DNA from: Microthyrium microscopicum
Taxonomy: Eukaryota > Ascomycota > Dothideomycetes > Microthyriales > Microthyriaceae
Reading direction: 5' to 3'
Assembly (NCBI GenBank): GCA_010405405.1
Contig: MU004234.1
Span: 354,993-418,992, forward strand
DNA: 64,000 bases
The position numbers and the translations under genes were made by a program. Shown here piece after piece: positions 1-64,000 of this stretch. How positions within the stretch are numbered: position 1 is the first letter of the stretch; each line of letters starts with the position of its first letter. The notes beneath the pieces are model-generated. The model worked only from the letters and a program-made list of their open reading frames with translations. It was not told the origin of the DNA and did not search any database.

Positions 1-489
1 CGCTTCACACCAGGCACAACAGACAACTTCGTCTCCAACGAAGTCATCGCCAAAGACATAACCGCCTCTCAAATATGGCCTCTCCTCGCCGACATAAGCC
101 GATGGGAGAGTTACTACTCCAACTGCTCACAAATCACGCCTCCATCCTCCGGTCCAATGCTTGAACAGGGTGAGAAGTTCAAGTTTTCGACATTTGGTTT
201 GCCGCCAATGGAATGTTCTGTGGAGGAATCTGTTGAGCCGTCGTCGAGTCAGGCGGGGCGATTGGCGTGGCGGGCAAAGTTGGATGGTAATGAGGATGAG
301 AAGCTTGATGTGTATCATGCGTGGCTCGTGGAGGACTTGGATGGTGGAAGGGTGAGGATTTTGACGCAGGAGAGTCAGATTGGGAAACAGGCGGCTGATA
401 TGGCAAAAAAGAGGCCGAATCCGATGTTGAATGGGCATCAGGAGTGGTTGGATGGGCTTGTTGAGACTGGGAAAAAATCCAAAACCTAG
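1..489 (+). CDS. SRPBCC-fold protein, C-terminal part (gene runs in from the left)
   Basis: The first frame is open from base 1 to a TAG at 487-489 and gives about 162 residues without a start, so the 5' end lies outside the window. The piece reads like the polyketide-cyclase/START-like (SRPBCC) fold used by small fungal proteins. An early segment 'ITASQIWPLLADISRWESYY' fits the first helix and strand after the domain start, and a strand-rich middle leads to a C-terminal helix with 'NGHQEWLDGL'. Such proteins bind a small hydrophobic ligand in a cavity; the ligand cannot be read from sequence. The gene converges on the F-box-like gene 97 bp away. A plain ligand-binding role is inferred from the fold only. 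Confidence 0.6.
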   Translation, partial: RFTPGTTDNFVSNEVIAKDITASQIWPLLADISRWESYYSNCSQITPPSSGPMLEQGEKFKFSTFGLPPMECSVEESVEPSSSQAGRLAWRAKLDGNEDEKLDVYHAWLVEDLDGGRVRILTQESQIGKQAADMAKKRPNPMLNGHQEWLDGLVETGKKSKT

Positions 490-586
490 GATACGAGGAC
501 TGGCTTGAAAGACCACGGACCATATTCTTGCAGGTAATTGATTGAGCTGCTATGCCGTTATTCGTCGGCGAACTTTAGGCATACTC

Positions 587-1282
587 TCATTCCTTCAACT
601 GTACTGATAAGACATCAGTCAATGTTTCTCCATCGTGTTCTAGGTGTAGCTGTGCCTGTCCATTCTGGCCGGTGGTGAAAGTGAAATGAGCCACGGTACA
701 TATAGCGCCTGAAGCAAGGGCCTTCGTAAAATCCTGTGGGAGAGCCTGGTAAAGTGTTGGCGACTCGGCTCGCGTGGAGATCACCTCGTTCCAAGCGAGC
801 AGGAGCTGCTCCTGTGCCAATGTCATAGATGTGGCCCAAGTTGTAAACACCTTAAGTCTACGCATACTTGCATACAAGACCAGTTGACGAATGCTCTGCC
901 ACATTTCCGCCGAAAAGGGGACAATATCTGACCATTGGACGTCACTCAACAAGTCCCCGTATCGCTTCAACGTGATACATGGCTCGCTGAAGGTAAAGCG
1001 ATTCTGACTGTACAGCACGTAAGTAGCTTCCTGATGAATCGTCTTGCTTGTCTGTAGAAAATTTATTCCGCCGAACGTGCAGAAGCCTGAGGAGTTGAGA
1101 TAGCAGATTTTGCTGGTCGTAAACAAATAGCGATAGATCATATTTCGAATCTCGGCAGGAAGCTTCATGAAGGGGAATGGCTTTTGCTTTTGCTCGCTGT
1201 CATTTCTGTCCTTGTTGTCGTCCTTCGGGAGGTCTGAATCGTGCTCCTCATTTTCGGATGAGAGCGTCATAGCTGGAGCCAT
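587..1282 (-). CDS. F-box-like LPxEIRNxIY protein, copy A
   Basis: Single-exon ORF of 231 residues. After an acidic, charged leader of about 35 residues comes the signature 'PFPFMKLPAEIRNMIYRYLF' (roughly residues 36-55), then 'FLQTSKTIHQEATYVLYSQN'. That pairing of an F-box-like helix with a conserved SKxIHxEAxxVLY segment marks a large fungal family, often expanded in Leotiomycetes and Dothideomycetes. Members are usually assumed to be substrate adaptors, but most have no tested function. The start has good context (GAAAATGGC). Two close relatives lie at 2139-3023 and 5050-6105 on the same strand, so this is a local paralogue cluster. It lacks the LPGG lead-in and the intron of the second copy. 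Confidence 0.75.
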   Translation of the reverse strand: MAPAMTLSSENEEHDSDLPKDDNKDRNDSEQKQKPFPFMKLPAEIRNMIYRYLFTTSKICYLNSSGFCTFGGINFLQTSKTIHQEATYVLYSQNRFTFSEPCITLKRYGDLLSDVQWSDIVPFSAEMWQSIRQLVLYASMRRLKVFTTWATSMTLAQEQLLLAWNEVISTRAESPTLYQALPQDFTKALASGAICTVAHFTFTTGQNGQAQLHLEHDGETLTDVLSVQLKE

Positions 1283-2138
1283 TTTCGCTGAGGCCCGAAT
1301 TGTGGAAACTGGAACTTATTAGTGTGAAGTCAACGTATTGAGGAGCCTGCCAACGAGAACTTACCGCAATTTGTGTTGATAGTAGCGTCCGAGATATCAG
1401 TTTGCGAGAGCATAGGTTCGGAGCGAGGTGTCGTAGATATGAGAGAGTCGAGGTTCGGTAAATGCTGCACGGGAACCATGTACCTAGTCAAGACAGGTAT
1501 GCAAGTTCATGCGCTGGAGCAGTAGAGGGTGAAATATTGTCAGGTTTAGTTTGAGAATTTGATTTCTGGGTAGAGGGCGAGAGGGCGAAGTCACTTGGTC
1601 AGGCAGCTAAATATTGAGCACGTCCAGTAGCTTTAATTGAGAAGTAACAGCCGGGACACAGGTGTGCATTGCCTAAATGAGCAAGTGAGGTTGGGCTGGG
1701 TCAAAACATTTTGATGGCAGTCGCGATGGAAGCGTCACTGGGCTATTGTAAGACAACACAGCTGCTAAAACAATACAACATAGAAGCATTGGGTTGATTT
1801 CCAACGCATAAAAAACGGTTTTTGTGTTCTAGTTTAAAGAAAATGCAATATGGTTGTTATGAAGGTATTGTTAAGCAGTACCGCCACATCTCTGCCATTA
1901 TCGCCATTCCGTCGCTCATATTTCTCTTAAAGAGTGAGCCGAGTAGTTCTAGCGGTTTATACCTCAAGATAAAAAATGCGCGATAGATCACCTACGGCCT
2001 AATAGCTCAGCCGCGGTCACTAAAGAGACGCAAGTGTCGCCACCAGTCTCAGCAACGGTTCTTGATCCAATCTTTTGAGTAGCCTAAGCACTGTCAAAAT
2101 GCTGTGCTTCGATCCTTGTACGCCATGACATTAGTGAG
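1283..2138. other. Intergenic spacer without a supported gene
   Basis: Upstream region of the F-box-like gene A and downstream region of copy B. Only short, unconvincing frames are seen. The composition is normal to slightly AT-rich and no repeat was recognised. Confidence 0.5.
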
Positions 2139-3023
2139 CTATCTGTCTGGCCACAGTTGCTTGACCAATACCGAACTCAGTGATTCATCACTCTTCTCTA
2201 TGTACATTTTGGCCAGTCTTCGAGGAGCGGTGGTAAGGACAAAATGGATTTCGCCCGAAGGTGTGCTTAGGTTTGTAGTCGTCAGCATATCTCGGGGAAG
2301 TTCTAAGCAAGGCGTCGGATCCTTGGCTAGAAGGCGGATCATCTCGTTCCAAGTTTGAAGAAGTTGTTGTTTTGTGACTTCCCACATGAAGGCTTCGTCA
2401 AGATAGAAGTGGATTTGGATATGGCGTACGTTTGGAAGTAACAGAAGATAGCTGATGTTTCGCCAATTTCCTTCTTGTACAAGGCCGTGATCCATTTGGT
2501 AAATCGATTTCATCAAATTCCCATATCGAAGAAGAGTTGGGCAGGGAGCGAGGTGGCGATAATGGAAGTGGAACGTGTTCTCGCCGTATAGGACGTAGCT
2601 GGCCTCGTTGTGGATTGTCTTGCTTGTCTGCAGGAACTGAATGCAAGAGCCAAGTTCGCTGCGGCGGTGGATTCTACGGCGCTGTTTTCCGTAGTCGTAT
2701 TTATGACCGCAGCAGTCACATTCCTTGGAAGGATCCACAAATAACTCTCGATAGATCATCATTCGCGTTTCTCCAGGCAGCTCCATCAATGGGAAAGGCC
2801 CTTGATGTCGTCAGCAACTTATTTCCGAAGAGTGTGGTTAGAATGCCAGAGAGGGAGTCTTACCACCTGGTAGGTTCAGAGAAACAGGCTCTGGAGTGTG
2901 CTTAATAAGACCATCAAAGCTGTCATAGCTGTTATCGCTATCGTACATTAGGAAGCTTGATTCGGCGAAGTCGCTCGAATCATCGCTCGCATTGCTTAAG
3001 AGCAAGTTATCTTCAGTTGCCAT
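2139..3023 (-). CDS. F-box-like LPxEIRNxIY protein, copy B (two exons)
   Basis: Exon 1 is 3023-2864 and exon 2 is 2800-2139. The 63-bp intron has a GTAAGA donor, a CTAAC branch site and an AG acceptor, and keeps frame (822 nt, 273 residues). The start at 3023 has context CAAAATGGC and avoids an unlikely upstream leader. The leader is acidic and Ser/Asp-rich. The spliced junction gives 'LPGGPFPLMELPGETRMMIY', matching the same phrase in the copy at 5050-6105, which strongly supports the intron. 'FLQTSKTIHNEASYVLYGEN' follows. A CCGH cluster after the F-box-like helix suggests a small metal or disulfide feature also present in copy C. Function is not known. Confidence 0.78.
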
Positions 3024-3887
3024 TTTGACAAAGTTGGAATCAATATGAGATTGCGTGGTGAGTATAAGTTCAAAATCGAGAATTGTGGATGCGAGGCAAT
3101 GGGTGTCGTGAATCGAGGCAATGGGTGTCGTGGAATCGAGGAAGTGGTTATTGGGGATGTGATGGAGATGAGGTCTCTTGGACACTGCCAGAAATTTATA
3201 TACGCGCAATTGTGGACGCTCACGTGCTGCTGGCCCGCGAAAGAACGCCTTCACTCCTTCGTTACTACCTGTTCGATTATTTCTCGAATGAGGTGGAGGT
3301 GGCTTTTGTCGGTCTCGCGGTCACTGATATCAACCTAAAACTCGACGGAGGAGCGATTGTTGAGGTGCGAAAGGAGCCTTTACTAACCAAAAACAGGCAG
3401 ATATATACTCGTCACCTCGCCATGGCGTCTTGCCTATCTGAGATATATTCGAAACAGGCAAGTTAAAGTGTGGATGAACTCATGTGGATAGAAACATGTA
3501 CGTGCCTCAAGCGAAGCACCCGAAGGGCTTTGATGCTCCGCTATTTAAACACGTCCAGACTTGCCTAATTTAATTACTGTGAGTTTGAAATCTTCTGAAT
3601 TGTCATTCGCTGTGTTTGCTTCTAACGTGAGAGATTTCAAGGACAGTTTTTGTTGTCAAAGTTTGCAGTGTTAGTCAACGCTAGAATGTGGCAGTTTATA
3701 TGGTCAGGGCGTGTATTTTCCAATTAACTTCTGCTTTGCCAGCAAACTCTGTTGTCCTCTCTAGGTGTCGACTCTATTCTTTGATGCGGTAGACGATTTC
3801 CTTCCTTCGGATTTGAACAGAACACAAGAACATTGCTTTCGCTTGAACAAAAGCGTGCTAATTGTCCCTATCCCTTGCGCCAGCCTA
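3024..3887. other. Intergenic spacer without a supported gene
   Basis: Contains the 5' flank of F-box-like copy B, including a short imperfect duplication around 3100-3135 ('aatgggtgtcgtg' twice). Open frames here on the plus strand lack any recognisable domain and overlap the promoter side of copy B, so none is called. Confidence 0.45.
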
Positions 3888-4361
3888 CTAACTCCCAATA
3901 GAGTACTGCTCTCGTATAACCCGGAAGATCTCAGTAGGTGTCCTGGCCTCCTTCAAGAGCAGAGCTTCCACTTTCTCAATCGTCGAGTACATGAACTTTC
4001 TCAAATTTCTTATCTCCATCTCATCATTCTCCCATGCTTTCATGGCGACCGTATATTCCCTCCATTCTTGATCCTTGTTCATGCGATCTACATGGCACCA
4101 ATAGATGGCATCTGGGGTGGGCTCAGGGGGAATAGGAGCCAGTGGAGCTTTTGGTTTTGAAGCATTGTGGACGTGGACTGGGTCTTGAGGAGCGTCGGTG
4201 GCTTGATGTTGGGAAAGGTCGATGTGCCGCTCAGTCTGACTGATGTGAAGATAAACCCTCAGCTGGCTGACCCACTCGCTCCAGTTTCCTTTTAGGACGA
4301 CGAGTCTACGTTCATTCATCGTATTGGAGGTTTGAGATGTTTTCTTAGTCGAGTACTGCAA
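3888..4361 (-). CDS. Copia-Gag-like short ORF, copy 1 (retroelement-derived)
   Basis: An open frame of up to 157 residues (an internal Met gives about 143). It carries 'LKGNWSEWVSQLRVYLHI', then 'DPVHVHNASKPKAP', then 'YTVAMKAWENDEMEIRNL' and a final 'RTPTEIF'. The order W..W..QL.LYL, W...A...I..L, TPTEI resembles the N-terminal half of Copia Gag (UBN2/Gag-pre-integrase type). Three relatives lie in the next 6 kb. No protease, integrase, RT or LTR was found around any of them, so they are solo fragments or a family derived from one. This copy looks whole over the shared domain. Age cannot be fixed; it is not RIP-mutated. Host use is possible but unproven. Confidence 0.5.
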   Translation of the reverse strand: MQYSTKKTSQTSNTMNERRLVVLKGNWSEWVSQLRVYLHISQTERHIDLSQHQATDAPQDPVHVHNASKPKAPLAPIPPEPTPDAIYWCHVDRMNKDQEWREYTVAMKAWENDEMEIRNLRKFMYSTIEKVEALLLKEARTPTEIFRVIREQYSIGS

Positions 4362-5049
4362 TGGTTATGAGTAATGTTTCATTGTTTTGGCTGCTGGGTC
4401 TCATCTCTCCCTTAAATGCAGAATCTCGGCTCCGACTCCTAACTCCTTTCATGTGTTGTTGATTTGCCCATTCTCATTCTACCCGGGTCTTGTTGTTTGC
4501 TCCTCCAAAAGAAGCAACTCTTGACATTTCTGAAGATATGTTTGTCTTCAGCGTTCGTAGAGCTGTTACGGTGTGTCAAGAGAATATGGTCAAGGATGTC
4601 AATGCCACTGACCGACCGTTAGCTAAACATAGCATTTTAACTAGCGAATTGCTCCTTGGAGGCTTTAATAATTTAGCTTGTAGGCAATAAGCAAGACCAT
4701 TGTACTCTGATCATTTTCGCTGTCTGCAATAACACTTCATGAAGTAAGGCGGCTTTGATTTCCATCGCAATCAATTTTCTGCGGAATCATTTACGCGTTC
4801 GATGGTGAACCCAGCACTCGACATGCTTTGTAGCAGGTGGTAGACATCGTGGTCTATGGCAATGTTCGCACTGAACGATTAATCATTTTGAGGGTGTATT
4901 TTCTACATTTTGGTATAATACACATATCGGAGAAAGTTGTAAAGATCAACTTTTAGACTGGAACTAGATAAGTGCAGAACATACAAAACCATGGACCATG
5001 CTAGCTGAATCGACTTGCAGACTCTCATACCCATTTTCCTCTTTGTGCC
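4362..5049. other. Intergenic spacer without a supported gene
   Basis: Between Gag-like copy 1 and F-box-like copy C. A 66-residue plus-strand frame at 4490-4690 has no recognisable feature. I see nothing else here. Confidence 0.45.
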
Positions 5050-6105
5050 TTAATAATCCTGTTCCTGGCTCTCTCGATATTTTTTGCGGTCGTCACTGCT
5101 GAACTCCTTAGGAGTACGGTAACTGGCTCGAGCTCCCAGCTTGTCCTGAGGGTAGCGGTCGTAGTGTTGTTCTGCCCATTTGATGTGTGGACATAGTATT
5201 GTGAGATCCTCCAGTCCGTAGTAGGAGAGTGTCACCTTCGTGCCTCCCATTCGATCGGCCTCAAAGGTGAAGAGAAGGTGTCCATATCTCGAGGCGGTTG
5301 CTAGCTGGTCCACGAATTTCTGAGGAAAGTCCTGGCGTGATCTTGGTGCTTTCTGCAGCATGTAGATGATGGCATTCCAAGTAGGTCTCAACTTTGACTT
5401 GACCCATTTCTTTTCCCACGTTCCTCCGAAGTGAGGAAATTTGACTTCGAAGTGACGCACGTTGGGCAACAGTAAGAGAAGTTGAAGACTTGGCCAGGCG
5501 ACGTCCTGGGTACGAGCATTTAGGAAGTCGGGTGTGCGGACTTTCTTGATAAGCTTGTTGTAGCGATGGATTACCATGCAGTTATAGTGAAGCTCATTAT
5601 CGAAAAACATAGTATTGCGACCGTAAAGCACGCTGGAGGCTTCTTCGTGGATTTTCTTGCTGACCCGAAGAAATTGAATGGCGTACTTGAGCTTCCCATG
5701 CTTGTAGTTGCTGTCAAGAAAGTGAGTGCAACAGAAACACAACTTGTCTGTCACAAATAGCTCTTCGTAAACCAAATTACGAATTTCACCAGGCAGCTTC
5801 ATAAACGGGAATGGGCCGCCTGGTAGGCTCAATGGGAAAGGTTTAGGCACGCGCTTGATGCGTATGGGATTGCCTTCATCGTCAGTCGCCTCGCTATCGT
5901 CCGTCAAATCCTCCTCGGCTGTGCTGTCAACGGTGGATGTTTCCACAATCTCTGCATTGTCGGTTGAATCTTGGGCTTCCAGGTTGGAATTGGACGCGTG
6001 ATTGATGGAGGGAGTGTCCTTGACATCGCTCTCGACCTCGTTCTCATCTCTAGCTTGGAGATTGTCAGCCAGAATAAGCTCTTGGATTCTCTCAAGAGTG
6101 TCCAT
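5050..6105 (-). CDS. F-box-like LPxEIRNxIY protein, copy C
   Basis: The open frame extends upstream to 6369, but the Met at 6105 is preferred. It starts a typical acidic leader ('MDTLERIQELILADNLQ'), whereas the extra 88 upstream residues look like translated 5' UTR. This gives 351 residues. The leader (1-about 100) is rich in Asp, Glu, Ser and Thr. The core phrase 'LPGGPFPFMKLPGEIRNLVY' and then 'FLRVSKKIHEEASSVLYGRN' place it with copies A and B. Between them is a 'CFCCTH' cluster similar to the CCGH cluster of copy B. The charged C-terminus (about residues 315-351) is specific to this copy. Probable role: intracellular adaptor, by family resemblance only. Confidence 0.75.
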   Translation of the reverse strand: MDTLERIQELILADNLQARDENEVESDVKDTPSINHASNSNLEAQDSTDNAEIVETSTVDSTAEEDLTDDSEATDDEGNPIRIKRVPKPFPLSLPGGPFPFMKLPGEIRNLVYEELFVTDKLCFCCTHFLDSNYKHGKLKYAIQFLRVSKKIHEEASSVLYGRNTMFFDNELHYNCMVIHRYNKLIKKVRTPDFLNARTQDVAWPSLQLLLLLPNVRHFEVKFPHFGGTWEKKWVKSKLRPTWNAIIYMLQKAPRSRQDFPQKFVDQLATASRYGHLLFTFEADRMGGTKVTLSYYGLEDLTILCPHIKWAEQHYDRYPQDKLGARASYRTPKEFSSDDRKKYRESQEQDY

Positions 6106-7242
6106 GATCGTAATGGTGAAAATTACGATGGGAAGTTCGAGCTGCGAAGGGAAATAGGAACTGCCCTGGCGATGGTAGTCAAAGTAACGTCTTCTGTGAT
6201 GCGTTAGAACGCCAACGTTCCATACAACGTGAATCAGATTACCAAGCGCTGTGAGAGCAACAAAGTGAGGATGCTGATGTTGTTGAGGCTGGAGAGGTTG
6301 CAGAGGCAGAATAATTTTGACGTGATGGAGGAATTCAATTGTTACTGAGTGCGAGAGTGCGTAGAACATGAAGTCACACCAGTGCCTACCTGCCTGAGCT
6401 CCTTCCTCACTACTGATTAAACCCGGGTCGTTGTTTCCTAAACTAGCAGTGGCAACTTTCCCAGCTCGTCAGTCGCGACTTGCCACTCCAGCTCAGGAAG
6501 TAGCAACCATCAACCATCTCATGGGACAGGAAGCCACGAGGACTCAATCGATTTTGTCTTTTCCTCCTTGTCGCTGCTCTGTCCAGTAGAAGACAAAATG
6601 GATGCCACAATCTCCTGAGCTATGTTGGCTCCCAGAAGATACACTCCTCGATAGAGAATTGTATTAACCACCGAGTGTGTAGGCAGTTCGGTGAAACATC
6701 CATAACGATGGGAAGTATAGCATCTGTTATTTACAAGACTCGATGGCAGCTATCATTCTTCCTGAGGGGAGCAGCTGTTATACATCTTGATATCAGCTGT
6801 CTCTCTAGCAGGAACTTACTTAGATTCAAAGAAGAATCAGAATTATACGTTCCCAGATTTGAGACTTGGTTTGGTAGACTCAATCCTTGCGGAGTATGCA
6901 TTGATTCGTCGGACTGTACTGACAAGCATGGAATCTGATGGTTAATGATATTCAATGCGAACAGGTTCGAGCCAGTTATTCTGCCTAGCTGCTGGAAGTG
7001 TCGTGGGTACCAAGAGCACATCTGGCCATACCTCATCTGCCGGTACGGACCATCGTTATCTAGGTACTGCGACTTAGTATGCGCTTAAAGCCCAGGTATC
7101 TGCTCACAGGGCCACAACTGTTGTTTCTTTTATAATTCGAGATAGCCGTTTTCTCTTCTTTGGACTCTCTTCGACCCCGAGCCTCTCACTTGCAAGGCAT
7201 TGTCGTACTCACAACCCTTCAATATCTAGAACTCTAGAAATC
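6106..7242. other. Long spacer without a supported gene
   Basis: Promoter side of F-box-like copy C, then about 1 kb in which opposite-strand frames of 87-101 residues overlap each other near 6700-7030 without any domain or coding pattern. No repeat or RNA gene recognised. Confidence 0.4.
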
Positions 7243-7736
7243 ATGTTTAACCTGGCTCTTGGTCCTGTTCCTGCGTTCTTACCACTTATCCTCCTGGCAA
7301 ATGATGGACGCAACTGTTCTGAGTGGCATCGACAACTTCAACTCTACCTTCACATCAACAAGCTCAAAAAGTATATCCACCTATCAGCTCAAACAGCAGA
7401 TCACACGGATCCAATTGCTACTCACAACGCCTCGAAGCCTACAAAGCCTGCTCTTACCTAAGCGGGTTGTATGGTTATGATGCACATGAACAGATCCAGA
7501 TGACCGTCCTGCTGAGGTGGGAAGAATACAAAGCCGTTGTAAAGGAATGGGAACATGAGGAGGCAAAAATCCAGAAATTGACCGAATTATTATACACTTC
7601 TATCGATATTCAGCTCACAAAACTCCCTACATTTATGGAAGCAACTACACCCACCAAGATCTATATGCAGGCGTACGCTATTTCAAACCGTGAAAAAGGG
7701 GGCTCGGTGAGGGCAGTTGTCAAGGAAAAGAATTGA
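7243..7736 (+). pseudogene. Copia-Gag-like fragment, copy 2 (broken)
   Basis: Plus-strand relative of the Gag-like ORF at 3888-4361. Recognisable pieces are 'EWHRQLQLYLHINKLKKYI', 'THNASKPTKPAL', a W..YK.VVKEWE segment, 'EEAKIQKLTELLYTSI' and 'TTPTKIY'. The element fragment is broken, with about one break. It lies head to tail with copies 3 and 4, so the plus-strand three may be a tandem series. No LTR or pol domain is visible beside it. Confidence 0.45.
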
Positions 7737-7996
7737 TGAGCTATTGCCCCTATAACTCGCGAAACTCTATTATGGCTTTCGTTCAGGATAGTTCTGCGGG
7801 TGCTAATGTCTAGTACTCGATTAGAGCCAAAAAAGTACGCCCATTAAGTTCGCCGAATTATATCTTCTGAAAAACGTTTTTGCTTCTGCTCTCAATTTTT
7901 TACCTCTCTCACCTCAAGGCTGTCGTATATCGTATATATATATAATATACCGAACACACTCACAGAGCTTCAAGACCTGGAGTCTTCAACACCACA

Positions 7997-8502
7997 ATGT
8001 CTCATATCACTCCCTTCTCTCCACTCATTCTCCTAGAAAACACCAACTACAATGAATGATATAGCCAGCTACGTCTCTACCCGCAAATCAACAAGGCTAG
8101 AAAATACATCCACTTGATTTCGACCGCGAAGATCCAGCCGATGACCCAGTCAACATCCACAACGCTTGGAAGCCGAAACCCCCAGTTCTAGACCGTCGCC
8201 TGTACACGTCGAGACACTGTACACGTTTGCAACTTGAAATGACACAAAGATGGAAGGAATACGAAGTTTCGATGAAGGGCCGGGAAGTTGTGGAAGTGAA
8301 GATCCAGAAATTGACCGAGTTTTTGTACGCCACTATCAACATCAGCTTGAGGAGGCAACTCTTAAAGAAGGAAGGATTGACACCCACTGAGATATGCCTG
8401 CAGGCCCGCGGGTCGGCAGCGGTCCTCGGTGTTGTCCAGGCGTACAGAGGATTCGATCAGAACGGGGCTTCGGTCAAAGCAATTGCTAAGGGAGGTACGT
8501 GA
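7997..8502 (+). pseudogene. Copia-Gag-like fragment, copy 3 (broken)
   Basis: Begins near an ATG in good context (CACAATGTC) and retains 'LRLYPQINKARKYIHL', a 'RWKEYEVSMKGRE' segment, 'KIQKLTEFLYATI' and 'LTPTEI'. It is clearly of the same family as the copies at 3888, 7243 and 9495. It is broken, with a few breaks, and is the most decayed of the four. The base composition is normal, so decay here is ordinary mutation rather than the AT-driving process seen after 34.9 kb. Confidence 0.42.
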
Positions 8503-9339
8503 TTTGTTCCAAGTGACCACGACTTGCGCCGTCTGCTACAGTTTTTTGTCACCTAAATCAGGGTTCCAGGATGGTTTCGATCTAGAAGGGGAATTTGAAT
8601 CACGTTATCGAAGCTAGAATCTTTCATATGGTATGATTGGCGAGAGCCATCGTCGTTGGTGCCAAAGTGCTGTCCGACGGCCTCAAGATAACTGCGCACT
8701 TCTGCACTATAGGTTGTCGATATTCGACAAATGCCAACATCAGCAGATCCAGAATAAATTCAGCTTACCATTCTCTCGTAGACATATGGAATTCACGATC
8801 ACATGGCTAAGAATAACTTTTCAATTACTGCGATTAATTCGCCAACGCCGTTGTTCAAACCGCAATGCCCATATTTGTCAGGAGTTATTTCGGGTAGTTA
8901 AAGAGAGCCAAAAGGACTGCCATAGGCTTTTTTAAGCCATATATCTAAGTCCCCTTGGAGTTGTGCATACTATTACCTAGTTGTACTGTCAAGTTCGTGG
9001 AAAAGTACCCGGATTTCTGCGACTTGTGCGCGTAGAGTAGCCGCTCATTTCTTTGTGTTGCCGTTGTAGTCAAGATGTTACTAGCAGTGCTTCGTCAGGG
9101 AGACAATTCGTTCGGCCTCAACTTCCTCCCGTAATCAAAAACGAGGTAGCAACTGTCCTAAGGATTCATTGTGACTGCCAGAACTACCTCCACAAGATTC
9201 GCACCTCGTTTATAACAGGCAGTGAGTACACAGGCGCGACCTCTGGAAATCTGTTTCTAGCAAGAGTGGCATAATGCCCACTATATAAATCAATCTCTAA
9301 TTCGCTGTCATTACTCCTCCTCCTCTTCACAACACCACC
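8503..9339. other. Intergenic spacer without a supported gene
   Basis: Short plus-strand frames at 8633-8935 and 9053-9274 have no domain, and the surrounding composition is unremarkable. I see nothing I can name. Confidence 0.4.
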
Positions 9340-9493
9340 AACCATCGAGTTATTTCCAAACCATCGAATTACTTCAAAGCTTTCGAACTACTTCCAAGCC
9401 ATCGAATCAATATCAAGCCGTCGAACCAATCCAGGCCATCGGGTCAGTTCCAATCCGCCGAATCAGTTGCAAATCATCGAATCATCTCCAAAC
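9340..9493 (+). repeat. Diverged 18-20 bp tandem repeat upstream of Gag-like copy 4
   Basis: About eight imperfect units built on 'ccatcgaatcastttccaa'-like sequence, each carrying a TCGA core, run without gaps until just before the ATG at 9495. Unit lengths vary from 18 to 20. The array occupies the likely 5' UTR/promoter of the following ORF and is not seen before the other three family members. Confidence 0.65.
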
Positions 9494-9494
9494 C

Positions 9495-9926
9495 ATGGCG
9501 GATACTGGCATCTTGCCACCGCTGGTAGTTCTACGGGGAAATTGGGACGATTGGTTGCACCAGCTAAAGCTCTACCTTCACATCAACAAAGCTAGACAGT
9601 TCATCAATCTTTCGACAATTAAAACCTACGCCCGAGACCCAATCCATGCTCACAAAGCCTCACAGCCAAAATGTCCAATCCTAGCTTCCTCTGGACCCAT
9701 CTCTGGTGAGGCAGACTTCAATGCCTTCCAGCTTGGTATGGTCCAGAAGTGGAAGCGATACGAGGTTGCTATGAAAGAATGGGAGAAGGATGAAGCAAAA
9801 ATCGAGAACCTGACAAAATTCCTCTACATGACTATCTGCAAAGACCTTCTGAGCTGTGACAAGTTCTTGGAGGCATCTACACCTACTGAAGTCTTTCTGT
9901 TAGCATGGGCCAAACGCAAATATTAG
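9495..9926 (+). CDS. Copia-Gag-like short ORF, copy 4 (retroelement-derived)
   Basis: A 143-residue open frame, the best preserved of the four. It shows 'LPPLVVLRGNWDDWLHQLKL' then 'YLHINKARQFINLS', 'DPIHAHKASQPKCP', 'MVQKWKRYEVAMKEWEKDE', 'KIENLTKFLYMTI' and 'STPTEVF'. ATG context CCATGG is good. The layout equals the N-terminal half of a Copia Gag and stops where a full Gag would continue. It looks whole over this half. No flanking LTR, RT or integrase is visible. It could be an expressed gag-derived host gene or a fossil fragment; sequence alone cannot decide. A tandem repeat fills its upstream side. Confidence 0.5.
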   Translation: MADTGILPPLVVLRGNWDDWLHQLKLYLHINKARQFINLSTIKTYARDPIHAHKASQPKCPILASSGPISGEADFNAFQLGMVQKWKRYEVAMKEWEKDEAKIENLTKFLYMTICKDLLSCDKFLEASTPTEVFLLAWAKRKY

Positions 9927-10663
9927 TCACAAGGAGCGATAAGAAGCTTTCACCAATAATTGGTGCAGGGGACTTTTCGATTGTATCTAACAACCTTGAT
10001 TCAGCACTACGGGATAATGCCAGAAGCAAGTAGAAGAACAAATGAATCTGAACAAAACCTCATCATGCTACCTCGTGCTGCCTAACCTCTGCTCAAGAAT
10101 AATCTTGAAACTATATACGCGGTGTCCTCACTCAAATGATAACACTTTCCAACAGGTGAACACCCTCAGTTTAGAGCATTTCAAGTCACTGATCAGTTGT
10201 GAAATGGAAATGCCATATAACCATCAATTCAGTCGCCAAAATGGACATCGTACATGAGTCATGACTGCATACTTTGTTTTAACTACATGCGAATTCGATA
10301 TCATCTGCTGTGACTGTAATGTCAAACTCACGAGAATGGACTTTGAACTCCATATATTTACAGTGCAGTCCACTTTGTCTGCTTTGCATTCTCCTTCCTA
10401 GATCTTTTTCTTATCCATTACATTTTCTGGCTCAAGACTGATGCCCCTTTCCATTGCTGTGGAGGTTAATTTCCAATTCCTGTTGCCTTGAGTCTTGTTT
10501 ATTCCCGCCCTGGGAGACCGAACACCGAAGCCTGAAAAGGTCACAATACTGAGGCATATAAATGGTCAACTCGCTGTCTGAAATACTTGAGCCTATCTTT
10601 CACTATTTTGCTTGACATAATTTTCCCTCTACATTTGTTCCAGGATACAACATCATCTCAAGT
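9927..10663. other. Upstream region of the FAD monooxygenase gene
   Basis: No supported gene. The last 120 bases before the ATG at 10664 are pyrimidine-rich and include 'tgacataa' followed by 'ttccag', so a small 5' UTR intron ending near 10644 is possible but not demonstrable here. Confidence 0.35.
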
Positions 10664-11893
10664 ATGGCCAGTTCGAACCGAATCCTCATAATCGGTGGTG
10701 GAATAGGAGGTCTGGGATTAGCTCAAGGGCTTCTCAAAACCAACATTCCATTCCGCGTCTTTGAGCGGGAGTCGGCACTAAACTTTCGACCTCAAGGCTA
10801 TCGAGTTCGGATCGGACCTGATGGACAAGAGGCTCTTCAATCCCTCCTAGCACCTGCTCTCTACGCCCGGCTAGTCAATAGTCTTCCACCGAATGCACCA
10901 GGCTTTGCTCCAGCCGCTCATCTGGACGCGCTGACGGGTGAAGCTCAAGCAAAACCTGGTAGTGGACCACCTCCGTCTGGTCTACCTGGAGCTCAGAACA
11001 CTGAACAATTGAACGCGGACCGTGGTGTACTGCGTCAAGTTTTGATGCAAGGACTGGAAAATCATGTCGAATTTGGTAAGGACTTCAAAGACTATGCAAT
11101 TACACCAAGAGGAGTGATAGCACGCTTCAGTGATGGAAGCGAGGAAGAAGGTGCTTTACTTGTGGCAGCGGATGGCATAAGATCGCGGATACGAAAACAG
11201 TTTCTACCGTCATTCAGCCTCATGGACACAGAAACACGAATTATCTACGGCAAAACAAGTTTGACTTTGGACCTGGAAAATACATTGAACGCTAGCGCTT
11301 TGAACGGACTGGTATTAGTGAAAGATGCATCTCAAGAACATGCGCTAGCTTTATTACTCGAGACAATGCGTTTCAAGGACAATGAATATCGGAAGGATGC
11401 CCCAGAGGACTACATTTACTGGGCTCTCATGGCGAGAAAAGAGCGTTTCCTAGCAAGCACCACAGAGGAGGAGATACTCAAGCTATCGTCCGACCAGGCT
11501 GCCGAATTAGCTCGAACGATTACTGCGACATGGGACGAATCTTTTCGGCCGCTTTTCTCGGCTCAAAGTATTGCTCACACATCGATTTTGCGCGTTCTGT
11601 CGATAAAGCCGGAAATAGCAGTCTGGAACTCTTCGCCTTACGTCACATTGATTGGAGATGCTATTCATCCAATGTCACCAACAGCAGCAGCTGGCGCAAC
11701 GACCGCACTCCGTGATGCTGCAGCTCTAGTGAGATGTCTAAGCGAGCATGACATCAATGTAGAGGCGGCCGGTGAGTATGAGCAGCAGATGAGGAAGTAC
11801 GCTGGAGAAACGGTGGCGAAGAGCGGATGGGGAGGAAAACTGCTTTACGGTCAATGGTCCTTCGATGACATGGAAGAGGTGGAAGAAGATTGA
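10664..11893 (+). CDS. FAD-dependent monooxygenase (aromatic hydroxylase type)
   Basis: Complete single-exon gene of 409 residues. Expected group A flavoprotein motifs occur in order: a Rossmann GGGIGGLG at residues 11-18 with an acidic strand end (VFERE, about 33-37), the DG motif region 'VAADGIRSR' near 166, and the GD motif region 'LIGDAIHPMSP' near 328-338 followed by 'ALRDAAALVRCL'. These bind FAD and gate NAD(P)H. Enzymes of this type hydroxylate or epoxidise aromatic or polyketide-like substrates with O2. Length is normal and no key residue is missing. No tailoring or backbone biosynthetic enzymes sit next to it, so it looks like a solitary oxidoreductase rather than part of a cluster. 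Substrate unknown. Confidence 0.88.
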   Translation: MASSNRILIIGGGIGGLGLAQGLLKTNIPFRVFERESALNFRPQGYRVRIGPDGQEALQSLLAPALYARLVNSLPPNAPGFAPAAHLDALTGEAQAKPGSGPPPSGLPGAQNTEQLNADRGVLRQVLMQGLENHVEFGKDFKDYAITPRGVIARFSDGSEEEGALLVAADGIRSRIRKQFLPSFSLMDTETRIIYGKTSLTLDLENTLNASALNGLVLVKDASQEHALALLLETMRFKDNEYRKDAPEDYIYWALMARKERFLASTTEEEILKLSSDQAAELARTITATWDESFRPLFSAQSIAHTSILRVLSIKPEIAVWNSSPYVTLIGDAIHPMSPTAAAGATTALRDAAALVRCLSEHDINVEAAGEYEQQMRKYAGETVAKSGWGGKLLYGQWSFDDMEEVEED

Positions 11894-12161
11894 GACGAGA
11901 TATGATATGTGCTCTGATATGTGGCCTATAAGATACCCTCTCCGCTTTTGTTTATATAGATATCAAATCCACTCTTGTACGTCCATGTATATCTTGATAT
12001 ATCCTGCGATACCATTAAAGCAACGCAGAATACTTTTCGACGACCTTCCCTGCTTACGACCTTCCATATCGACCATCTCTGGCGATCGTCTGATCTCCAA
12101 CCCAAATCAAGTTCATTGGCGCGAGTACTGACAGAGTCCCATGCCTCTGCTGCGCTGACGA

Positions 12162-13428
12162 CTATGCCGTAGAATCTTTCCTGGGCTCCACAGTCCTGTC
12201 CTCAGCAGTATTGTCCGTCTCCTCAATATGGTCTTCACCTTTTTTGACAGCCACAGTATCTTTAGCCATTCTCTCGTACGTTACTATCCACCTTCCAATG
12301 ATTCGGACCTCAAGCCAGTTGTCCCTACCAAAGCAGCTCCGGAATACACGAGGCTCATGATGCTGCCTCGTAAACGTCTTTGAAACAGCAAATTGGTTCC
12401 ACGGCTCCTCATTCGCCGCCCAGTAATCAAACGAGAGATCTTCTGGAAAGGGGCATTTTTCTTTATCCAAGTCGTCCAAGTTTCTAACAATCGCAAACTG
12501 AAGCTTATCAATACGGCTGCCTTCCAAATTGCCAGCAAAGAAGCGTGCACAATCTTGATAAGTCTCAGACCGCAGTTTGAAGCGTTGAGTTTCAGTAAAA
12601 CGGTCGATTTGCACGTCGAACGGTATGATGAGCTGCACGCAGCGCACAAACGGCAGTCTACTCAACATCAATTGTCCTACGGGTAGCGTATTTTTATCTA
12701 CAGCTTGTTAGCACAAAATCTTGCTTGAAGGCTAAGCTAATGCGTCTGAGAAAACCCAATTCTCTTTTCGTGGTGAAACCGCGAAACACCCATCGCATTC
12801 GGTGGAAACCACAACACGCGATCAAAGACGCATGCTATGGTGGCCATCGATTGTGATAGAGAAAGCGTGTGTATGTGGGCTTATCGGATGTCATCCGACG
12901 ATGTTCGATTTCACGTTGGAAATCCTTACTTCTGGTCCAGGTGATATCTGTGATCGAAGGTACTTCTCCGTTGCAGGTGTCTCCTTGGTAGCTCCAGCTC
13001 ATGGCTTCGAAAGCAAGTGCGTCGAAAGTTACTGTGCGAATCATATTGCAGAGCTTGGCTGGTAAGGCCCGAACGATATCCCCGATCAGGCGGTTATCTG
13101 AACCAACCAACTGAAAAGTGTATGTGGAGTATAGTCGACGGAGAACTGCTACTGATTCCGCTTGAACTTGCTTGCTGACGCCTTGGACCGGGTGTTTTAT
13201 AGAGCAATTTGTGGGTGTCAGACGCAGACTGCTGGCGATATCTTCAATAACTCGGAAAGGCCGGCCCATCCATTCAATTTTGATGTGTGTGGATGGAGGG
13301 AAATCTGGCTTGAGAGTTTCGCACAGTATCATATCTCTCAGCTCCTGCGGGAGACGCAGAAATGGATCAAAAGTACGGGCGCCGTCGTTGTTAAACATGA
13401 CTTTTTTTACGTCTCTGATTCTGGCCAT
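12162..13428 (-). CDS. F-box-like protein D (two exons)
   Basis: Exon 1 is 13428-12930 and exon 2 is 12697-12162, giving 344 residues. The proposed start 'MARIRDVKKVMF' precedes the F-box-like helix 'FDPFLRLPQELRDMIL' and 'GVSKQVQAESVAVLRRLY'. The 232-bp intron uses GTAAGG and a TAG acceptor behind a GCTAAC branch site. It keeps frame and lets exon 2 open with 'KNTLPVGQLMLSRLPFVRCV', a natural continuation for this family. The intron is long for this locus, so an alternative donor nearer the acceptor is possible. The protein is more distant from copies A-C and has no LPGG lead-in. Function unknown; adaptor role is inference. Confidence 0.55.
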
Positions 13429-14016
13429 ATCTATTTCTTGAATGGTGCGCTGAAGCCTTTGTGAACGAGTTTGAAAGCATGAGAAAGCTTTGTATAAGAT
13501 TGGAGGAAGTTCCCCACCAAGTACGGTAAAACTTAAGGTGGTTGCCAAGTTGCTGCTTCTTAATGGTACAGCCTTGCCTATTATAGGAAAGAATTGATGG
13601 GAGGCTAACGGATAATAGTTGTGCTTAGAATACCAAACCATGTTTTCCAACCCAACTCCCACGCATCTGGAACCAAGATTTTGCTCTCATCATCCAAATA
13701 CGTACAAACAATGCAGGATTAGAGTCTCGTAAGCAGAGAACTATGTCGATGCCAACTAAGTTCTTGAGCTACGATCTGAAGAGAGTGAGATCGTTAGAAT
13801 TCTCTGACGTTTGTTGAGTATTGGAGTCTGCAACATTCACTTCATAGTTGTCTCGACACTCAAATTGCGAAAGAGTATTCTTACAGTTGTATCAAGCAAT
13901 CCAAAATCATACCAATTTCACGTTTGAGAATCGTTGAATGCCCGCTGTCACAATCAGATACACCGCGAGACACATATAAACCGGAACAGTGGCCAGATAT
14001 GTGGCGCCTTTGCGCT
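13429..14016. other. Intergenic spacer without a supported gene
   Basis: 5' flank of F-box-like gene D and 3' flank of the membrane-protein gene. No repeat, RNA gene or convincing frame seen. Confidence 0.45.
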
Positions 14017-16460
14017 TCATTCAGCTCTGACGAGATTCCGCCTTCGTAGTTCGCCACCATGCTCGTTTAACTGACAGGTTACCTCTTTATCAGTCTTCAT
14101 ATCAGTTCCTTCTAGCATCCTTGCTACCTCCGTATTATTGGAGACTTGAGCGACTGCTTGCCACGCATTACCCAAATAACTCTTCTTAGTGTTTCTGACA
14201 AATTCAACAGCTACGAACATACATATGAGCACGTGTGCACATATGATGCAGAAAACAGCTACAAGACCTCGCTGATTTAAAGGCATTAGTGCAGATTCAC
14301 TATACGTCAGTGAAGCCGATGTAGGATAATTCGTAAACTGGAGAGGATCATAGTATGCCATGCCCAGGAGAACTGTAAGAACCGCTTGTAACGCTTTTGC
14401 TGGAGAATCGGTGTCATTAAGGGTATCGTTAAAGATGCCAAGGACCGCGTCATTGGGATCAGCAACAGTGTAACTTCTGCCCGACGAGAAAGCAATGGCT
14501 GGAGTCCAGTAATTATCCCCAAGAGTGGCCGGCCATCGCATATTGGGGTTGAGCTCGGGAATTTCATCCACGCCTTTGAGACTGGATAAGTTGAACGATT
14601 GGAAGAATTCGCGACGTTGGGCAAGGTCTTTGAGAAGCGCTTTGCCTTCTAGTTGCAAGATTCCTCTGGTGTCGAGGTCAAGTGGTTGTTTGGTCACACC
14701 GAGTTGCCTCCTGATGTTCCCTGTGTAAAGCGAACCATTGGACATGGGGGTAACGCCTGGCTCGAGTCTAGACTTTGGGCTGGACATGCTGATGTTGAAA
14801 TCTTGGATGGTGTACATATCAGCTGGTCTGTTACAATAATCAGCATGGCCGTCAATCGAGTAGACGTAGCGCGTACTTACGGAGGAAGGGCATCAAAGCA
14901 CAGCGATGTTCTAAAAACACGCTGTATGCAATGGCTGGAACAGTTGTTCTTGGTAAGATCTTCCCAACATGTGGAACAGTCAAAGTTCTTGGTCACATTA
15001 CGGATGGTGACAGCACTCCATGGTCCTGTTGAGGGTTCCCATTTGATGACCGCTCCTGGGCTTCGTGGCGGCTCTATAATGAGATGCATGTTGCCGGTAT
15101 TCACAGGAAAGGCGTCACCTTGCTTCACGAGTGGTAAAGTAGTGGCCGTTTCGTTGTAGAATGGATCCAGTGCAGAGACGAGGCCATCAATCATCCAAAT
15201 GCTACTACCGTTTTGCAACGGCAGGACGTCTGTGGTGTAACCTTTCAGCACACAGAGTGTCTTGGACCACTTTGGGGACGAGGCTATATTGCAAGTAAAA
15301 TTGGTAGGCCGAACAGAGTAGGAAGATGTAAAGGAGGTGCCGAGTTCCAGAAATTCATCGGTAACATTGCCACGCACTGGCTTGACAGACTTTTGCTTTC
15401 CAGGGATTGAGTCAGAATACATCAACTGTCCAGATAATGAACTCGCATTGAAACTTAGTGTCGTGAAGTTAGGCTGTACGCAGACTACTCGAGTATCAAA
15501 TACGGCGGCAGCACCCGTATATTCGAGTATGTTTTGCCGTTCTGTAACATCACTCAAGGGCAGAAACGATCGAAGCGATACACCTGTGTCGTCAACAGCA
15601 TCACTAGAGTTTCCAGGTTCGCTATACTCGGCGAAGGTAGCAAATTGCTTGGGATAATGGCTCCAGTAGTTAGGTGGTAAAGGATTATCTTCTATGATAT
15701 CGTCGATATCCATGCCGGCAACTGTCATGCTTGACGACGCCAACCCAACTTGTTGTGAACTAGAAAAGCCAGTTACAGAACCCTGACTGAAGTCCGAAAG
15801 CAATAGAGTAGAGCTGAATTGTGACGCGATAGTAGTGGTGAGCAGTAAAATCAACAGTAGCCGAAGACGACGGCTGAGAAATGCTTTGTCAGTAAATGTT
15901 GAAATCCAGAGGGTGTCCGGCCCAGTATTAGCATAACGAGCGATAGAAACTTGCGGAAAGATATGAAGTGGGACGCCGCGTCGTTCGATAGCAATAGCTG
16001 CTATCATGGAGGTTGCTAGAGTTGCTAGACTTGATATGGCCAACCTAATGAGTATGGCAGACAACGTGACAGCCTGTTTAGACCAGCCTTTAATCATTAT
16101 TCGACGCCAGTTGGAGTTTGATCTGCCCCCGTACCTTCGCAACTCTGTTAGTGAAAACGTTAATGGATTCGTAGCGTCTTACCATATCCAGGATAGGAAG
16201 CCCAGCGCAAAGATGAGGACAATAGCGGAGAGTACCACTACGATGAGAGACCAGACACCGATACGTTTGATTAATGGCGCCTCTCTACGGTGCCCCTGTG
16301 GCTCGTTCTTTGCTTTCTGGCTAATAACCGGCTCCTCAACTTCTAAATTCCTCGCGTCCATTAGCAGTCTAGTTTGCGTAGAGCCAGCTTCATCGTCCGT
16401 GGTAGCTTCCATCGATGGATGATTCGATTCCATTTCGTAGTCGAGATGTTGAGTGTTCAT
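14017..16460 (-). CDS. Uncharacterised fungal multi-pass membrane protein (three exons)
   Basis: Exons 16460-16183, 16134-14881 and 14827-14017 give 2343 nt and 780 residues. Intron 1 (48 bp) runs from GTAAGA to a GCGAAG acceptor behind CACTAAC. This is the only acceptor that keeps frame and it restores 'WIWYGGRSNSNWRR'. Intron 2 (53 bp) runs from GTAAGT to AACAG. Membrane segments visible: 'WSLIVVVLSAIVLIFALGF' early, 'TLSAILIRLAISSLATLATS', 'LLLILLLTTTIASQF', then a long probably extracellular region with many NxS/T sites and paired Cys, and a last helix 'GLVAVFCIICAHVLICMFV' before a short cytosolic tail. This layout recurs in ascomycete proteins of unknown role. I do not assign a function. 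Confidence 0.8.
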
Positions 16461-17310
16461 GTTTTAGTCGATGAGCTGATTTGAAATGAGTAGGCCCACA
16501 TGACCTCGCTGAAATATCTAAGATCTTGCAGGCCTCCTCATTGTTGAGTTTTATCGCACAGAATAAACGTTGGGGAGGCTGTGTTGTTTCGAACGTATTC
16601 GCAGGATGGGCTGAGCCACGTTCTATTGATGAACAAGCTCTGGGGCTGCATAGCATAAGGGACTGCATGGGACGATACGAGTTATTCTTTGCCAGTGAAA
16701 GTGTAGATGACTTTCAACAATAGAAATGGAAAACCGAAGAACTAGGCTGAGCTGCGATCACTCCTCACAATCAGCACATACAACCAGTCGAACGTTCCGG
16801 CAGAACAATGGCGCAATTCCATCGAGTGTGCTCTTTGCCATCGTAGCATGCCATGAATAAATGCTGCTTGAGTTCCCAGCGCATTCGATGGGGGTAGGTG
16901 ATTTGCAAATTAGATACATTATTGGGCAGCTAATGACAAAGCAGTACAAAAGTCTGCGACAGGTTAGTAATTTGTTGAAGCACACTCCTCTCGGTGAGCG
17001 AACAAAGTTCAAGGATCTGCGAACCGGTCAGCCTGATGAACAAATAAAGCCTGTAAGCACAAAATTCGGAAAATCTTGACTACATTGTAACACTGCGATC
17101 GATGCGATCCTGATACAATTTTTAGCAAACATGGTAACAGAGACATATATAGCCACCCCTTTCCGCGGCAAGAGAAACCTCTACCAAGCGTTATCGAAAT
17201 CAGCAAAAACAAAACAGCAACAATCATGACGCCCAGGATATTCTCCTAGTCCCTATGAATACCCACCCACAACGCCATAATACAATGTATTGTCAAAAAG
17301 GCATCGCGTC
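16461..17310. other. Intergenic spacer without a supported gene
   Basis: Upstream of the membrane-protein gene and downstream of the homeodomain gene. Several short overlapping frames on both strands, none with a domain. Nothing else recognised. Confidence 0.45.
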
Positions 17311-19071
17311 TCATGCCCAGTTTCCTTGGCTTAACGATAATAAGCTCTGCACACAGTCCAGATCATCACCGCTAGACGTGCTGGTACGCGTTTCGCCCAT
17401 GAATGCAGAGACTTCTTCGTCAACGTGGATTTCGGGTGGTGTGTTGTTCTTGTTGCGGCTGCCCTTTCCAGTACGTTCGCGGGCCATCATATTTCCCAAG
17501 CTGGATGATGTGCTCATGACAGTCGTATTTTCGCCCAGAATCTTCTTCTTGCCACCCTGAGCAGGTGGTCGATTGCCTGCACGGTACGTACTGGGTTCCC
17601 AGTTTTCCTTATCTGATTCGGGATTGAGGTGGTCAAAGTCTTCCTCAGTGGTGGCGCCGGGCTTCTTACCAGGTTTGTTACCAGGTTTAGTGGGTCGAGT
17701 TTGCGATTTAGAAGAGACAAAGCCGTGATGGGTGGAAGCACGGCGGAGGGGTTGACGTGGTTTGGCAAGACCTTTGAACTGACTTTGGGAATTGATGGGT
17801 GAGTTGAGTTTGTTTGCGTTTTGGCGAAGGACTCGGTCGCGATCTCGCTCGGCTTTGAGCAGACTGATGGCTTCGGTGGCGGATCCACTTCTTTCTAATT
17901 CTGCTCGCTTCTTCAACGAGTTCTGAGCCTCTACATCACACAAATTTTCCCATCGGCGAGAGTCACGAGAGCTTCCTGGTGGCAAGGTTCGTGGTTGTTT
18001 GCGGGCGGGTTCCTGTACTTGTGGTGGTCGTGATCCTAGTCCAGCGACACTATAGCTACGACGAAGACTTCCTGTCTTTGCTTTTTCGGGAGAAGGTGAC
18101 TTGATTGATCGGTCGATGATTTTAGCCTGGCCATCATCGGTTGTTGATAGTCGAAGGTCATGGTTCGATGGGAAGGGATTTGATGTGGTAACGGATGTAG
18201 TTGATGATAAAGTGCGTTCCAAGGACAGTGTTGACTGGTATTCCTCTTCAGCCTTGAATGAGTTGATGCGTCGGTTTGCAATGTATCCCGATGTGGTCGA
18301 TTGCTGTGATAATTGAATGATGGATTCTTGAGAGTACGCCACTTCGGTGGGTTGAGTAAGAATAGTTTCGGGCACGGTGGCAGTTGATGATAATGGGGCT
18401 TTGCTAGTTTCTGATCCTGATTGAGTTTCCTCTTTGCCAGCAGTTGTTGATATCGATTTCTCGACAGATTCTGACTTTTCAGTAGACTCTATGGTGGTCT
18501 CCTCTTCCACTGGCTGTTCCGAATCCTTGGAGGCAGATAGTTGTGGTGACGATGGCATGTCAGAGCCATCACTTGGGTCAGAAGATGGTACAGTAATGCC
18601 CTCTTGCCTCATTTTCCGTCTCGAATTCTGTCGACGATTCTGGAACCAGATCTGAACCTCTTTATCACCCAATGACACGCGGCTAACAATATCTTTTCTC
18701 GCGGTCTTGTCAGGTCGTGGATTCTTGTCAAACTCTTCCTCCAATATTTTCTGATCTTCCGGACTGTATTAATCATTAGATACTATAGACGTATAATAAC
18801 AATTGTGGAACAATTCTTGAGACAAGATCCGCGTGAAAACCGACGCGTTACGCGTGAAAAACAAGCAAAAACCGACAATTGAGAAAATTACATACCTGGT
18901 TCGACGTCTCCGCTGGCGAGCGAGTGATTTATCGTCGACCTCGGGAGGTAGATTCTCAGTCATGGTGTTCACCGAGTGGACCAGAAAGGCGACTTTGCCT
19001 GGCGGCGTGGTGGACGGTCCATTGGCAGATGATGTATTTTCAGTCTCGGGAGAGACTGAAAACGAGGACAT
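17311..19071 (-). CDS. Homeodomain transcription factor (two exons)
   Basis: Exon 1 is 19071-18896, exon 2 is 18763-17311, with a 132-bp intron (GTATGT...ATACAG) that falls inside the homeodomain and keeps frame; product 542 residues. The homeodomain spans about 51-110: a basic arm 'RQRRRRTSPEDQKILEEEF', then 'RPDKTARKDIVSRVSLGDK', then recognition helix 'VQIWFQNRRQNSRRK' with the invariant W, F, N and R (98-103). It is of the typical 60-residue class, as in yeast Yox1/Yhp1, not TALE. The rest is low complexity, rich in Ser, Thr, Pro and Glu. Nuclear DNA binding is secure; targets are unknown. It is divergent from TFB3 with about 690 bp between starts. Confidence 0.88.
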
Positions 19072-19762
19072 TGATCAGTAGAGACAGAATTGAGAGTACC
19101 AGGAGTATGATAGGGAAGGGAGAAGGGTTAGAGATTGAAGGCGGGGAGCGGTGGGAGAAATGGGAGTAGAGCTTTAGGAGCTTGAAGAAGATGCAGATGC
19201 GGGCGCCGGAACAGGTATGCGTGGATGGCGTGTGGGCGCGTCGTGGTAGACGTGATGTTAGGTTCTGTGCGCGCGCAGCCTTGCAAAATCACCAATTATT
19301 CGCGCTGCGGGAATATGCAATTACGGGAGCGAAAAAATTGCGAAAAAAGACAAAGTCTTTGGGATTGTGATGATGGAGTCGATATTAGAATAGAATTAAA
19401 TTGAGACTAGAAACAAGATGTTTTCCATGTCGTTTCAAATGGAGACTCGAGATTGAGGTTCGGAAAACATGACGCCAGATAGCCGCGCGTCCACGTGACC
19501 AAGTCGGACTTAGCAAGCGCTCTGCCTTTATCGCCGTCCAGTTTTCTTACTTCCATTCAGAACCATCCTCTTCGCCGTTGATATCCTCTGCATACTTCTC
19601 CTTCACTGCCCTTCAAAATCCTTGATATCGCAGACAGCGCCGTGCTATCCAGCAATCCTTCTTTCACTGAAGCATCGTATCCTTCTCTTTCCATCTCATC
19701 CGCACACGCTACCAGCCATACCGCATCAGACCCCTTGCTCAAAACCTCAAAACCTCACCATA
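19072..19762. promoter_or_regulatory. Shared divergent promoter: homeodomain gene and TFB3
   Basis: Both genes start away from this 691-bp stretch. It holds GC-rich patches near 19200-19290 and an E-box at 19492-19497. The part next to TFB3 is strongly pyrimidine-rich on the plus strand, as is common before fungal start sites. No other element could be fixed by eye. Confidence 0.45.
19492..19497. promoter_or_regulatory. CACGTG E-box (Cbf1/bHLH-type site)
   Basis: The core is embedded in CCACGTGACC, so the reverse strand reads GGTCACGTGG and matches the RTCACGTG preference known for yeast Cbf1. It lies 266 bp before the TFB3 ATG and about 420 bp before the homeodomain start. Binding is inference. 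Confidence 0.35.
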
Positions 19763-21046
19763 ATGTCACGAACAGCCAGCGCCCCAGATGAAGCCAGTGA
19801 GCCCATCCTCTCCCTAGCCCACATCTCCCTCAACTCCCGTCCGCACTCCCTCCCTCCCGCACTCCCCTACTAACCCAGCACCCCAGTCCCCGACCCCATG
19901 GACGAAGAATGTCCAATCTGCCACTCAAAGCGCTACCTCCGCCGAGACATGACCTTCCTCCTCAACCCCACCTGCTACCACAAAATGTGCTCCTCATGCG
20001 TCGAACGCCTCTTCGCCTCCGGCCCCGCCCCCTGCCCCGTCGCCGGCTGTTCCAAAGTCCTGCGACGCGCGCGTTTCCGCATACCTACTTTCGCAGATCT
20101 CCGAATGGAGCGCGAAATCGATATACGGCGCGAAGTTGCTTCCGTATTCAACCGACGGGCCGACGATTTTGAGAGTTTGCGGGGGTATAATGACTATTTG
20201 AATGATGTGGAGGATATCACATATGTGTTGATTGAGGGGAAAGGTGGCAAGGAGGAGAAGGAGGCGCGGAAGAAGTTGGAGGGGTATAGGGTTGCTAATG
20301 AGGGGAGTATTAAGGAAAATCGCAAACTTGAAGAGGCGGAGAGGCAGCGGAGTGCGAAGTTGGCGTTGGCGGAGCGCGCGCGCATTAATCAGGCTGAACA
20401 TGCGGCGCTCGCGGCAGCGGAGGCTGAACGGAGGGAAAAAGAGTTGGCGCGGGCGGGCATAATTAATGCGCTGGCGGCGGGTGGGGACGCGATGGGGATT
20501 GTTAGGGAGGGGGCGAGGGCGTTGAATAGACGGCCTGGTGCGAGGGCGAATACGGTGGATGTTTTTAATGAGGATGCTATGGATACGGGATTCACGATTG
20601 CTGGGCTGCGCAAACCGGGCGTTAAAGCTGCTCCTGAAGCGCCTTATGATCCTTTCAGGGGTTATCCGGAGGACACTGGTTACGAAGGAATCATGGGATA
20701 CGCATTCATGGGCGACGCAGGAGCCCAAGGGTTCGCAGGAGCCCAGGGCCTCACGGGGAATATGGACTATGTCACAATGCCCGACACATCCAGAGACTCC
20801 GACGGACGAATAGATGGAAAAGTGCTATGGGACGACTGGCTCTGGAAGCTCAAGAAAGAGACAGCATTCTCAGTCGGCGGGTACAAAGTCGAAGAGTTTT
20901 ATAAGCGGGCGCTGGTGGAAGCTTTCAGTGGATTGGGCGTGTTTGTTGGTGAGGAGAAGGAGAAGAAGGATAGTAAGAGACGGAAGAAGACTGAGCCTGT
21001 GAAGACCGAGGAGCAGGGGAATGTTGCTGTCAAGGTTGAAGGATGA
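19763..21046 (+). CDS. TFB3: TFIIH CAK assembly subunit MAT1/Tfb3
   Basis: Exon 1 is 19763-19796 and exon 2 is 19887-21046. The 90-bp intron (GTGAGC, branch CTAAC, CCCCAG) keeps frame; the nearer CCCAG at 19878 does not. Product 397 residues. The N-terminal C3HC4 RING begins at about residue 20 with 'CPICHSKRYLRRDMTF', continues with 'CYHKMCSSCVERLF' and closes at 'CPVAGC'. The long Arg/Glu/Ala-rich coiled coil of MAT1 follows (about 110-200). The C-terminal segment 'KVEEFYKRALVEAFSGLG' fits the part that holds cyclin H/Cdk7 homologues (Ccl1/Kin28). The protein bridges the kinase module to core TFIIH in transcription initiation and repair. Normal length, single conserved copy expected. Confidence 0.92.
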
Positions 21047-21483
21047 ATTGAAGTGCTCGTTCATCGTCTATAGAATTGACTGCGGGCATTAAAGGCTTGG
21101 ATTGAATCGTGGGCGTGCTATATGATTCAATATAATGCAGAAAAGAAGATATAACATCACGATCATCATAGACGTCAGAGGCTGGAATCATTATTACGGC
21201 TTCATACTGATAACTATATCTTATTGAACCATTAGGTACTGCTCTAAGGTGGAGATGTGAATTTGATTGTATCTGACGCGACCAATATTATAAAACATTC
21301 AGCGACAAGCAGTACAAAAATGACTCCTTCTCACCCGCGCTGCGACTGCGCAGCAAGCATAGTCCCATTTCAGTTCCCAATGGTGAATAGGGTCAAGAGT
21401 CCACAACATTCAATCATAAAAAGTCAATGCCATCAATAAAAGCAATCCAACTCCGTAGCATGCATCGGGTGGTCCTTAGCACC
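21047..21483. other. Convergent 3' spacer between TFB3 and the unknown membrane protein gene
   Basis: No gene supported. AT-richer than the flanks, with several AATAAA-like words on either strand, as expected of two 3' ends facing each other. Confidence 0.4.
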
Positions 21484-23373
21484 CTAATACCCAAAGACCG
21501 AGCCGAGCAGCTTATTCTTACGAGCCGGCTTCTTGGTGCATCGACGTGCCTCGTGGATGATAGACTGCTTTGTCAGACGGCGCTCAACATTGTGCTGTAT
21601 TTTCTTGACGCGTGATTGTGCGCGGGCGAGGCTGGCTCGCGGTTTGCCGTTAACAGCTTGGATGACGTCGCCCTGGTACTTGACTAGTGCTTTGATGACC
21701 TTGTCGTTCATACGGGCAAGGCTCTTGCGAGTTTTGGTAACTTTGCGGCTAGCATCAAAGTCGATGCGGAAGGATTGGGCAAAGGTTGAGACCTGGGATT
21801 GGGCACGGAGAATAACGTCTGATACACCGAATGGGGTGGTGGCAAGCTTCTTAGCTTGTTCGACAGGACGAGTGAGGCTGCGAATGCCTGGGATGTTGTT
21901 GAGGCCGGGTTCGACATATATTATAAGAGCGTCAGTGATACGGCGAACAACGTCAGAAGCAGCGGCAGCAGCGGCTTGAGGAGGACCATTCCATTGGAAG
22001 CCTGGTTTGCCGAGATCGACCATTTGAACTTGAAAAGAAGATTCCCCCGGTAGAGCAAATAGGACTTGTACTTTGCCATGTAGTTCTTCCTTAGGGACGA
22101 CTTGTGGGACCCAGTCAATCGAGGAACCTGGTAATGTGACGTGACCGCGTTGTAGTACATGACCATTTCGTGATATGACAATAGCAATCGCTCCTCGTAT
22201 CCGAGCGGATGTCGTATATCCCAGGGTGAACTTCCCAGTGAGAGGGTTGTAATCGATCTTAAACTTTTCGTTCTTTCCAGACATTTGATAGTAAGGTCCG
22301 AGTCGGTCAGTGGCCTTCATCTTTCGACCAACGTCGAATGGGGCGATAAATCCATTACCAAGGAATACATAGAATCTAGCGGTATCTTTTTCAGATACGC
22401 TCTGCTCAGGAAGTTTTGGTCGAAGTAATGATTGGCTTTTTGCTTGCGACGGACGTGCCACCTTTGATGACCGAGTTGCAGACGCTGAGCTTGCGGATGA
22501 TGTTGAGCTATACACTTCTAGCTTCTTCTCACTTGATAGACTACTAGTCAACAAATGGAGAAGGTCTAGACGATCTCCAAGTGGCCAGCCGCCAGCTGGA
22601 GCTCGTCTTAGAGATGGAAACGGTGTCTCAGTAGGAGCAGTAAGAGGAACGTTGACTTTGGGCTCAACCTTGAAGCCGCTTGTATCAACATTGTGAGAGT
22701 GGGATGAAGGCGTGACCATGGGTCCAAGGACGCTGGCAGTGATTACTGAGAATATCACAAAGAGTGCCGAGCCACAGAAGAGTTTGAAGTTTGGACCTTG
22801 GCTAACTTGAACCGCACGATCTTGCCAGCATTCCCATTCTGAGCCGGTATAGTCCCGGACAAGCTGTCGCCAAATGTTATGTAGACCACGCTTTTCCGTT
22901 GAGTGATCCGCAAGATCTTCCAGAGTGCTGTTCAGAAGTCGGGCAGCAATATCATCGGATTCGTTTGAGGGAACGGATGTATCCACGGATTGATTTCCAT
23001 ATGATTCGCTAAGCAGTGATTCACTCTTAGTGTCACTGAGAGCGATCACGTTATCATCCTCTTCTTCCGTACCCGATTCGTCAGAGTCGTATCGATGGTC
23101 GCCGGTGCGGGTCGATTCTCGATCATCACCGGCTTCAGAGCCCGATGAGAAGTCGATAGACTCGCCAGTCTCGTCAGTGCCGTCGGAGAGTAAATCGTAG
23201 GTGGATTCATCGAGAGCCGATGGCTCGGAGTTGCGGCGAACTCGCATGTTCAGATCGGGTTGGCGGTGGAAACGGTTATGATCGACTGAGCCGTCAAGCT
23301 TGATGGAAGGGATAATAAATTCGCTGCTGCTATGACTAGAGGTATGGTCAGAGAATGTGGTGCTTTCCTCCAT
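21484..23373 (-). CDS. Unknown single-pass membrane protein with acidic Ser-rich N-terminus
   Basis: Single-exon frame of 629 residues. Residues 1-165 are acidic and Ser/Thr/Asp-rich with no hydrophobic stretch. A Trp-containing amphipathic part ('WRQLVRDYTGSEWECWQD') precedes one clear membrane helix, 'LFCGSALFVIFSVITASVL', at about 197-216. After a Ser-rich linker comes a strand-rich region (about 330-480) with 'ARFYVFLGNGFIAPFDVGRK' and 'FKIDYNPLTGKFTLGY', reading like a compact beta domain. The end is helical and very basic ('RRCTKKPARKNK'). No signal peptide, so a type II-like topology in the nuclear or ER envelope is possible. I do not recognise the family. Length and codon use look like a genuine conserved gene. 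Confidence 0.7.
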   Translation of the reverse strand: MEESTTFSDHTSSHSSSEFIIPSIKLDGSVDHNRFHRQPDLNMRVRRNSEPSALDESTYDLLSDGTDETGESIDFSSGSEAGDDRESTRTGDHRYDSDESGTEEEDDNVIALSDTKSESLLSESYGNQSVDTSVPSNESDDIAARLLNSTLEDLADHSTEKRGLHNIWRQLVRDYTGSEWECWQDRAVQVSQGPNFKLFCGSALFVIFSVITASVLGPMVTPSSHSHNVDTSGFKVEPKVNVPLTAPTETPFPSLRRAPAGGWPLGDRLDLLHLLTSSLSSEKKLEVYSSTSSASSASATRSSKVARPSQAKSQSLLRPKLPEQSVSEKDTARFYVFLGNGFIAPFDVGRKMKATDRLGPYYQMSGKNEKFKIDYNPLTGKFTLGYTTSARIRGAIAIVISRNGHVLQRGHVTLPGSSIDWVPQVVPKEELHGKVQVLFALPGESSFQVQMVDLGKPGFQWNGPPQAAAAAASDVVRRITDALIIYVEPGLNNIPGIRSLTRPVEQAKKLATTPFGVSDVILRAQSQVSTFAQSFRIDFDASRKVTKTRKSLARMNDKVIKALVKYQGDVIQAVNGKPRASLARAQSRVKKIQHNVERRLTKQSIIHEARRCTKKPARKNKLLGSVFGY

Positions 23374-24792
23374 GGTGGGGAAGTAAGTGTAAGATGATCA
23401 AGTCGATGTCGTCGGGCTCAAGCCTAGAAGAGCATGGACGCGGCTATGGAATCAAGCTGAGGTGGGCAGCACGAGGATAGGCTGGACAGTGGAGTAACCT
23501 AGGCAAGCCGAGGTTTCGGAGTGGGTAGAAGATGCCAAATGCTCCAGATGAGGGATATTGGGAAACTAGAACATAAACGTACCGAAAGCAGGAGGGTTCA
23601 CTGGAAACAGGCAATAGAGGGCGCGGGGATGTGCAGCGGAGCCTAACAGGCAACCACGGGCAGACGGATAGTGTAAATGTGGCAAATTTGAGGCGGATAG
23701 GATGTCGAATTTGGTGTTTTCAAGGTAGAAAAGATGCAAAAAGTAGAATGAAGTTATCAAGAAGGTCTGAGGGAGAGTTGAGAATAGGAGGAATAAGGAG
23801 ATGGGGTTTGATAGAGGAGCTCCGTAGTTGGAGAGATGGACATGGAGTAATGCTTGCAGCGGGGTCGGCGACGAGGCTGCACTTACCGAACAGGACGGAT
23901 ATTGACGGGGATTATGTTAAGCCGCCAATCTTACAGGTGACAGGATTGGTAAGGTGTGGGACGCGTGTTGGCAATGATATCGCTGGCAATATAGACTTAT
24001 CTCATTTCATTCTAAGCACCATTTCTTGTCTCCAAAAGTTGCATTACTAATATGGTAAGAGGTGTATATTACAGCGTAGATATCAGACCTTCGCGGCTAT
24101 TATGGCTTGGGTCGCGACTGCCCCTCCTCGCCCCACATGACTTCGCGATAGGCAAGACCGACCTGGTAGCCTTGTTTAATCCCGCGCTAATTATGCAAGC
24201 TGCACCAGTTGCCGCTTCCTATTCCAGGCTGTATCAAAGGTGCAATATCAGGTGAATCGTCTTCAATATCGACACTGATATTCCCTTTTCTCTGATCTTG
24301 CTCTCGATACTCAGGGGCTGGTGAGCGGGGTCTCATTGCTTATCATCCATGATCTGTTGAAGCATAAATCGGATTCCCCAACCATTCGCTTTGATCAATG
24401 CGGACTGAAGAATCGTCAACTCAAATATACAAATGTATGAATTATCTCAATTCTACCACCATTCGAAATACCAAAGAGCAAGCATGTAGAAACTCCCAGC
24501 GCCCCGCGAATGCATAGCTAGAGTCTCTCCAGACATTTCAAAACGCCCATATGCATAACACTGTTAGAATGCAGCAACAAACCAGCCTCGCCTCCCTTCT
24601 CCCCGCTTTGCCATCCCAGTTCCATTATGGTAAAAAAGTTAATACATGAGAAGACGTAAAACACGTTGAATATCGAGGATTCATGCCGCGACTATGACTC
24701 AACCAGCCACGCGTATAAAGTGTAACCCTCGGTGGGCTCTTTTCTGGACACTTCTGTTAAGCAGGCAAGATGTGCCTGTGTTGAGGGGAAGA
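23374..24792. other. Long spacer without a supported gene
   Basis: 5' flank of the unknown membrane protein gene and 3' flank of the mannosyltransferase gene. Frames at 23631-24255 on the plus strand are not supported by any domain or codon pattern. No repeat recognised. Confidence 0.45.
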
Positions 24793-26516
24793 TCATGGGC
24801 TTGTCCAGCCTCCTGCCACGTCCACCCATTCGGCCAGACAGCTGCCTTCTTTGCCTTCCACGTCGACGATGTCTGTGTCGCAGCGGCAGCGGCAACCAAC
24901 CCCGTTCTCCTTGGGACGATCCCATTTCTCCCAGTATTCGTCTTCATCTGTGCGTTTCCGCTCGTCGATCTGCGGCTCCAGGAAAGGCGATCTAGGTAAT
25001 TGGCGTGAGGGGGCATTGGCCGGGCAATGTTGGATAGTTGTATGTCTGTATCCAAAGTCGCGGAAGTAGTGAAGATCTTTCGTGTCGAGGAGAGCACCAG
25101 CGGCAAGAGAATGGATGGGTGCATCACCCCACTGTTGATTGTTAGAAGAATTCCAGACTTTGTCACTTGATATTGACTTACTCGTTCCATCCAAAATCCA
25201 CCACTGCGATCCATCGTCTCAAAGAAGTCATTGTATTCCTTGCTCCGGAACCAATCTAGTCGGGCAATTTCAAAATTACTCCAGAAATGACACATGTTGT
25301 ATGATTCGCCTTCCATGGAATTGGGATCAATCTCGTCAAGATTGCCTTTTCCTCGCTCGGTGTTGAGGATCTCCTCTGGTAATGGTTTCTTGCCCTTTGG
25401 TAGACTCTTTGGAAGGCTTTTGTGGTTATCCTTCTTTTCCAAGAACATATTCCATAATCCAGTGGCAGTAATGTTGTTGGTTCGCTTGTACGCAGACGCA
25501 TAACGGAAAATATTGGGTACGGTTTCTCGGAGTTCTTTGATAGCAATTGTGAAGCCATAGGTTTTGTTGTGTCGTTCCATCTCAATAAACGGATCACTGT
25601 CAAAAGTTAGCTTGATAGCGAGGCCAAGTTGAAAAAATACATACTATGTAATATCACAGAAATACTTAATCTCTGGTTCCACTCGCCAATACCACTTGTA
25701 CTTAGCAAGTAGCGGGTGCTTGTAGAAGAAACTTTACCCTGTCAGTGCCTGCTAAACATTTACGTTTCAAACAATCTTACCCAGAATAAAATCTGCACAT
25801 ATGGTGATAACTTTCCATTTCACCATACATGATAGCTGCATCACCTTGTTTTCGAATGCCTTCTCGTGCAACTTCCTTGTCGACCCAATCTGGATAGCCC
25901 CACATGGATGGGTCCAACTTGCCGAATTCCACTGGACCACTGGTGTAGTTGCGAATAACTTCCTTGAAAGTTGAGTTGAAGTCCCCATCGTTCAAAAAGA
26001 CGAAAGGGTAGTGGAACCAGCGGTTGAAATGTCGTTCAACCGATCGAATGGACTCGATGACTCCATCCAACTCCTTATTCCGTGCCAACACTACAAACGC
26101 AGCATTAGCACGTGGGCCCTTTGCTTCTCGGTCGGGGTCGAGACATCCGCTGTGAAAGACTCGATCGTGCTTTTCACTAATTCGCCTGTTTTCGATATCA
26201 GCACTTGTCCTACAGCACAAAAGTTGCGCTTCATGTCAGCTTACCGTATCGAGGGGGGAGATCCTGCTGGTAACATCTCATGACCCTCTGTTGGCCGATG
26301 CCGCAGTACCATTATCATTATAGTTATTATGACGACAACTGGAAAGACTAGAACGACACCTAGAGGAACAGAAATCTTCCGTAATTGTATGCGATGTTGT
26401 AGTAGGGAAAGGCGCGGGCGAAACCTTGAGGATCGGGATTTCGATTTCCCTTTTTCCGAAGATGGGAGATCTGGGGAGGGTCGGAGATGTTTCTGGAGAT
26501 TTTGAACGAACCCCAT
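24793..26516 (-). CDS. Alpha-1,2-mannosyltransferase, KTR/MNT family (GT15), five exons
   Basis: Exons 26516-26245, 26185-25781, 25731-25645, 25596-25182 and 25131-24793; introns of 59, 49, 48 and 50 bp keep frame; 505 residues. A short basic cytosolic tail precedes a signal anchor 'GVVLVFPVVVIITIMIMVL' (about 53-71), so it is a type II Golgi protein. The lumenal catalytic part has 'NAAFVVLARNKELDG', 'FNRWFHYPFVFLNDGDF', 'YKWYWRVEPEIKYFCDITYD' and 'NFEIARLDWFRSKEYNDFF', ending at 'WGDAPIHSLAAGALL'. These are the GT15 signatures that bind GDP-mannose and Mn2+. It should extend O- and N-linked mannans. Intron 1 could instead end 24 bp earlier (35 bp), but that would be unusually short. Divergent from the DUF4604 gene. 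Confidence 0.9.
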
Positions 26517-27480
26517 GATGGCGGTTTTGTGATGGACGGTTGAGAAAGGAGAGGCCAGTTGAAGGAATAAGCTGCAGGAGAGTCTTGGCCAGAGGTCTCC
26601 TTATCGCGCAATGGAGATTGTAAACAATCGTTATGAACTGCGAACTTGTAGTCTTGTAGGTTCCAGAGAAATCGGATCGCGAGATGAAAATGCAGGAAAA
26701 GAACAGGTGTGTATGAAGTGCGCAGCAATTAGGAGGCGCAGCGAATCGGGGGTAATTAGACGAAGCGGATCGCGCGGGCTAGGGTGTGCGCGCGATTGCG
26801 GCTCTGGGACAAATGTTGAGATGTCGAGGAGGAGAATAAAGGTGGAGGCGAGATGGATTGATGTTTCTGGAGAGTTGAAAAGTGAAGAGGAGAGGAGACG
26901 ATAGCCAGAAAAGGCAGCTAGAATAGAAAGTCAGAAAGTGTTGAACAGAAGGAGCAACCAACAACGCGACAGCTTACAGGGACCAAGCCAAGCCACGCTA
27001 ACTGCACCGGTCTTGCCCGTTGAGCCGCACCACCAATCAAACCGCTAGAATACCGTATACGCTTATCCTTTAAACATTCGATCCGTTCCTTTGAAGGCCA
27101 CCTTTGATCAAAATATCATTCTGAAGAATACATACTCCGTAACTTCATCATGAAGTAGTCACCTCTAGCTCTCGTAAATCGAAAAGTCTCTCCGCAATGC
27201 TTGTGCTGATTACCCGACACATCTCCCATAGTAACCAATATAAAATAATAAAACAAACGAATCCTTCTGTACTTTGCCAAGCTGCTCAAGAACCAACACC
27301 TAAAATTAGCTGCCATTTTGAACCCTGAGACCCCTGCAGCAAGCCACCCCTGAATCTTCCTTGCTCCCCTAACTCTAATTGGCAGCTGCATTCTCCTCTC
27401 TCACCACCACTCTGCCTGTCTGTCAACCCCATATTCGCTCCTCAATATCACCGCCAATCATCAACAGTCTCTGGCCTATA
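26517..27480. promoter_or_regulatory. Divergent promoter region: mannosyltransferase and DUF4604 gene
   Basis: 964 bp between the two starts. It contains GC-rich words near 26770-26800 (gcgcgcgattgcgg) and an AT-richer centre at 27230-27260. No gene supported, no specific factor site claimed. Confidence 0.4.
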
Positions 27481-28005
27481 ATGAGCTTCAAATCCAAGAA
27501 TTTGCAATTCGAGGCCAGTGAGCCTGCTTTTCTGCGCAGACTGCGCGGTGAAGCTCGCGGTGACGTTGATGCGCCTGGCTATGAAGCAGATCGTCATATC
27601 AATCCTACTGCGCTGCCGAAGAAACCGAAACGACTGGAGAATGATGAGGATGATGCACCTGCTTATGTTCTCGAAGGTTCAGATGCGACTTTGTCTAAAG
27701 CAGATATCGAAACTCTGACTGGGAAAAAGAGCGAGGGTGACGTGGATGGGAGCAAAGGCGACGCAGAAAAAGAAGGCAAGCCTGACGTTAGTGCCGATGG
27801 AATTGAGAAACATGTGCAAAAGGTTGCTGGTGTTGGTGTCTTTTCCAAAAAGAGAAAAGCCATTCGTGTAGGCGATGCTGAAGAAGAAGAAGAAGAAGAA
27901 GAAGAAGAAGACGCCAAGAAGATCACGACGAAGGCTACACCGAAGAAATCCAAGAAAAAGGCAAAGACAAAGAACCTATCATTCGCAGACGATGAAGATA
28001 AATGA
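27481..28005 (+). CDS. DUF4604-type nuclear-like basic protein
   Basis: An open frame exists upstream to 27379, but the Met at 27481 is chosen because the family begins exactly there: 'MSFKSKNLQFEASEPAFLRR'. The 174-residue product has that conserved N-terminal helix, a charged middle with 'PKKPKRLENDEDDAPAYVLE', a run of ten Glu (GAA repeat) near residue 134, and a Lys-rich end 'KKSKKKAKTKNLSFADDEDK', the usual closing motif of this family. Composition suggests a nuclear protein. The family has no settled biochemical role. Length is typical. Confidence 0.85.
   Translation: MSFKSKNLQFEASEPAFLRRLRGEARGDVDAPGYEADRHINPTALPKKPKRLENDEDDAPAYVLEGSDATLSKADIETLTGKKSEGDVDGSKGDAEKEGKPDVSADGIEKHVQKVAGVGVFSKKRKAIRVGDAEEEEEEEEEEDAKKITTKATPKKSKKKAKTKNLSFADDEDK
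27880..27909 (+). repeat. (GAA)10 microsatellite coding poly-Glu
   Basis: Ten uninterrupted GAA triplets inside the DUF4604 gene, in frame as Glu. A likely length-variable site between strains that would not shift frame. Confidence 0.85.
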
Positions 28006-28836
28006 AGCGATGAACTTCCCAGCCAAGAACTATATGTCGCCTCCAGTCGTCCTCTAGAATACCGTACAATTATTCTGGTCAGGCACGCACGCGTCGCCTA
28101 ATATCATCATGCAAGTGTTGGTCTGCGAAAGAACGGCCGTGTTGAAAAACCGGAAACCCAATTACTCGTGGTACTCATGCGGAAATCGAGAATCCTCGAG
28201 TATTATACGAATACCATGTTTGGCGCCAGAATGCTACTCATCAGTTTCTTGCACCTTCTGTCAATTGATGTATCATCTGCTTTTAGGAAAGCAAAAGTAG
28301 GATCCATCATATCCGAATCGATGCCAAAGTCCGAGAACGAACGGATATTCCATCAATGGGAACTCCATCAATGGAAACTCCCTGGATGGCGGCTTCGTGC
28401 ACGGAAACTCCGCGGGTACAGACTCCAGTCACGCGAGCCACCAGCTCAAAGGACCAGTGGAATTTCTCAATATGTTATGAACCGGGGCAACAATCGATGT
28501 CTCACCGCCAAAAGAATTATCAGGATCAGCAACGGACGGATATCGAGTCACTGGAAACTCCGCGCATTGAAACTCAACACGTCACGATGCAAAAGCTGTC
28601 AGAACCACTCGAAATCACTTGTAATTGAACCAATAATCATCATTTATCAAGGATAAGAGCAAATTGAATAAGATGTTCTATTAAAATGTTCAGTCAACAC
28701 TGAGCACTCATCATATTACTATAAAAAAAGACATTATATAAACTCGAAAGCTTCCGTTCATCCAACGCCATGCATCCAGGGTATATCCAATCCATTATAT
28801 CGCGCTTCACAGGACACCATGCTGCTCATGAATCTT
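28006..28836. other. Spacer with scattered GGAAACTCC words, no supported gene
   Basis: Between 28345 and 28580 the word GGAAACTCC (or GGAACTCC) recurs four to five times on the plus strand, giving short repetitive peptides in all three frames (for example 'SINGNSINGNSLDGG'). None of the frames has a convincing start, domain or splice pattern, so no CDS is called. Confidence 0.4.
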
Positions 28837-29073
28837 TCATGCTAGAGATACTGGCATTCTATAGCTGTAGAACTCGACTGCTTGTGGGTTGAATTTGGCC
28901 TTTGGTTGCTTCTGACTTGACTGGGCGCTTGAATATGAAGGTTTCGAGTCAACCGATTGACTAGACTCTGAAAAGTCGCTTTCGTAGACTTTGGAGGCCT
29001 TGTAGGAGTCTGATTGGGACTTGCTTGACTTGCTGAGACCCATCTTGGACATGAATTTGCTGAAATGAGGCAT
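28837..29073 (-). CDS. Small Ser/Lys-rich protein, unknown
   Basis: A 78-residue frame starting in good context (AACACAATGCC). After 'MPHFSKFMSKMGLSKSSKSQ' the chain is Ser, Lys and Tyr-rich and low complexity, ending 'NPQAVEFYSYRMPVSLA'. There is no signal peptide, membrane helix or Cys pattern. The start, the compositional bias and a tandem repeat about 110 bp upstream are consistent with a small expressed gene, but there is no homology support. Function not assignable. Confidence 0.4.
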   Translation of the reverse strand: MPHFSKFMSKMGLSKSSKSQSDSYKASKVYESDFSESSQSVDSKPSYSSAQSSQKQPKAKFNPQAVEFYSYRMPVSLA

Positions 29074-29182
29074 TGTGTTTGATATGGAGGTTTTGGTAGA
29101 TTTCTTTGGAGATAGAATGGTGGTTGATGGAAAGAGCTTTGTGAAAATCTTTGAGATGGGGATGATAGTTGATATAAAGAAC

Positions 29183-29244
29183 TGCTTAACAATGCGATTT
29201 GCTTAGAAATTCGAATTGCTTGATAATGCGAATCGCTTAGTGGT
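29183..29244 (-). repeat. 17-bp tandem repeat, about 3.6 units
   Basis: Units at 29183, 29200, 29217 and a partial at 29234, pattern TGCTTAAMAATGCGAAT with few changes. Located about 110-170 bp upstream of the small Ser/Lys-rich ORF. Confidence 0.75.
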
Positions 29245-31135
29245 TTTAGTGTTGTCTAGTGTGATGTATGATGTTGATAATGATAGCCACTTCCTCCAGA
29301 CCATCAAGATACCTTTATACCCATTTGCAATATCTGACGCCTAGCATCTATAGCTCTAATTCGTAATTATATGCGAGCCTGAAATTCTATTCGAGTCACC
29401 TATCCCCACATACTGGCTCCTCGAAGGCTTTGGCCAGGAATGGGATTTGGAGGCTCAGAGAAGCATAGAATCCTGCAGGGCAGAGCCAATTACTGCACCG
29501 TCTTCGTGTCTGCCTCACCCTCAAGGTATTCCTCGCACAGTTCACCAGAAAGTCTCTATTTTTCTCGTAGGGATGTTGAAATCCATCCCGCTTTTTCTAG
29601 AATTAGCTTGTTCGCCCATTGACTGTCGGAGTTTTACTGTCCGACTGTGAGTCAATGGCATTGGATTCCATTGACACAGAGCATTGGGGCAGTGCCAAAT
29701 TTGTATTCCCAGTGCTAAATCTGTACCCCGAGAGCACCCAAGGAACGCAATCTAATTCCGATTTCAACTTGGCGATGCTAATTTTTAGGTTTTTACGTTA
29801 TTGGAGAAAATTTTATTTTGCATTTTCATTGTTGATTTTGCGCGCAATGTTGCAGTGATTGAGGCAGTGCCTAATGTAACGTCGATTGGCATCACGAAAC
29901 TTGTACGCCTAACATTGTTTTCTGCCTACCTAGGTACTTAGCCAAGTGATATTTGGAATGCCAATACCTGCTGCAGATTCGGTGAGCGGATTAGGCATTC
30001 AGTGCCGCCAGATTTGGTGTGTAGTGTTTACATGTTTTATGCTTCGTAAGGTTTTGCTGCCTACCTAGAGATCGACAATGCATGTGGATATGCTCAATGG
30101 CATTACTAGCTGCTAGGCACCTGCATAAGGACTTGGTAACAATGAACTTCTAGCTATCTAGTCAATGGCAAAGACACCATTGATATTGAGTAAGCTTTCA
30201 GAATTGAGGCAGTAAACAGGTGCCTATAAGACACCGGTAAATTAGTATAGCTGAATGAGTCTTGTAGAAGGACGATTGCTGCAAAGATATTGCTTCGGCG
30301 TTAGAACATGAAGCACTGTATGAAATGGAAATAACTTCGTGTTGACTGCTTGAAATACGAAATGAAGGCATTTTTATATCCGATTTTACGAAGCATAACA
30401 TCAAAAATATATCTTCAATGCTAGTCTTCAACCACCTAAATCAAGCAGCGAATTCTACTCAATTGAGGTTCAAGCATTGATAAGTCGTTAGGTAGCGCTT
30501 ACTTCTCTCTGCAGAATTCGATTTCCCGCTTGACCAGGCGCCCAATCTGTCAAATTGTCAGACCATTACTACAGTTGTTATCCCTAGCCTGAATAGAATA
30601 GTTGCCAAGGTTGACTTGATAATTGGGTGACTGTTTATTCCCGGTTATACCTCATGATGAACTTATTCGAGAACGGCCTGGATATACCGTGCTCGTATTG
30701 TCTTGTCAATGCCATGGCCAGCCGCAGTGAAAGATGGAGAGCTCAGCTCTCGATTGACTGTAGTTGCACTTTGATCTAGAAAATAGTAAGAACCGGTCTG
30801 GTGACTCAATCGACATATGGAACTTCTGCACTAATGCTGCGAGACGATTGAAGCTGATGCCAAGGAGGCTTTACATCAACTCATCGAACAGCTCTCTAAT
30901 GTTGATTTCCCTCGTCTTCTAACCAATCGATGGCGCTTTCGGATTTTTTCAGTTTCCACTACTCGACTGGGCACTTATCAACGTGTATATGGAATTTATA
31001 AGTCCTTTCTTTCAACGGATTAATAGCCCCAGTAGTTAGGCATTTCATCCAAATAGACGAGGAGCCTGCTAATCATAAATCATTAACAAAACAAATCAAG
31101 CTCTCGAGACATACATCAACAGCTAGCGACAACTT
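29245..31135. other. 1.9-kb stretch without a supported gene
   Basis: Normal to slightly AT-rich sequence with only short frames. A few words recur ('gcctacctaggtac'-like near 29925 and 'ctgcctacctagag' near 30057). No transposon ends, RNA gene or domain recognised. Confidence 0.45.
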
Positions 31136-31736
31136 CTAACATGCTATGGCTCCTCCTCCTCCTCCTCCTCCTCCTCCTCCTCCGCCTCCATCACCACCTA
31201 CAATTCCGCCACCACCTCCGCCTGCGCCGCAGTCACCGCCGCCGCTACCACCCCAGCTGAAGCCGCCTCCATCTCCCCCATAAGCGGGAGGGGCAGCAGC
31301 ACTAGCAGCAGCACTTGCAGCGGCATTGGCAGCGATAGCAGCGTCGCCAGCATATCCTCCTGCGCCGTAGAATGCACCACCACCATTCGCGTATCCGTTG
31401 CGATCAGTTCGCTTGTTTACTTTGTAGTATGGTGGTGGTTTTGATGAGACTTTTGGTTGTTGGATGTATGGACCTTTGATATGTTAGTATACTTTCCTCC
31501 AAGGTAACGGGGCCGCGAGTAAGCCAGGAATTTCATTAGGAAAACTCACCTGCGGAATGAGGATCGAATCTGCCAGGCTTGGATGGTTTTGCGGTTGGCT
31601 TAGGTAGATATGGACCAGCATGGTGCGGATTGAATTGGCCTGGCTTTGGTGCTATTGGAGCTGATTTGGGTAGATATGGGCCGGCAGAATGTGGATCGAA
31701 TTGACCTGGCTTGGGGCGAGAAGGACTGCAACCCAT
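31136..31736 (-). CDS. Predicted N-myristoylated Pro-repeat/Gly-rich protein (two exons)
   Basis: Exon 1 is 31736-31550, exon 2 is 31473-31136. The 76-bp intron has GTGAGT, a perfect TACTAAC branch site and CAAAG, and the frame is kept; 174 residues. The chosen start gives MGCSPSR: Gly2 and Ser6 meet the MGxxxS myristoylation rule and Cys3 could be palmitoylated, which argues against the Met nine codons upstream. Three near repeats of 'KPGQFDPHSAGPYLPK' follow. The third is split by the intron and completed in exon 2 as 'SAGPYIQQPK', which confirms splicing. Then comes an Ala-rich run, a Gly/Trp/Cys stretch and a poly-Gly tail ending in AIAC. Probably membrane-associated. Family not recognised. 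Confidence 0.7.
31151..31183 (+). repeat. (TCC)11 microsatellite coding poly-Gly on the minus strand
   Basis: Eleven TCC triplets, read as GGA (Gly) near the C-terminus of the acylation-type Gly-rich protein. Confidence 0.85.
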
Positions 31737-32731
31737 CGTGTTGTGTTTCACAGAGTCAAACACGGGCAGAACTATGAGTATCTCATGGAAGAATTTGTTC
31801 GAGTTGGTTGATCAGATCGAATATTTCTGACGTAGTTGGAATAAAGTCCTGGGCTTAAGCTTGGCTGACAAAATTCAGCATTTGGGAGTCGAAGATATCG
31901 TGAGAGTCAGGCATTGGGAACTTCCACAGGTTTAATCCAGCATCGTATGAGGCGTAGTTTATTCATAGTAGGCGGCACAACGATCGATTGTTGCTGCTGG
32001 TGGCTTTGGGAGTGCTGATCCATTGACTTCACTGGACGCGCGAAGGATTCAAATGTCCAATTTGAGACGAGGCTGAGCAAGGCTGACACCACGAACCAAC
32101 AGCCGCGCCTGCTATAACGTGTTTTGAGAAGCACAATACCGCTTTCTACCTGTAACTTGTATTAAGCTCCAATCATAATCGTATTAAGCTAAATATAAAG
32201 CTAGCTAATTAAAATATAGTTTTATTACTAGAGTAAGCCTCTAGCGTTCTTAATACTAAGAATTATAATAGAATTTAGCTAATTAGTATTAGAGAAAATA
32301 ATTTTAAGAACTAATTATACTTAAAAAGTAAATTAGAATTAATTATTACTACTAATAATAAGAAATAAACTAGAAATAGTTTATACTTTTACTATAAGAG
32401 GCTAGTAGTCTAATATAGCTTTTAAAATAGCTAATTAGAGGCTTATATTAGCCTAAATTAGGTCCTAATCTTCGTAGCATACTTACTAATTACTATAGGG
32501 GCTCCAGAATATAACAAGCTAAGACCCTCGAACGAAATAATCAATTAAAATCCGCTTAGGCTTATGAGAAATCTAATGTCAACCAAATCAATGGTTTTGT
32601 GACGTCAGCCCGCCCTTCGTAGAACGTCAAATCATCCTTAGAAGGTACCAAAGTCTTTTCTACAGTTGTTTTTATGTTTATTTCAGTACGCATGCATTTC
32701 AAAGTTATGCTTTTCTATTAATCATCTAAGA
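31737..32731. other. Spacer between two divergent genes, with an AT-rich relic
   Basis: Divergent upstream region of the Gly-rich protein gene and the glutamate-cysteine ligase-like gene. The centre holds the AT-rich block described separately. A 75-residue minus frame at 31907-32134 has no support. Confidence 0.45.
32160..32505. repeat. Short AT-rich, RIP-like relic
   Basis: About 345 bp of strongly AT-rich, TpA-rich, CpA/TpG-poor sequence with abrupt edges in otherwise normal-GC DNA. It resembles the large converted blocks after 34.9 kb in composition. Words such as 'tagctaattag' recur. Too altered to assign to an element class. Confidence 0.55.
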
Positions 32732-34562
32732 ATGGCGTCCGAGGATGGACAAAAGCAATGCTTGCCTTGGGAAGATATTGAGCCCAACGCTGCTCGATGG
32801 CACAAGGAAAGCCTGCAGGTACGAACAAGGCTGATACGTTTGAAAAATTGGTTCTCATCAATTCTAGTATTTGGCTGATATATGGCCTGACATCAGCGTA
32901 AGAACAGTAGAAGCGGAAACTTGGGGTGATGAAGTATGTGCTCCGAGTCTTCGCTTAACAATTCGCGCTCAGAACGATGCATTGACTTGACGTGGAAAGA
33001 TCGAGTGCCAACTTGTCCGCTTCGATCATGATAATCAAGAAGCACATCTTTGCCTCAGCCAGGAGAAAATGCTTTCCAGACTACCGGATTCAAATGTCTT
33101 TCAGCCAGAGTTTGCTAGATTCATGATCGAAACCGAACCGAATAAACCATATGGCAATTCGCCAAAAGCACTGCTCAAGGTCAAGGACGACATGAAACAG
33201 AGAAGAGAGGCCATTCAGTCTGAGCTAGGCAAAGAAGAAAAGTTGATGACTTTGTCAGTCTTTCCTCGCCTTGGAGTGGATCACTTCTTAGAGCCTGATG
33301 GACAACACCCAAAGGTCAAGGACTACGATGCTACGGTAGCTAATGGAAAATATGGATATGCCATGAACAATGTAACAGCTCGTGCTCGTCGTGCTCGTGA
33401 GATCAAAATACCAATTTTTCAGGACAAAAATACAACGGGACCAAAAAACTTGACACTCAATCACTTTATATATGGTCCTGGAGCTTGCAGTTTGCAAGCA
33501 ACTTTTCAATGCCAGACACTCGACGATGCGCGGAGACTCCACGATCAACTAACTGTGCTGGCGCCCATATTTCTTGCTCTGACAGCGGCAACACCAGTCT
33601 ATCGTGGAATTCTAGTTGATACTGATGCTCGAATAAACCAAATTTCACAAGCGGTTGATGATCGCTCCCCAGACGAGAAGGCGCGATCGCGATTGTCCAA
33701 TCGATGGTCAACTTCGCCAATGTACCTCCAAAGGTGGAATCAGGATGAAAGTCATGAAAATAACTTGGACTCGGAATTGCAAAAGACGAGAGAAGAACAC
33801 GCCGCGATATTGGAGGCCGGTGGTATGGATTCTGTGCTTGCAAAGTTCTTTGCTACGATCCATCTTCGGGATCCCATTTATCTTGACTGTAGGGACGGGA
33901 ACGTCGAAAACGTCACTGGCAAAGCAGTCCACCTTAGTCTGCTTTCCTCATTCTGGAGCCACGTTCGTTTGAAGGTGCCGGAACCAGACGCTCCAAACCA
34001 TGGCTGGCGTGTAGAATTTCGACCCATGGAGCTGCAACCAACAGACTATGAAAATGCTGCAATTCTCGTCTTTCTCAATCTGCTCAGGCAAACACTCTCC
34101 TGGCTAGGTCCCGAATATGATTTCTGGATGCCTTTGAATTTGGTAGAGGAGAACATGCAACGGGCGCATACTCGCGATGGGTTGACTCAAACTCGGTTTT
34201 GGTTCCCAAGTAATTCTTGTGCCACTGGCAATGGTTCTATTGCTGGCTCAAAGCATAGAGACTCCCAAGATATCACTGAGCTCTCAATTGCTGATATCAT
34301 CAATGGTAGAACTGGCGTGATAGAGGGACTACTTCCAACTGTTCGCCGCTTTCTCGCGTCCAATGCCACATTCGAAGATCCACAATCGGAACAGCTAGAG
34401 CCGTATCTAAACTTCATTGAACTGCATGCTGAAGGGAAAATACCCACTACTGCATCGTGGATTCGAAACTTTGTCCAGGCTCATCATAGCTACAAGAAAG
34501 ACTCGAGGGTAGGACCAGAGATATCTTACGACATGCTCTGCGAATGGTCTCGTCAAACTTGA
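32732..34562 (+). CDS. Glutamate-cysteine ligase-like protein, divergent and short
   Basis: Exons 32732-32818, 32868-32933 and 33000-34562 (introns 49 and 66 bp) give 571 residues. Family signatures are in order: 'ETWGDEIECQLVRFD' at about 46-60 (the Glu pair binding metal), 'PEFARFMIETEPNKPYG' from 87, 'LMTLSVFPRLG' near 135, 'LQATFQCQTLDDARRLHDQL', 'LALTAATPVYRGILVDTD', 'AVDDRSPDE', 'FRPMELQPTDYENAA' near 391, 'IADIINGRTG' and 'SWIRNFVQAHHSYKKDS'. The canonical enzyme (Gsh1) makes gamma-glutamylcysteine for glutathione and is about 680-720 residues in fungi. Here the 'PDExxNxHxRFxTLxxNIRxRRG' region is shortened and altered, and GMGxCCLQ is GPGACSLQ. It is probably a second, specialised paralogue. 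Activity and substrate are uncertain. Confidence 0.8.
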
Positions 34563-34871
34563 GAATGTTCGATAGTTGGATACCTTGTCTGCGACCATAG
34601 GAGCGTGATCTAGAGCTCATTAGAATAATAAGTATTGAAGCCGACTATGCGGCGCTGTTATGATGAAGCCATGCTAATCACTGCGTACGTTTTGAACGAA
34701 GGGAATCTAAATAGAATTATCTCGAGCGCGAGCAGTAATTCGAAGGAATATTTCATGTAAAAAGCATGTTCAAAACCTTACAGCACCGTCGCTACGGCTA
34801 GGAATAGCTTCCAATCATGCGCTTTTACCCAATCCCGCCAACTTGTCAACTGAACTCCCTAGGTTTAGTCC
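34563..34871. other. 3' flank of the ligase-like gene
   Basis: Normal-composition spacer up to the first copy of the 14-bp direct repeat that flanks the LINE. Nothing else seen. Confidence 0.5.
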
Positions 34872-34885
34872 ATTAGTGCGCTATA
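34872..34885 (+). repeat. Left copy of 14-bp direct repeat (probable LINE target duplication)
   Basis: ATTAGTGCGCTATA, identical to 41660-41673. Together the copies bracket the LINE exactly where composition returns towards normal. Confidence 0.6.
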
Positions 34886-37800
34886 CACTCCTGCTATGGG
34901 AGGATATTCTTCAAATCTTTGCTCTAACGAGCTCTTTGCCTATTTAAGAATATTGGTATTTATTTATTTTAATAATGCTATCTTTATAGCCTTCGTGTAG
35001 CGTAATATAGTAGTGTAGCTACGCGAAGGGGCTATATATAGCAACCTTTACGTAGTACCTTTAAGAGACGATACCTATTAAATAAGCGCGTTATTAGTAG
35101 TTTAATACGCGTTTCTTATTAATACTAACTAATAGCTATATAATGCACTAAAATCTAAAATTTTCTAGGTACGTTTTAGTTAGGTAAAGCTCTATACTGC
35201 TTTTAGGGTTTTGTTAACTTAAAATAGGTAGTAAATAAAATAGAGCCCTTAATTTATATATATCTAAGTAAAGACCTAGGACTTAAGCTAGCTATTAGCT
35301 ATTCATAAGTATAAAAAGAATAGTTAGGTATATATATAAAATAGATAGAATAAAATACTTAGTATTATATAGCTATAATATATAATTCTCCTCTTTATTA
35401 GGTACTTTATTATTATTACCTCTCTAAGATATGCCTCTAAAAATTACTATACCTTTATAAGATAAGTAGCTAAAAGAGATAGCTTAAAGCTCTTCTAAGG
35501 TAAAGCTAAAAGGTAAGTGTAGTAAAAAGTCCTTCTTCTCCTCTAAGGCGAAGCCCTAGGATGATAGTAGTAAAGTACTATTATCCTTTAAAACTATAAA
35601 TCTCTCTTAGGAGGTTAAATTAGAAAGCTTAGAAGATAAATAGCTAGAAATATTAGATAACTTAGACTCGTAAGAGTAAAGTATTAGTACAATAAATCTT
35701 AAACCTAGTATCTCTTTTAACTAAGACGATAAAGTTAATAAAACTTAAATTATAGAACTTACTTAAAAATAAGTTACTAATAAGGAAGAGTAATAGCGCG
35801 TAATAGCTACTACTAAAGAGGCTGCCTTTAAGGCTAAAAAGAAGCTTAATTAAAAGGAGCGCTAGAATAAGAAAAATAAGGGCCTTAAGGATAAGGTAAA
35901 GAAATTAAAAATTATCTTTAAAGAACTTAAGAACTAGAAAGTGCTAAAATAGCTAGAAGTAAAGTACTAAAAGGCTATTATACTAAAAGTAGTAACGCTT
36001 ATAGATAAAACCTAGGCTAAAGATATAATTATGACTAATAGCTCTAATAATAATAAAGAGGAACTACTTACCTCTAACTAGGAAGTAGCTTCTAAACCTA
36101 CCTCTTTCTTCCTTAGAACGTCCTTAACCTTCTTCGTCTAATTATCCCCTACTGCGGCTAAAGATCTTCCTAGAGGATCTTTTATACTAGCGAAGATAAT
36201 AGATAATAAGAAGAAGCTAAGATAAGATAGCTAGCTAGCTATTTCTTTTAACGTTAAGAGGTAAGCTTCCTTAAGTAATTTAGCTATTAAGTAGAGGAAG
36301 TCTACTCTAGTTAAGAAACCTTTAGGTTCGTTAAGGAATAATAAGGATTACGAACTAGAGTAGTAGATTAGAGTAGAAGTAGGTTTTCCTATATAAATTT
36401 ATAATAAGGATACTAAATAGGATATAGTAATAGATGCGTTAGCTAATACTAGCCTCTTACTCCTTAAGGATATATTAAGAGGTCTATAAGGGGTAAGCTT
36501 ATACTATAGAGATATAGATAACGCTCTAAAGGTTATTAAGAAAGGCTTCCTTTTCTATAGCTTCTTTATAGCTCTATACCTTTTTAAGAAAGAGGGAGCT
36601 ACTACTTTTTAAGCTATTAATATTCTTATTAACCTTACTAATAGAGCTATCTATACTAGGTTAGTAAGCCTAAAGTAAGTAAAGGTAACTTTATTTAGCT
36701 TCTAGTTTATAAGAAGAGAATATTAGGAAGTTAAGAGTAACTATATTATTATAGATTTTAAAGAGCCTCTAGACTTTACTAAAACTAATTTTATAGTTAC
36801 TAATTCCTTACGTAAAGAAAAAGGTAAACTATTAGAATTAGGACGCTTTAAGCTTTTAGTAGAGAGATTTAATACTATGTACCTATATAAGATTTATAGT
36901 AGGGCACTAGAAGATAAAGAAAAGCGTTATAGCCTAATATACTATTACTAACTAGTACTCTATATAGTAGTAATAGTAAATTTTAGGAAAAATAAACTAC
37001 TTTATATAGCTCTCTTGTCTATTATTAAATAAGTAGCCTTAGAATTATGTCCTTAAATATATAATCTATTTAAAAGTCTACTAGGTTCTAGTAAATTATA
37101 TAATTTTTTAAGGTAAAGTTAATAGATATATTATTAATATAAGAATCTTATTTAACTTTAACTTATATTTTAGAATACTAAATGTCCTTCCTTTAAGTAA
37201 GGCTTAACGCTATATACTATAATAGGTATACGTCTATAGCTACTATAGTTAGGAAAAGAATAGTAGACTAAATTACTTATAATAAATCTATAACCTAAGT
37301 AGCTAATAAGGAGTAAGTATATACTAACTTAGGTAGAAGACTACTAATTTATAGACTTAAAGCCTAGGGGCTTATATTAATAATAAGCAATATCTATCCT
37401 CTATTAGCTTATAGATCTTAGAAACTATAGCTAGAACGTTAGACTAAAATACTTAAACGCTCTTATAATAACCTATATTATAATATTATTAGAGAAGACT
37501 AGAACTAGTCCTTACTTACTATTAATTACTATAAAGAATAGCTACCTAAGATTTTAGGGGTTAATATAGAAAAAGAGTTTATTTTATAAATTACTCCTCT
37601 AAGTATGACTTTAATTAATAAATAGAGATACTATAATAAAGGCGTTATTACGTTTTCTTTTAGCGTCTTCTCTAAATAGGAAGAGTTAGATACCTTAGTA
37701 GAATAAGTAGATTTACCTACTAGAATAAATTACTAAATAACTTAAAGCTAAAGCTAGGTACTAAAAGACAAAACTAATTCTAATAATAAGGGCGCGAAAG

Positions 37801-40800
37801 AAGAGATAAAGGCGCTAGAAGTAGCGGATAGTTAAATCTTACGCATAATATTACGAATTAACTAAATCTATATTAGAGATAACTAGATAAGGTTCTTAAA
37901 GGATTAGGATATAAAAAAGGTAGACAAGTTTACTAACTACTATTCTATCTTACTAATTCTATAGGTTTCTTTAGATATACCTTATAGTCCTAGAAGATAG
38001 AGAATATAACCTTAATTACTTAAAGTATAAAGAGTTTATAAGGCTATAGAAGCAATATTTTTTTACTACTCTTATAACGACTTAGTAGAAGATTAGGTAG
38101 AGGTTAAAAACCTTATTTAGGAGTATATAAAACTAGAATCTATAAAAATAAGAACTAGTAATTACCTTTAGAGTTTACTAAAACGTAAGTAAGAAAGGCT
38201 AACCTAGTAAAGGGCTTTTAGCTAAAGGGATAATATAGTATAGTAGCTAGAAGTAGTTAATCTATAGATAGCCTACTTTATAGAATAGAATTACTTTAAC
38301 TATTACTATAACGCTCTAGTGAAGTATATACTATTAGATAAGATACTTATAAAGTATTTTTATAAATATATAAAGGCTTATTATAACTTAAGTATTATAG
38401 AACTAAGTAATATAGCTAGAGACTTATAAATATTAACTAAAGATATTATAGATATTATTAAGGATTTCTACTTAGGGCTATTCTAGTAGAGAAAGTACTT
38501 ATTAGAAGCTTAAGACGTAATATTAAGTTTTATATTAGAGATAATTAGCAAAAAAATAAGTAAGAGTATAATAGCCCCTATTTTAGTTTAGGAGGTATAA
38601 TATATAATACAAATAATAAGCCTAGGAACCTTGCCTAAGATTAATAGCATAATTATAGAGTTTTATAAAACTTTTCTTCCTACTAAGCATTAACTTGTTA
38701 ATAGAAGTAGATAGAACTTAAAGGACCTTTTAGAGGATAAAGAAGAAGAACTAGATAGCATTCTTACTATTCTAAAATAGGTATTTAACTATATTCTAAG
38801 TACTTATATTCTCCTTCCTAGATAGCTAGAAGGTATACTTATACTCTTATTTAAGAAGAGTTCTAGAATGAAGCTAAAGAACTACTAGCTACTATTAGTT
38901 ATAAATATAGACTATAAGCTATTTACTTATATTATAAAGAGTAGACTTAATTAAGCTCTATTAGATATTATTAGACAATATTAAATAGCCTTCCTATTAG
39001 GAAGACTAATTAATAATAATATTTAGATAGTATAGATGCTTCTTATAAGGTAAAGGTATACTTAAGAATATAACAAAGATAATAATTTAGCTATTTTATT
39101 CCTAGACTAAGAGAAAGCTTATAATTAAGTAGACTATAAATTCTTATAGAAGGCTCTACTAAAGTTTAGCTTTAGTTAGGATTTTATTAATTTATTAATA
39201 GCTTTATATAAGGAAGCTATACTCTTTACCTATATTAATAGGTATAAGAGTAATGCTATCCTAGTTTAGAGTAGAGTAAGATAAGGTAACCCTTTAAGCT
39301 ACCTACTCTTTATAGTTGCTATAGAGGCTCTAGCTTAAACTATTCTACGTAATAAAGATATTAAAAGGATAAATATAGGACTTTAGTTTTCTTTAAAGTT
39401 AAGAATATATATAGATAATACTTAGATAATTATTTAATCCTAATTTAAGGTAGAAACTATACTTACTATGCTTAAAGTATATAGTAACGCTACTAGTACT
39501 AAAGTGAATTAAGAAAAGTTCTATCTTATGCTTTATATAGAGATTAACTTTAAAATATTAAATATAAAGACCCTTAAGGAATTAGAAGCTTATAAATATT
39601 TAGGCATCTTTATTAGCATTAATATTAAGAAAGTAATTATAGACTTCTAAGCTATTATTACTAATAAGATAAGAAAGTCTATAGATATTTAGCTTAAAAA
39701 TTATATATCTCTTAGGGGTAGGATCTTAATTACTAATTTAGTACTAATGTCTATAATTTAGTATAGCGTTTAGTTCCTTAATATCTCTACTAAGAGTTAG
39801 AAGGAGCTAAATAGATAGTACCTAAGAATAATATAGGATAATAAGCACTAAGGATTAATTTAAGCTCTAAGTACTTATAAAGAACTAAAAGATAAAGGCT
39901 TATACCTCTAAGATCTAGAATCTATTATAGACGCTTTAATACTAGCTATAATAACTAGAGTAGATACTTATCTAAAGCTCCTATAAGCTAGTATAACTAA
40001 TACCTTAATTATCTATTATTACACTTAGGCTAGCTAGATCTTTCTTAAGCTACTTACTTACCCTTAGTTCTAATACTATAAAATAAAGGTAATTATAAGG
40101 GATCTATCCTTTAAGCTAAAGCATGTTTAAACTAGATAGTAAGCTCTTTATAGAAGTGCTAAAGATAAACGCTTCTTAGAAAGTAGTATAATAGCTATAG
40201 TAAATATATATAGCGTAGATTATATACTTAATACCTATTTATAGTTTTATCTTTACTACCTCTAACTATAAAGCATAAGACGTTAGAATTTAGTAAAGTT
40301 CTAAGGCTATTAGGCTTATAGGATAAAGTACTTAAGGAATTATTATATCCTAAGAACGCCTAGTAGCCTAGCTTATACTTATTTTAATACTTTAGGCCTC
40401 TCTAGGAAAGAGTATATTAACTTCTAGATAAAGATCTTTACTATAGTTGCTAATCTTTCTCTAAGGTAGTAGTAAGCTCTAAATAGGGAGCTAACTAACT
40501 AGCTTAATAAACGTAAAGTATCTACTCTAAAGGAGAGTAAACTTATGCTATAGGATATATTATAACCTCTATTTTAGGTCTTATTCTTATAGGCATATAA
40601 GGCTATACTTTAGACTTAACTTTATAGAGATAAGTATAATTATACTTTAAAGGTAGGAGATATTAGTAACGCCTATTGCTACTTAACTAGTAAATTACTA
40701 AAATTAGGCAGGATTTAGCGCTTATTAAGAACCTACCTAATAGTCCTTAAGGCCTCTAACCTCTTCTAGAGAATACTCTATAATTAAGTTATTACTAAAA

Positions 40801-41659
40801 TAAAAATAAAGAAATAGACAAAGAATCTAGATAGACTTATATACCTAATTTATAATAAGGACTTATTACTTAAATATATTTAGGTATAATACCTAGTTAT
40901 AAGAGTAGTCTAAAGGTATGTCTATTATATTCTATAGAACTTAAGAGTCTCTAAAGAGAAGAGTATAATATTTAATACTCTTATAGAGTTTATAGCTCTT
41001 AGCCTCTTAGGTCTCTTTAAAAAAGATACTACTTTTAATAGAAGCTAGAGGATAATCTTCTAGCTTATAGCTTAGTCTCTTTAGAAAGTATATTTAAAAT
41101 ATTACTTTAAGAAGAAAGAGAATACCTAGTAGTACTTACTTACTATATCTAACTTTTTCTTAGCTATAATGCGCTAATAGATAATAAAGGAATAAGTAGT
41201 AGCTATATTAGTAAAGTTCCCTAGTTTAATACTAAATCTATAGAACTTTAAAGCCTTATAGCATTAGAAGCTAAAGGATATAAGAGTAACAACTAGACCT
41301 TAATATCTTATAGACGTTTATAAGGACATTAGATTAGGCTATTGCTTAGAATTAAGTAAAGATAAAGAAGAGGAAGGAGCCTCTATCTTAATAGAGAGCT
41401 CCTTAATAGATAACTTAGGGAGCGAAAGCTTAAGCTCTAGCTTATCTTAAAGAATATATATTAGACTTATTAAGATATTAGTAATTAAGAAGTATAATAA
41501 TGGAGTCCTTTTAGATATCTCTTTAGTAAATTTTAAATTTAATAATAGGATAAGCGTAAAGTATAGGTTTAATTCCCTATTATTAATATATAGTTGCCTA
41601 ACGAACTCTTCTAAGATACGCCAGAAGGCTGCTACTAAAACAAAAATGATTTCTTATTA
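34886..41659 (+). mobile_element. Decayed non-LTR retrotransposon (LINE)
   Basis: A 6.8-kb block, almost entirely TpA-rich and full of stops in every frame. Reverse-transcriptase signatures still read through on the plus strand: a 'LDQEKAYNRVDYKFL'-like motif near 39104-39150, a QGxPLS..LF..AIE.LA motif near 39275-39335, a weakened Y-D-x-T catalytic box near 39405-39425 and a YKYLGI-like motif near 39590. Upstream about 2.2 kb should hold the endonuclease, and a first ORF probably starts near 35433; a zinc-ribbon-like tail may lie near 40650-41100. The QGxPLS form points to the L1/Tx1 side rather than typical Tad1, but clade is uncertain. It is a non-functional relic. About 75 bp at each edge keep normal composition. 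Confidence 0.75.
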
Positions 41660-41673
41660 ATTAGTGCGCTATA
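41660..41673 (+). repeat. Right copy of 14-bp direct repeat (probable LINE target duplication)
   Basis: Identical to 34872-34885. It follows an unconverted tail 'actaaaacaaaaatgattt' that could be the 3' end of the LINE. Length fits LINE target duplications. Confidence 0.6.
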
Positions 41674-41774
41674 TAGAAAGATTTTTTAAATTATACCTCT
41701 CTTATATTAATCGTCTCTATATTAATCGCCTTAATGAAATAAGAACTAATATTCTGCAGACAGCACATTTATTT

Positions 41775-42121
41775 TCAAATTTTGAGAGCCATGTATTCCG
41801 CAGCATCAAGAGCAGATGCTCTTCTTTAAAACTCAACCAAGCCAACTTTTTCAACAGTGGCATACACGTCGACAGCTAAAGGAGAAGTTAACGATGTTTC
41901 AAACTCAAGTGGCTGAACTGACTTTGGGCCCATTGAGACACAAGGCTGTCAGCAGTATGATGTTCGCTTATTATGACGGCAAACCTTTGAAAATATCGCG
42001 AGGGTTGTTCAAAGATGGCGCCTACAACTTTACCCAAGTCACCGATGTAGACCATTGGTAGATTGTCGGTACCATTCTCGGGAAAAAAAGCTCTCCATTG
42101 CAAACCGTTATTTGTTTTCAT
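41775..42121 (-). pseudogene. NmrA-like NAD(P)-binding protein, C-terminal relic
   Basis: A 77-residue minus-strand frame (42121-41888) contains 'LPMVYIGDLGKVVGAIFEQP' and 'IISEHHTADSLVSQW'. These match the C-terminal part of NmrA/HSCARG-type proteins, where a DLGxVV..L...P.KY phrase is followed by a HTAEE helix. The likeness seems to go on in another frame towards 41775 ('LAVDVYATVEKVGLVEF'), so a frameshift and stops interrupt it. No N-terminal Rossmann part (GxxGxxG) was found upstream. It therefore looks like a remnant of a host gene beside the LINE. Full members act as redox sensors or dehydrogenase-like regulators. Confidence 0.45.
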
Positions 42122-42648
42122 TTGCGATGTGTCAAAAATCCCTTATTGAACTACATGTTACGCATATACCGGTTTGGGCCTACCAACTACTAAGCAATGG
42201 AAAGAATGGCTGGTCCAAGGCGCTAGTTAAGCTATAGTTGCTTGATTTGAAGACTTACCTAGGTTAATGCTGGTAGCTTTGGCTATGTTAAGATACTCGT
42301 CCTTATTATAGACTAAATAGAATCGTCGACATCTAATGGTTATACCTGCATCCTCTTTTATGTTTGCTAAGCAACAGCAAATTAGTTGCTTGGTCTGATT
42401 CATGTTTCAGTTTCTTTCCGGTAGCACTGCCACTACAATCTGTTCAAGAGTTTGCCGAAGAGGATTTGGGGGCCTTGAACATGATTGGATGCAATGACAG
42501 CTTCGCCCCAGTCAACCTGCCGCTACCTGAGAGTTATCTCAGTGTACTCAGCCCTTCAGAGAGGTGTATCTAACTCTATTGGGTTAGATAGTATTCTATC
42601 TCCTTAACAACCAATAACAATACTCCTAAATAAATACCTCTCTAAGGG
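42122..42648. other. Unassigned spacer between NmrA-like relic and TIR element
   Basis: Normal-composition sequence. A plus-strand frame at 42364-42573 ('VQEFAEEDLGALNMIGC...') may be a fragment of an unidentified gene, but I cannot name it. Confidence 0.35.
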
Positions 42649-43276
42649 TCTAAGAGGGACTTCTGCCGTTTATACTACATTAGCCTTAGCTAAAATGTAT
42701 ATTTTACCTTTTTTAACCCCTTCTTTCATAACTTATAATATAATAACTAATACATAATATAGCTTAAAACTTAGGCCTTATAATCTCCTTATTCTAAGCT
42801 ATTTATCTATATTAAAATCGTTTTTGTGCCCTCTCTAGTTATCTTATAATCTCTTATTAAAGTTTAGTATTAAAAAAGTTAACTTTTTTTTAACTTAGTA
42901 TTACTATATAACAAAAGGTTATAGAAAAAAAAGAACGAATTTTATAGATATATTAAGATATAATCTTTCTATAGTAAGAGTTTTAAGATATAAGATTACT
43001 AAATAGACTTAAATATATATATTAAAAACTATTATACTTTTTAAAATAGTTAAGCTAGACCCCCTTTTAAACTATAAAACAGGGAGATTTCTATAGAGTT
43101 CCTTAGTAAATATTAAAGCTTAAAAATTAAACTATATATAGATATGCTTTAAAATTGTAGCCTTTTATAAGAAAATTACTTATAGCTATTCTAGTTGTTA
43201 AGATATTTAATAAATCGTGAAGTAGGATTTTTTCGTTAAGGCTGATATAGTGTAAACGGCGGAAGTGTCTCTCAGG
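42649..43276. mobile_element. Short non-autonomous DNA element with 42-bp terminal inverted repeats
   Basis: The 42 bases at 42649-42690 and the reverse complement of 43235-43276 match at 33 of 42 positions, and 8 of the 9 differences are transitions. The most even core is GCCGTTTAYACTAYAT. The interior of about 540 bp is AT-rich and RIP-like, with no coding frame. This fits a MITE or other internally deleted DNA transposon. A target duplication is not clear: CTCTAA sits outside both ends, which could be a decayed duplication. Superfamily not assigned. Confidence 0.65.
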
Positions 43277-43345
43277 CTCTAATTCAGGGTTAGGGAGCGT
43301 TAGCGACCATTAATAATAAGACGCTAACCTGAATTAGAGCCTGAG
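43271..43345. repeat. 75-bp hairpin (near-perfect inverted repeat)
   Basis: Arms at 43271-43293 and 43324-43345 are inverted copies (CTCAGGCTCTAATTCAGG then TTAG) differing by one extra G, with a loop of about 30 bases that holds a further GCGTTAGCG/CGCTAAC pairing option. It abuts and slightly overlaps the right end of the TIR element and lies about 135 bp before the ankyrin gene start. Confidence 0.75.
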
Positions 43346-43478
43346 CACGCTGAGGTAACCTGAGAGCCAGACAGGCCTCACAACTGTCATAAATTCCAGG
43401 TCTCCGCTTCCAAGGATCGTGTTAATATATTTTGCAATATAGCAACTCAGTAGTTCAGACACCAAGTTCAGTTTTCGA

Positions 43479-44717
43479 ATGGGGAATTGCCTCCGACTTC
43501 CTATCCGGCCATCCGACAATGAGGATATCAAAAGTACGAATGCCGAGATAAACGAGAGCGATATAACAAACACCAGTCGCATTGAACTAGATGAAAGCGA
43601 AACCGCAGCTATAGAGCGTTGGTCACAAGCCGTGGACCTTGCTCTGGAGAAAAAACCGTTCGACAAGCTCTACCGAGAGTTGAAGATTTTCTCTCAAGAT
43701 GTACCAAACATACCCAGTCCACTATTATGGTATCTTCAAATGATCGTGGCAGCACGCTATGCTCTCACTCGGCAATTCACGACCTCGAATAGACTAGCCC
43801 GTAACACAGTCGCAGAGTGGTCTTGGTACCAACAAGATCACCCAGACGCACGCAGCCATATCGACTGGGCCCTTATGGTGATTGCCAGTATGGATGAGAT
43901 TGAAGGCAAAGCCCTTGGCGACTTTGACCGGACAGAGGGGTTTTTCCTTCCAGACACATTCTCATTGCATGTTGAATCAAGAGATAGATTCAAAAGAATT
44001 GACATTACGGAGCAATTTCTGGAAGAAAACCTTCGACTGGCGGCTGAATCACTAGCTTATCTTCGTCAAGGCCACTATCAAAGCTCTGGAGGAACGTGGC
44101 TAAATCCGCCATCATATCAAGCGTATTGGGGACCTGATGGGAAGAAAGGGTTGCGGGTAATGCGAAGAGCCCCAAAGACTGATCCTGTTGCAATCCCGGA
44201 GCCTACAGATCAAGCCTCTTCGATCGTGCCGGTCTCTGCCTCTCGAACTGTACCAGTAATTTCCGAGAGCCGTTGTCGAGAACTCGCAGCATTGCGAGTC
44301 CAACCGGTCCCCAAACAGCTCTATCGTCCAGGAGACCTCACAGAATTGCATATTGCTGCCAGTAAAGGAGATGTCTGGAAGACTGCACGCTTACTAGGCG
44401 GGTTACCTACGACGGAAGGTCAAAGAACATATACGATCGACGTTGAGGATGGCGAAGGTACCAACGCTTTACAATATGCTGCTTGGTTGGTCGAATCCTG
44501 CCTTAATTACTTCAACCCGAAAGGCTAACCGACTCTCAGGTATGGACAGACTGGAACAGTCCAGCTTCTCGTTGAAGCTGGTGCAAGCTTTTTGGCTAGA
44601 TCGGATAGATATCCGGGCGCGACGGCCAGAAGTTGGGCATATACCAAAGGTTTCAAGAACATCGAAGCATACCTCAAAAGAAAGGAGGATGAGTTGGAAG
44701 CATTGCAAGCGGCGTGA
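43479..44717 (+). CDS. Ankyrin protein with acylation-type MGNC start (two exons)
   Basis: Exon 1 is 43479-44485, exon 2 is 44540-44717; 394 residues. The 54-bp intron has a GCTAAC branch site and CTCAG acceptor but an unusual GTTGGT donor. It is the choice that keeps frame and joins 'NALQYAAW' to 'YGQTGTVQLLVEAGA', a proper ankyrin repeat. Residues 1-6 are MGNCLR, so Gly2 could be myristoylated and Cys4 palmitoylated, although position 6 is not Ser/Thr. A helical middle (about 45-200) rich in Trp and Leu is not recognised. Ankyrin repeats start near 'DLTELHIAASKGDVWKTARL' (about 287) and run to a coiled Lys/Glu end. It converges on the larger ankyrin gene 239 bp away. Probably a membrane-tethered adaptor; function unknown. 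Confidence 0.72.
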
Positions 44718-44956
44718 CATCGGCATGCAAAATTTCTGAGTTGAGATCGAAATTCCACAATCCGTCAATTTTATCGAGCTTGAAACGTACTTGACAGGAA
44801 GTTTTGGGCTGGCTTGTCGGGCAGGTGGTGGGTTTGGCGATGAGGATAAGATTAGCATTGTAGGCTAAGAGAGCTCATATATTCCTGGATACCGATACTC
44901 CACTGTGGACAGCGCCATTTCGAGGCTATACTGTCAATTAGTTGAGGCTGAAATGA

Positions 44957-46465
44957 CTATATGTAACCTTTCTGTAGCCTGACCGCTGTATGCAGTCTAG
45001 CAAAAAATTCTTTCTTACTTCCAGCTTCCGAGCGCCACAGTATCTTGGATGCCAGTTCCAAAGGAGGCAATGATACCAATTTCATAGACTCTTTGAGACC
45101 CGCAAACTTGTACCGTAGATTGGCTGGCCTACGGCTGTATGTATCAGCCCCTTTGGATAATAGTAATTCGATCGTCGCAATTCCTCGATTCGCTCGCATT
45201 CTAGAATAACATGTTGACATTCTTGCAATTGCAACATGTAAAGGTGACGACCAATGGTTGCGGGCATTGACATCTGCTCCTGCAGCGAGAAGTAGACTTA
45301 AAGTGACACTATCTTGTCGTCGTGCGGCAATGGTCATGAGACAGCTGTCGGAATCGCCTTTGCTATAGGCGTAATTCGTATCGACGCCTAACTTTATCAT
45401 GTGTTGCACAACTTTGTTGCGTCCTCCCTGACACGCGAGGAAGAGTAGGAATTTTTTTGCCTCAACATTTAGATTTGTGCATTGCTCCAGAAGGGTATCA
45501 AAAGATTCTGATAGAACAGGGTTCTTGAAAACGACTGTAAGCTGCCTTTCCAGACGCGAATTGATAGGATTGTCAGACAAGTTTGACAATGACAGCTCAA
45601 GGAGAACAGAAGATTTTTGGTTTATGGCTAATTCGAGGACCCATTGATATCGCGTAGCTAGTCCTGAGGTGGTACCGGTAAGTGGCTTCCAAATTTTAAT
45701 CCAGTGCGGTGAATGTGCAGGATCTGCGAGTACTTTTGCCAAGTCTTCTATGCTGTCCGAAGGTAGTGCTACTCCAAATTTGAGTAAAAGAAAGGATATT
45801 TGGGCATTCTTGGACCGCATTGCGTATTGTAGCGCTGTGGAAGCAAAGGGATGAGCGGCCGCACCGTACGTCAGCAACAGCGCAATAGTGTCGAAAGAGT
45901 TGGAACTCGAAACGGCGTTTAGAAGAGGACCTTTGACGACAGTCGAGGCGTCGCTCGCGAAAGAAGGGTGCACGTCCTTATGCATAATCATACGTGTTGG
46001 ATCCGCACCAGTTTCTAAAAGGTGTTTGATCTCCGACAAATTCGGCATACCCCATGTGCTTCTCAGGCTGAGAAGCGTGTCCAGTTCATTTCGAGTTTGC
46101 TCTGAGACTTCAGCTCGTCTCTCTTGTGCCTTCGCAATTAGATCTGCATCTCTTTTGATATCCTGATGGACCCCTGTAGAGTTGTCTTCTGTCGTGGCAG
46201 GAATTGGTGCATCTGTCTCCATAGTGGATGTGAGAGGCAATAAGTCATTCACTGTCAGTGTAGTAAAGTGCTGGTGTTCAAACGCCGCCGTCCTCGATTC
46301 AGCATACTCTCTGGTAACATCATGCCGTTCTGATATAGAATCTGGTTTAGCATGTGCTGTAGAATTCGTTACCTCTTCATTATGCCCAGAAACATCTTCG
46401 TCAGGGCGGGTTTTCCTTTGACTAGCAGCGCTTAACACCAATTTGGGATGCGTTCTATGACTATC
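44957..46465 (-). pseudogene. Ankyrin/STAND-N-type gene, 3' part (interrupted by LTR element)
   Basis: This is the C-terminal portion (about 500 residues) of a host gene whose 5' part lies at 62318-62969. It opens with a charged Ser/Thr-rich linker ('HRTHPKLVLSAASQRKTRPD') and then ankyrin repeats: 'LSEIKHLLETGADPTR', 'FDTIALLLTYGAAAHPFAS', 'LLFLACQGGRNKVVQHMIKL', 'VTLSLLLAAGADVNARNHW' and 'ATIELLLSKGADTYSRR'. No stop interrupts this side. The frame abuts the LTR boundary at 46465 through the 5-bp duplication CTATC and is the same frame as the other side. As it stands the gene is split by 15.9 kb and should not make its full product; a truncated ankyrin protein from this half is possible. Confidence 0.8.
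46461..46465. repeat. Left 5-bp target duplication of the outer Gypsy element
   Basis: CTATC, repeated at 62318-62322 directly outside the other LTR. Five bases is the Gypsy norm. Confidence 0.8.
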
Positions 46466-46621
46466 TGTCACGGGAACCAAACCCTAACCCTAAGCACGAA
46501 CCACATGGCCCGTGCCCCTAGAGGACATATCCTCCACCAGAGTAGCAGTAGAACAAACCTTAAAGTTTATTTCTTAATTATATTACTATACTACTACTAT
46601 ATTAGCTCTATAACTATAATA
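46466..46621 (+). repeat. 5' LTR of outer Gypsy element
   Basis: 156 bp, starting TGTCA. Its outer half keeps normal composition while its inner half is AT-shifted. It holds a CCCTAACCCTAA telomere-like doublet at 46482-46493. Confidence 0.85.
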
Positions 46622-47591
46622 TAAATAAACTTCTACTATAATTATATAAGTAAGTTAAAATTTTACTTTTATAAAAAAATTTTTATCTTACGCGTTTAAT
46701 AGTAAGAAGACTAGACTTATAGCTCTCTAAGTATATAGACTACTTACTTATTCCTTATTTACTAGAAAGCTAGTATAATTAAAATCTAATAGACCTAAAA
46801 CTATAAATCCTAATCTTAATACCTTATTACTAGTACTAAGACTTTATAAAGCCTACGCTAGTAGAGGCTAGTCCTACTAATATTATTTACCTCTTACTTT
46901 AGAGTAAATAATTTAATAATTTCTTACTATATACTCTATATTATCCTTATAATATAGCAAACTATTATCTTATAGTTATTTATAAGATATTTATAATAGT
47001 CTATATACTTTACTACTACTAGACTTAACTTAGCTAGTTATAGTAAATATTTACGATCTAGATTTATAGTAGCAATATAAGACTATAATAGAGATTAAAA
47101 AAAAGAAGAAGAAGTAAGCGTTATAGAAAGCTCTAAAGAAAAAGAATTACCTATTAGTAGAAGGTTTATAAGATAATTTATAAGCTCTAATAAATAACTT
47201 ATTATAGTTAGAAATAGAGCTACTATATAGGGGTAGAGATACTTAAGAAACCTTATAGAATTTAGAGTAAGAGTAAGAAGGTAGTAAGTACTATAAGCGC
47301 TTACTATATATAGAAGATTCTAATATTAAAGATAAATTAAAATTACTAGAGAGTAAGGATAGCTTAGAAAAAGAGTAAGAATAAGGATATAAAAAGTACT
47401 ATTAGCGTAATTTAGGTCTTTACTATATTAGCCTTAGCTAAGAAGAAGGTATTTTTGTTAGCTACAAAATTAATAGTAATATTTACTTAGTTTATCTAAG
47501 TTTAAAAAAAGATTTAATATAAGATATTAAGGAGGCGCTAAAATACTAGTAAGAAATTTTATTACGAACCCTTATGGACTTACTATAGAGG

Positions 47592-47879
47592 CATAGGTAT
47601 TTTACTACCTCCTTACTTACTCTACTCTTATAGTACGCTATAGGAAGGCTCTTTACTAGTAAACTACTAGGTTAATATAAATAGTGCCTACCCTTTACTA
47701 TAATAAGATAAAGCTAAAATAGAGCTAAGAATAAAAAGGAGAGGTAGCTTTACTAAAGAGAAGATAGAAAGGAGTATAAGTAAAGAGATAAACTTAATCT
47801 CTTAGAAGATTAAGTATTAGTCTTATCTTAATACTAGTTCTTAAAATCTATTTTCCTTACTTTAAATTATCCTTTATAA
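47592..47879 (+). repeat. Left LTR of inner Gypsy element
   Basis: 288 bp, colinear over its whole length with 56045-56332. The differences seen are mostly transitions. Ends are set by where the likeness stops, so they may be off by a few bases. Confidence 0.7.
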
Positions 47880-50800
47880 TTCTAATACTTTTTAATATAC
47901 TATATAGTAATAAGCCTAATAGATTCTTATAATAATAAGGAGTATAAGGAACTTTAATAAAGGCTAAAATAGAGATAAAAATAAAGATAAAGACCTAAAT
48001 AATAACTTAGATAACAACTTAGATAATAACTTAAGTTAATATAATAGCCTACTACTACTAATAGACCTAGAAGCTACTTTAGCTACCCTTTATATAGTAA
48101 TAGCTTAAATTAATAAATAAGAATAGATACGTATAGCTAAAACGTAATAGCTTCGTAATAAGATTATAGCCTTATTATAAACCTTATAATAGAATCCTTC
48201 TTCTCCTTTTTAACTAAAAGAACTAAAACTTACTAACCTTATAGTTCTTTAATATAAGACTTAATAAGAACTTATTAACTAGACTATAGGTATAGAAAAC
48301 GTTTTCTATTTAGTACTCTCTTAATTTACTATATAAGAAAGCTATATTAAATAGGCTAGCTAGTTTATAAGTCCTAATCTATAAACTTAATAGAACCTAA
48401 AGAAGAAGAAGATTAAGCTACTAACTTAGACTTAGGAGAAGTTTATAGAATAGCTTTAATATTAATATGCTTACTTTACTATAGCTAAACTTTTAGTTAC
48501 TAAGAAACTTAAAGAAGCTAAGTAGCGCTCTACCTAGACTTCTATAAAGTTTAATACTTACTTAAACTTATTAGAGACCTAACTTAGTATTAATATAACT
48601 TATAAAGAAAATAAATAATACTTAAAATTCTTTACTAAGCTAACCCTAAAACTATAGAAATAGATTAAATTAATAAAGTATATCCTAACTACTAGACTTA
48701 ATATAGTTAATACTACTAAATGCTTTTAGTAGATTACTTATAAGTACTTATAAAAAGATCTATTAGGTAACGTTAATTCTTAACCCCCCTAATTAAATTA
48801 TAATCTATAAGGTAGCTAAGGTAAATAATAAGGGCGTAAAAGTTATATAGAATATATGCTATTAACTTACTTATTAGTAAGTATAAAGCCTAAAAAAGAT
48901 AGTAAAACGTATAAGAGAATTACCTATTATAATTATAATTTATTTAGATATTATATAAATAAGTATAATAAGCCTCTAAGAGGCCCTTAGGCTACTTAAG
49001 GATAAGAAAGATTCTTAAGATATAAAGGCTAGAGAAGGAACCTAAATACTATCTCTTTCTTATTAAAATCTAAAACTAACCTAAGAAAAAAGTAAGTATC
49101 GTAAGAATTAAGAACCCTATCTTTATAATACTAGATTAAACTATAGGAGTATAGATTTAGATAATAGCTAATCTTTCTCTTACTATAGAAAACTAATTTA
49201 TAAACGTTTTCTTAAATACTAGTAGTTAAATTAATATTATTAATAAATAACTTACGTAACGCTATAGCCTTAAGAAAGTAACTATAGAAAGTATCTAAGC
49301 TATAAATTTTACTAATAATATAATAAAAAGTAAATATTATAATATATATTAGCTACGTTTTTATTATAAGGACTCTTCTAGTATCTATAAGAATATTAAA
49401 TACTATTTCTTTTCTTTTAATTAGACTAAATATATTTACTCTATAGTATAAGAAACTCCTTTATAAGAGAAATATAATATTTTTATCTACTTAGAGTAGA
49501 AGAAGTAGCTATTTAGGAAAGAGAAGCTAAAATATAAAATTATAGATTAAAGTATATTTAAGGAAGGGCTATAAGAATATAGTAAGGTATTTAAACTAAC
49601 TATAAAATTTAATAAGTACCTATACTTAAATAATAAGAAAGTAGAGATCTCTAGTATTAGCTTTAAGCTAAGCTTATAAGTAAATATTAATCTAGAGAAT
49701 AGACTACTATAAGAGCTATAAGATTTAGCCTCTTAAGTTAAGGCTAGGGATAAGAATAAACTTATCTCTAAAGGTATTAAATATACTATTAAGATAACTA
49801 TAGACCCTTCTTTTAGACCTATTTATAACTTATTAGTAACGAAACTTAAGGCACTATAAGAATACCTTAACTTAGTCCTTATAAAAGGCTAAATTTAGGA
49901 ATTAACTAGCTTAGCTAAAGTACTTATATTCTTTATACCTAAAAAGGATAAAGAATTATAACTTTACGTAAATTACTACCTACTTAATATAGTTACTATT
50001 AAGAACTATTACCTACTTCCTTTAATAAGCAAGATATTAGATTAACTTAGTAGAGTAGTATACTATACTAAAATAAACCTTAAGGATGCCTATACTTAAA
50101 TACTTGTTAGAGAATAAAATTAATAAAAGATAGTATTCTATACTTAGTATAGATACTATAAATACTAAATTATACTTTTTAGACTTACTAATACTTTAAC
50201 TATATTCTAAGCCTATATTTATAAAGCATTAGTAAGACTCTTAGATATTATCTATATTATTTATCTTAATAATATTCTTATTTTCTCTAAAACGTATAAA
50301 GATTACGTTTATAACGTATATACTATATTAGAATACTTACTAGCTACTAAGCTTTATACTAATTCTAAGAAGTATTAATTTTTTACTAATAAGGTAGAAT
50401 TCCTTAGTTTTATAGTCTCTATAAAAGGAGTAAAAATAAATTTTAGTTAAGTTAAGTTTATTACAAAGTAGCTAAAACTTAAGAGCTATAATAATATATA
50501 AGTATTTATTAGCTTTATAAATTTCTACTATAGGTTTATTAAAGGCTACTTAAAAGTAGTAAAATTCTTAACTAACTTATTTAAAAATATATAATTTAGA
50601 AGGAAATATAAACCTTTTATCTAGATAAAAAAAGTAGCGTAAGTATTTTATATGCTCTACGTAGCTTTTAATAAAGCTTCTATCCTTATATATTTTAACC
50701 TAAAGAAAAGGATTTACCTTAAGACTAATACGTCCTAGTATACTATTATAAGTATCCTTTCCTAGCTATAGAAAGATAACTAATAGTACCTTATTACTTT

Positions 50801-53299
50801 CTAATTAAGGAAATTAATAAAGGCTAAGATTAACTATTAAACCTATAATTAGGAGCTCCTTACTATTATTAAGGCTATAAAATATTAATAATATTACCTT
50901 AAGGGTAGTTACTACCTTATTAAGATTCTAACTAACTATAATAACCTAGTAGGGTTTATAAAATAAAAGAACTTAAATAGGCGCTAAGTATAATAAGTAA
51001 TTATATTAGTAAAGTATAACTTCTATATTAAGTATTAAAGTAAAAAGATAAATCTTATAGATATACTATTAAGATAACTTAACTATACTACTATAGAATA
51101 AGCTATAAATAACTTACTACTTATTTTTTAGAAGAAACTAGGACTCTTCTTAAAGGAGAAATAGAAAAAGCTAATTTTTATAAATAGTCTTAAGCTAATA
51201 AAGTAACTTACTAATAAGACGCTAATAATAAATAAATATAACCTTATAAATAAGATATCTAATATTAAGTATTACCTAGTACTAAACGTACTAAGGATAA
51301 GTAAGATACTTTATAAGTAAATAAGTAGCTAAAATGCTATAAGTAAAGAGAGTAAAGACTTCCTTAGCTTTTAAAAAGTAGTTACTATTTTAGACTATAT
51401 TTATATCTTAAGAACTATAGTAAAAAAAATAATATAAGACCTATATATTATAAATAGAGAAGCTCTAGATACGCTAATTATCTTAGTCTAAGTTATTTAA
51501 GATAGTAATAAAAAACTTAGACGTATCTAAGAAGTACTTAATACGTAGCTAAAGTCTAAAGAGACTTAATAGCTAAAGAATACTTAGTTAGTCTAAAGAG
51601 ACTACCTTTACTATAAAAGCTAACTATATATACCTTATAAGCTTACTTTAAGAGATAAACTCTTAGTAATATACTATAATAATCTACTAGTAAAATACTT
51701 AAGGATTTAAGGTACTATAAAACTACTTTATAAATAGTTTTACTAGCTAAAAATAAAAAAGAATATATAAGTATATATAAAGACTTATCTAGTCTACTAA
51801 AGAATAAAAGTAAGATAGTATTAACTCTATAGTAAGTTAAAGTCTCTACCTTAACTAATCTAACTATAGTAAAAAATTATTATAGACTTTATTATAAGTT
51901 TATTACTTTATAAATATAAACTTATAATATTTAATACTATACTAGTAATTATAAATTAATATATTAAATAAATAAGGTATATTAAAACTATAAAAGATAT
52001 AATTACTAAAAAGCTAGTAGAACTTATAGAAAAAAGAGTTTTCTTAAAAAAAGACCTACTAGTAGGTATTATATTAAATAAAGGATCTATCTTTATAAAT
52101 AAATTTTAAACTAAACTATACTAGGCAAGAAAGATAAAATATAAGTTATCTATAGCCTAATATTTATAAACTAATAGCTAGACTAAGTAATAAAACTTAG
52201 TACTAAAATATTACCTATAAGCCTTTACTATTAAAAACTAGATAAACTAGTTAAGCCTCCTATCTATAGTATAATAAATAATAAATACGTCTTATAATAA
52301 GATACTTAACTATATTCTAAATATAACTAAAATAGGATATAAATTAACCCTCTTAGTAGACTTCTTTATAAACCCTAAAGATAGGCTTAAAGAAGAGGAA
52401 AGTAAAGTAGTAATAGTAAAGTAAAGAGTAGTAAAAATAGAATAAGACTAAGAAAAGATAGTAGAACGCTAAGAAAAAGTAGTAAAATACTAAGCTAAGT
52501 TTTATAATAAGAAGTATACTCTAATATTATTTTATATAGAAAATAAGGTCCTACTATTAATAGAAAATATTAAACTTAAACTACTAAGTAAAAAGCTAGC
52601 TCTTTACTATATAGAACTATTTAGTATCTAAGACGTAGTTAGAGAATAAGCTTACTAACTAAACCTCTTAATAAGCTACTAAATCTATAATGTCTTTTAT
52701 ATATTTAAACTTAAGCTATATTATTAAAGAGAAGGTTAAAAAGAACTAAAGCTCTTTATAGCTATTAAGCTAAAAGATAAAGAGAAATAAGAGATAAAAG
52801 CTATCTTAGATAAAAGGAAATAGAAAGAAAAAGTTAAATACTTTATTTATTAGTAAAGCTATTCCTTAATTTATAATTCTTAAGAATAAGAAGAAGACTA
52901 TAAGAACGTATAAGACTTAATTAAGGTTTTTAAAGAAGCTAGTAGACTTAAGCTTACTATTATAAAGAAAAGAAAAAGAGAAGAATAAAACTATAAAGAA
53001 AAGCATTATAAGAAAGAGAAGATTTTTATATACTTTTTATTTACTATAGAAAAGTAACTAATTAGTAGAATAAAAAATAAAAAACTAAAAATAGAAATAG
53101 TAAAAATTATAGCTAAGTAAACTACTAGTAAGACATAAATAAAACCTAAATAAAATTAAGGAGTTTTATAAGAAACTAGTAGGCTAGTACTATAAAAAAA
53201 AAGGACTCTTTTTTATAAAGATAAAAGAAGCAAATTACTAGTAAATATAATAAAAAATAAGAATTTTTCCTAAATGCTATAACTATAAATAGTAAGTTA

Positions 53300-56044
53300 A
53301 TAAAAAGGCTAGTTTTAAAAGATATTAAGACTAGTAACCTATGCCTAAAGAAATAAATAAATATAGTATTTACGTAACTAAAATATAACTTAATTACTAG
53401 ACTCTAACTTTATATATTAAGACGCTATAACTTTAAAAATAGGCATTAAATACTATTAGTTACTCTAAGACTACTAGGAAAAGAGTACGTAATAAATATA
53501 GCTAAAGTAATTAGCGTACTATTAGTAAATAAATAAGTAAGTAAAGAAATATTATAAGTTATAAGCACTATAGGCGTAGAAAGAGAATAAAAATAGCTAG
53601 GATTAGTATTAATAGAATTAATACTACTATCTAAGTTATAGTAAGTAGTTACTCTACTAGTAGTATAACGCTACTAGAATTAGTAAAAAGAATAAGCTAT
53701 TTTATTAGTATATTAAGCCTAAGCCTAGGTAGCTAAAGAAGAGCTATAAAAGGGCAATATAGTCTCTTTATTAAACTACTTAGTTTATATATTACTTACC
53801 TTCTTATCCTTAACTTCCTCTATAGTAGGTAGATATACTATAAAGTATAAGGTACTAACGTTTAGGATAAATTTAAGAAGTACGTAAGCTCTAAATATAG
53901 TAATATCCTCTCTATTTTAGACTAAAGGAGATAAGAAGTAAACGTAAAAATAATTACTCTACGTAGATAGACTACTAGTAAGTAAAGATAATAAAGAGTT
54001 ATTAGTAGTAAAACCTAGCTCTTAGTAAGAATTAAGTAGTTTAAAGCTTTCTAAGTAGATTCCTATAAGCTAAATAGGTACTTAAACCTACGACTAAGTA
54101 TAGGATATAAGTAAAAGATAATTCTAAGAATAATAGTTAGTAAGAATATAACTTATAAATAAAACGTAAAAGAACCTATATTAAGATACTAAATATTATT
54201 AGTCTATTCTAGTATATCTCTAATATAACTAAGTATAACGTAAATATAGAATACTATATCTAAGGCTATAAAATAGCTATAGCCTCCTAGGTAACCCTCT
54301 ATATAATACTAAGCTATAATAAAAGTATTATAAGCTTATTAACGACGCGTTAACTCTTTATTATAGATATAGTATATATTACTACGCTAATAAAACTTAA
54401 TAAAAAAACCTAAAAGCGTAATAACTATAATAAAACTTATAAAGTTAAGAAACGTAAGGTAGATACGTAAGTAGATTAAGTTATTTATAATCTTATTAAA
54501 GACTATAAGTATTTAAATAAAGGTTAGTACGTAAGCTATATCTAAGTTACTAATAAGATACTTATAATATTATAATAGTACTTCTAGTAAGTATAGTAAT
54601 AGTATTTAGTAAAGTTATCCTTATAACTATATATAGTACTTTATAGGATATAGCTACTATTAAGATAATAATAAACTATATTATTAATAATATTCTATAA
54701 ATATTAGAAGTAATATAAGAAAAGAAGTAAAGTAAGTATAACTTAAGAGCAAGATATAATCTAAGTAACATTCTATAAAGATATAAGTTAGTAAAAGAAT
54801 TAGGTAAGTTGCTTATAATATATTTACTATAAAGGCCTACTATTAAGTAGTCTAGGCTATAAGACCTAAATCTATATTTCCTAGCTTACTAAGTAAGTTA
54901 TCTAACTTAGACTCTTTATTATCTAAAAATAACGTATAGGGTAGCGTAAGAGTACTTTAGTAAGTAGTCTACTTCTTAATTATAAGATAAGTAATAGATA
55001 GTTATAAAAGCTTTAGTAATAAAGTATCTTTATAATAATATTTTTTATTAGCCTAAGAGGCACGTAAAGTATAGGTTAGCTATAAAGTAGGGTTAGTAAT
55101 TAAGTTAATTATAGTAGTATTAAGAAGTACTTAGAGTAAGTAATAAAAGCTATTAATACTATATTAAGCTAAATAAGAAATAAATAATAGATTAGTACTA
55201 GTAATAATATAGCTTAAGGGTAATAAGACATAAGGGGTTAATAAGCCTCCCTAAGACTTTAAGAGGGCTGCTTAGTTAGCAAGTTAGACTAAGTTATAAT
55301 TACGTAACTTAAGCCTCTTAAGGACGCGCTAAGGACCCTATGAAGTATAAAGAGTAATAGAACGCTAGTAAGTTATATGCTTAGAAAGTTAGTTACTATA
55401 TTATTAAGATTATTAAAACTCCTAAAAGGTATAATATATTTCTAAAGAATAATTGCCTAAGTTAAGATTAACTAATTACTTACTCTCTTATGAATTACTA
55501 TTATTAATAAAGTCGTTATTATTAAAGGAATTAATGTTAATAAGGTCCTAATAGGACGAACTATTACTATGTAAATTACTAAAATAATAATAAGAAGATA
55601 TTATAAGAGAATAATTAAAACGCTATTAAAATGTACGTTAAAAAGCTAAAAATATTAAAGATAGGTAAAGAGAGTATAAATAAAGTATAGAAAAAGTATA
55701 AGTTAAATTAAGGACTTTAAAGAAACATAGTTTTAAAAACTTTTAAGATTTTAGGTAGGTAATATACTTATAAATTACTTATAAGAAGAAAAGATTATAA
55801 TATTAAGAAGATAGAGTATTATAGTTTTAAAATATTTTAGTATTATATATATGCATAATACTATTATAATAAATAGAGTTATTATTACCTATATAGTAGG
55901 TACTATAGTAACTCTAGAGGCAAGAATACTATAGATTAAGACTATATTTACTAAAAGAGGAAGGCATAATAGCTAAGTTATTAAAGGTAACTTCCTTTAG
56001 AAGAGAAAACTCTATTATAAACTTTTATAAACTTATTATAAAGA
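53300..56044. other. Unassigned 2.7-kb segment of the inner Gypsy element
   Basis: Lies between the pol region and the right LTR of the inner element. It is AT-shifted like the rest but no retroelement domain could be read on either strand. It could be an extra ORF, a non-coding tail or a third, older insertion. Confidence 0.4.
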
Positions 56045-56332
56045 TGTAGGTATCTTACTATCTCCTTACTTACTCTACTTTTATAATACGCTATAAGAAG
56101 GCTCTTTACTAATAAACTACTAAGTTAACGTAGATAGTATTTATCCTCTACTATAATAAGACGAAGCTAAAATAGAGCTAAGGATAAGAAGAAAAGATAA
56201 CTTTACTAAAGAGGAAACAGAGAAGAGCATAAGTAAAGAGATAGACTTAATCTCTTAGAAGATTAAGTATTAGTCTTATCTTAATACTAGTTCTTAGAAT
56301 CTATTTCCCTTGCTTTAAACTATCCTTTATAA
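56045..56332 (+). repeat. Right LTR of inner Gypsy element
   Basis: Colinear partner of 47592-47879; same length. Gag-like sequence of the outer element resumes directly after it. Confidence 0.7.
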
Positions 56333-59300
56333 ATTTATTATAAAGTAGTACGTTATAATTTAGAGCAAGATATTATAAAGGATTATCTAGTAATAATAAA
56401 AGTAAATAATATATAAAATCTAAAGCTTTATAAGTAAGAATATGTAGATCTATAGGTCTAAGTAAAGAAATATTAGAATATAAAGCACGCTTATTATAAT
56501 TTAGTAAAAGAGTATACTAAAGAAGTAGACTAGTTATCTACGTAAGTTAATACTCTATATAAATAATTAGCTACTCTTAAGACGTAAAGTTCTAGTTAAG
56601 TATAAGAGAAATAGAAGGAAAAGGCTAACAAAATTAATTCTAATATAGAAGTTCTAATTTACTTATTATTATGTTTATAAAAGCTTAATTACGCTAATCT
56701 ATATATATCTAGCGCTTATACCTTAGCTATACCTAGTATTATTCTATTAGAAGTAAAAGTATTCCTAAAGCATAAATAGCTTAGTAATATCTTAGAATTT
56801 AGTAATAAAGAAGATAATAACTATAAAGTATAGAAAGACTAAGTTCTTTAAAAGTTCTAGATAGATAAAGCTTAGTTTCCTACTAACTAGGATAAGCTAG
56901 ATTACTTAGTAGACTATATTAAGAACAACGTATAAAAAATATTTCTATAGGAATTATAGCTATCCTCTCTATGCTACTTTATAACTCTAAATTAGCTATA
57001 GGCTACTTTTAATAAAGAGTTTTAGCAAAGTAAAACTAATTATAATTTCAAAGCTTTATAGACTCTATATTTAAATAGCTACGCTTAGAAAGATAAAAAG
57101 ACTATTATATAGTACTAGTAATAACTCTATATACTTACCTAAGACGTATCTAGTATAGATAATATTAGCCTAATTAATTATTTCCTATTAAGTCTATAGT
57201 AGAGCATCTATTACGTTATTAATAATAGTATTTATTATAAAGGTTTAAATAGACTCTTTTACTAAGCTAAGGTTATAGAAGTAACTCTAAATACGAAATA
57301 TACTAAAAAAGCAACGTAGGAAAAGCTCTTAAAAAAGTTATCTAGTAATAGGTTAAAATTATAAGATAATAATAATAAAGATAGCAAAGATAATAAAGGT
57401 AATATAAAGAAGAACTCCTTAAAAAATAAGGATTTCTTAAAATTACATAAGAAGGAAATACGCAAGCTTACTTAAAAGAATAATTTATACTTTAAATATA
57501 CTAAACCTAATTATTATACTAACGATAAGAAGCTACCCTATAAGAGTAAAGAGTCTCTTTCCTACGAAGCCTTTAAGAAGGCAGTTATAAACTATAAGCT
57601 AAAGAATTTTACTACTTACGTTAAGGACATAGAGAATAAATATAACTTAAAGAATTCTTTAAACTAGAAAGCTAGGTAGCTAGTCTTTAGCCTAATAGCC
57701 TAACTTAACTACTAAGGAACCTATTTATAAGAATTTTACTATTTACTCTTATAGATAAAAAGACGTTATAGATATTAAAATAGTAAGACTTCTCTTATTA
57801 TATTTATAACTAGGAGAGAAAGTTCGTTAAGAGCTAGATATTATTAAATACTAGTATATCTTATATTTTTATTAATAAGAAGCTTATTTATTAACTAAAA
57901 CTAGATAAAGTGAAATTATAAATACTAAAAGTAATAAGAGTTATAAATAAGAATTATAGTAAGCTAGAGTTTATAGCTTATATACTACTATTAATTAAAG
58001 ACTATTATAATAAAGCCTAGGCTTATATTACTCTTATTACTTACTTTAATATTATTATAGGTATAAAATAGCTAAAAGAGTATAATTCGTACCTAGATTT
58101 TAAGAATAAGATAATAACTTTTAATTCTAACTATTATATAGATTATTATATCTAAGAGGGTTATTTATTTATCTATTATTATAATAGTAAAGTAGTTCGC
58201 CTAGATTTACTTAATTTAGAACTATATAATATTAAAATATACTCTATAATAGCTATAGCTACTCTCCTATACTAAAGTACCTACTCTATAGCTTTTACTA
58301 CTATAGAAGATATTTATAACTAAGTTATTAACGTAACTAACTAGTTAAAAGAAGTAGATATATTTAACTAACTAGAAGAGGTAGATATATATACTACTAT
58401 AGTAGATTATAATAAGTTCTTTAAGAAGTTAAAAAAGGAATATCCTACTATAAAGTATCTCTAGACTTAGATTCTTTATTATCTAAGTAACCTTATAAGT
58501 CTATAGAACCTTTAAGAAGTATAGAAGGTACTACCCTATTACCTAAGAGTAGATTATAAAATCTACTTAGAAGATAGAGTAAAGCTACTATCTTCTAAAG
58601 CTTAGGAAATATTACTATAATAGATAAAAGCTATTAAAGTGTATATTAATAATATAATTAAGAAAAAGTATATTTATCTAAGTATATTAGAATATAGCTT
58701 ACTACTAGTTATAGTAAGTAAGCTAAGAAGAAATATTTATGTCTATATAGATTATTAAGTACTAAATAACCTTATAATTAAAAATTATAACGCTCTGCCT
58801 TTAATAAGTAAGATATTTAATCTAGTAGTAAAGGTAAGATATTATACTAAGCTTAACGTTATTATTATATTTAATAAGATTTAAGTTACTAAAGGATATA
58901 AAAAAAAGACTATATTTTTAATAAGATTTAGGTTATTTAAGTACTTAATTATACCTATAAAGCTTACTAACGTACTAGTAACTTTTTAGAAATATATTAA
59001 TAGTATTTTATACGACTTATTAAATATATATTATATAGCTTATATTAATAACGTTCTAATTTATAGTAATATGCTAGAAGAATATAAGCGCTATATTTAC
59101 TAGGTCTATAAGAAGCTCTAGTAAGTAGAGCTCTACTTAGATATTAATAAGTATAAGTTTACTATCTAGTAATTAAAATATCTTAGAATTATTCTTTTAC
59201 CTAATAGAATTAAAATAGATATAAAGAAAGTTAATATAATTATTAATATACTACTACCTTAATCTACTAAAAAAGTTTATTATTTCTTAGGTATAGGTAA

Positions 59301-61992
59301 TTTCTATTATTAGTTTATAAAAGGGTATTTAGTAATTATAGTACTACTAGTTAACTTAACTATAAGTAGTATAAAGAAATTTATTTTTCTTTAGAAGTTA
59401 GATAGCGTTAAGCAAAAGAGTTTTAATAAATTAAAGAAAATATTTATAATAGTGCCTATCTTAAAATATTTTAATCTAGACTTTAAAACTTAGGTTTATT
59501 TTAATACCTTAGATTTTATAACTAGCGCTATACTATCTTAGAAGCATAATAATTAGCTCTACTTAGTAGTATTCCTCTCTAAAAAGATATTATTAGTAAA
59601 AACGAATTATAAAATATATAATAAAGAATTACTTACTATAATTCACGTATTTAAGGAATAGAACCTAGAGTTATTAGGAATAAATAACCTAATTAAGGTC
59701 GTTATAAACTATAAGAACCTTAAATAGTTTATAATATTAAAATGCCTAAATTAGTAATAAGCCTAGTAAGCTAAGTTTTTATCTAAGTTTAACTTTAAAA
59801 TCTTATATACCTTAGGCGTATAGAATAAAGTAGTAGATATACTATCTAAGCCGCTAAGTAATATACTAAAAGAGGAAGATATTTAGTAGACTTAAATAAT
59901 ATAATAGATCCTAAGAGCTTATTATTTTAATAAGAATCTATATTAAGACATAAGATGTACGAAAGAACTAGCTAAAATAGTATTAGATAACTAGAAGATA
60001 AATATCCTAAACTTAGCTAAAATAGTTTATAAAGAGATTATTTATAGAAATAAGGACGCTAGTATTAGAACTAAGGATAAGATATGAACTAGAATTCCTA
60101 TAGACGACTAAAAGGCTAAAAGTATTAAGAATAGTTATACTAAAGTTAAGAAAGGCTTAGTAGAATTAGATCTTAAGAATTATTAAAGTATTCTTAAGCT
60201 AGTAAAGAATAATTACTTAAAAGATAAAGAACTCTAGAGCCTTATTATAATACAAAAGTAAAAAATATAGTATCTATTATTAGAACTATTTAAGAAAGGC
60301 TATTACCTAGAGATATTAGATTTATTAATTTAGAATAAGCTCTTATACGTAAAAGATTAGCTATTTATTTCTACTAGTTATATGTATTAAGAAGTATTAA
60401 AAGTATCTTATAATTTATTAATAGGTAGCTATATAAGTTATAACGTCCTATATAAGTATATTACTTAGTTATATTATTAGCCTTATATTATAAAGGATAT
60501 TATAAATTATATAGTAAAGTATATTAAGTATAAAAGAATTAAGCTATTTAAAATAACGAAGTAGAGCTTACTTTACTAACTACTAATACCTATAAGATAC
60601 TAGGTAGATATTAGTATAGATTTTATTACTTTACTACTAAAGTATTATTATACTAGCTAAGTATATAAATATATAATAGTTATAGTAAACTAGCTAAGTA
60701 AGTTAAGATAGTATATACTATTAGATAGCTTAGAAATTAAAGTAGTTATTTAAGGGTTTATAGATTATATATAGCGTTTAGAAGGCTATTTAGATATAAT
60801 AGTTTCTAATAGAAGCTCTTAGTTTATTTCTAAGGTTTAGTAGCACTTATATACCTAAATTAGAACTAAGCTAAAGCTTTCTATATTATTCTACCTAGAG
60901 ACTAATAGCTAGACTAAAATTATAAATATAGGGTTAAAGTAGTACTTATAGGCTTATATTAATTATTAGTAGAATAATTAGGTAGACTAGCTACTAATTA
61001 CTAAATTTAAAGCTAATTCTAATATTAATAAATTAACTAAGCTAGTACTATTCTTAGCTATAAAAGGGTATTTTCTAAAGAATAGTATTAAAGCTATTCT
61101 TAAGGTTATAGAAGCTCTATATAGAGCTCTATACTTAAAAGTTAAGTAAGTAGATAAAATAGCTAAGTATATTTACTAATTAAAAGACTTTCTATATTAG
61201 TAGCTAGCTTAGACCTAAGAGAAGGTTATAAAAGTAGTAAATAAGAAGTAAATACTAGTAGAAGTCTTAAAAGTAGAAGACTAAGTAATATTAAATATAC
61301 GTAATATTACTATAACTTATCCTACTTAGTCTCTAGACTTAAAAAATATAAGTCCTTTTTAAGTAATCTAAGTAATTAATAATATAGCTTATAAGTTAAA
61401 GCTTCCTTTATATTTTAATATATTCCTAATATTCTACCCTTAGCTTTTATATAGAGTAAATCCTTCTATAAAAGAGCTAGATTAGAGAAGTACTTAAGCT
61501 ATTAAAGGTTATAAACGTTAAGGTACTTAAGTTAAGAAAGTTATTAATTTAAAGCTTAATAAAAAGTAAAAAGACTTAATTATAAATAAGAAGCTATACT
61601 TATTTTATAAAGCTAAGTATAAAGAATAGAATAGTTAGAATAAAAACCTAGTATAAAAACTATAATATTTCTTCCTAGATTATCTAGATAAAGTTAATAA
61701 GTTCTATAAAGATAATTTAAAAAAGCCTAGACTATATAAGTAATATTAAATATAGGACGATAGTAAAGAGTTACTTTAGCTACTAAGAGTATAAATTAAT
61801 TATTTAACTCTTAAAGACTAAGACTAAAGACTAAGGCTAGCACTACTAAGATAGACATCTTCTAGTTTAATAGAGAGGATACGCTAAGTAACTAGCTATT
61901 AGAGTTAGTTATTAAGAACGATAATTTATCCTCGTAAGAGGCTATAGACTCATTATCGCTATAGTGTCTTAAAGCCTACCTAGCTCACGTCT

Positions 61993-62060
61993 AGAGGTTA
62001 AGAGTTTAGAGAGGTTAAGAGTTTAGAGAGGTTAAGAGTTTAGAGAGGTTAAGAGTTTAG
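61993..62060 (+). repeat. 17-bp tandem repeat, four units, near the outer 3' LTR
   Basis: Four identical units of AGAGGTTAAGAGTTTAG followed by a partial fifth, about 100 bp before the 3' LTR of the outer element. Purine-rich, and unlike its AT-shifted surroundings the units are perfectly matched. Confidence 0.8.
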
Positions 62061-62161
62061 AGAGGTCAAAAGGGATTTAGAAGGGATTAGAAAGGTTATT
62101 TATCTTGTTTTAGATTAGAAGAGCTTCACCAAAGCTCACGTATGATAAGAAGAGGGGATTG

Positions 62162-62317
62162 TGTCATGGGAACTAAACCCTAACCCTAAGTACGAACCAT
62201 ATAGCCTATACCCCTAGAGGACATATCCTCTACTAGAGTAGCAGTAGAACAAACCTTAAAGTTTGTTTCTTAATCATATCACCATACTGCTACCACATTA
62301 GCTCCGTGACCGTGACA
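62162..62317 (+). repeat. 3' LTR of outer Gypsy element
   Basis: 156 bp, ending TGACA. Mirror image of the 5' LTR in decay: the inner half is AT-shifted and the outer half keeps normal composition. Confidence 0.85.
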
Positions 62318-62322
62318 CTATC
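62318..62322. repeat. Right 5-bp target duplication of the outer Gypsy element
   Basis: CTATC, matching 46461-46465. Confidence 0.8.
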
Positions 62323-62969
62323 CTCCTGATCGCTATTACTCATGTTTGAGACTTCATCGTCTTGAAGTTGCAACAACTCTTCCAGCCCACTACTTTTACG
62401 TCGACTAAAATCATCCTCATCCTTTGGAGATGGCACTTCAGTTAGGTCGATAAGATCGACAAAATCCGATTCGTGGTGAAGATCTTCAGGCAATAGAGTA
62501 CTGCAAGTGTGAGCTTCATGGTCGATATACACCTATAAGAAACATACTTTGATAACACGCCAGAAGCAATTTTCAGTCCAGTGAGGCTAGAGTGAAGTTG
62601 CTTGAACTCCATATCCCCATATATCGAAGAATTCGAATCGAACAAATCATTTCGTGTCTCAAAGTCGGCAATCGTCTGTCTTATATGGCCGAGGACTAGT
62701 TGGCATGCTTTCAGAAGCGTGTACGTCTGTTTGGCCAACCGCGTTGGAACATCCTGTCCCGTAGACTTGAGATCATGCGTTAATGTTTGCAAGAACAGGT
62801 GCAACGAGACCACTTCTTTGAGAACCGCGTTAATATCTCTTCTGGATTCCGGAACGACACAAGCAAATGTAAAAAGTGAGGTTTGAATGCTTTGAACGGC
62901 CTCGACAATTCCAGAGGCCTCGATCGACAGCCCAACAGAAGTCAAGTCTGGCTCGCCCGAGGAAGCCAT
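62318..62969 (-). pseudogene. Ankyrin/STAND-N-type gene, 5' part (interrupted by LTR element)
   Basis: Exon 1 is 62969-62548; a 47-bp intron (GTATGT...TTGCAG) follows; exon 2 starts at 62500 and runs into the LTR insertion. The start ACAACATGGC is good. The first 100 residues, 'VGLSIEASGIVEAVQSIQTS' then 'DINAVLKEVVSLHLFLQTL', resemble the helical fungal N-terminal domain of STAND proteins. An acidic linker follows ('VPSPKDEDDFSRRKSSGLEE'). Exon 2 meets the 3' part at 44957-46465 in the same frame; counting one target duplication, the uninterrupted gene would have been 702 codons. No NACHT ATPase is present, so N-domain and ankyrins are joined directly. Divergent from the DnaJ gene. Confidence 0.75.
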
Positions 62970-63594
62970 GTTGTGTTGTCAACTTGTCATTGATTTCAAA
63001 CAAACCCTTCGATTTGGTGATAGGCGAAGAACGGGTCAAGTCCTTGGGAAGTTGCGATCTCTGGCTGTGCATGAGCTTTACATGTCTAGAAATCGTCCCA
63101 GATCTCTCAACGTTCGGACTAAAAGGTATGAGGGGCCTCTAATCGTGGCGCATGCTGGATGACCTGTAATTGGCCATGCTTCAACTTCCACATTGTGATA
63201 TCTGAAGCCAGTTCTAAGCCCATCCTGGTAAAGGCCAATTCGAGAGTTCTTCGCTCAGCGAGAAAAGAAATATCAAGGAACATCCAGTCATTCTTAGGAT
63301 TTGTGCAGAACTGCCTATCGCAAGCGGCAAGACTCGGAGAGCACTTCAAGTTGGAGAAGAGATCAAGTATAGATTGATTAGATCTTCTGACAGTTTTTAT
63401 CTCCGTGATCTCCGAAGTATACTCGAAAAGTCAAACATCCAAACAATTTTTTAACAACTTGTTTGCGGTGGCTCCGGAATTGCCTCCTCAGTATCTGAGC
63501 ACTCCATATAACTTCCGACCTTTCCAACGCATCCCCAAGATTCCATCTGCCACAAATCCTCATTCGCAACCTCGCCGTCTCCCGCACCGCAAAT
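62970..63594. promoter_or_regulatory. Divergent promoter region: ankyrin gene and DnaJ gene
   Basis: 625 bp of normal composition. No gene supported; small frames on both strands are shadows of each other. Ends at the DnaJ ATG after a C-rich run. Confidence 0.4.
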
Positions 63595-64000
63595 ATGGAT
63601 GACGACCTCTATGGTACCACTCTTCACACTTCCGATGATTATAGACTACTAAGCTAATGATATCTAGAGGTTCTAGGCGTGTCCAGCACAGCAACAAAAG
63701 TCGAGATAAAAAAAGCATACCACAAAGTCCGCTACTTCCCAACCAAACCACCAACAGCCCCATCTAACAACCCTCTAGGCCGCCCTATCCTCCCACCCCG
63801 ACAAAGTCCCCGAATCAGACCGCGAAACTGCCGAAATCCGCTTCAAATCCGTCTCCCGCGCCTACGAAATCCTCAATGATGAAGACACCCGGCACCTCTA
63901 CGACACGCATGGCATGTCCGCCTTCAACGGGCCCGGCGGCCCGGGAGCTGCCGGAGGCTTCGATCCCAACGATATAAACGCCATGTTCGAAAGTATGTTC
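63595..64000 (+). CDS. Type I DnaJ/Hsp40 co-chaperone, N-terminal part (runs off the window)
   Basis: Exons 63595-63613, 63668-63726 and 63779 onward; introns of 54 and 52 bp have CTAAT/CTAAC branch sites and keep frame. The first donor is GTACCA and the second the unusual GTCCGC. The product starts 'MDDDLYEVLGVSSTATKVEI' and has the J-domain HPD motif in 'SSHPDKVPESD', then 'FKSVSRAYEILNDEDTRHLY' and the Gly/Phe linker 'FNGPGGPGAAGGFDPND'. It stimulates Hsp70 ATPase. The zinc-finger region would lie beyond the window. GTATGT near 63991 may start a third intron or be read through as coding. Confidence 0.88.

Follow-up and report, generated by a model that had tools for sequence, protein, structure and literature searches.

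The window analysed here is a 64,000-nucleotide stretch of the Microthyrium microscopicum genome (C5:354993-418992; searches of the organism's own genome covered 36.9 Mb in 20 contigs) in which two open minus-strand coding regions face each other across a long insertion bounded by LTRs. We asked whether these regions are the halves of a single gene, what separated them, how long ago, and whether selection has kept them open since. Our results indicate that an outer element very probably broke one gene, received an inner element in turn and was RIP-mutated together with it, sparing the gene halves; what remains is most likely a recent pseudogene.

A reading frame continuous on both sides of the insertion

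The gene runs on the minus strand from an ATG at 62969 to a stop codon at 44957 (both coordinates exact) and comprises the following parts:

62548-62969, minus strand: exon 1, 422 nt (140 codons plus 2 nt), from ATG 62969 through an open frame to a phase-2 donor
62501-62547, minus strand: predicted intron, 47 nt, GTATGT...CAG, phase 2, predicted from sequence and frame
62323-62500, minus strand: part of exon 2 upstream of the insertion, 178 nt, open frame
44957-46465, minus strand: C half, 1,509 nt (502 codons and a stop, one CTATC copy counted in), a linker and ankyrin repeats, with the first in-frame ATG at residue 82

The coding total (422 + 178 + 1,509 = 2,109 nt) divides by three, the junction falls on a codon boundary, and neither half contains an internal stop or any further lesion. 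An earlier note on this DNA had described a host frame continuous on both sides, with good exon-intron structure and a length divisible by three once a single CTATC copy is counted; all of this holds.

In a six-frame comparison of five coding stretches, the gene's frame alone was free of stops in all five and scored highest in four, the exception being exon 1 (+0.106 bits per codon, versus +0.118 for one antisense frame). Exon 2 scored +0.329, the best of its six frames and a value reached by none of 5,000 shuffles. Codons 1–81 of the C half scored weakly as coding sequence (+0.042, equalled by 1,262 of 5,000 shuffles); their openness was matched by 36 of 5,000 shuffles. Overlapping 420-nt windows taken from three other stretches of the same DNA were open in 0 of 3,832 cases.

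As it now stands, the reading frame is interrupted, as in a pseudogene. The N piece would give a product of 210 residues (200 gene-derived, 10 contributed by the target copy and the LTR), ending at a stop at 62290-62292, and the C piece, beginning at its own residue 82, would encode 421. A database record of a predicted protein (P0001) is exactly this 421-residue form. An uninterrupted allele would possess an ATG seven codons upstream of the junction, so that P0001 fits the split allele; it is a weak sign, depending as it does on the gene caller's choice. Downstream, an intact-looking plus-strand frame at 43443-44528, with no significant Pfam family, is convergent with the C half, and an inverted repeat of about 22 bp, recognized by eye around CTCAGGCTCTAATTCAGG (43271-43345), borders an AT-rich stretch.

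Two nested LTR elements

The interrupting sequence had been described in the earlier note as a Gypsy element. An LTR element does split the gene, but there are actually two, one nested in the other:

46466-62317, plus strand: outer Gypsy-like LTR element, 15,852 bp with the nested element and about 7.1 kb without it
46466-46621, plus strand: outer 5' LTR, 156 bp
62162-62317, plus strand: outer 3' LTR, 156 bp
46461-46465 (left) and 62318-62322 (right), unstranded: target duplication CTATC, exact, 5 bp
47560-56331, plus strand: inner Gypsy-like LTR element, 8,772 bp
47560-47878 and 56013-56331, plus strand: inner LTRs, 319 bp each
47555-47559 and 56332-56336, unstranded: target duplication AATTT, exact, 5 bp

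The outer element interrupts exon 2 and lies antisense to the gene. Its target duplication, CTATC, means that the two parts of the gene were contiguous before the insertion. An 8.77-kb element lies inside one of about 7.1 kb, and therefore the gene was hit first and the nesting came second. The outer LTR has seven matches genome-wide, the two in the window counted in, and on contig C10 the outer element has a sister copy, un-nested, 7.04 kb long and flanked by its own target duplication (GTAGG). The inner LTR has 26 matches, among which 11 pairs (the window's pair included) are spaced 8.27–8.45 kb apart. Two LTR pairs with exact 5-bp duplications, both of LTR families found elsewhere in the genome, go beyond chance. 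Two inner-family LTR matches on C12 (at 1235227 and 1251241) lie 16 kb apart and perhaps mark a second nest. The outer LTR also carries AAACCCTAACCCTAAG, corresponding to two telomere-like units, at 46479-46494 and likewise in the 3' copy.

Both elements retain plus-strand coding remnants, with reverse transcriptase followed by RNase H between LTR pairs with short duplications. The RNase H remnants (RT_RNaseH, RT_RNaseH_2) exceed the Pfam cut-off in both elements; the RVT_1 remnants (E=1.8e-6 and 1.2e-5) are both below it. An integrase downstream of RNase H is the order that separates Gypsy from Copia elements, and no integrase family was recovered in the six pieces searched downstream of RNase H (three frames per element, X at stops). 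The elements otherwise resemble the RIP-mutated Ty3/Gypsy elements of filamentous ascomycetes in their LTR pairs, 5-bp duplications, C-to-T wreckage, nesting and order of reverse transcriptase and RNase H; they show no difference of kind, the sub-threshold reverse transcriptase and the unrecovered integrase aside.

RIP-type mutation and the age of the insertion

Internal parts of the insert have TpA/ApT ratios of 1.75–1.85, versus 0.75 in the C half and 0.61 in the N half. CpA and TpG together are near zero within the insert (48 in the inner element, versus 1,889 TpA) and normal in both gene halves. The element is thus as heavily wrecked by RIP-type mutation, and the halves as clean, as the earlier note had reported. 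The outer LTRs differ at 24 of 156 sites and the inner LTRs at 45 of 319, every difference being a transition and neither pair having indels. All 24 outer differences lie in scripted RIP contexts, compared to 13 of the 45 inner differences in CpA or CpG context, the rest being transitions in other contexts; this may be because CpA is nearly exhausted in the inner element. C-to-T transitions and CpA depletion are confined to repeats, as expected of RIP targets. The genome contains six matches to the DNA methyltransferase family PF00145; none is assigned as RID, and one (L035) matches a DNA methyltransferase chain of fungal length (9baq). Taken with the RIP-like pattern and the short predicted intron, this match would point to a filamentous ascomycete. 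From the mutation pattern we infer that RIP was the mutating agent. A further strongly RIP-like stretch adjoins the locus at 35000-41740 (GC 0.27); by eye it resembles a non-LTR element, and a 900-nt piece of it had no Pfam family.

The RIP signal fades 100–200 bp inside the outer element. In 100-bp bins, CpA and TpG together number 13, 0, 0, 0, 1 and 0 inward from the left edge and 13, 9, 2, 3, 2 and 0 inward from the right edge, with 8–20 (left) and 12–17 (right) per bin outward. The same rim is visible in the LTR differences. In the window, the 3' LTR carries the T or A at the first 10 differences and the 5' LTR does so at the remaining 14; the C10 pair switches once after 6 differences, with 18 following, and a third pair on C19, whose flanks do not match, also switches once (1 of 29 differences out of order). 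The outer rim is therefore spared in all three LTR pairs examined. Across these pairs (46466-46621/62162-62317 in the window; L043, L008 and L012), 35–120 bp at each end of the outer element keep C or G. Leakage of RIP into single-copy DNA is known elsewhere (PMC9453070); none was seen in the flanks here.

The order of events can be read from this structure. A Gypsy-like retrotransposon of about 7.1 kb integrated antisense into exon 2, duplicating CTATC, and a second, multicopy Gypsy-like element then integrated into the first, duplicating AATTT. C-to-T changes of the RIP kind riddled both elements but left untouched the rim of the outer one and the halves of the single-copy gene.

The earlier note had read youth or selection into the contrast between the wrecked element and the clean halves. 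That argument fails, because RIP targets repeats and fades inside the outer element, which is itself enough to leave the halves clean; under RIP, a wrecked element with clean flanks is no clock. Dating by LTR identity was also rejected, every difference within either pair being a transition and hence a RIP product. Transversions are not RIP products, and their counts can therefore be used for age. There are none in the outer LTR pair (0/156 sites) or the inner pair (0/319; 0/475 together). Alignment of the window's outer element with the C10 copy over 7,009 sites (1,087 + 5,922) gave 673 transitions, 21 transversions (0.3%) and 8 gap runs. If all 21 transversions arose on the window's lineage, and if non-RIP transitions are twice as numerous as transversions, the divergence accumulated after the insertion is no more than about 0.009 per site, and half this value if the transversions are shared by both lineages. 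The insertion accordingly looks young, as the earlier note had proposed, although on grounds other than its own.

For a neutral gene at a divergence of 0.005 to 0.01, the probability of no nonsense change is 0.72 to 0.51, and that of no lesion at all is 0.25 to 0.06 (assuming indels at one-tenth of substitutions). The clean halves are compatible with a young neutral insertion, somewhat lucky at the upper age bound, and selection is not needed to account for the intact frames.

These estimates bear directly on two alternatives. One is gene fission, in which selection maintains two working products, a 210-residue STAND-N-type protein and a 421-residue ankyrin protein. Both halves are indeed open and the 421-residue form is present in the database (as a predicted protein), but the age bound makes intact frames unsurprising without selection, and the C piece would be deprived of exon 1, exon 2 and their upstream region; we regard fission as improbable. 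It is equally improbable that the N domain has been freed from the ankyrin part with RIP sealing the element between two selected halves. The second alternative is an old insertion, with the halves, or a rejoined product from which the insert is spliced out, maintained by selection. The 2,109 nt without a lesion would suit such a history; the absence of transversions and indels from both LTR pairs and the low transversion count against the sister copy speak against it, and rejoining would require the splicing of a 15.9-kb intron, far above usual fungal intron sizes. We consider an old insertion very unlikely.

The encoded protein and its relatives

The C half contains ankyrin repeats (PF00023 and PF12796) above the Pfam cut-off. 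Exon 1 has no Pfam family and is absent from the 11 PF17111 matches in the organism's own genome, but it matches one PF17111 gene (L003) at E=5.1e-5 and three further own-genome sequences weakly (E 0.14 to 0.31). In hhalign, exon 1 aligned to four own-genome relatives (L003, L041, L042 and L044, chosen because they match exon 1) with a probability of 96.1, compared with at most 1.4 in 100 shuffles. Predicted structures were too weak to use: that of the N half has four helices, a pLDDT of 57.6 and no PDB match at E<=0.001, and that of the C half a pLDDT of 45.8. The N half appears to be a helical domain of STAND-N type, though a divergent one, the C half is an ankyrin domain, and the original protein was most likely about 702 residues long, with a STAND-N-type domain, a linker and ankyrin repeats. 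Pfam searches detected no NB domain (NACHT or NB-ARC) in either half, and thus the split gene is not an NLR; the earlier label of 'STAND-N/ankyrin' stands for the ankyrin repeats, 'STAND' itself being too strong.

The predicted intron is shared with relatives. A phase-2 donor occurs 404–473 nt after the ATG in eight of nine other STAND-N loci (422 in the window), with L025 showing none by the pattern used; this count leaves out L026, L032, L042 and L044, and L042 and L044 are stop-free through that place. L042 (on C6) combines a PF17111-like N domain and ankyrin repeats above the cut-off in a single 658-residue frame, with no intron at the donor position. L041 has a phase-2 donor at 413 nt and a sub-threshold ankyrin match. 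The PF17111 matches of L041 and L042 are both below the Pfam cut-off. These two genes resemble the split gene in their N domain, linker and ankyrin part, differing from it in the sequence corresponding to the C half, which has no match in L041, L042 or L044 and at E<=0.001 matches only itself in the genome. L044 and L003 had no ankyrin repeats in the frames scanned. On the same strand, beyond the window and about 12 kb upstream of the split locus, lies L041 (C5:428500-435500), a STAND-N and ankyrin-like gene.

A protein search with the C half scored 7,994 candidates, of which at least 120 matched at E<=0.001. One is P0001, encoded by the window itself; each of the remaining 119 is no more than 44% identical, across 69% of the query or less, and carries ankyrin families. 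Residues 1-330 of the C half matched P0001 alone among 7,990 scored candidates, and the N half matched nothing at E<=1 among 636. The searches required shared five-residue words, and two of the three scored a capped list of candidates, so that distant relatives may have escaped them. No outside homologue of either half having emerged from these searches, the one-gene reading is drawn entirely from the organism's own genome, where the continuous frame, a phase-2 intron as in relatives and the architecture of L042 make it most likely, in agreement with the earlier note, that the two parts were once one gene. That they never were, two unrelated frames having received the element between them or at an edge, is scarcely credible. 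No outside homologue joins them, and codons 1–81 of the C half have a weak coding score. Against this, the target duplication proves their contiguity, the frame stays open to either side of the junction and the 81 codons past it lack a start codon, comparable openness was never met in the 420-nt windows sampled from three other stretches, and L042 has the same architecture.

Most likely, then, the locus is a recent pseudogene whose original protein was lineage-specific, its function probably lost with the break. A literature search made without the species name returned nothing recognizable as describing it. A close parallel is copy C of Ecp11-1 in Cladosporium fulvum (PMC9453070), likewise a coding sequence into which a transposable element has inserted in a genome with active RIP. 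In that case RIP has mutated the gene as well and the insert is LINE-like, in contrast to the clean halves and two nested LTR elements found here. Fungal NLRs include proteins with a HeLo-like or STAND-N-type N domain and C-terminal ankyrin repeats (PMC12258605). The split gene would have similar domain types, without the NB domain.

The process itself is ordinary (insertion, nesting, RIP), and the locus is a tidy case of gene breakage. It captures gene loss in a fungus with active RIP, and the target site, the succession of the two insertions and the spared gene can all still be made out. It indicates that RIP fading within a repeat can leave a host exon clean, and that transversions can replace the clean-flank contrast as a clock. 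Were fission true, it would have released from its ankyrin part an N domain of a type that serves cell-death signalling in fungi. Should an allele lacking the insertion still be segregating, this site would offer a natural presence/absence polymorphism.
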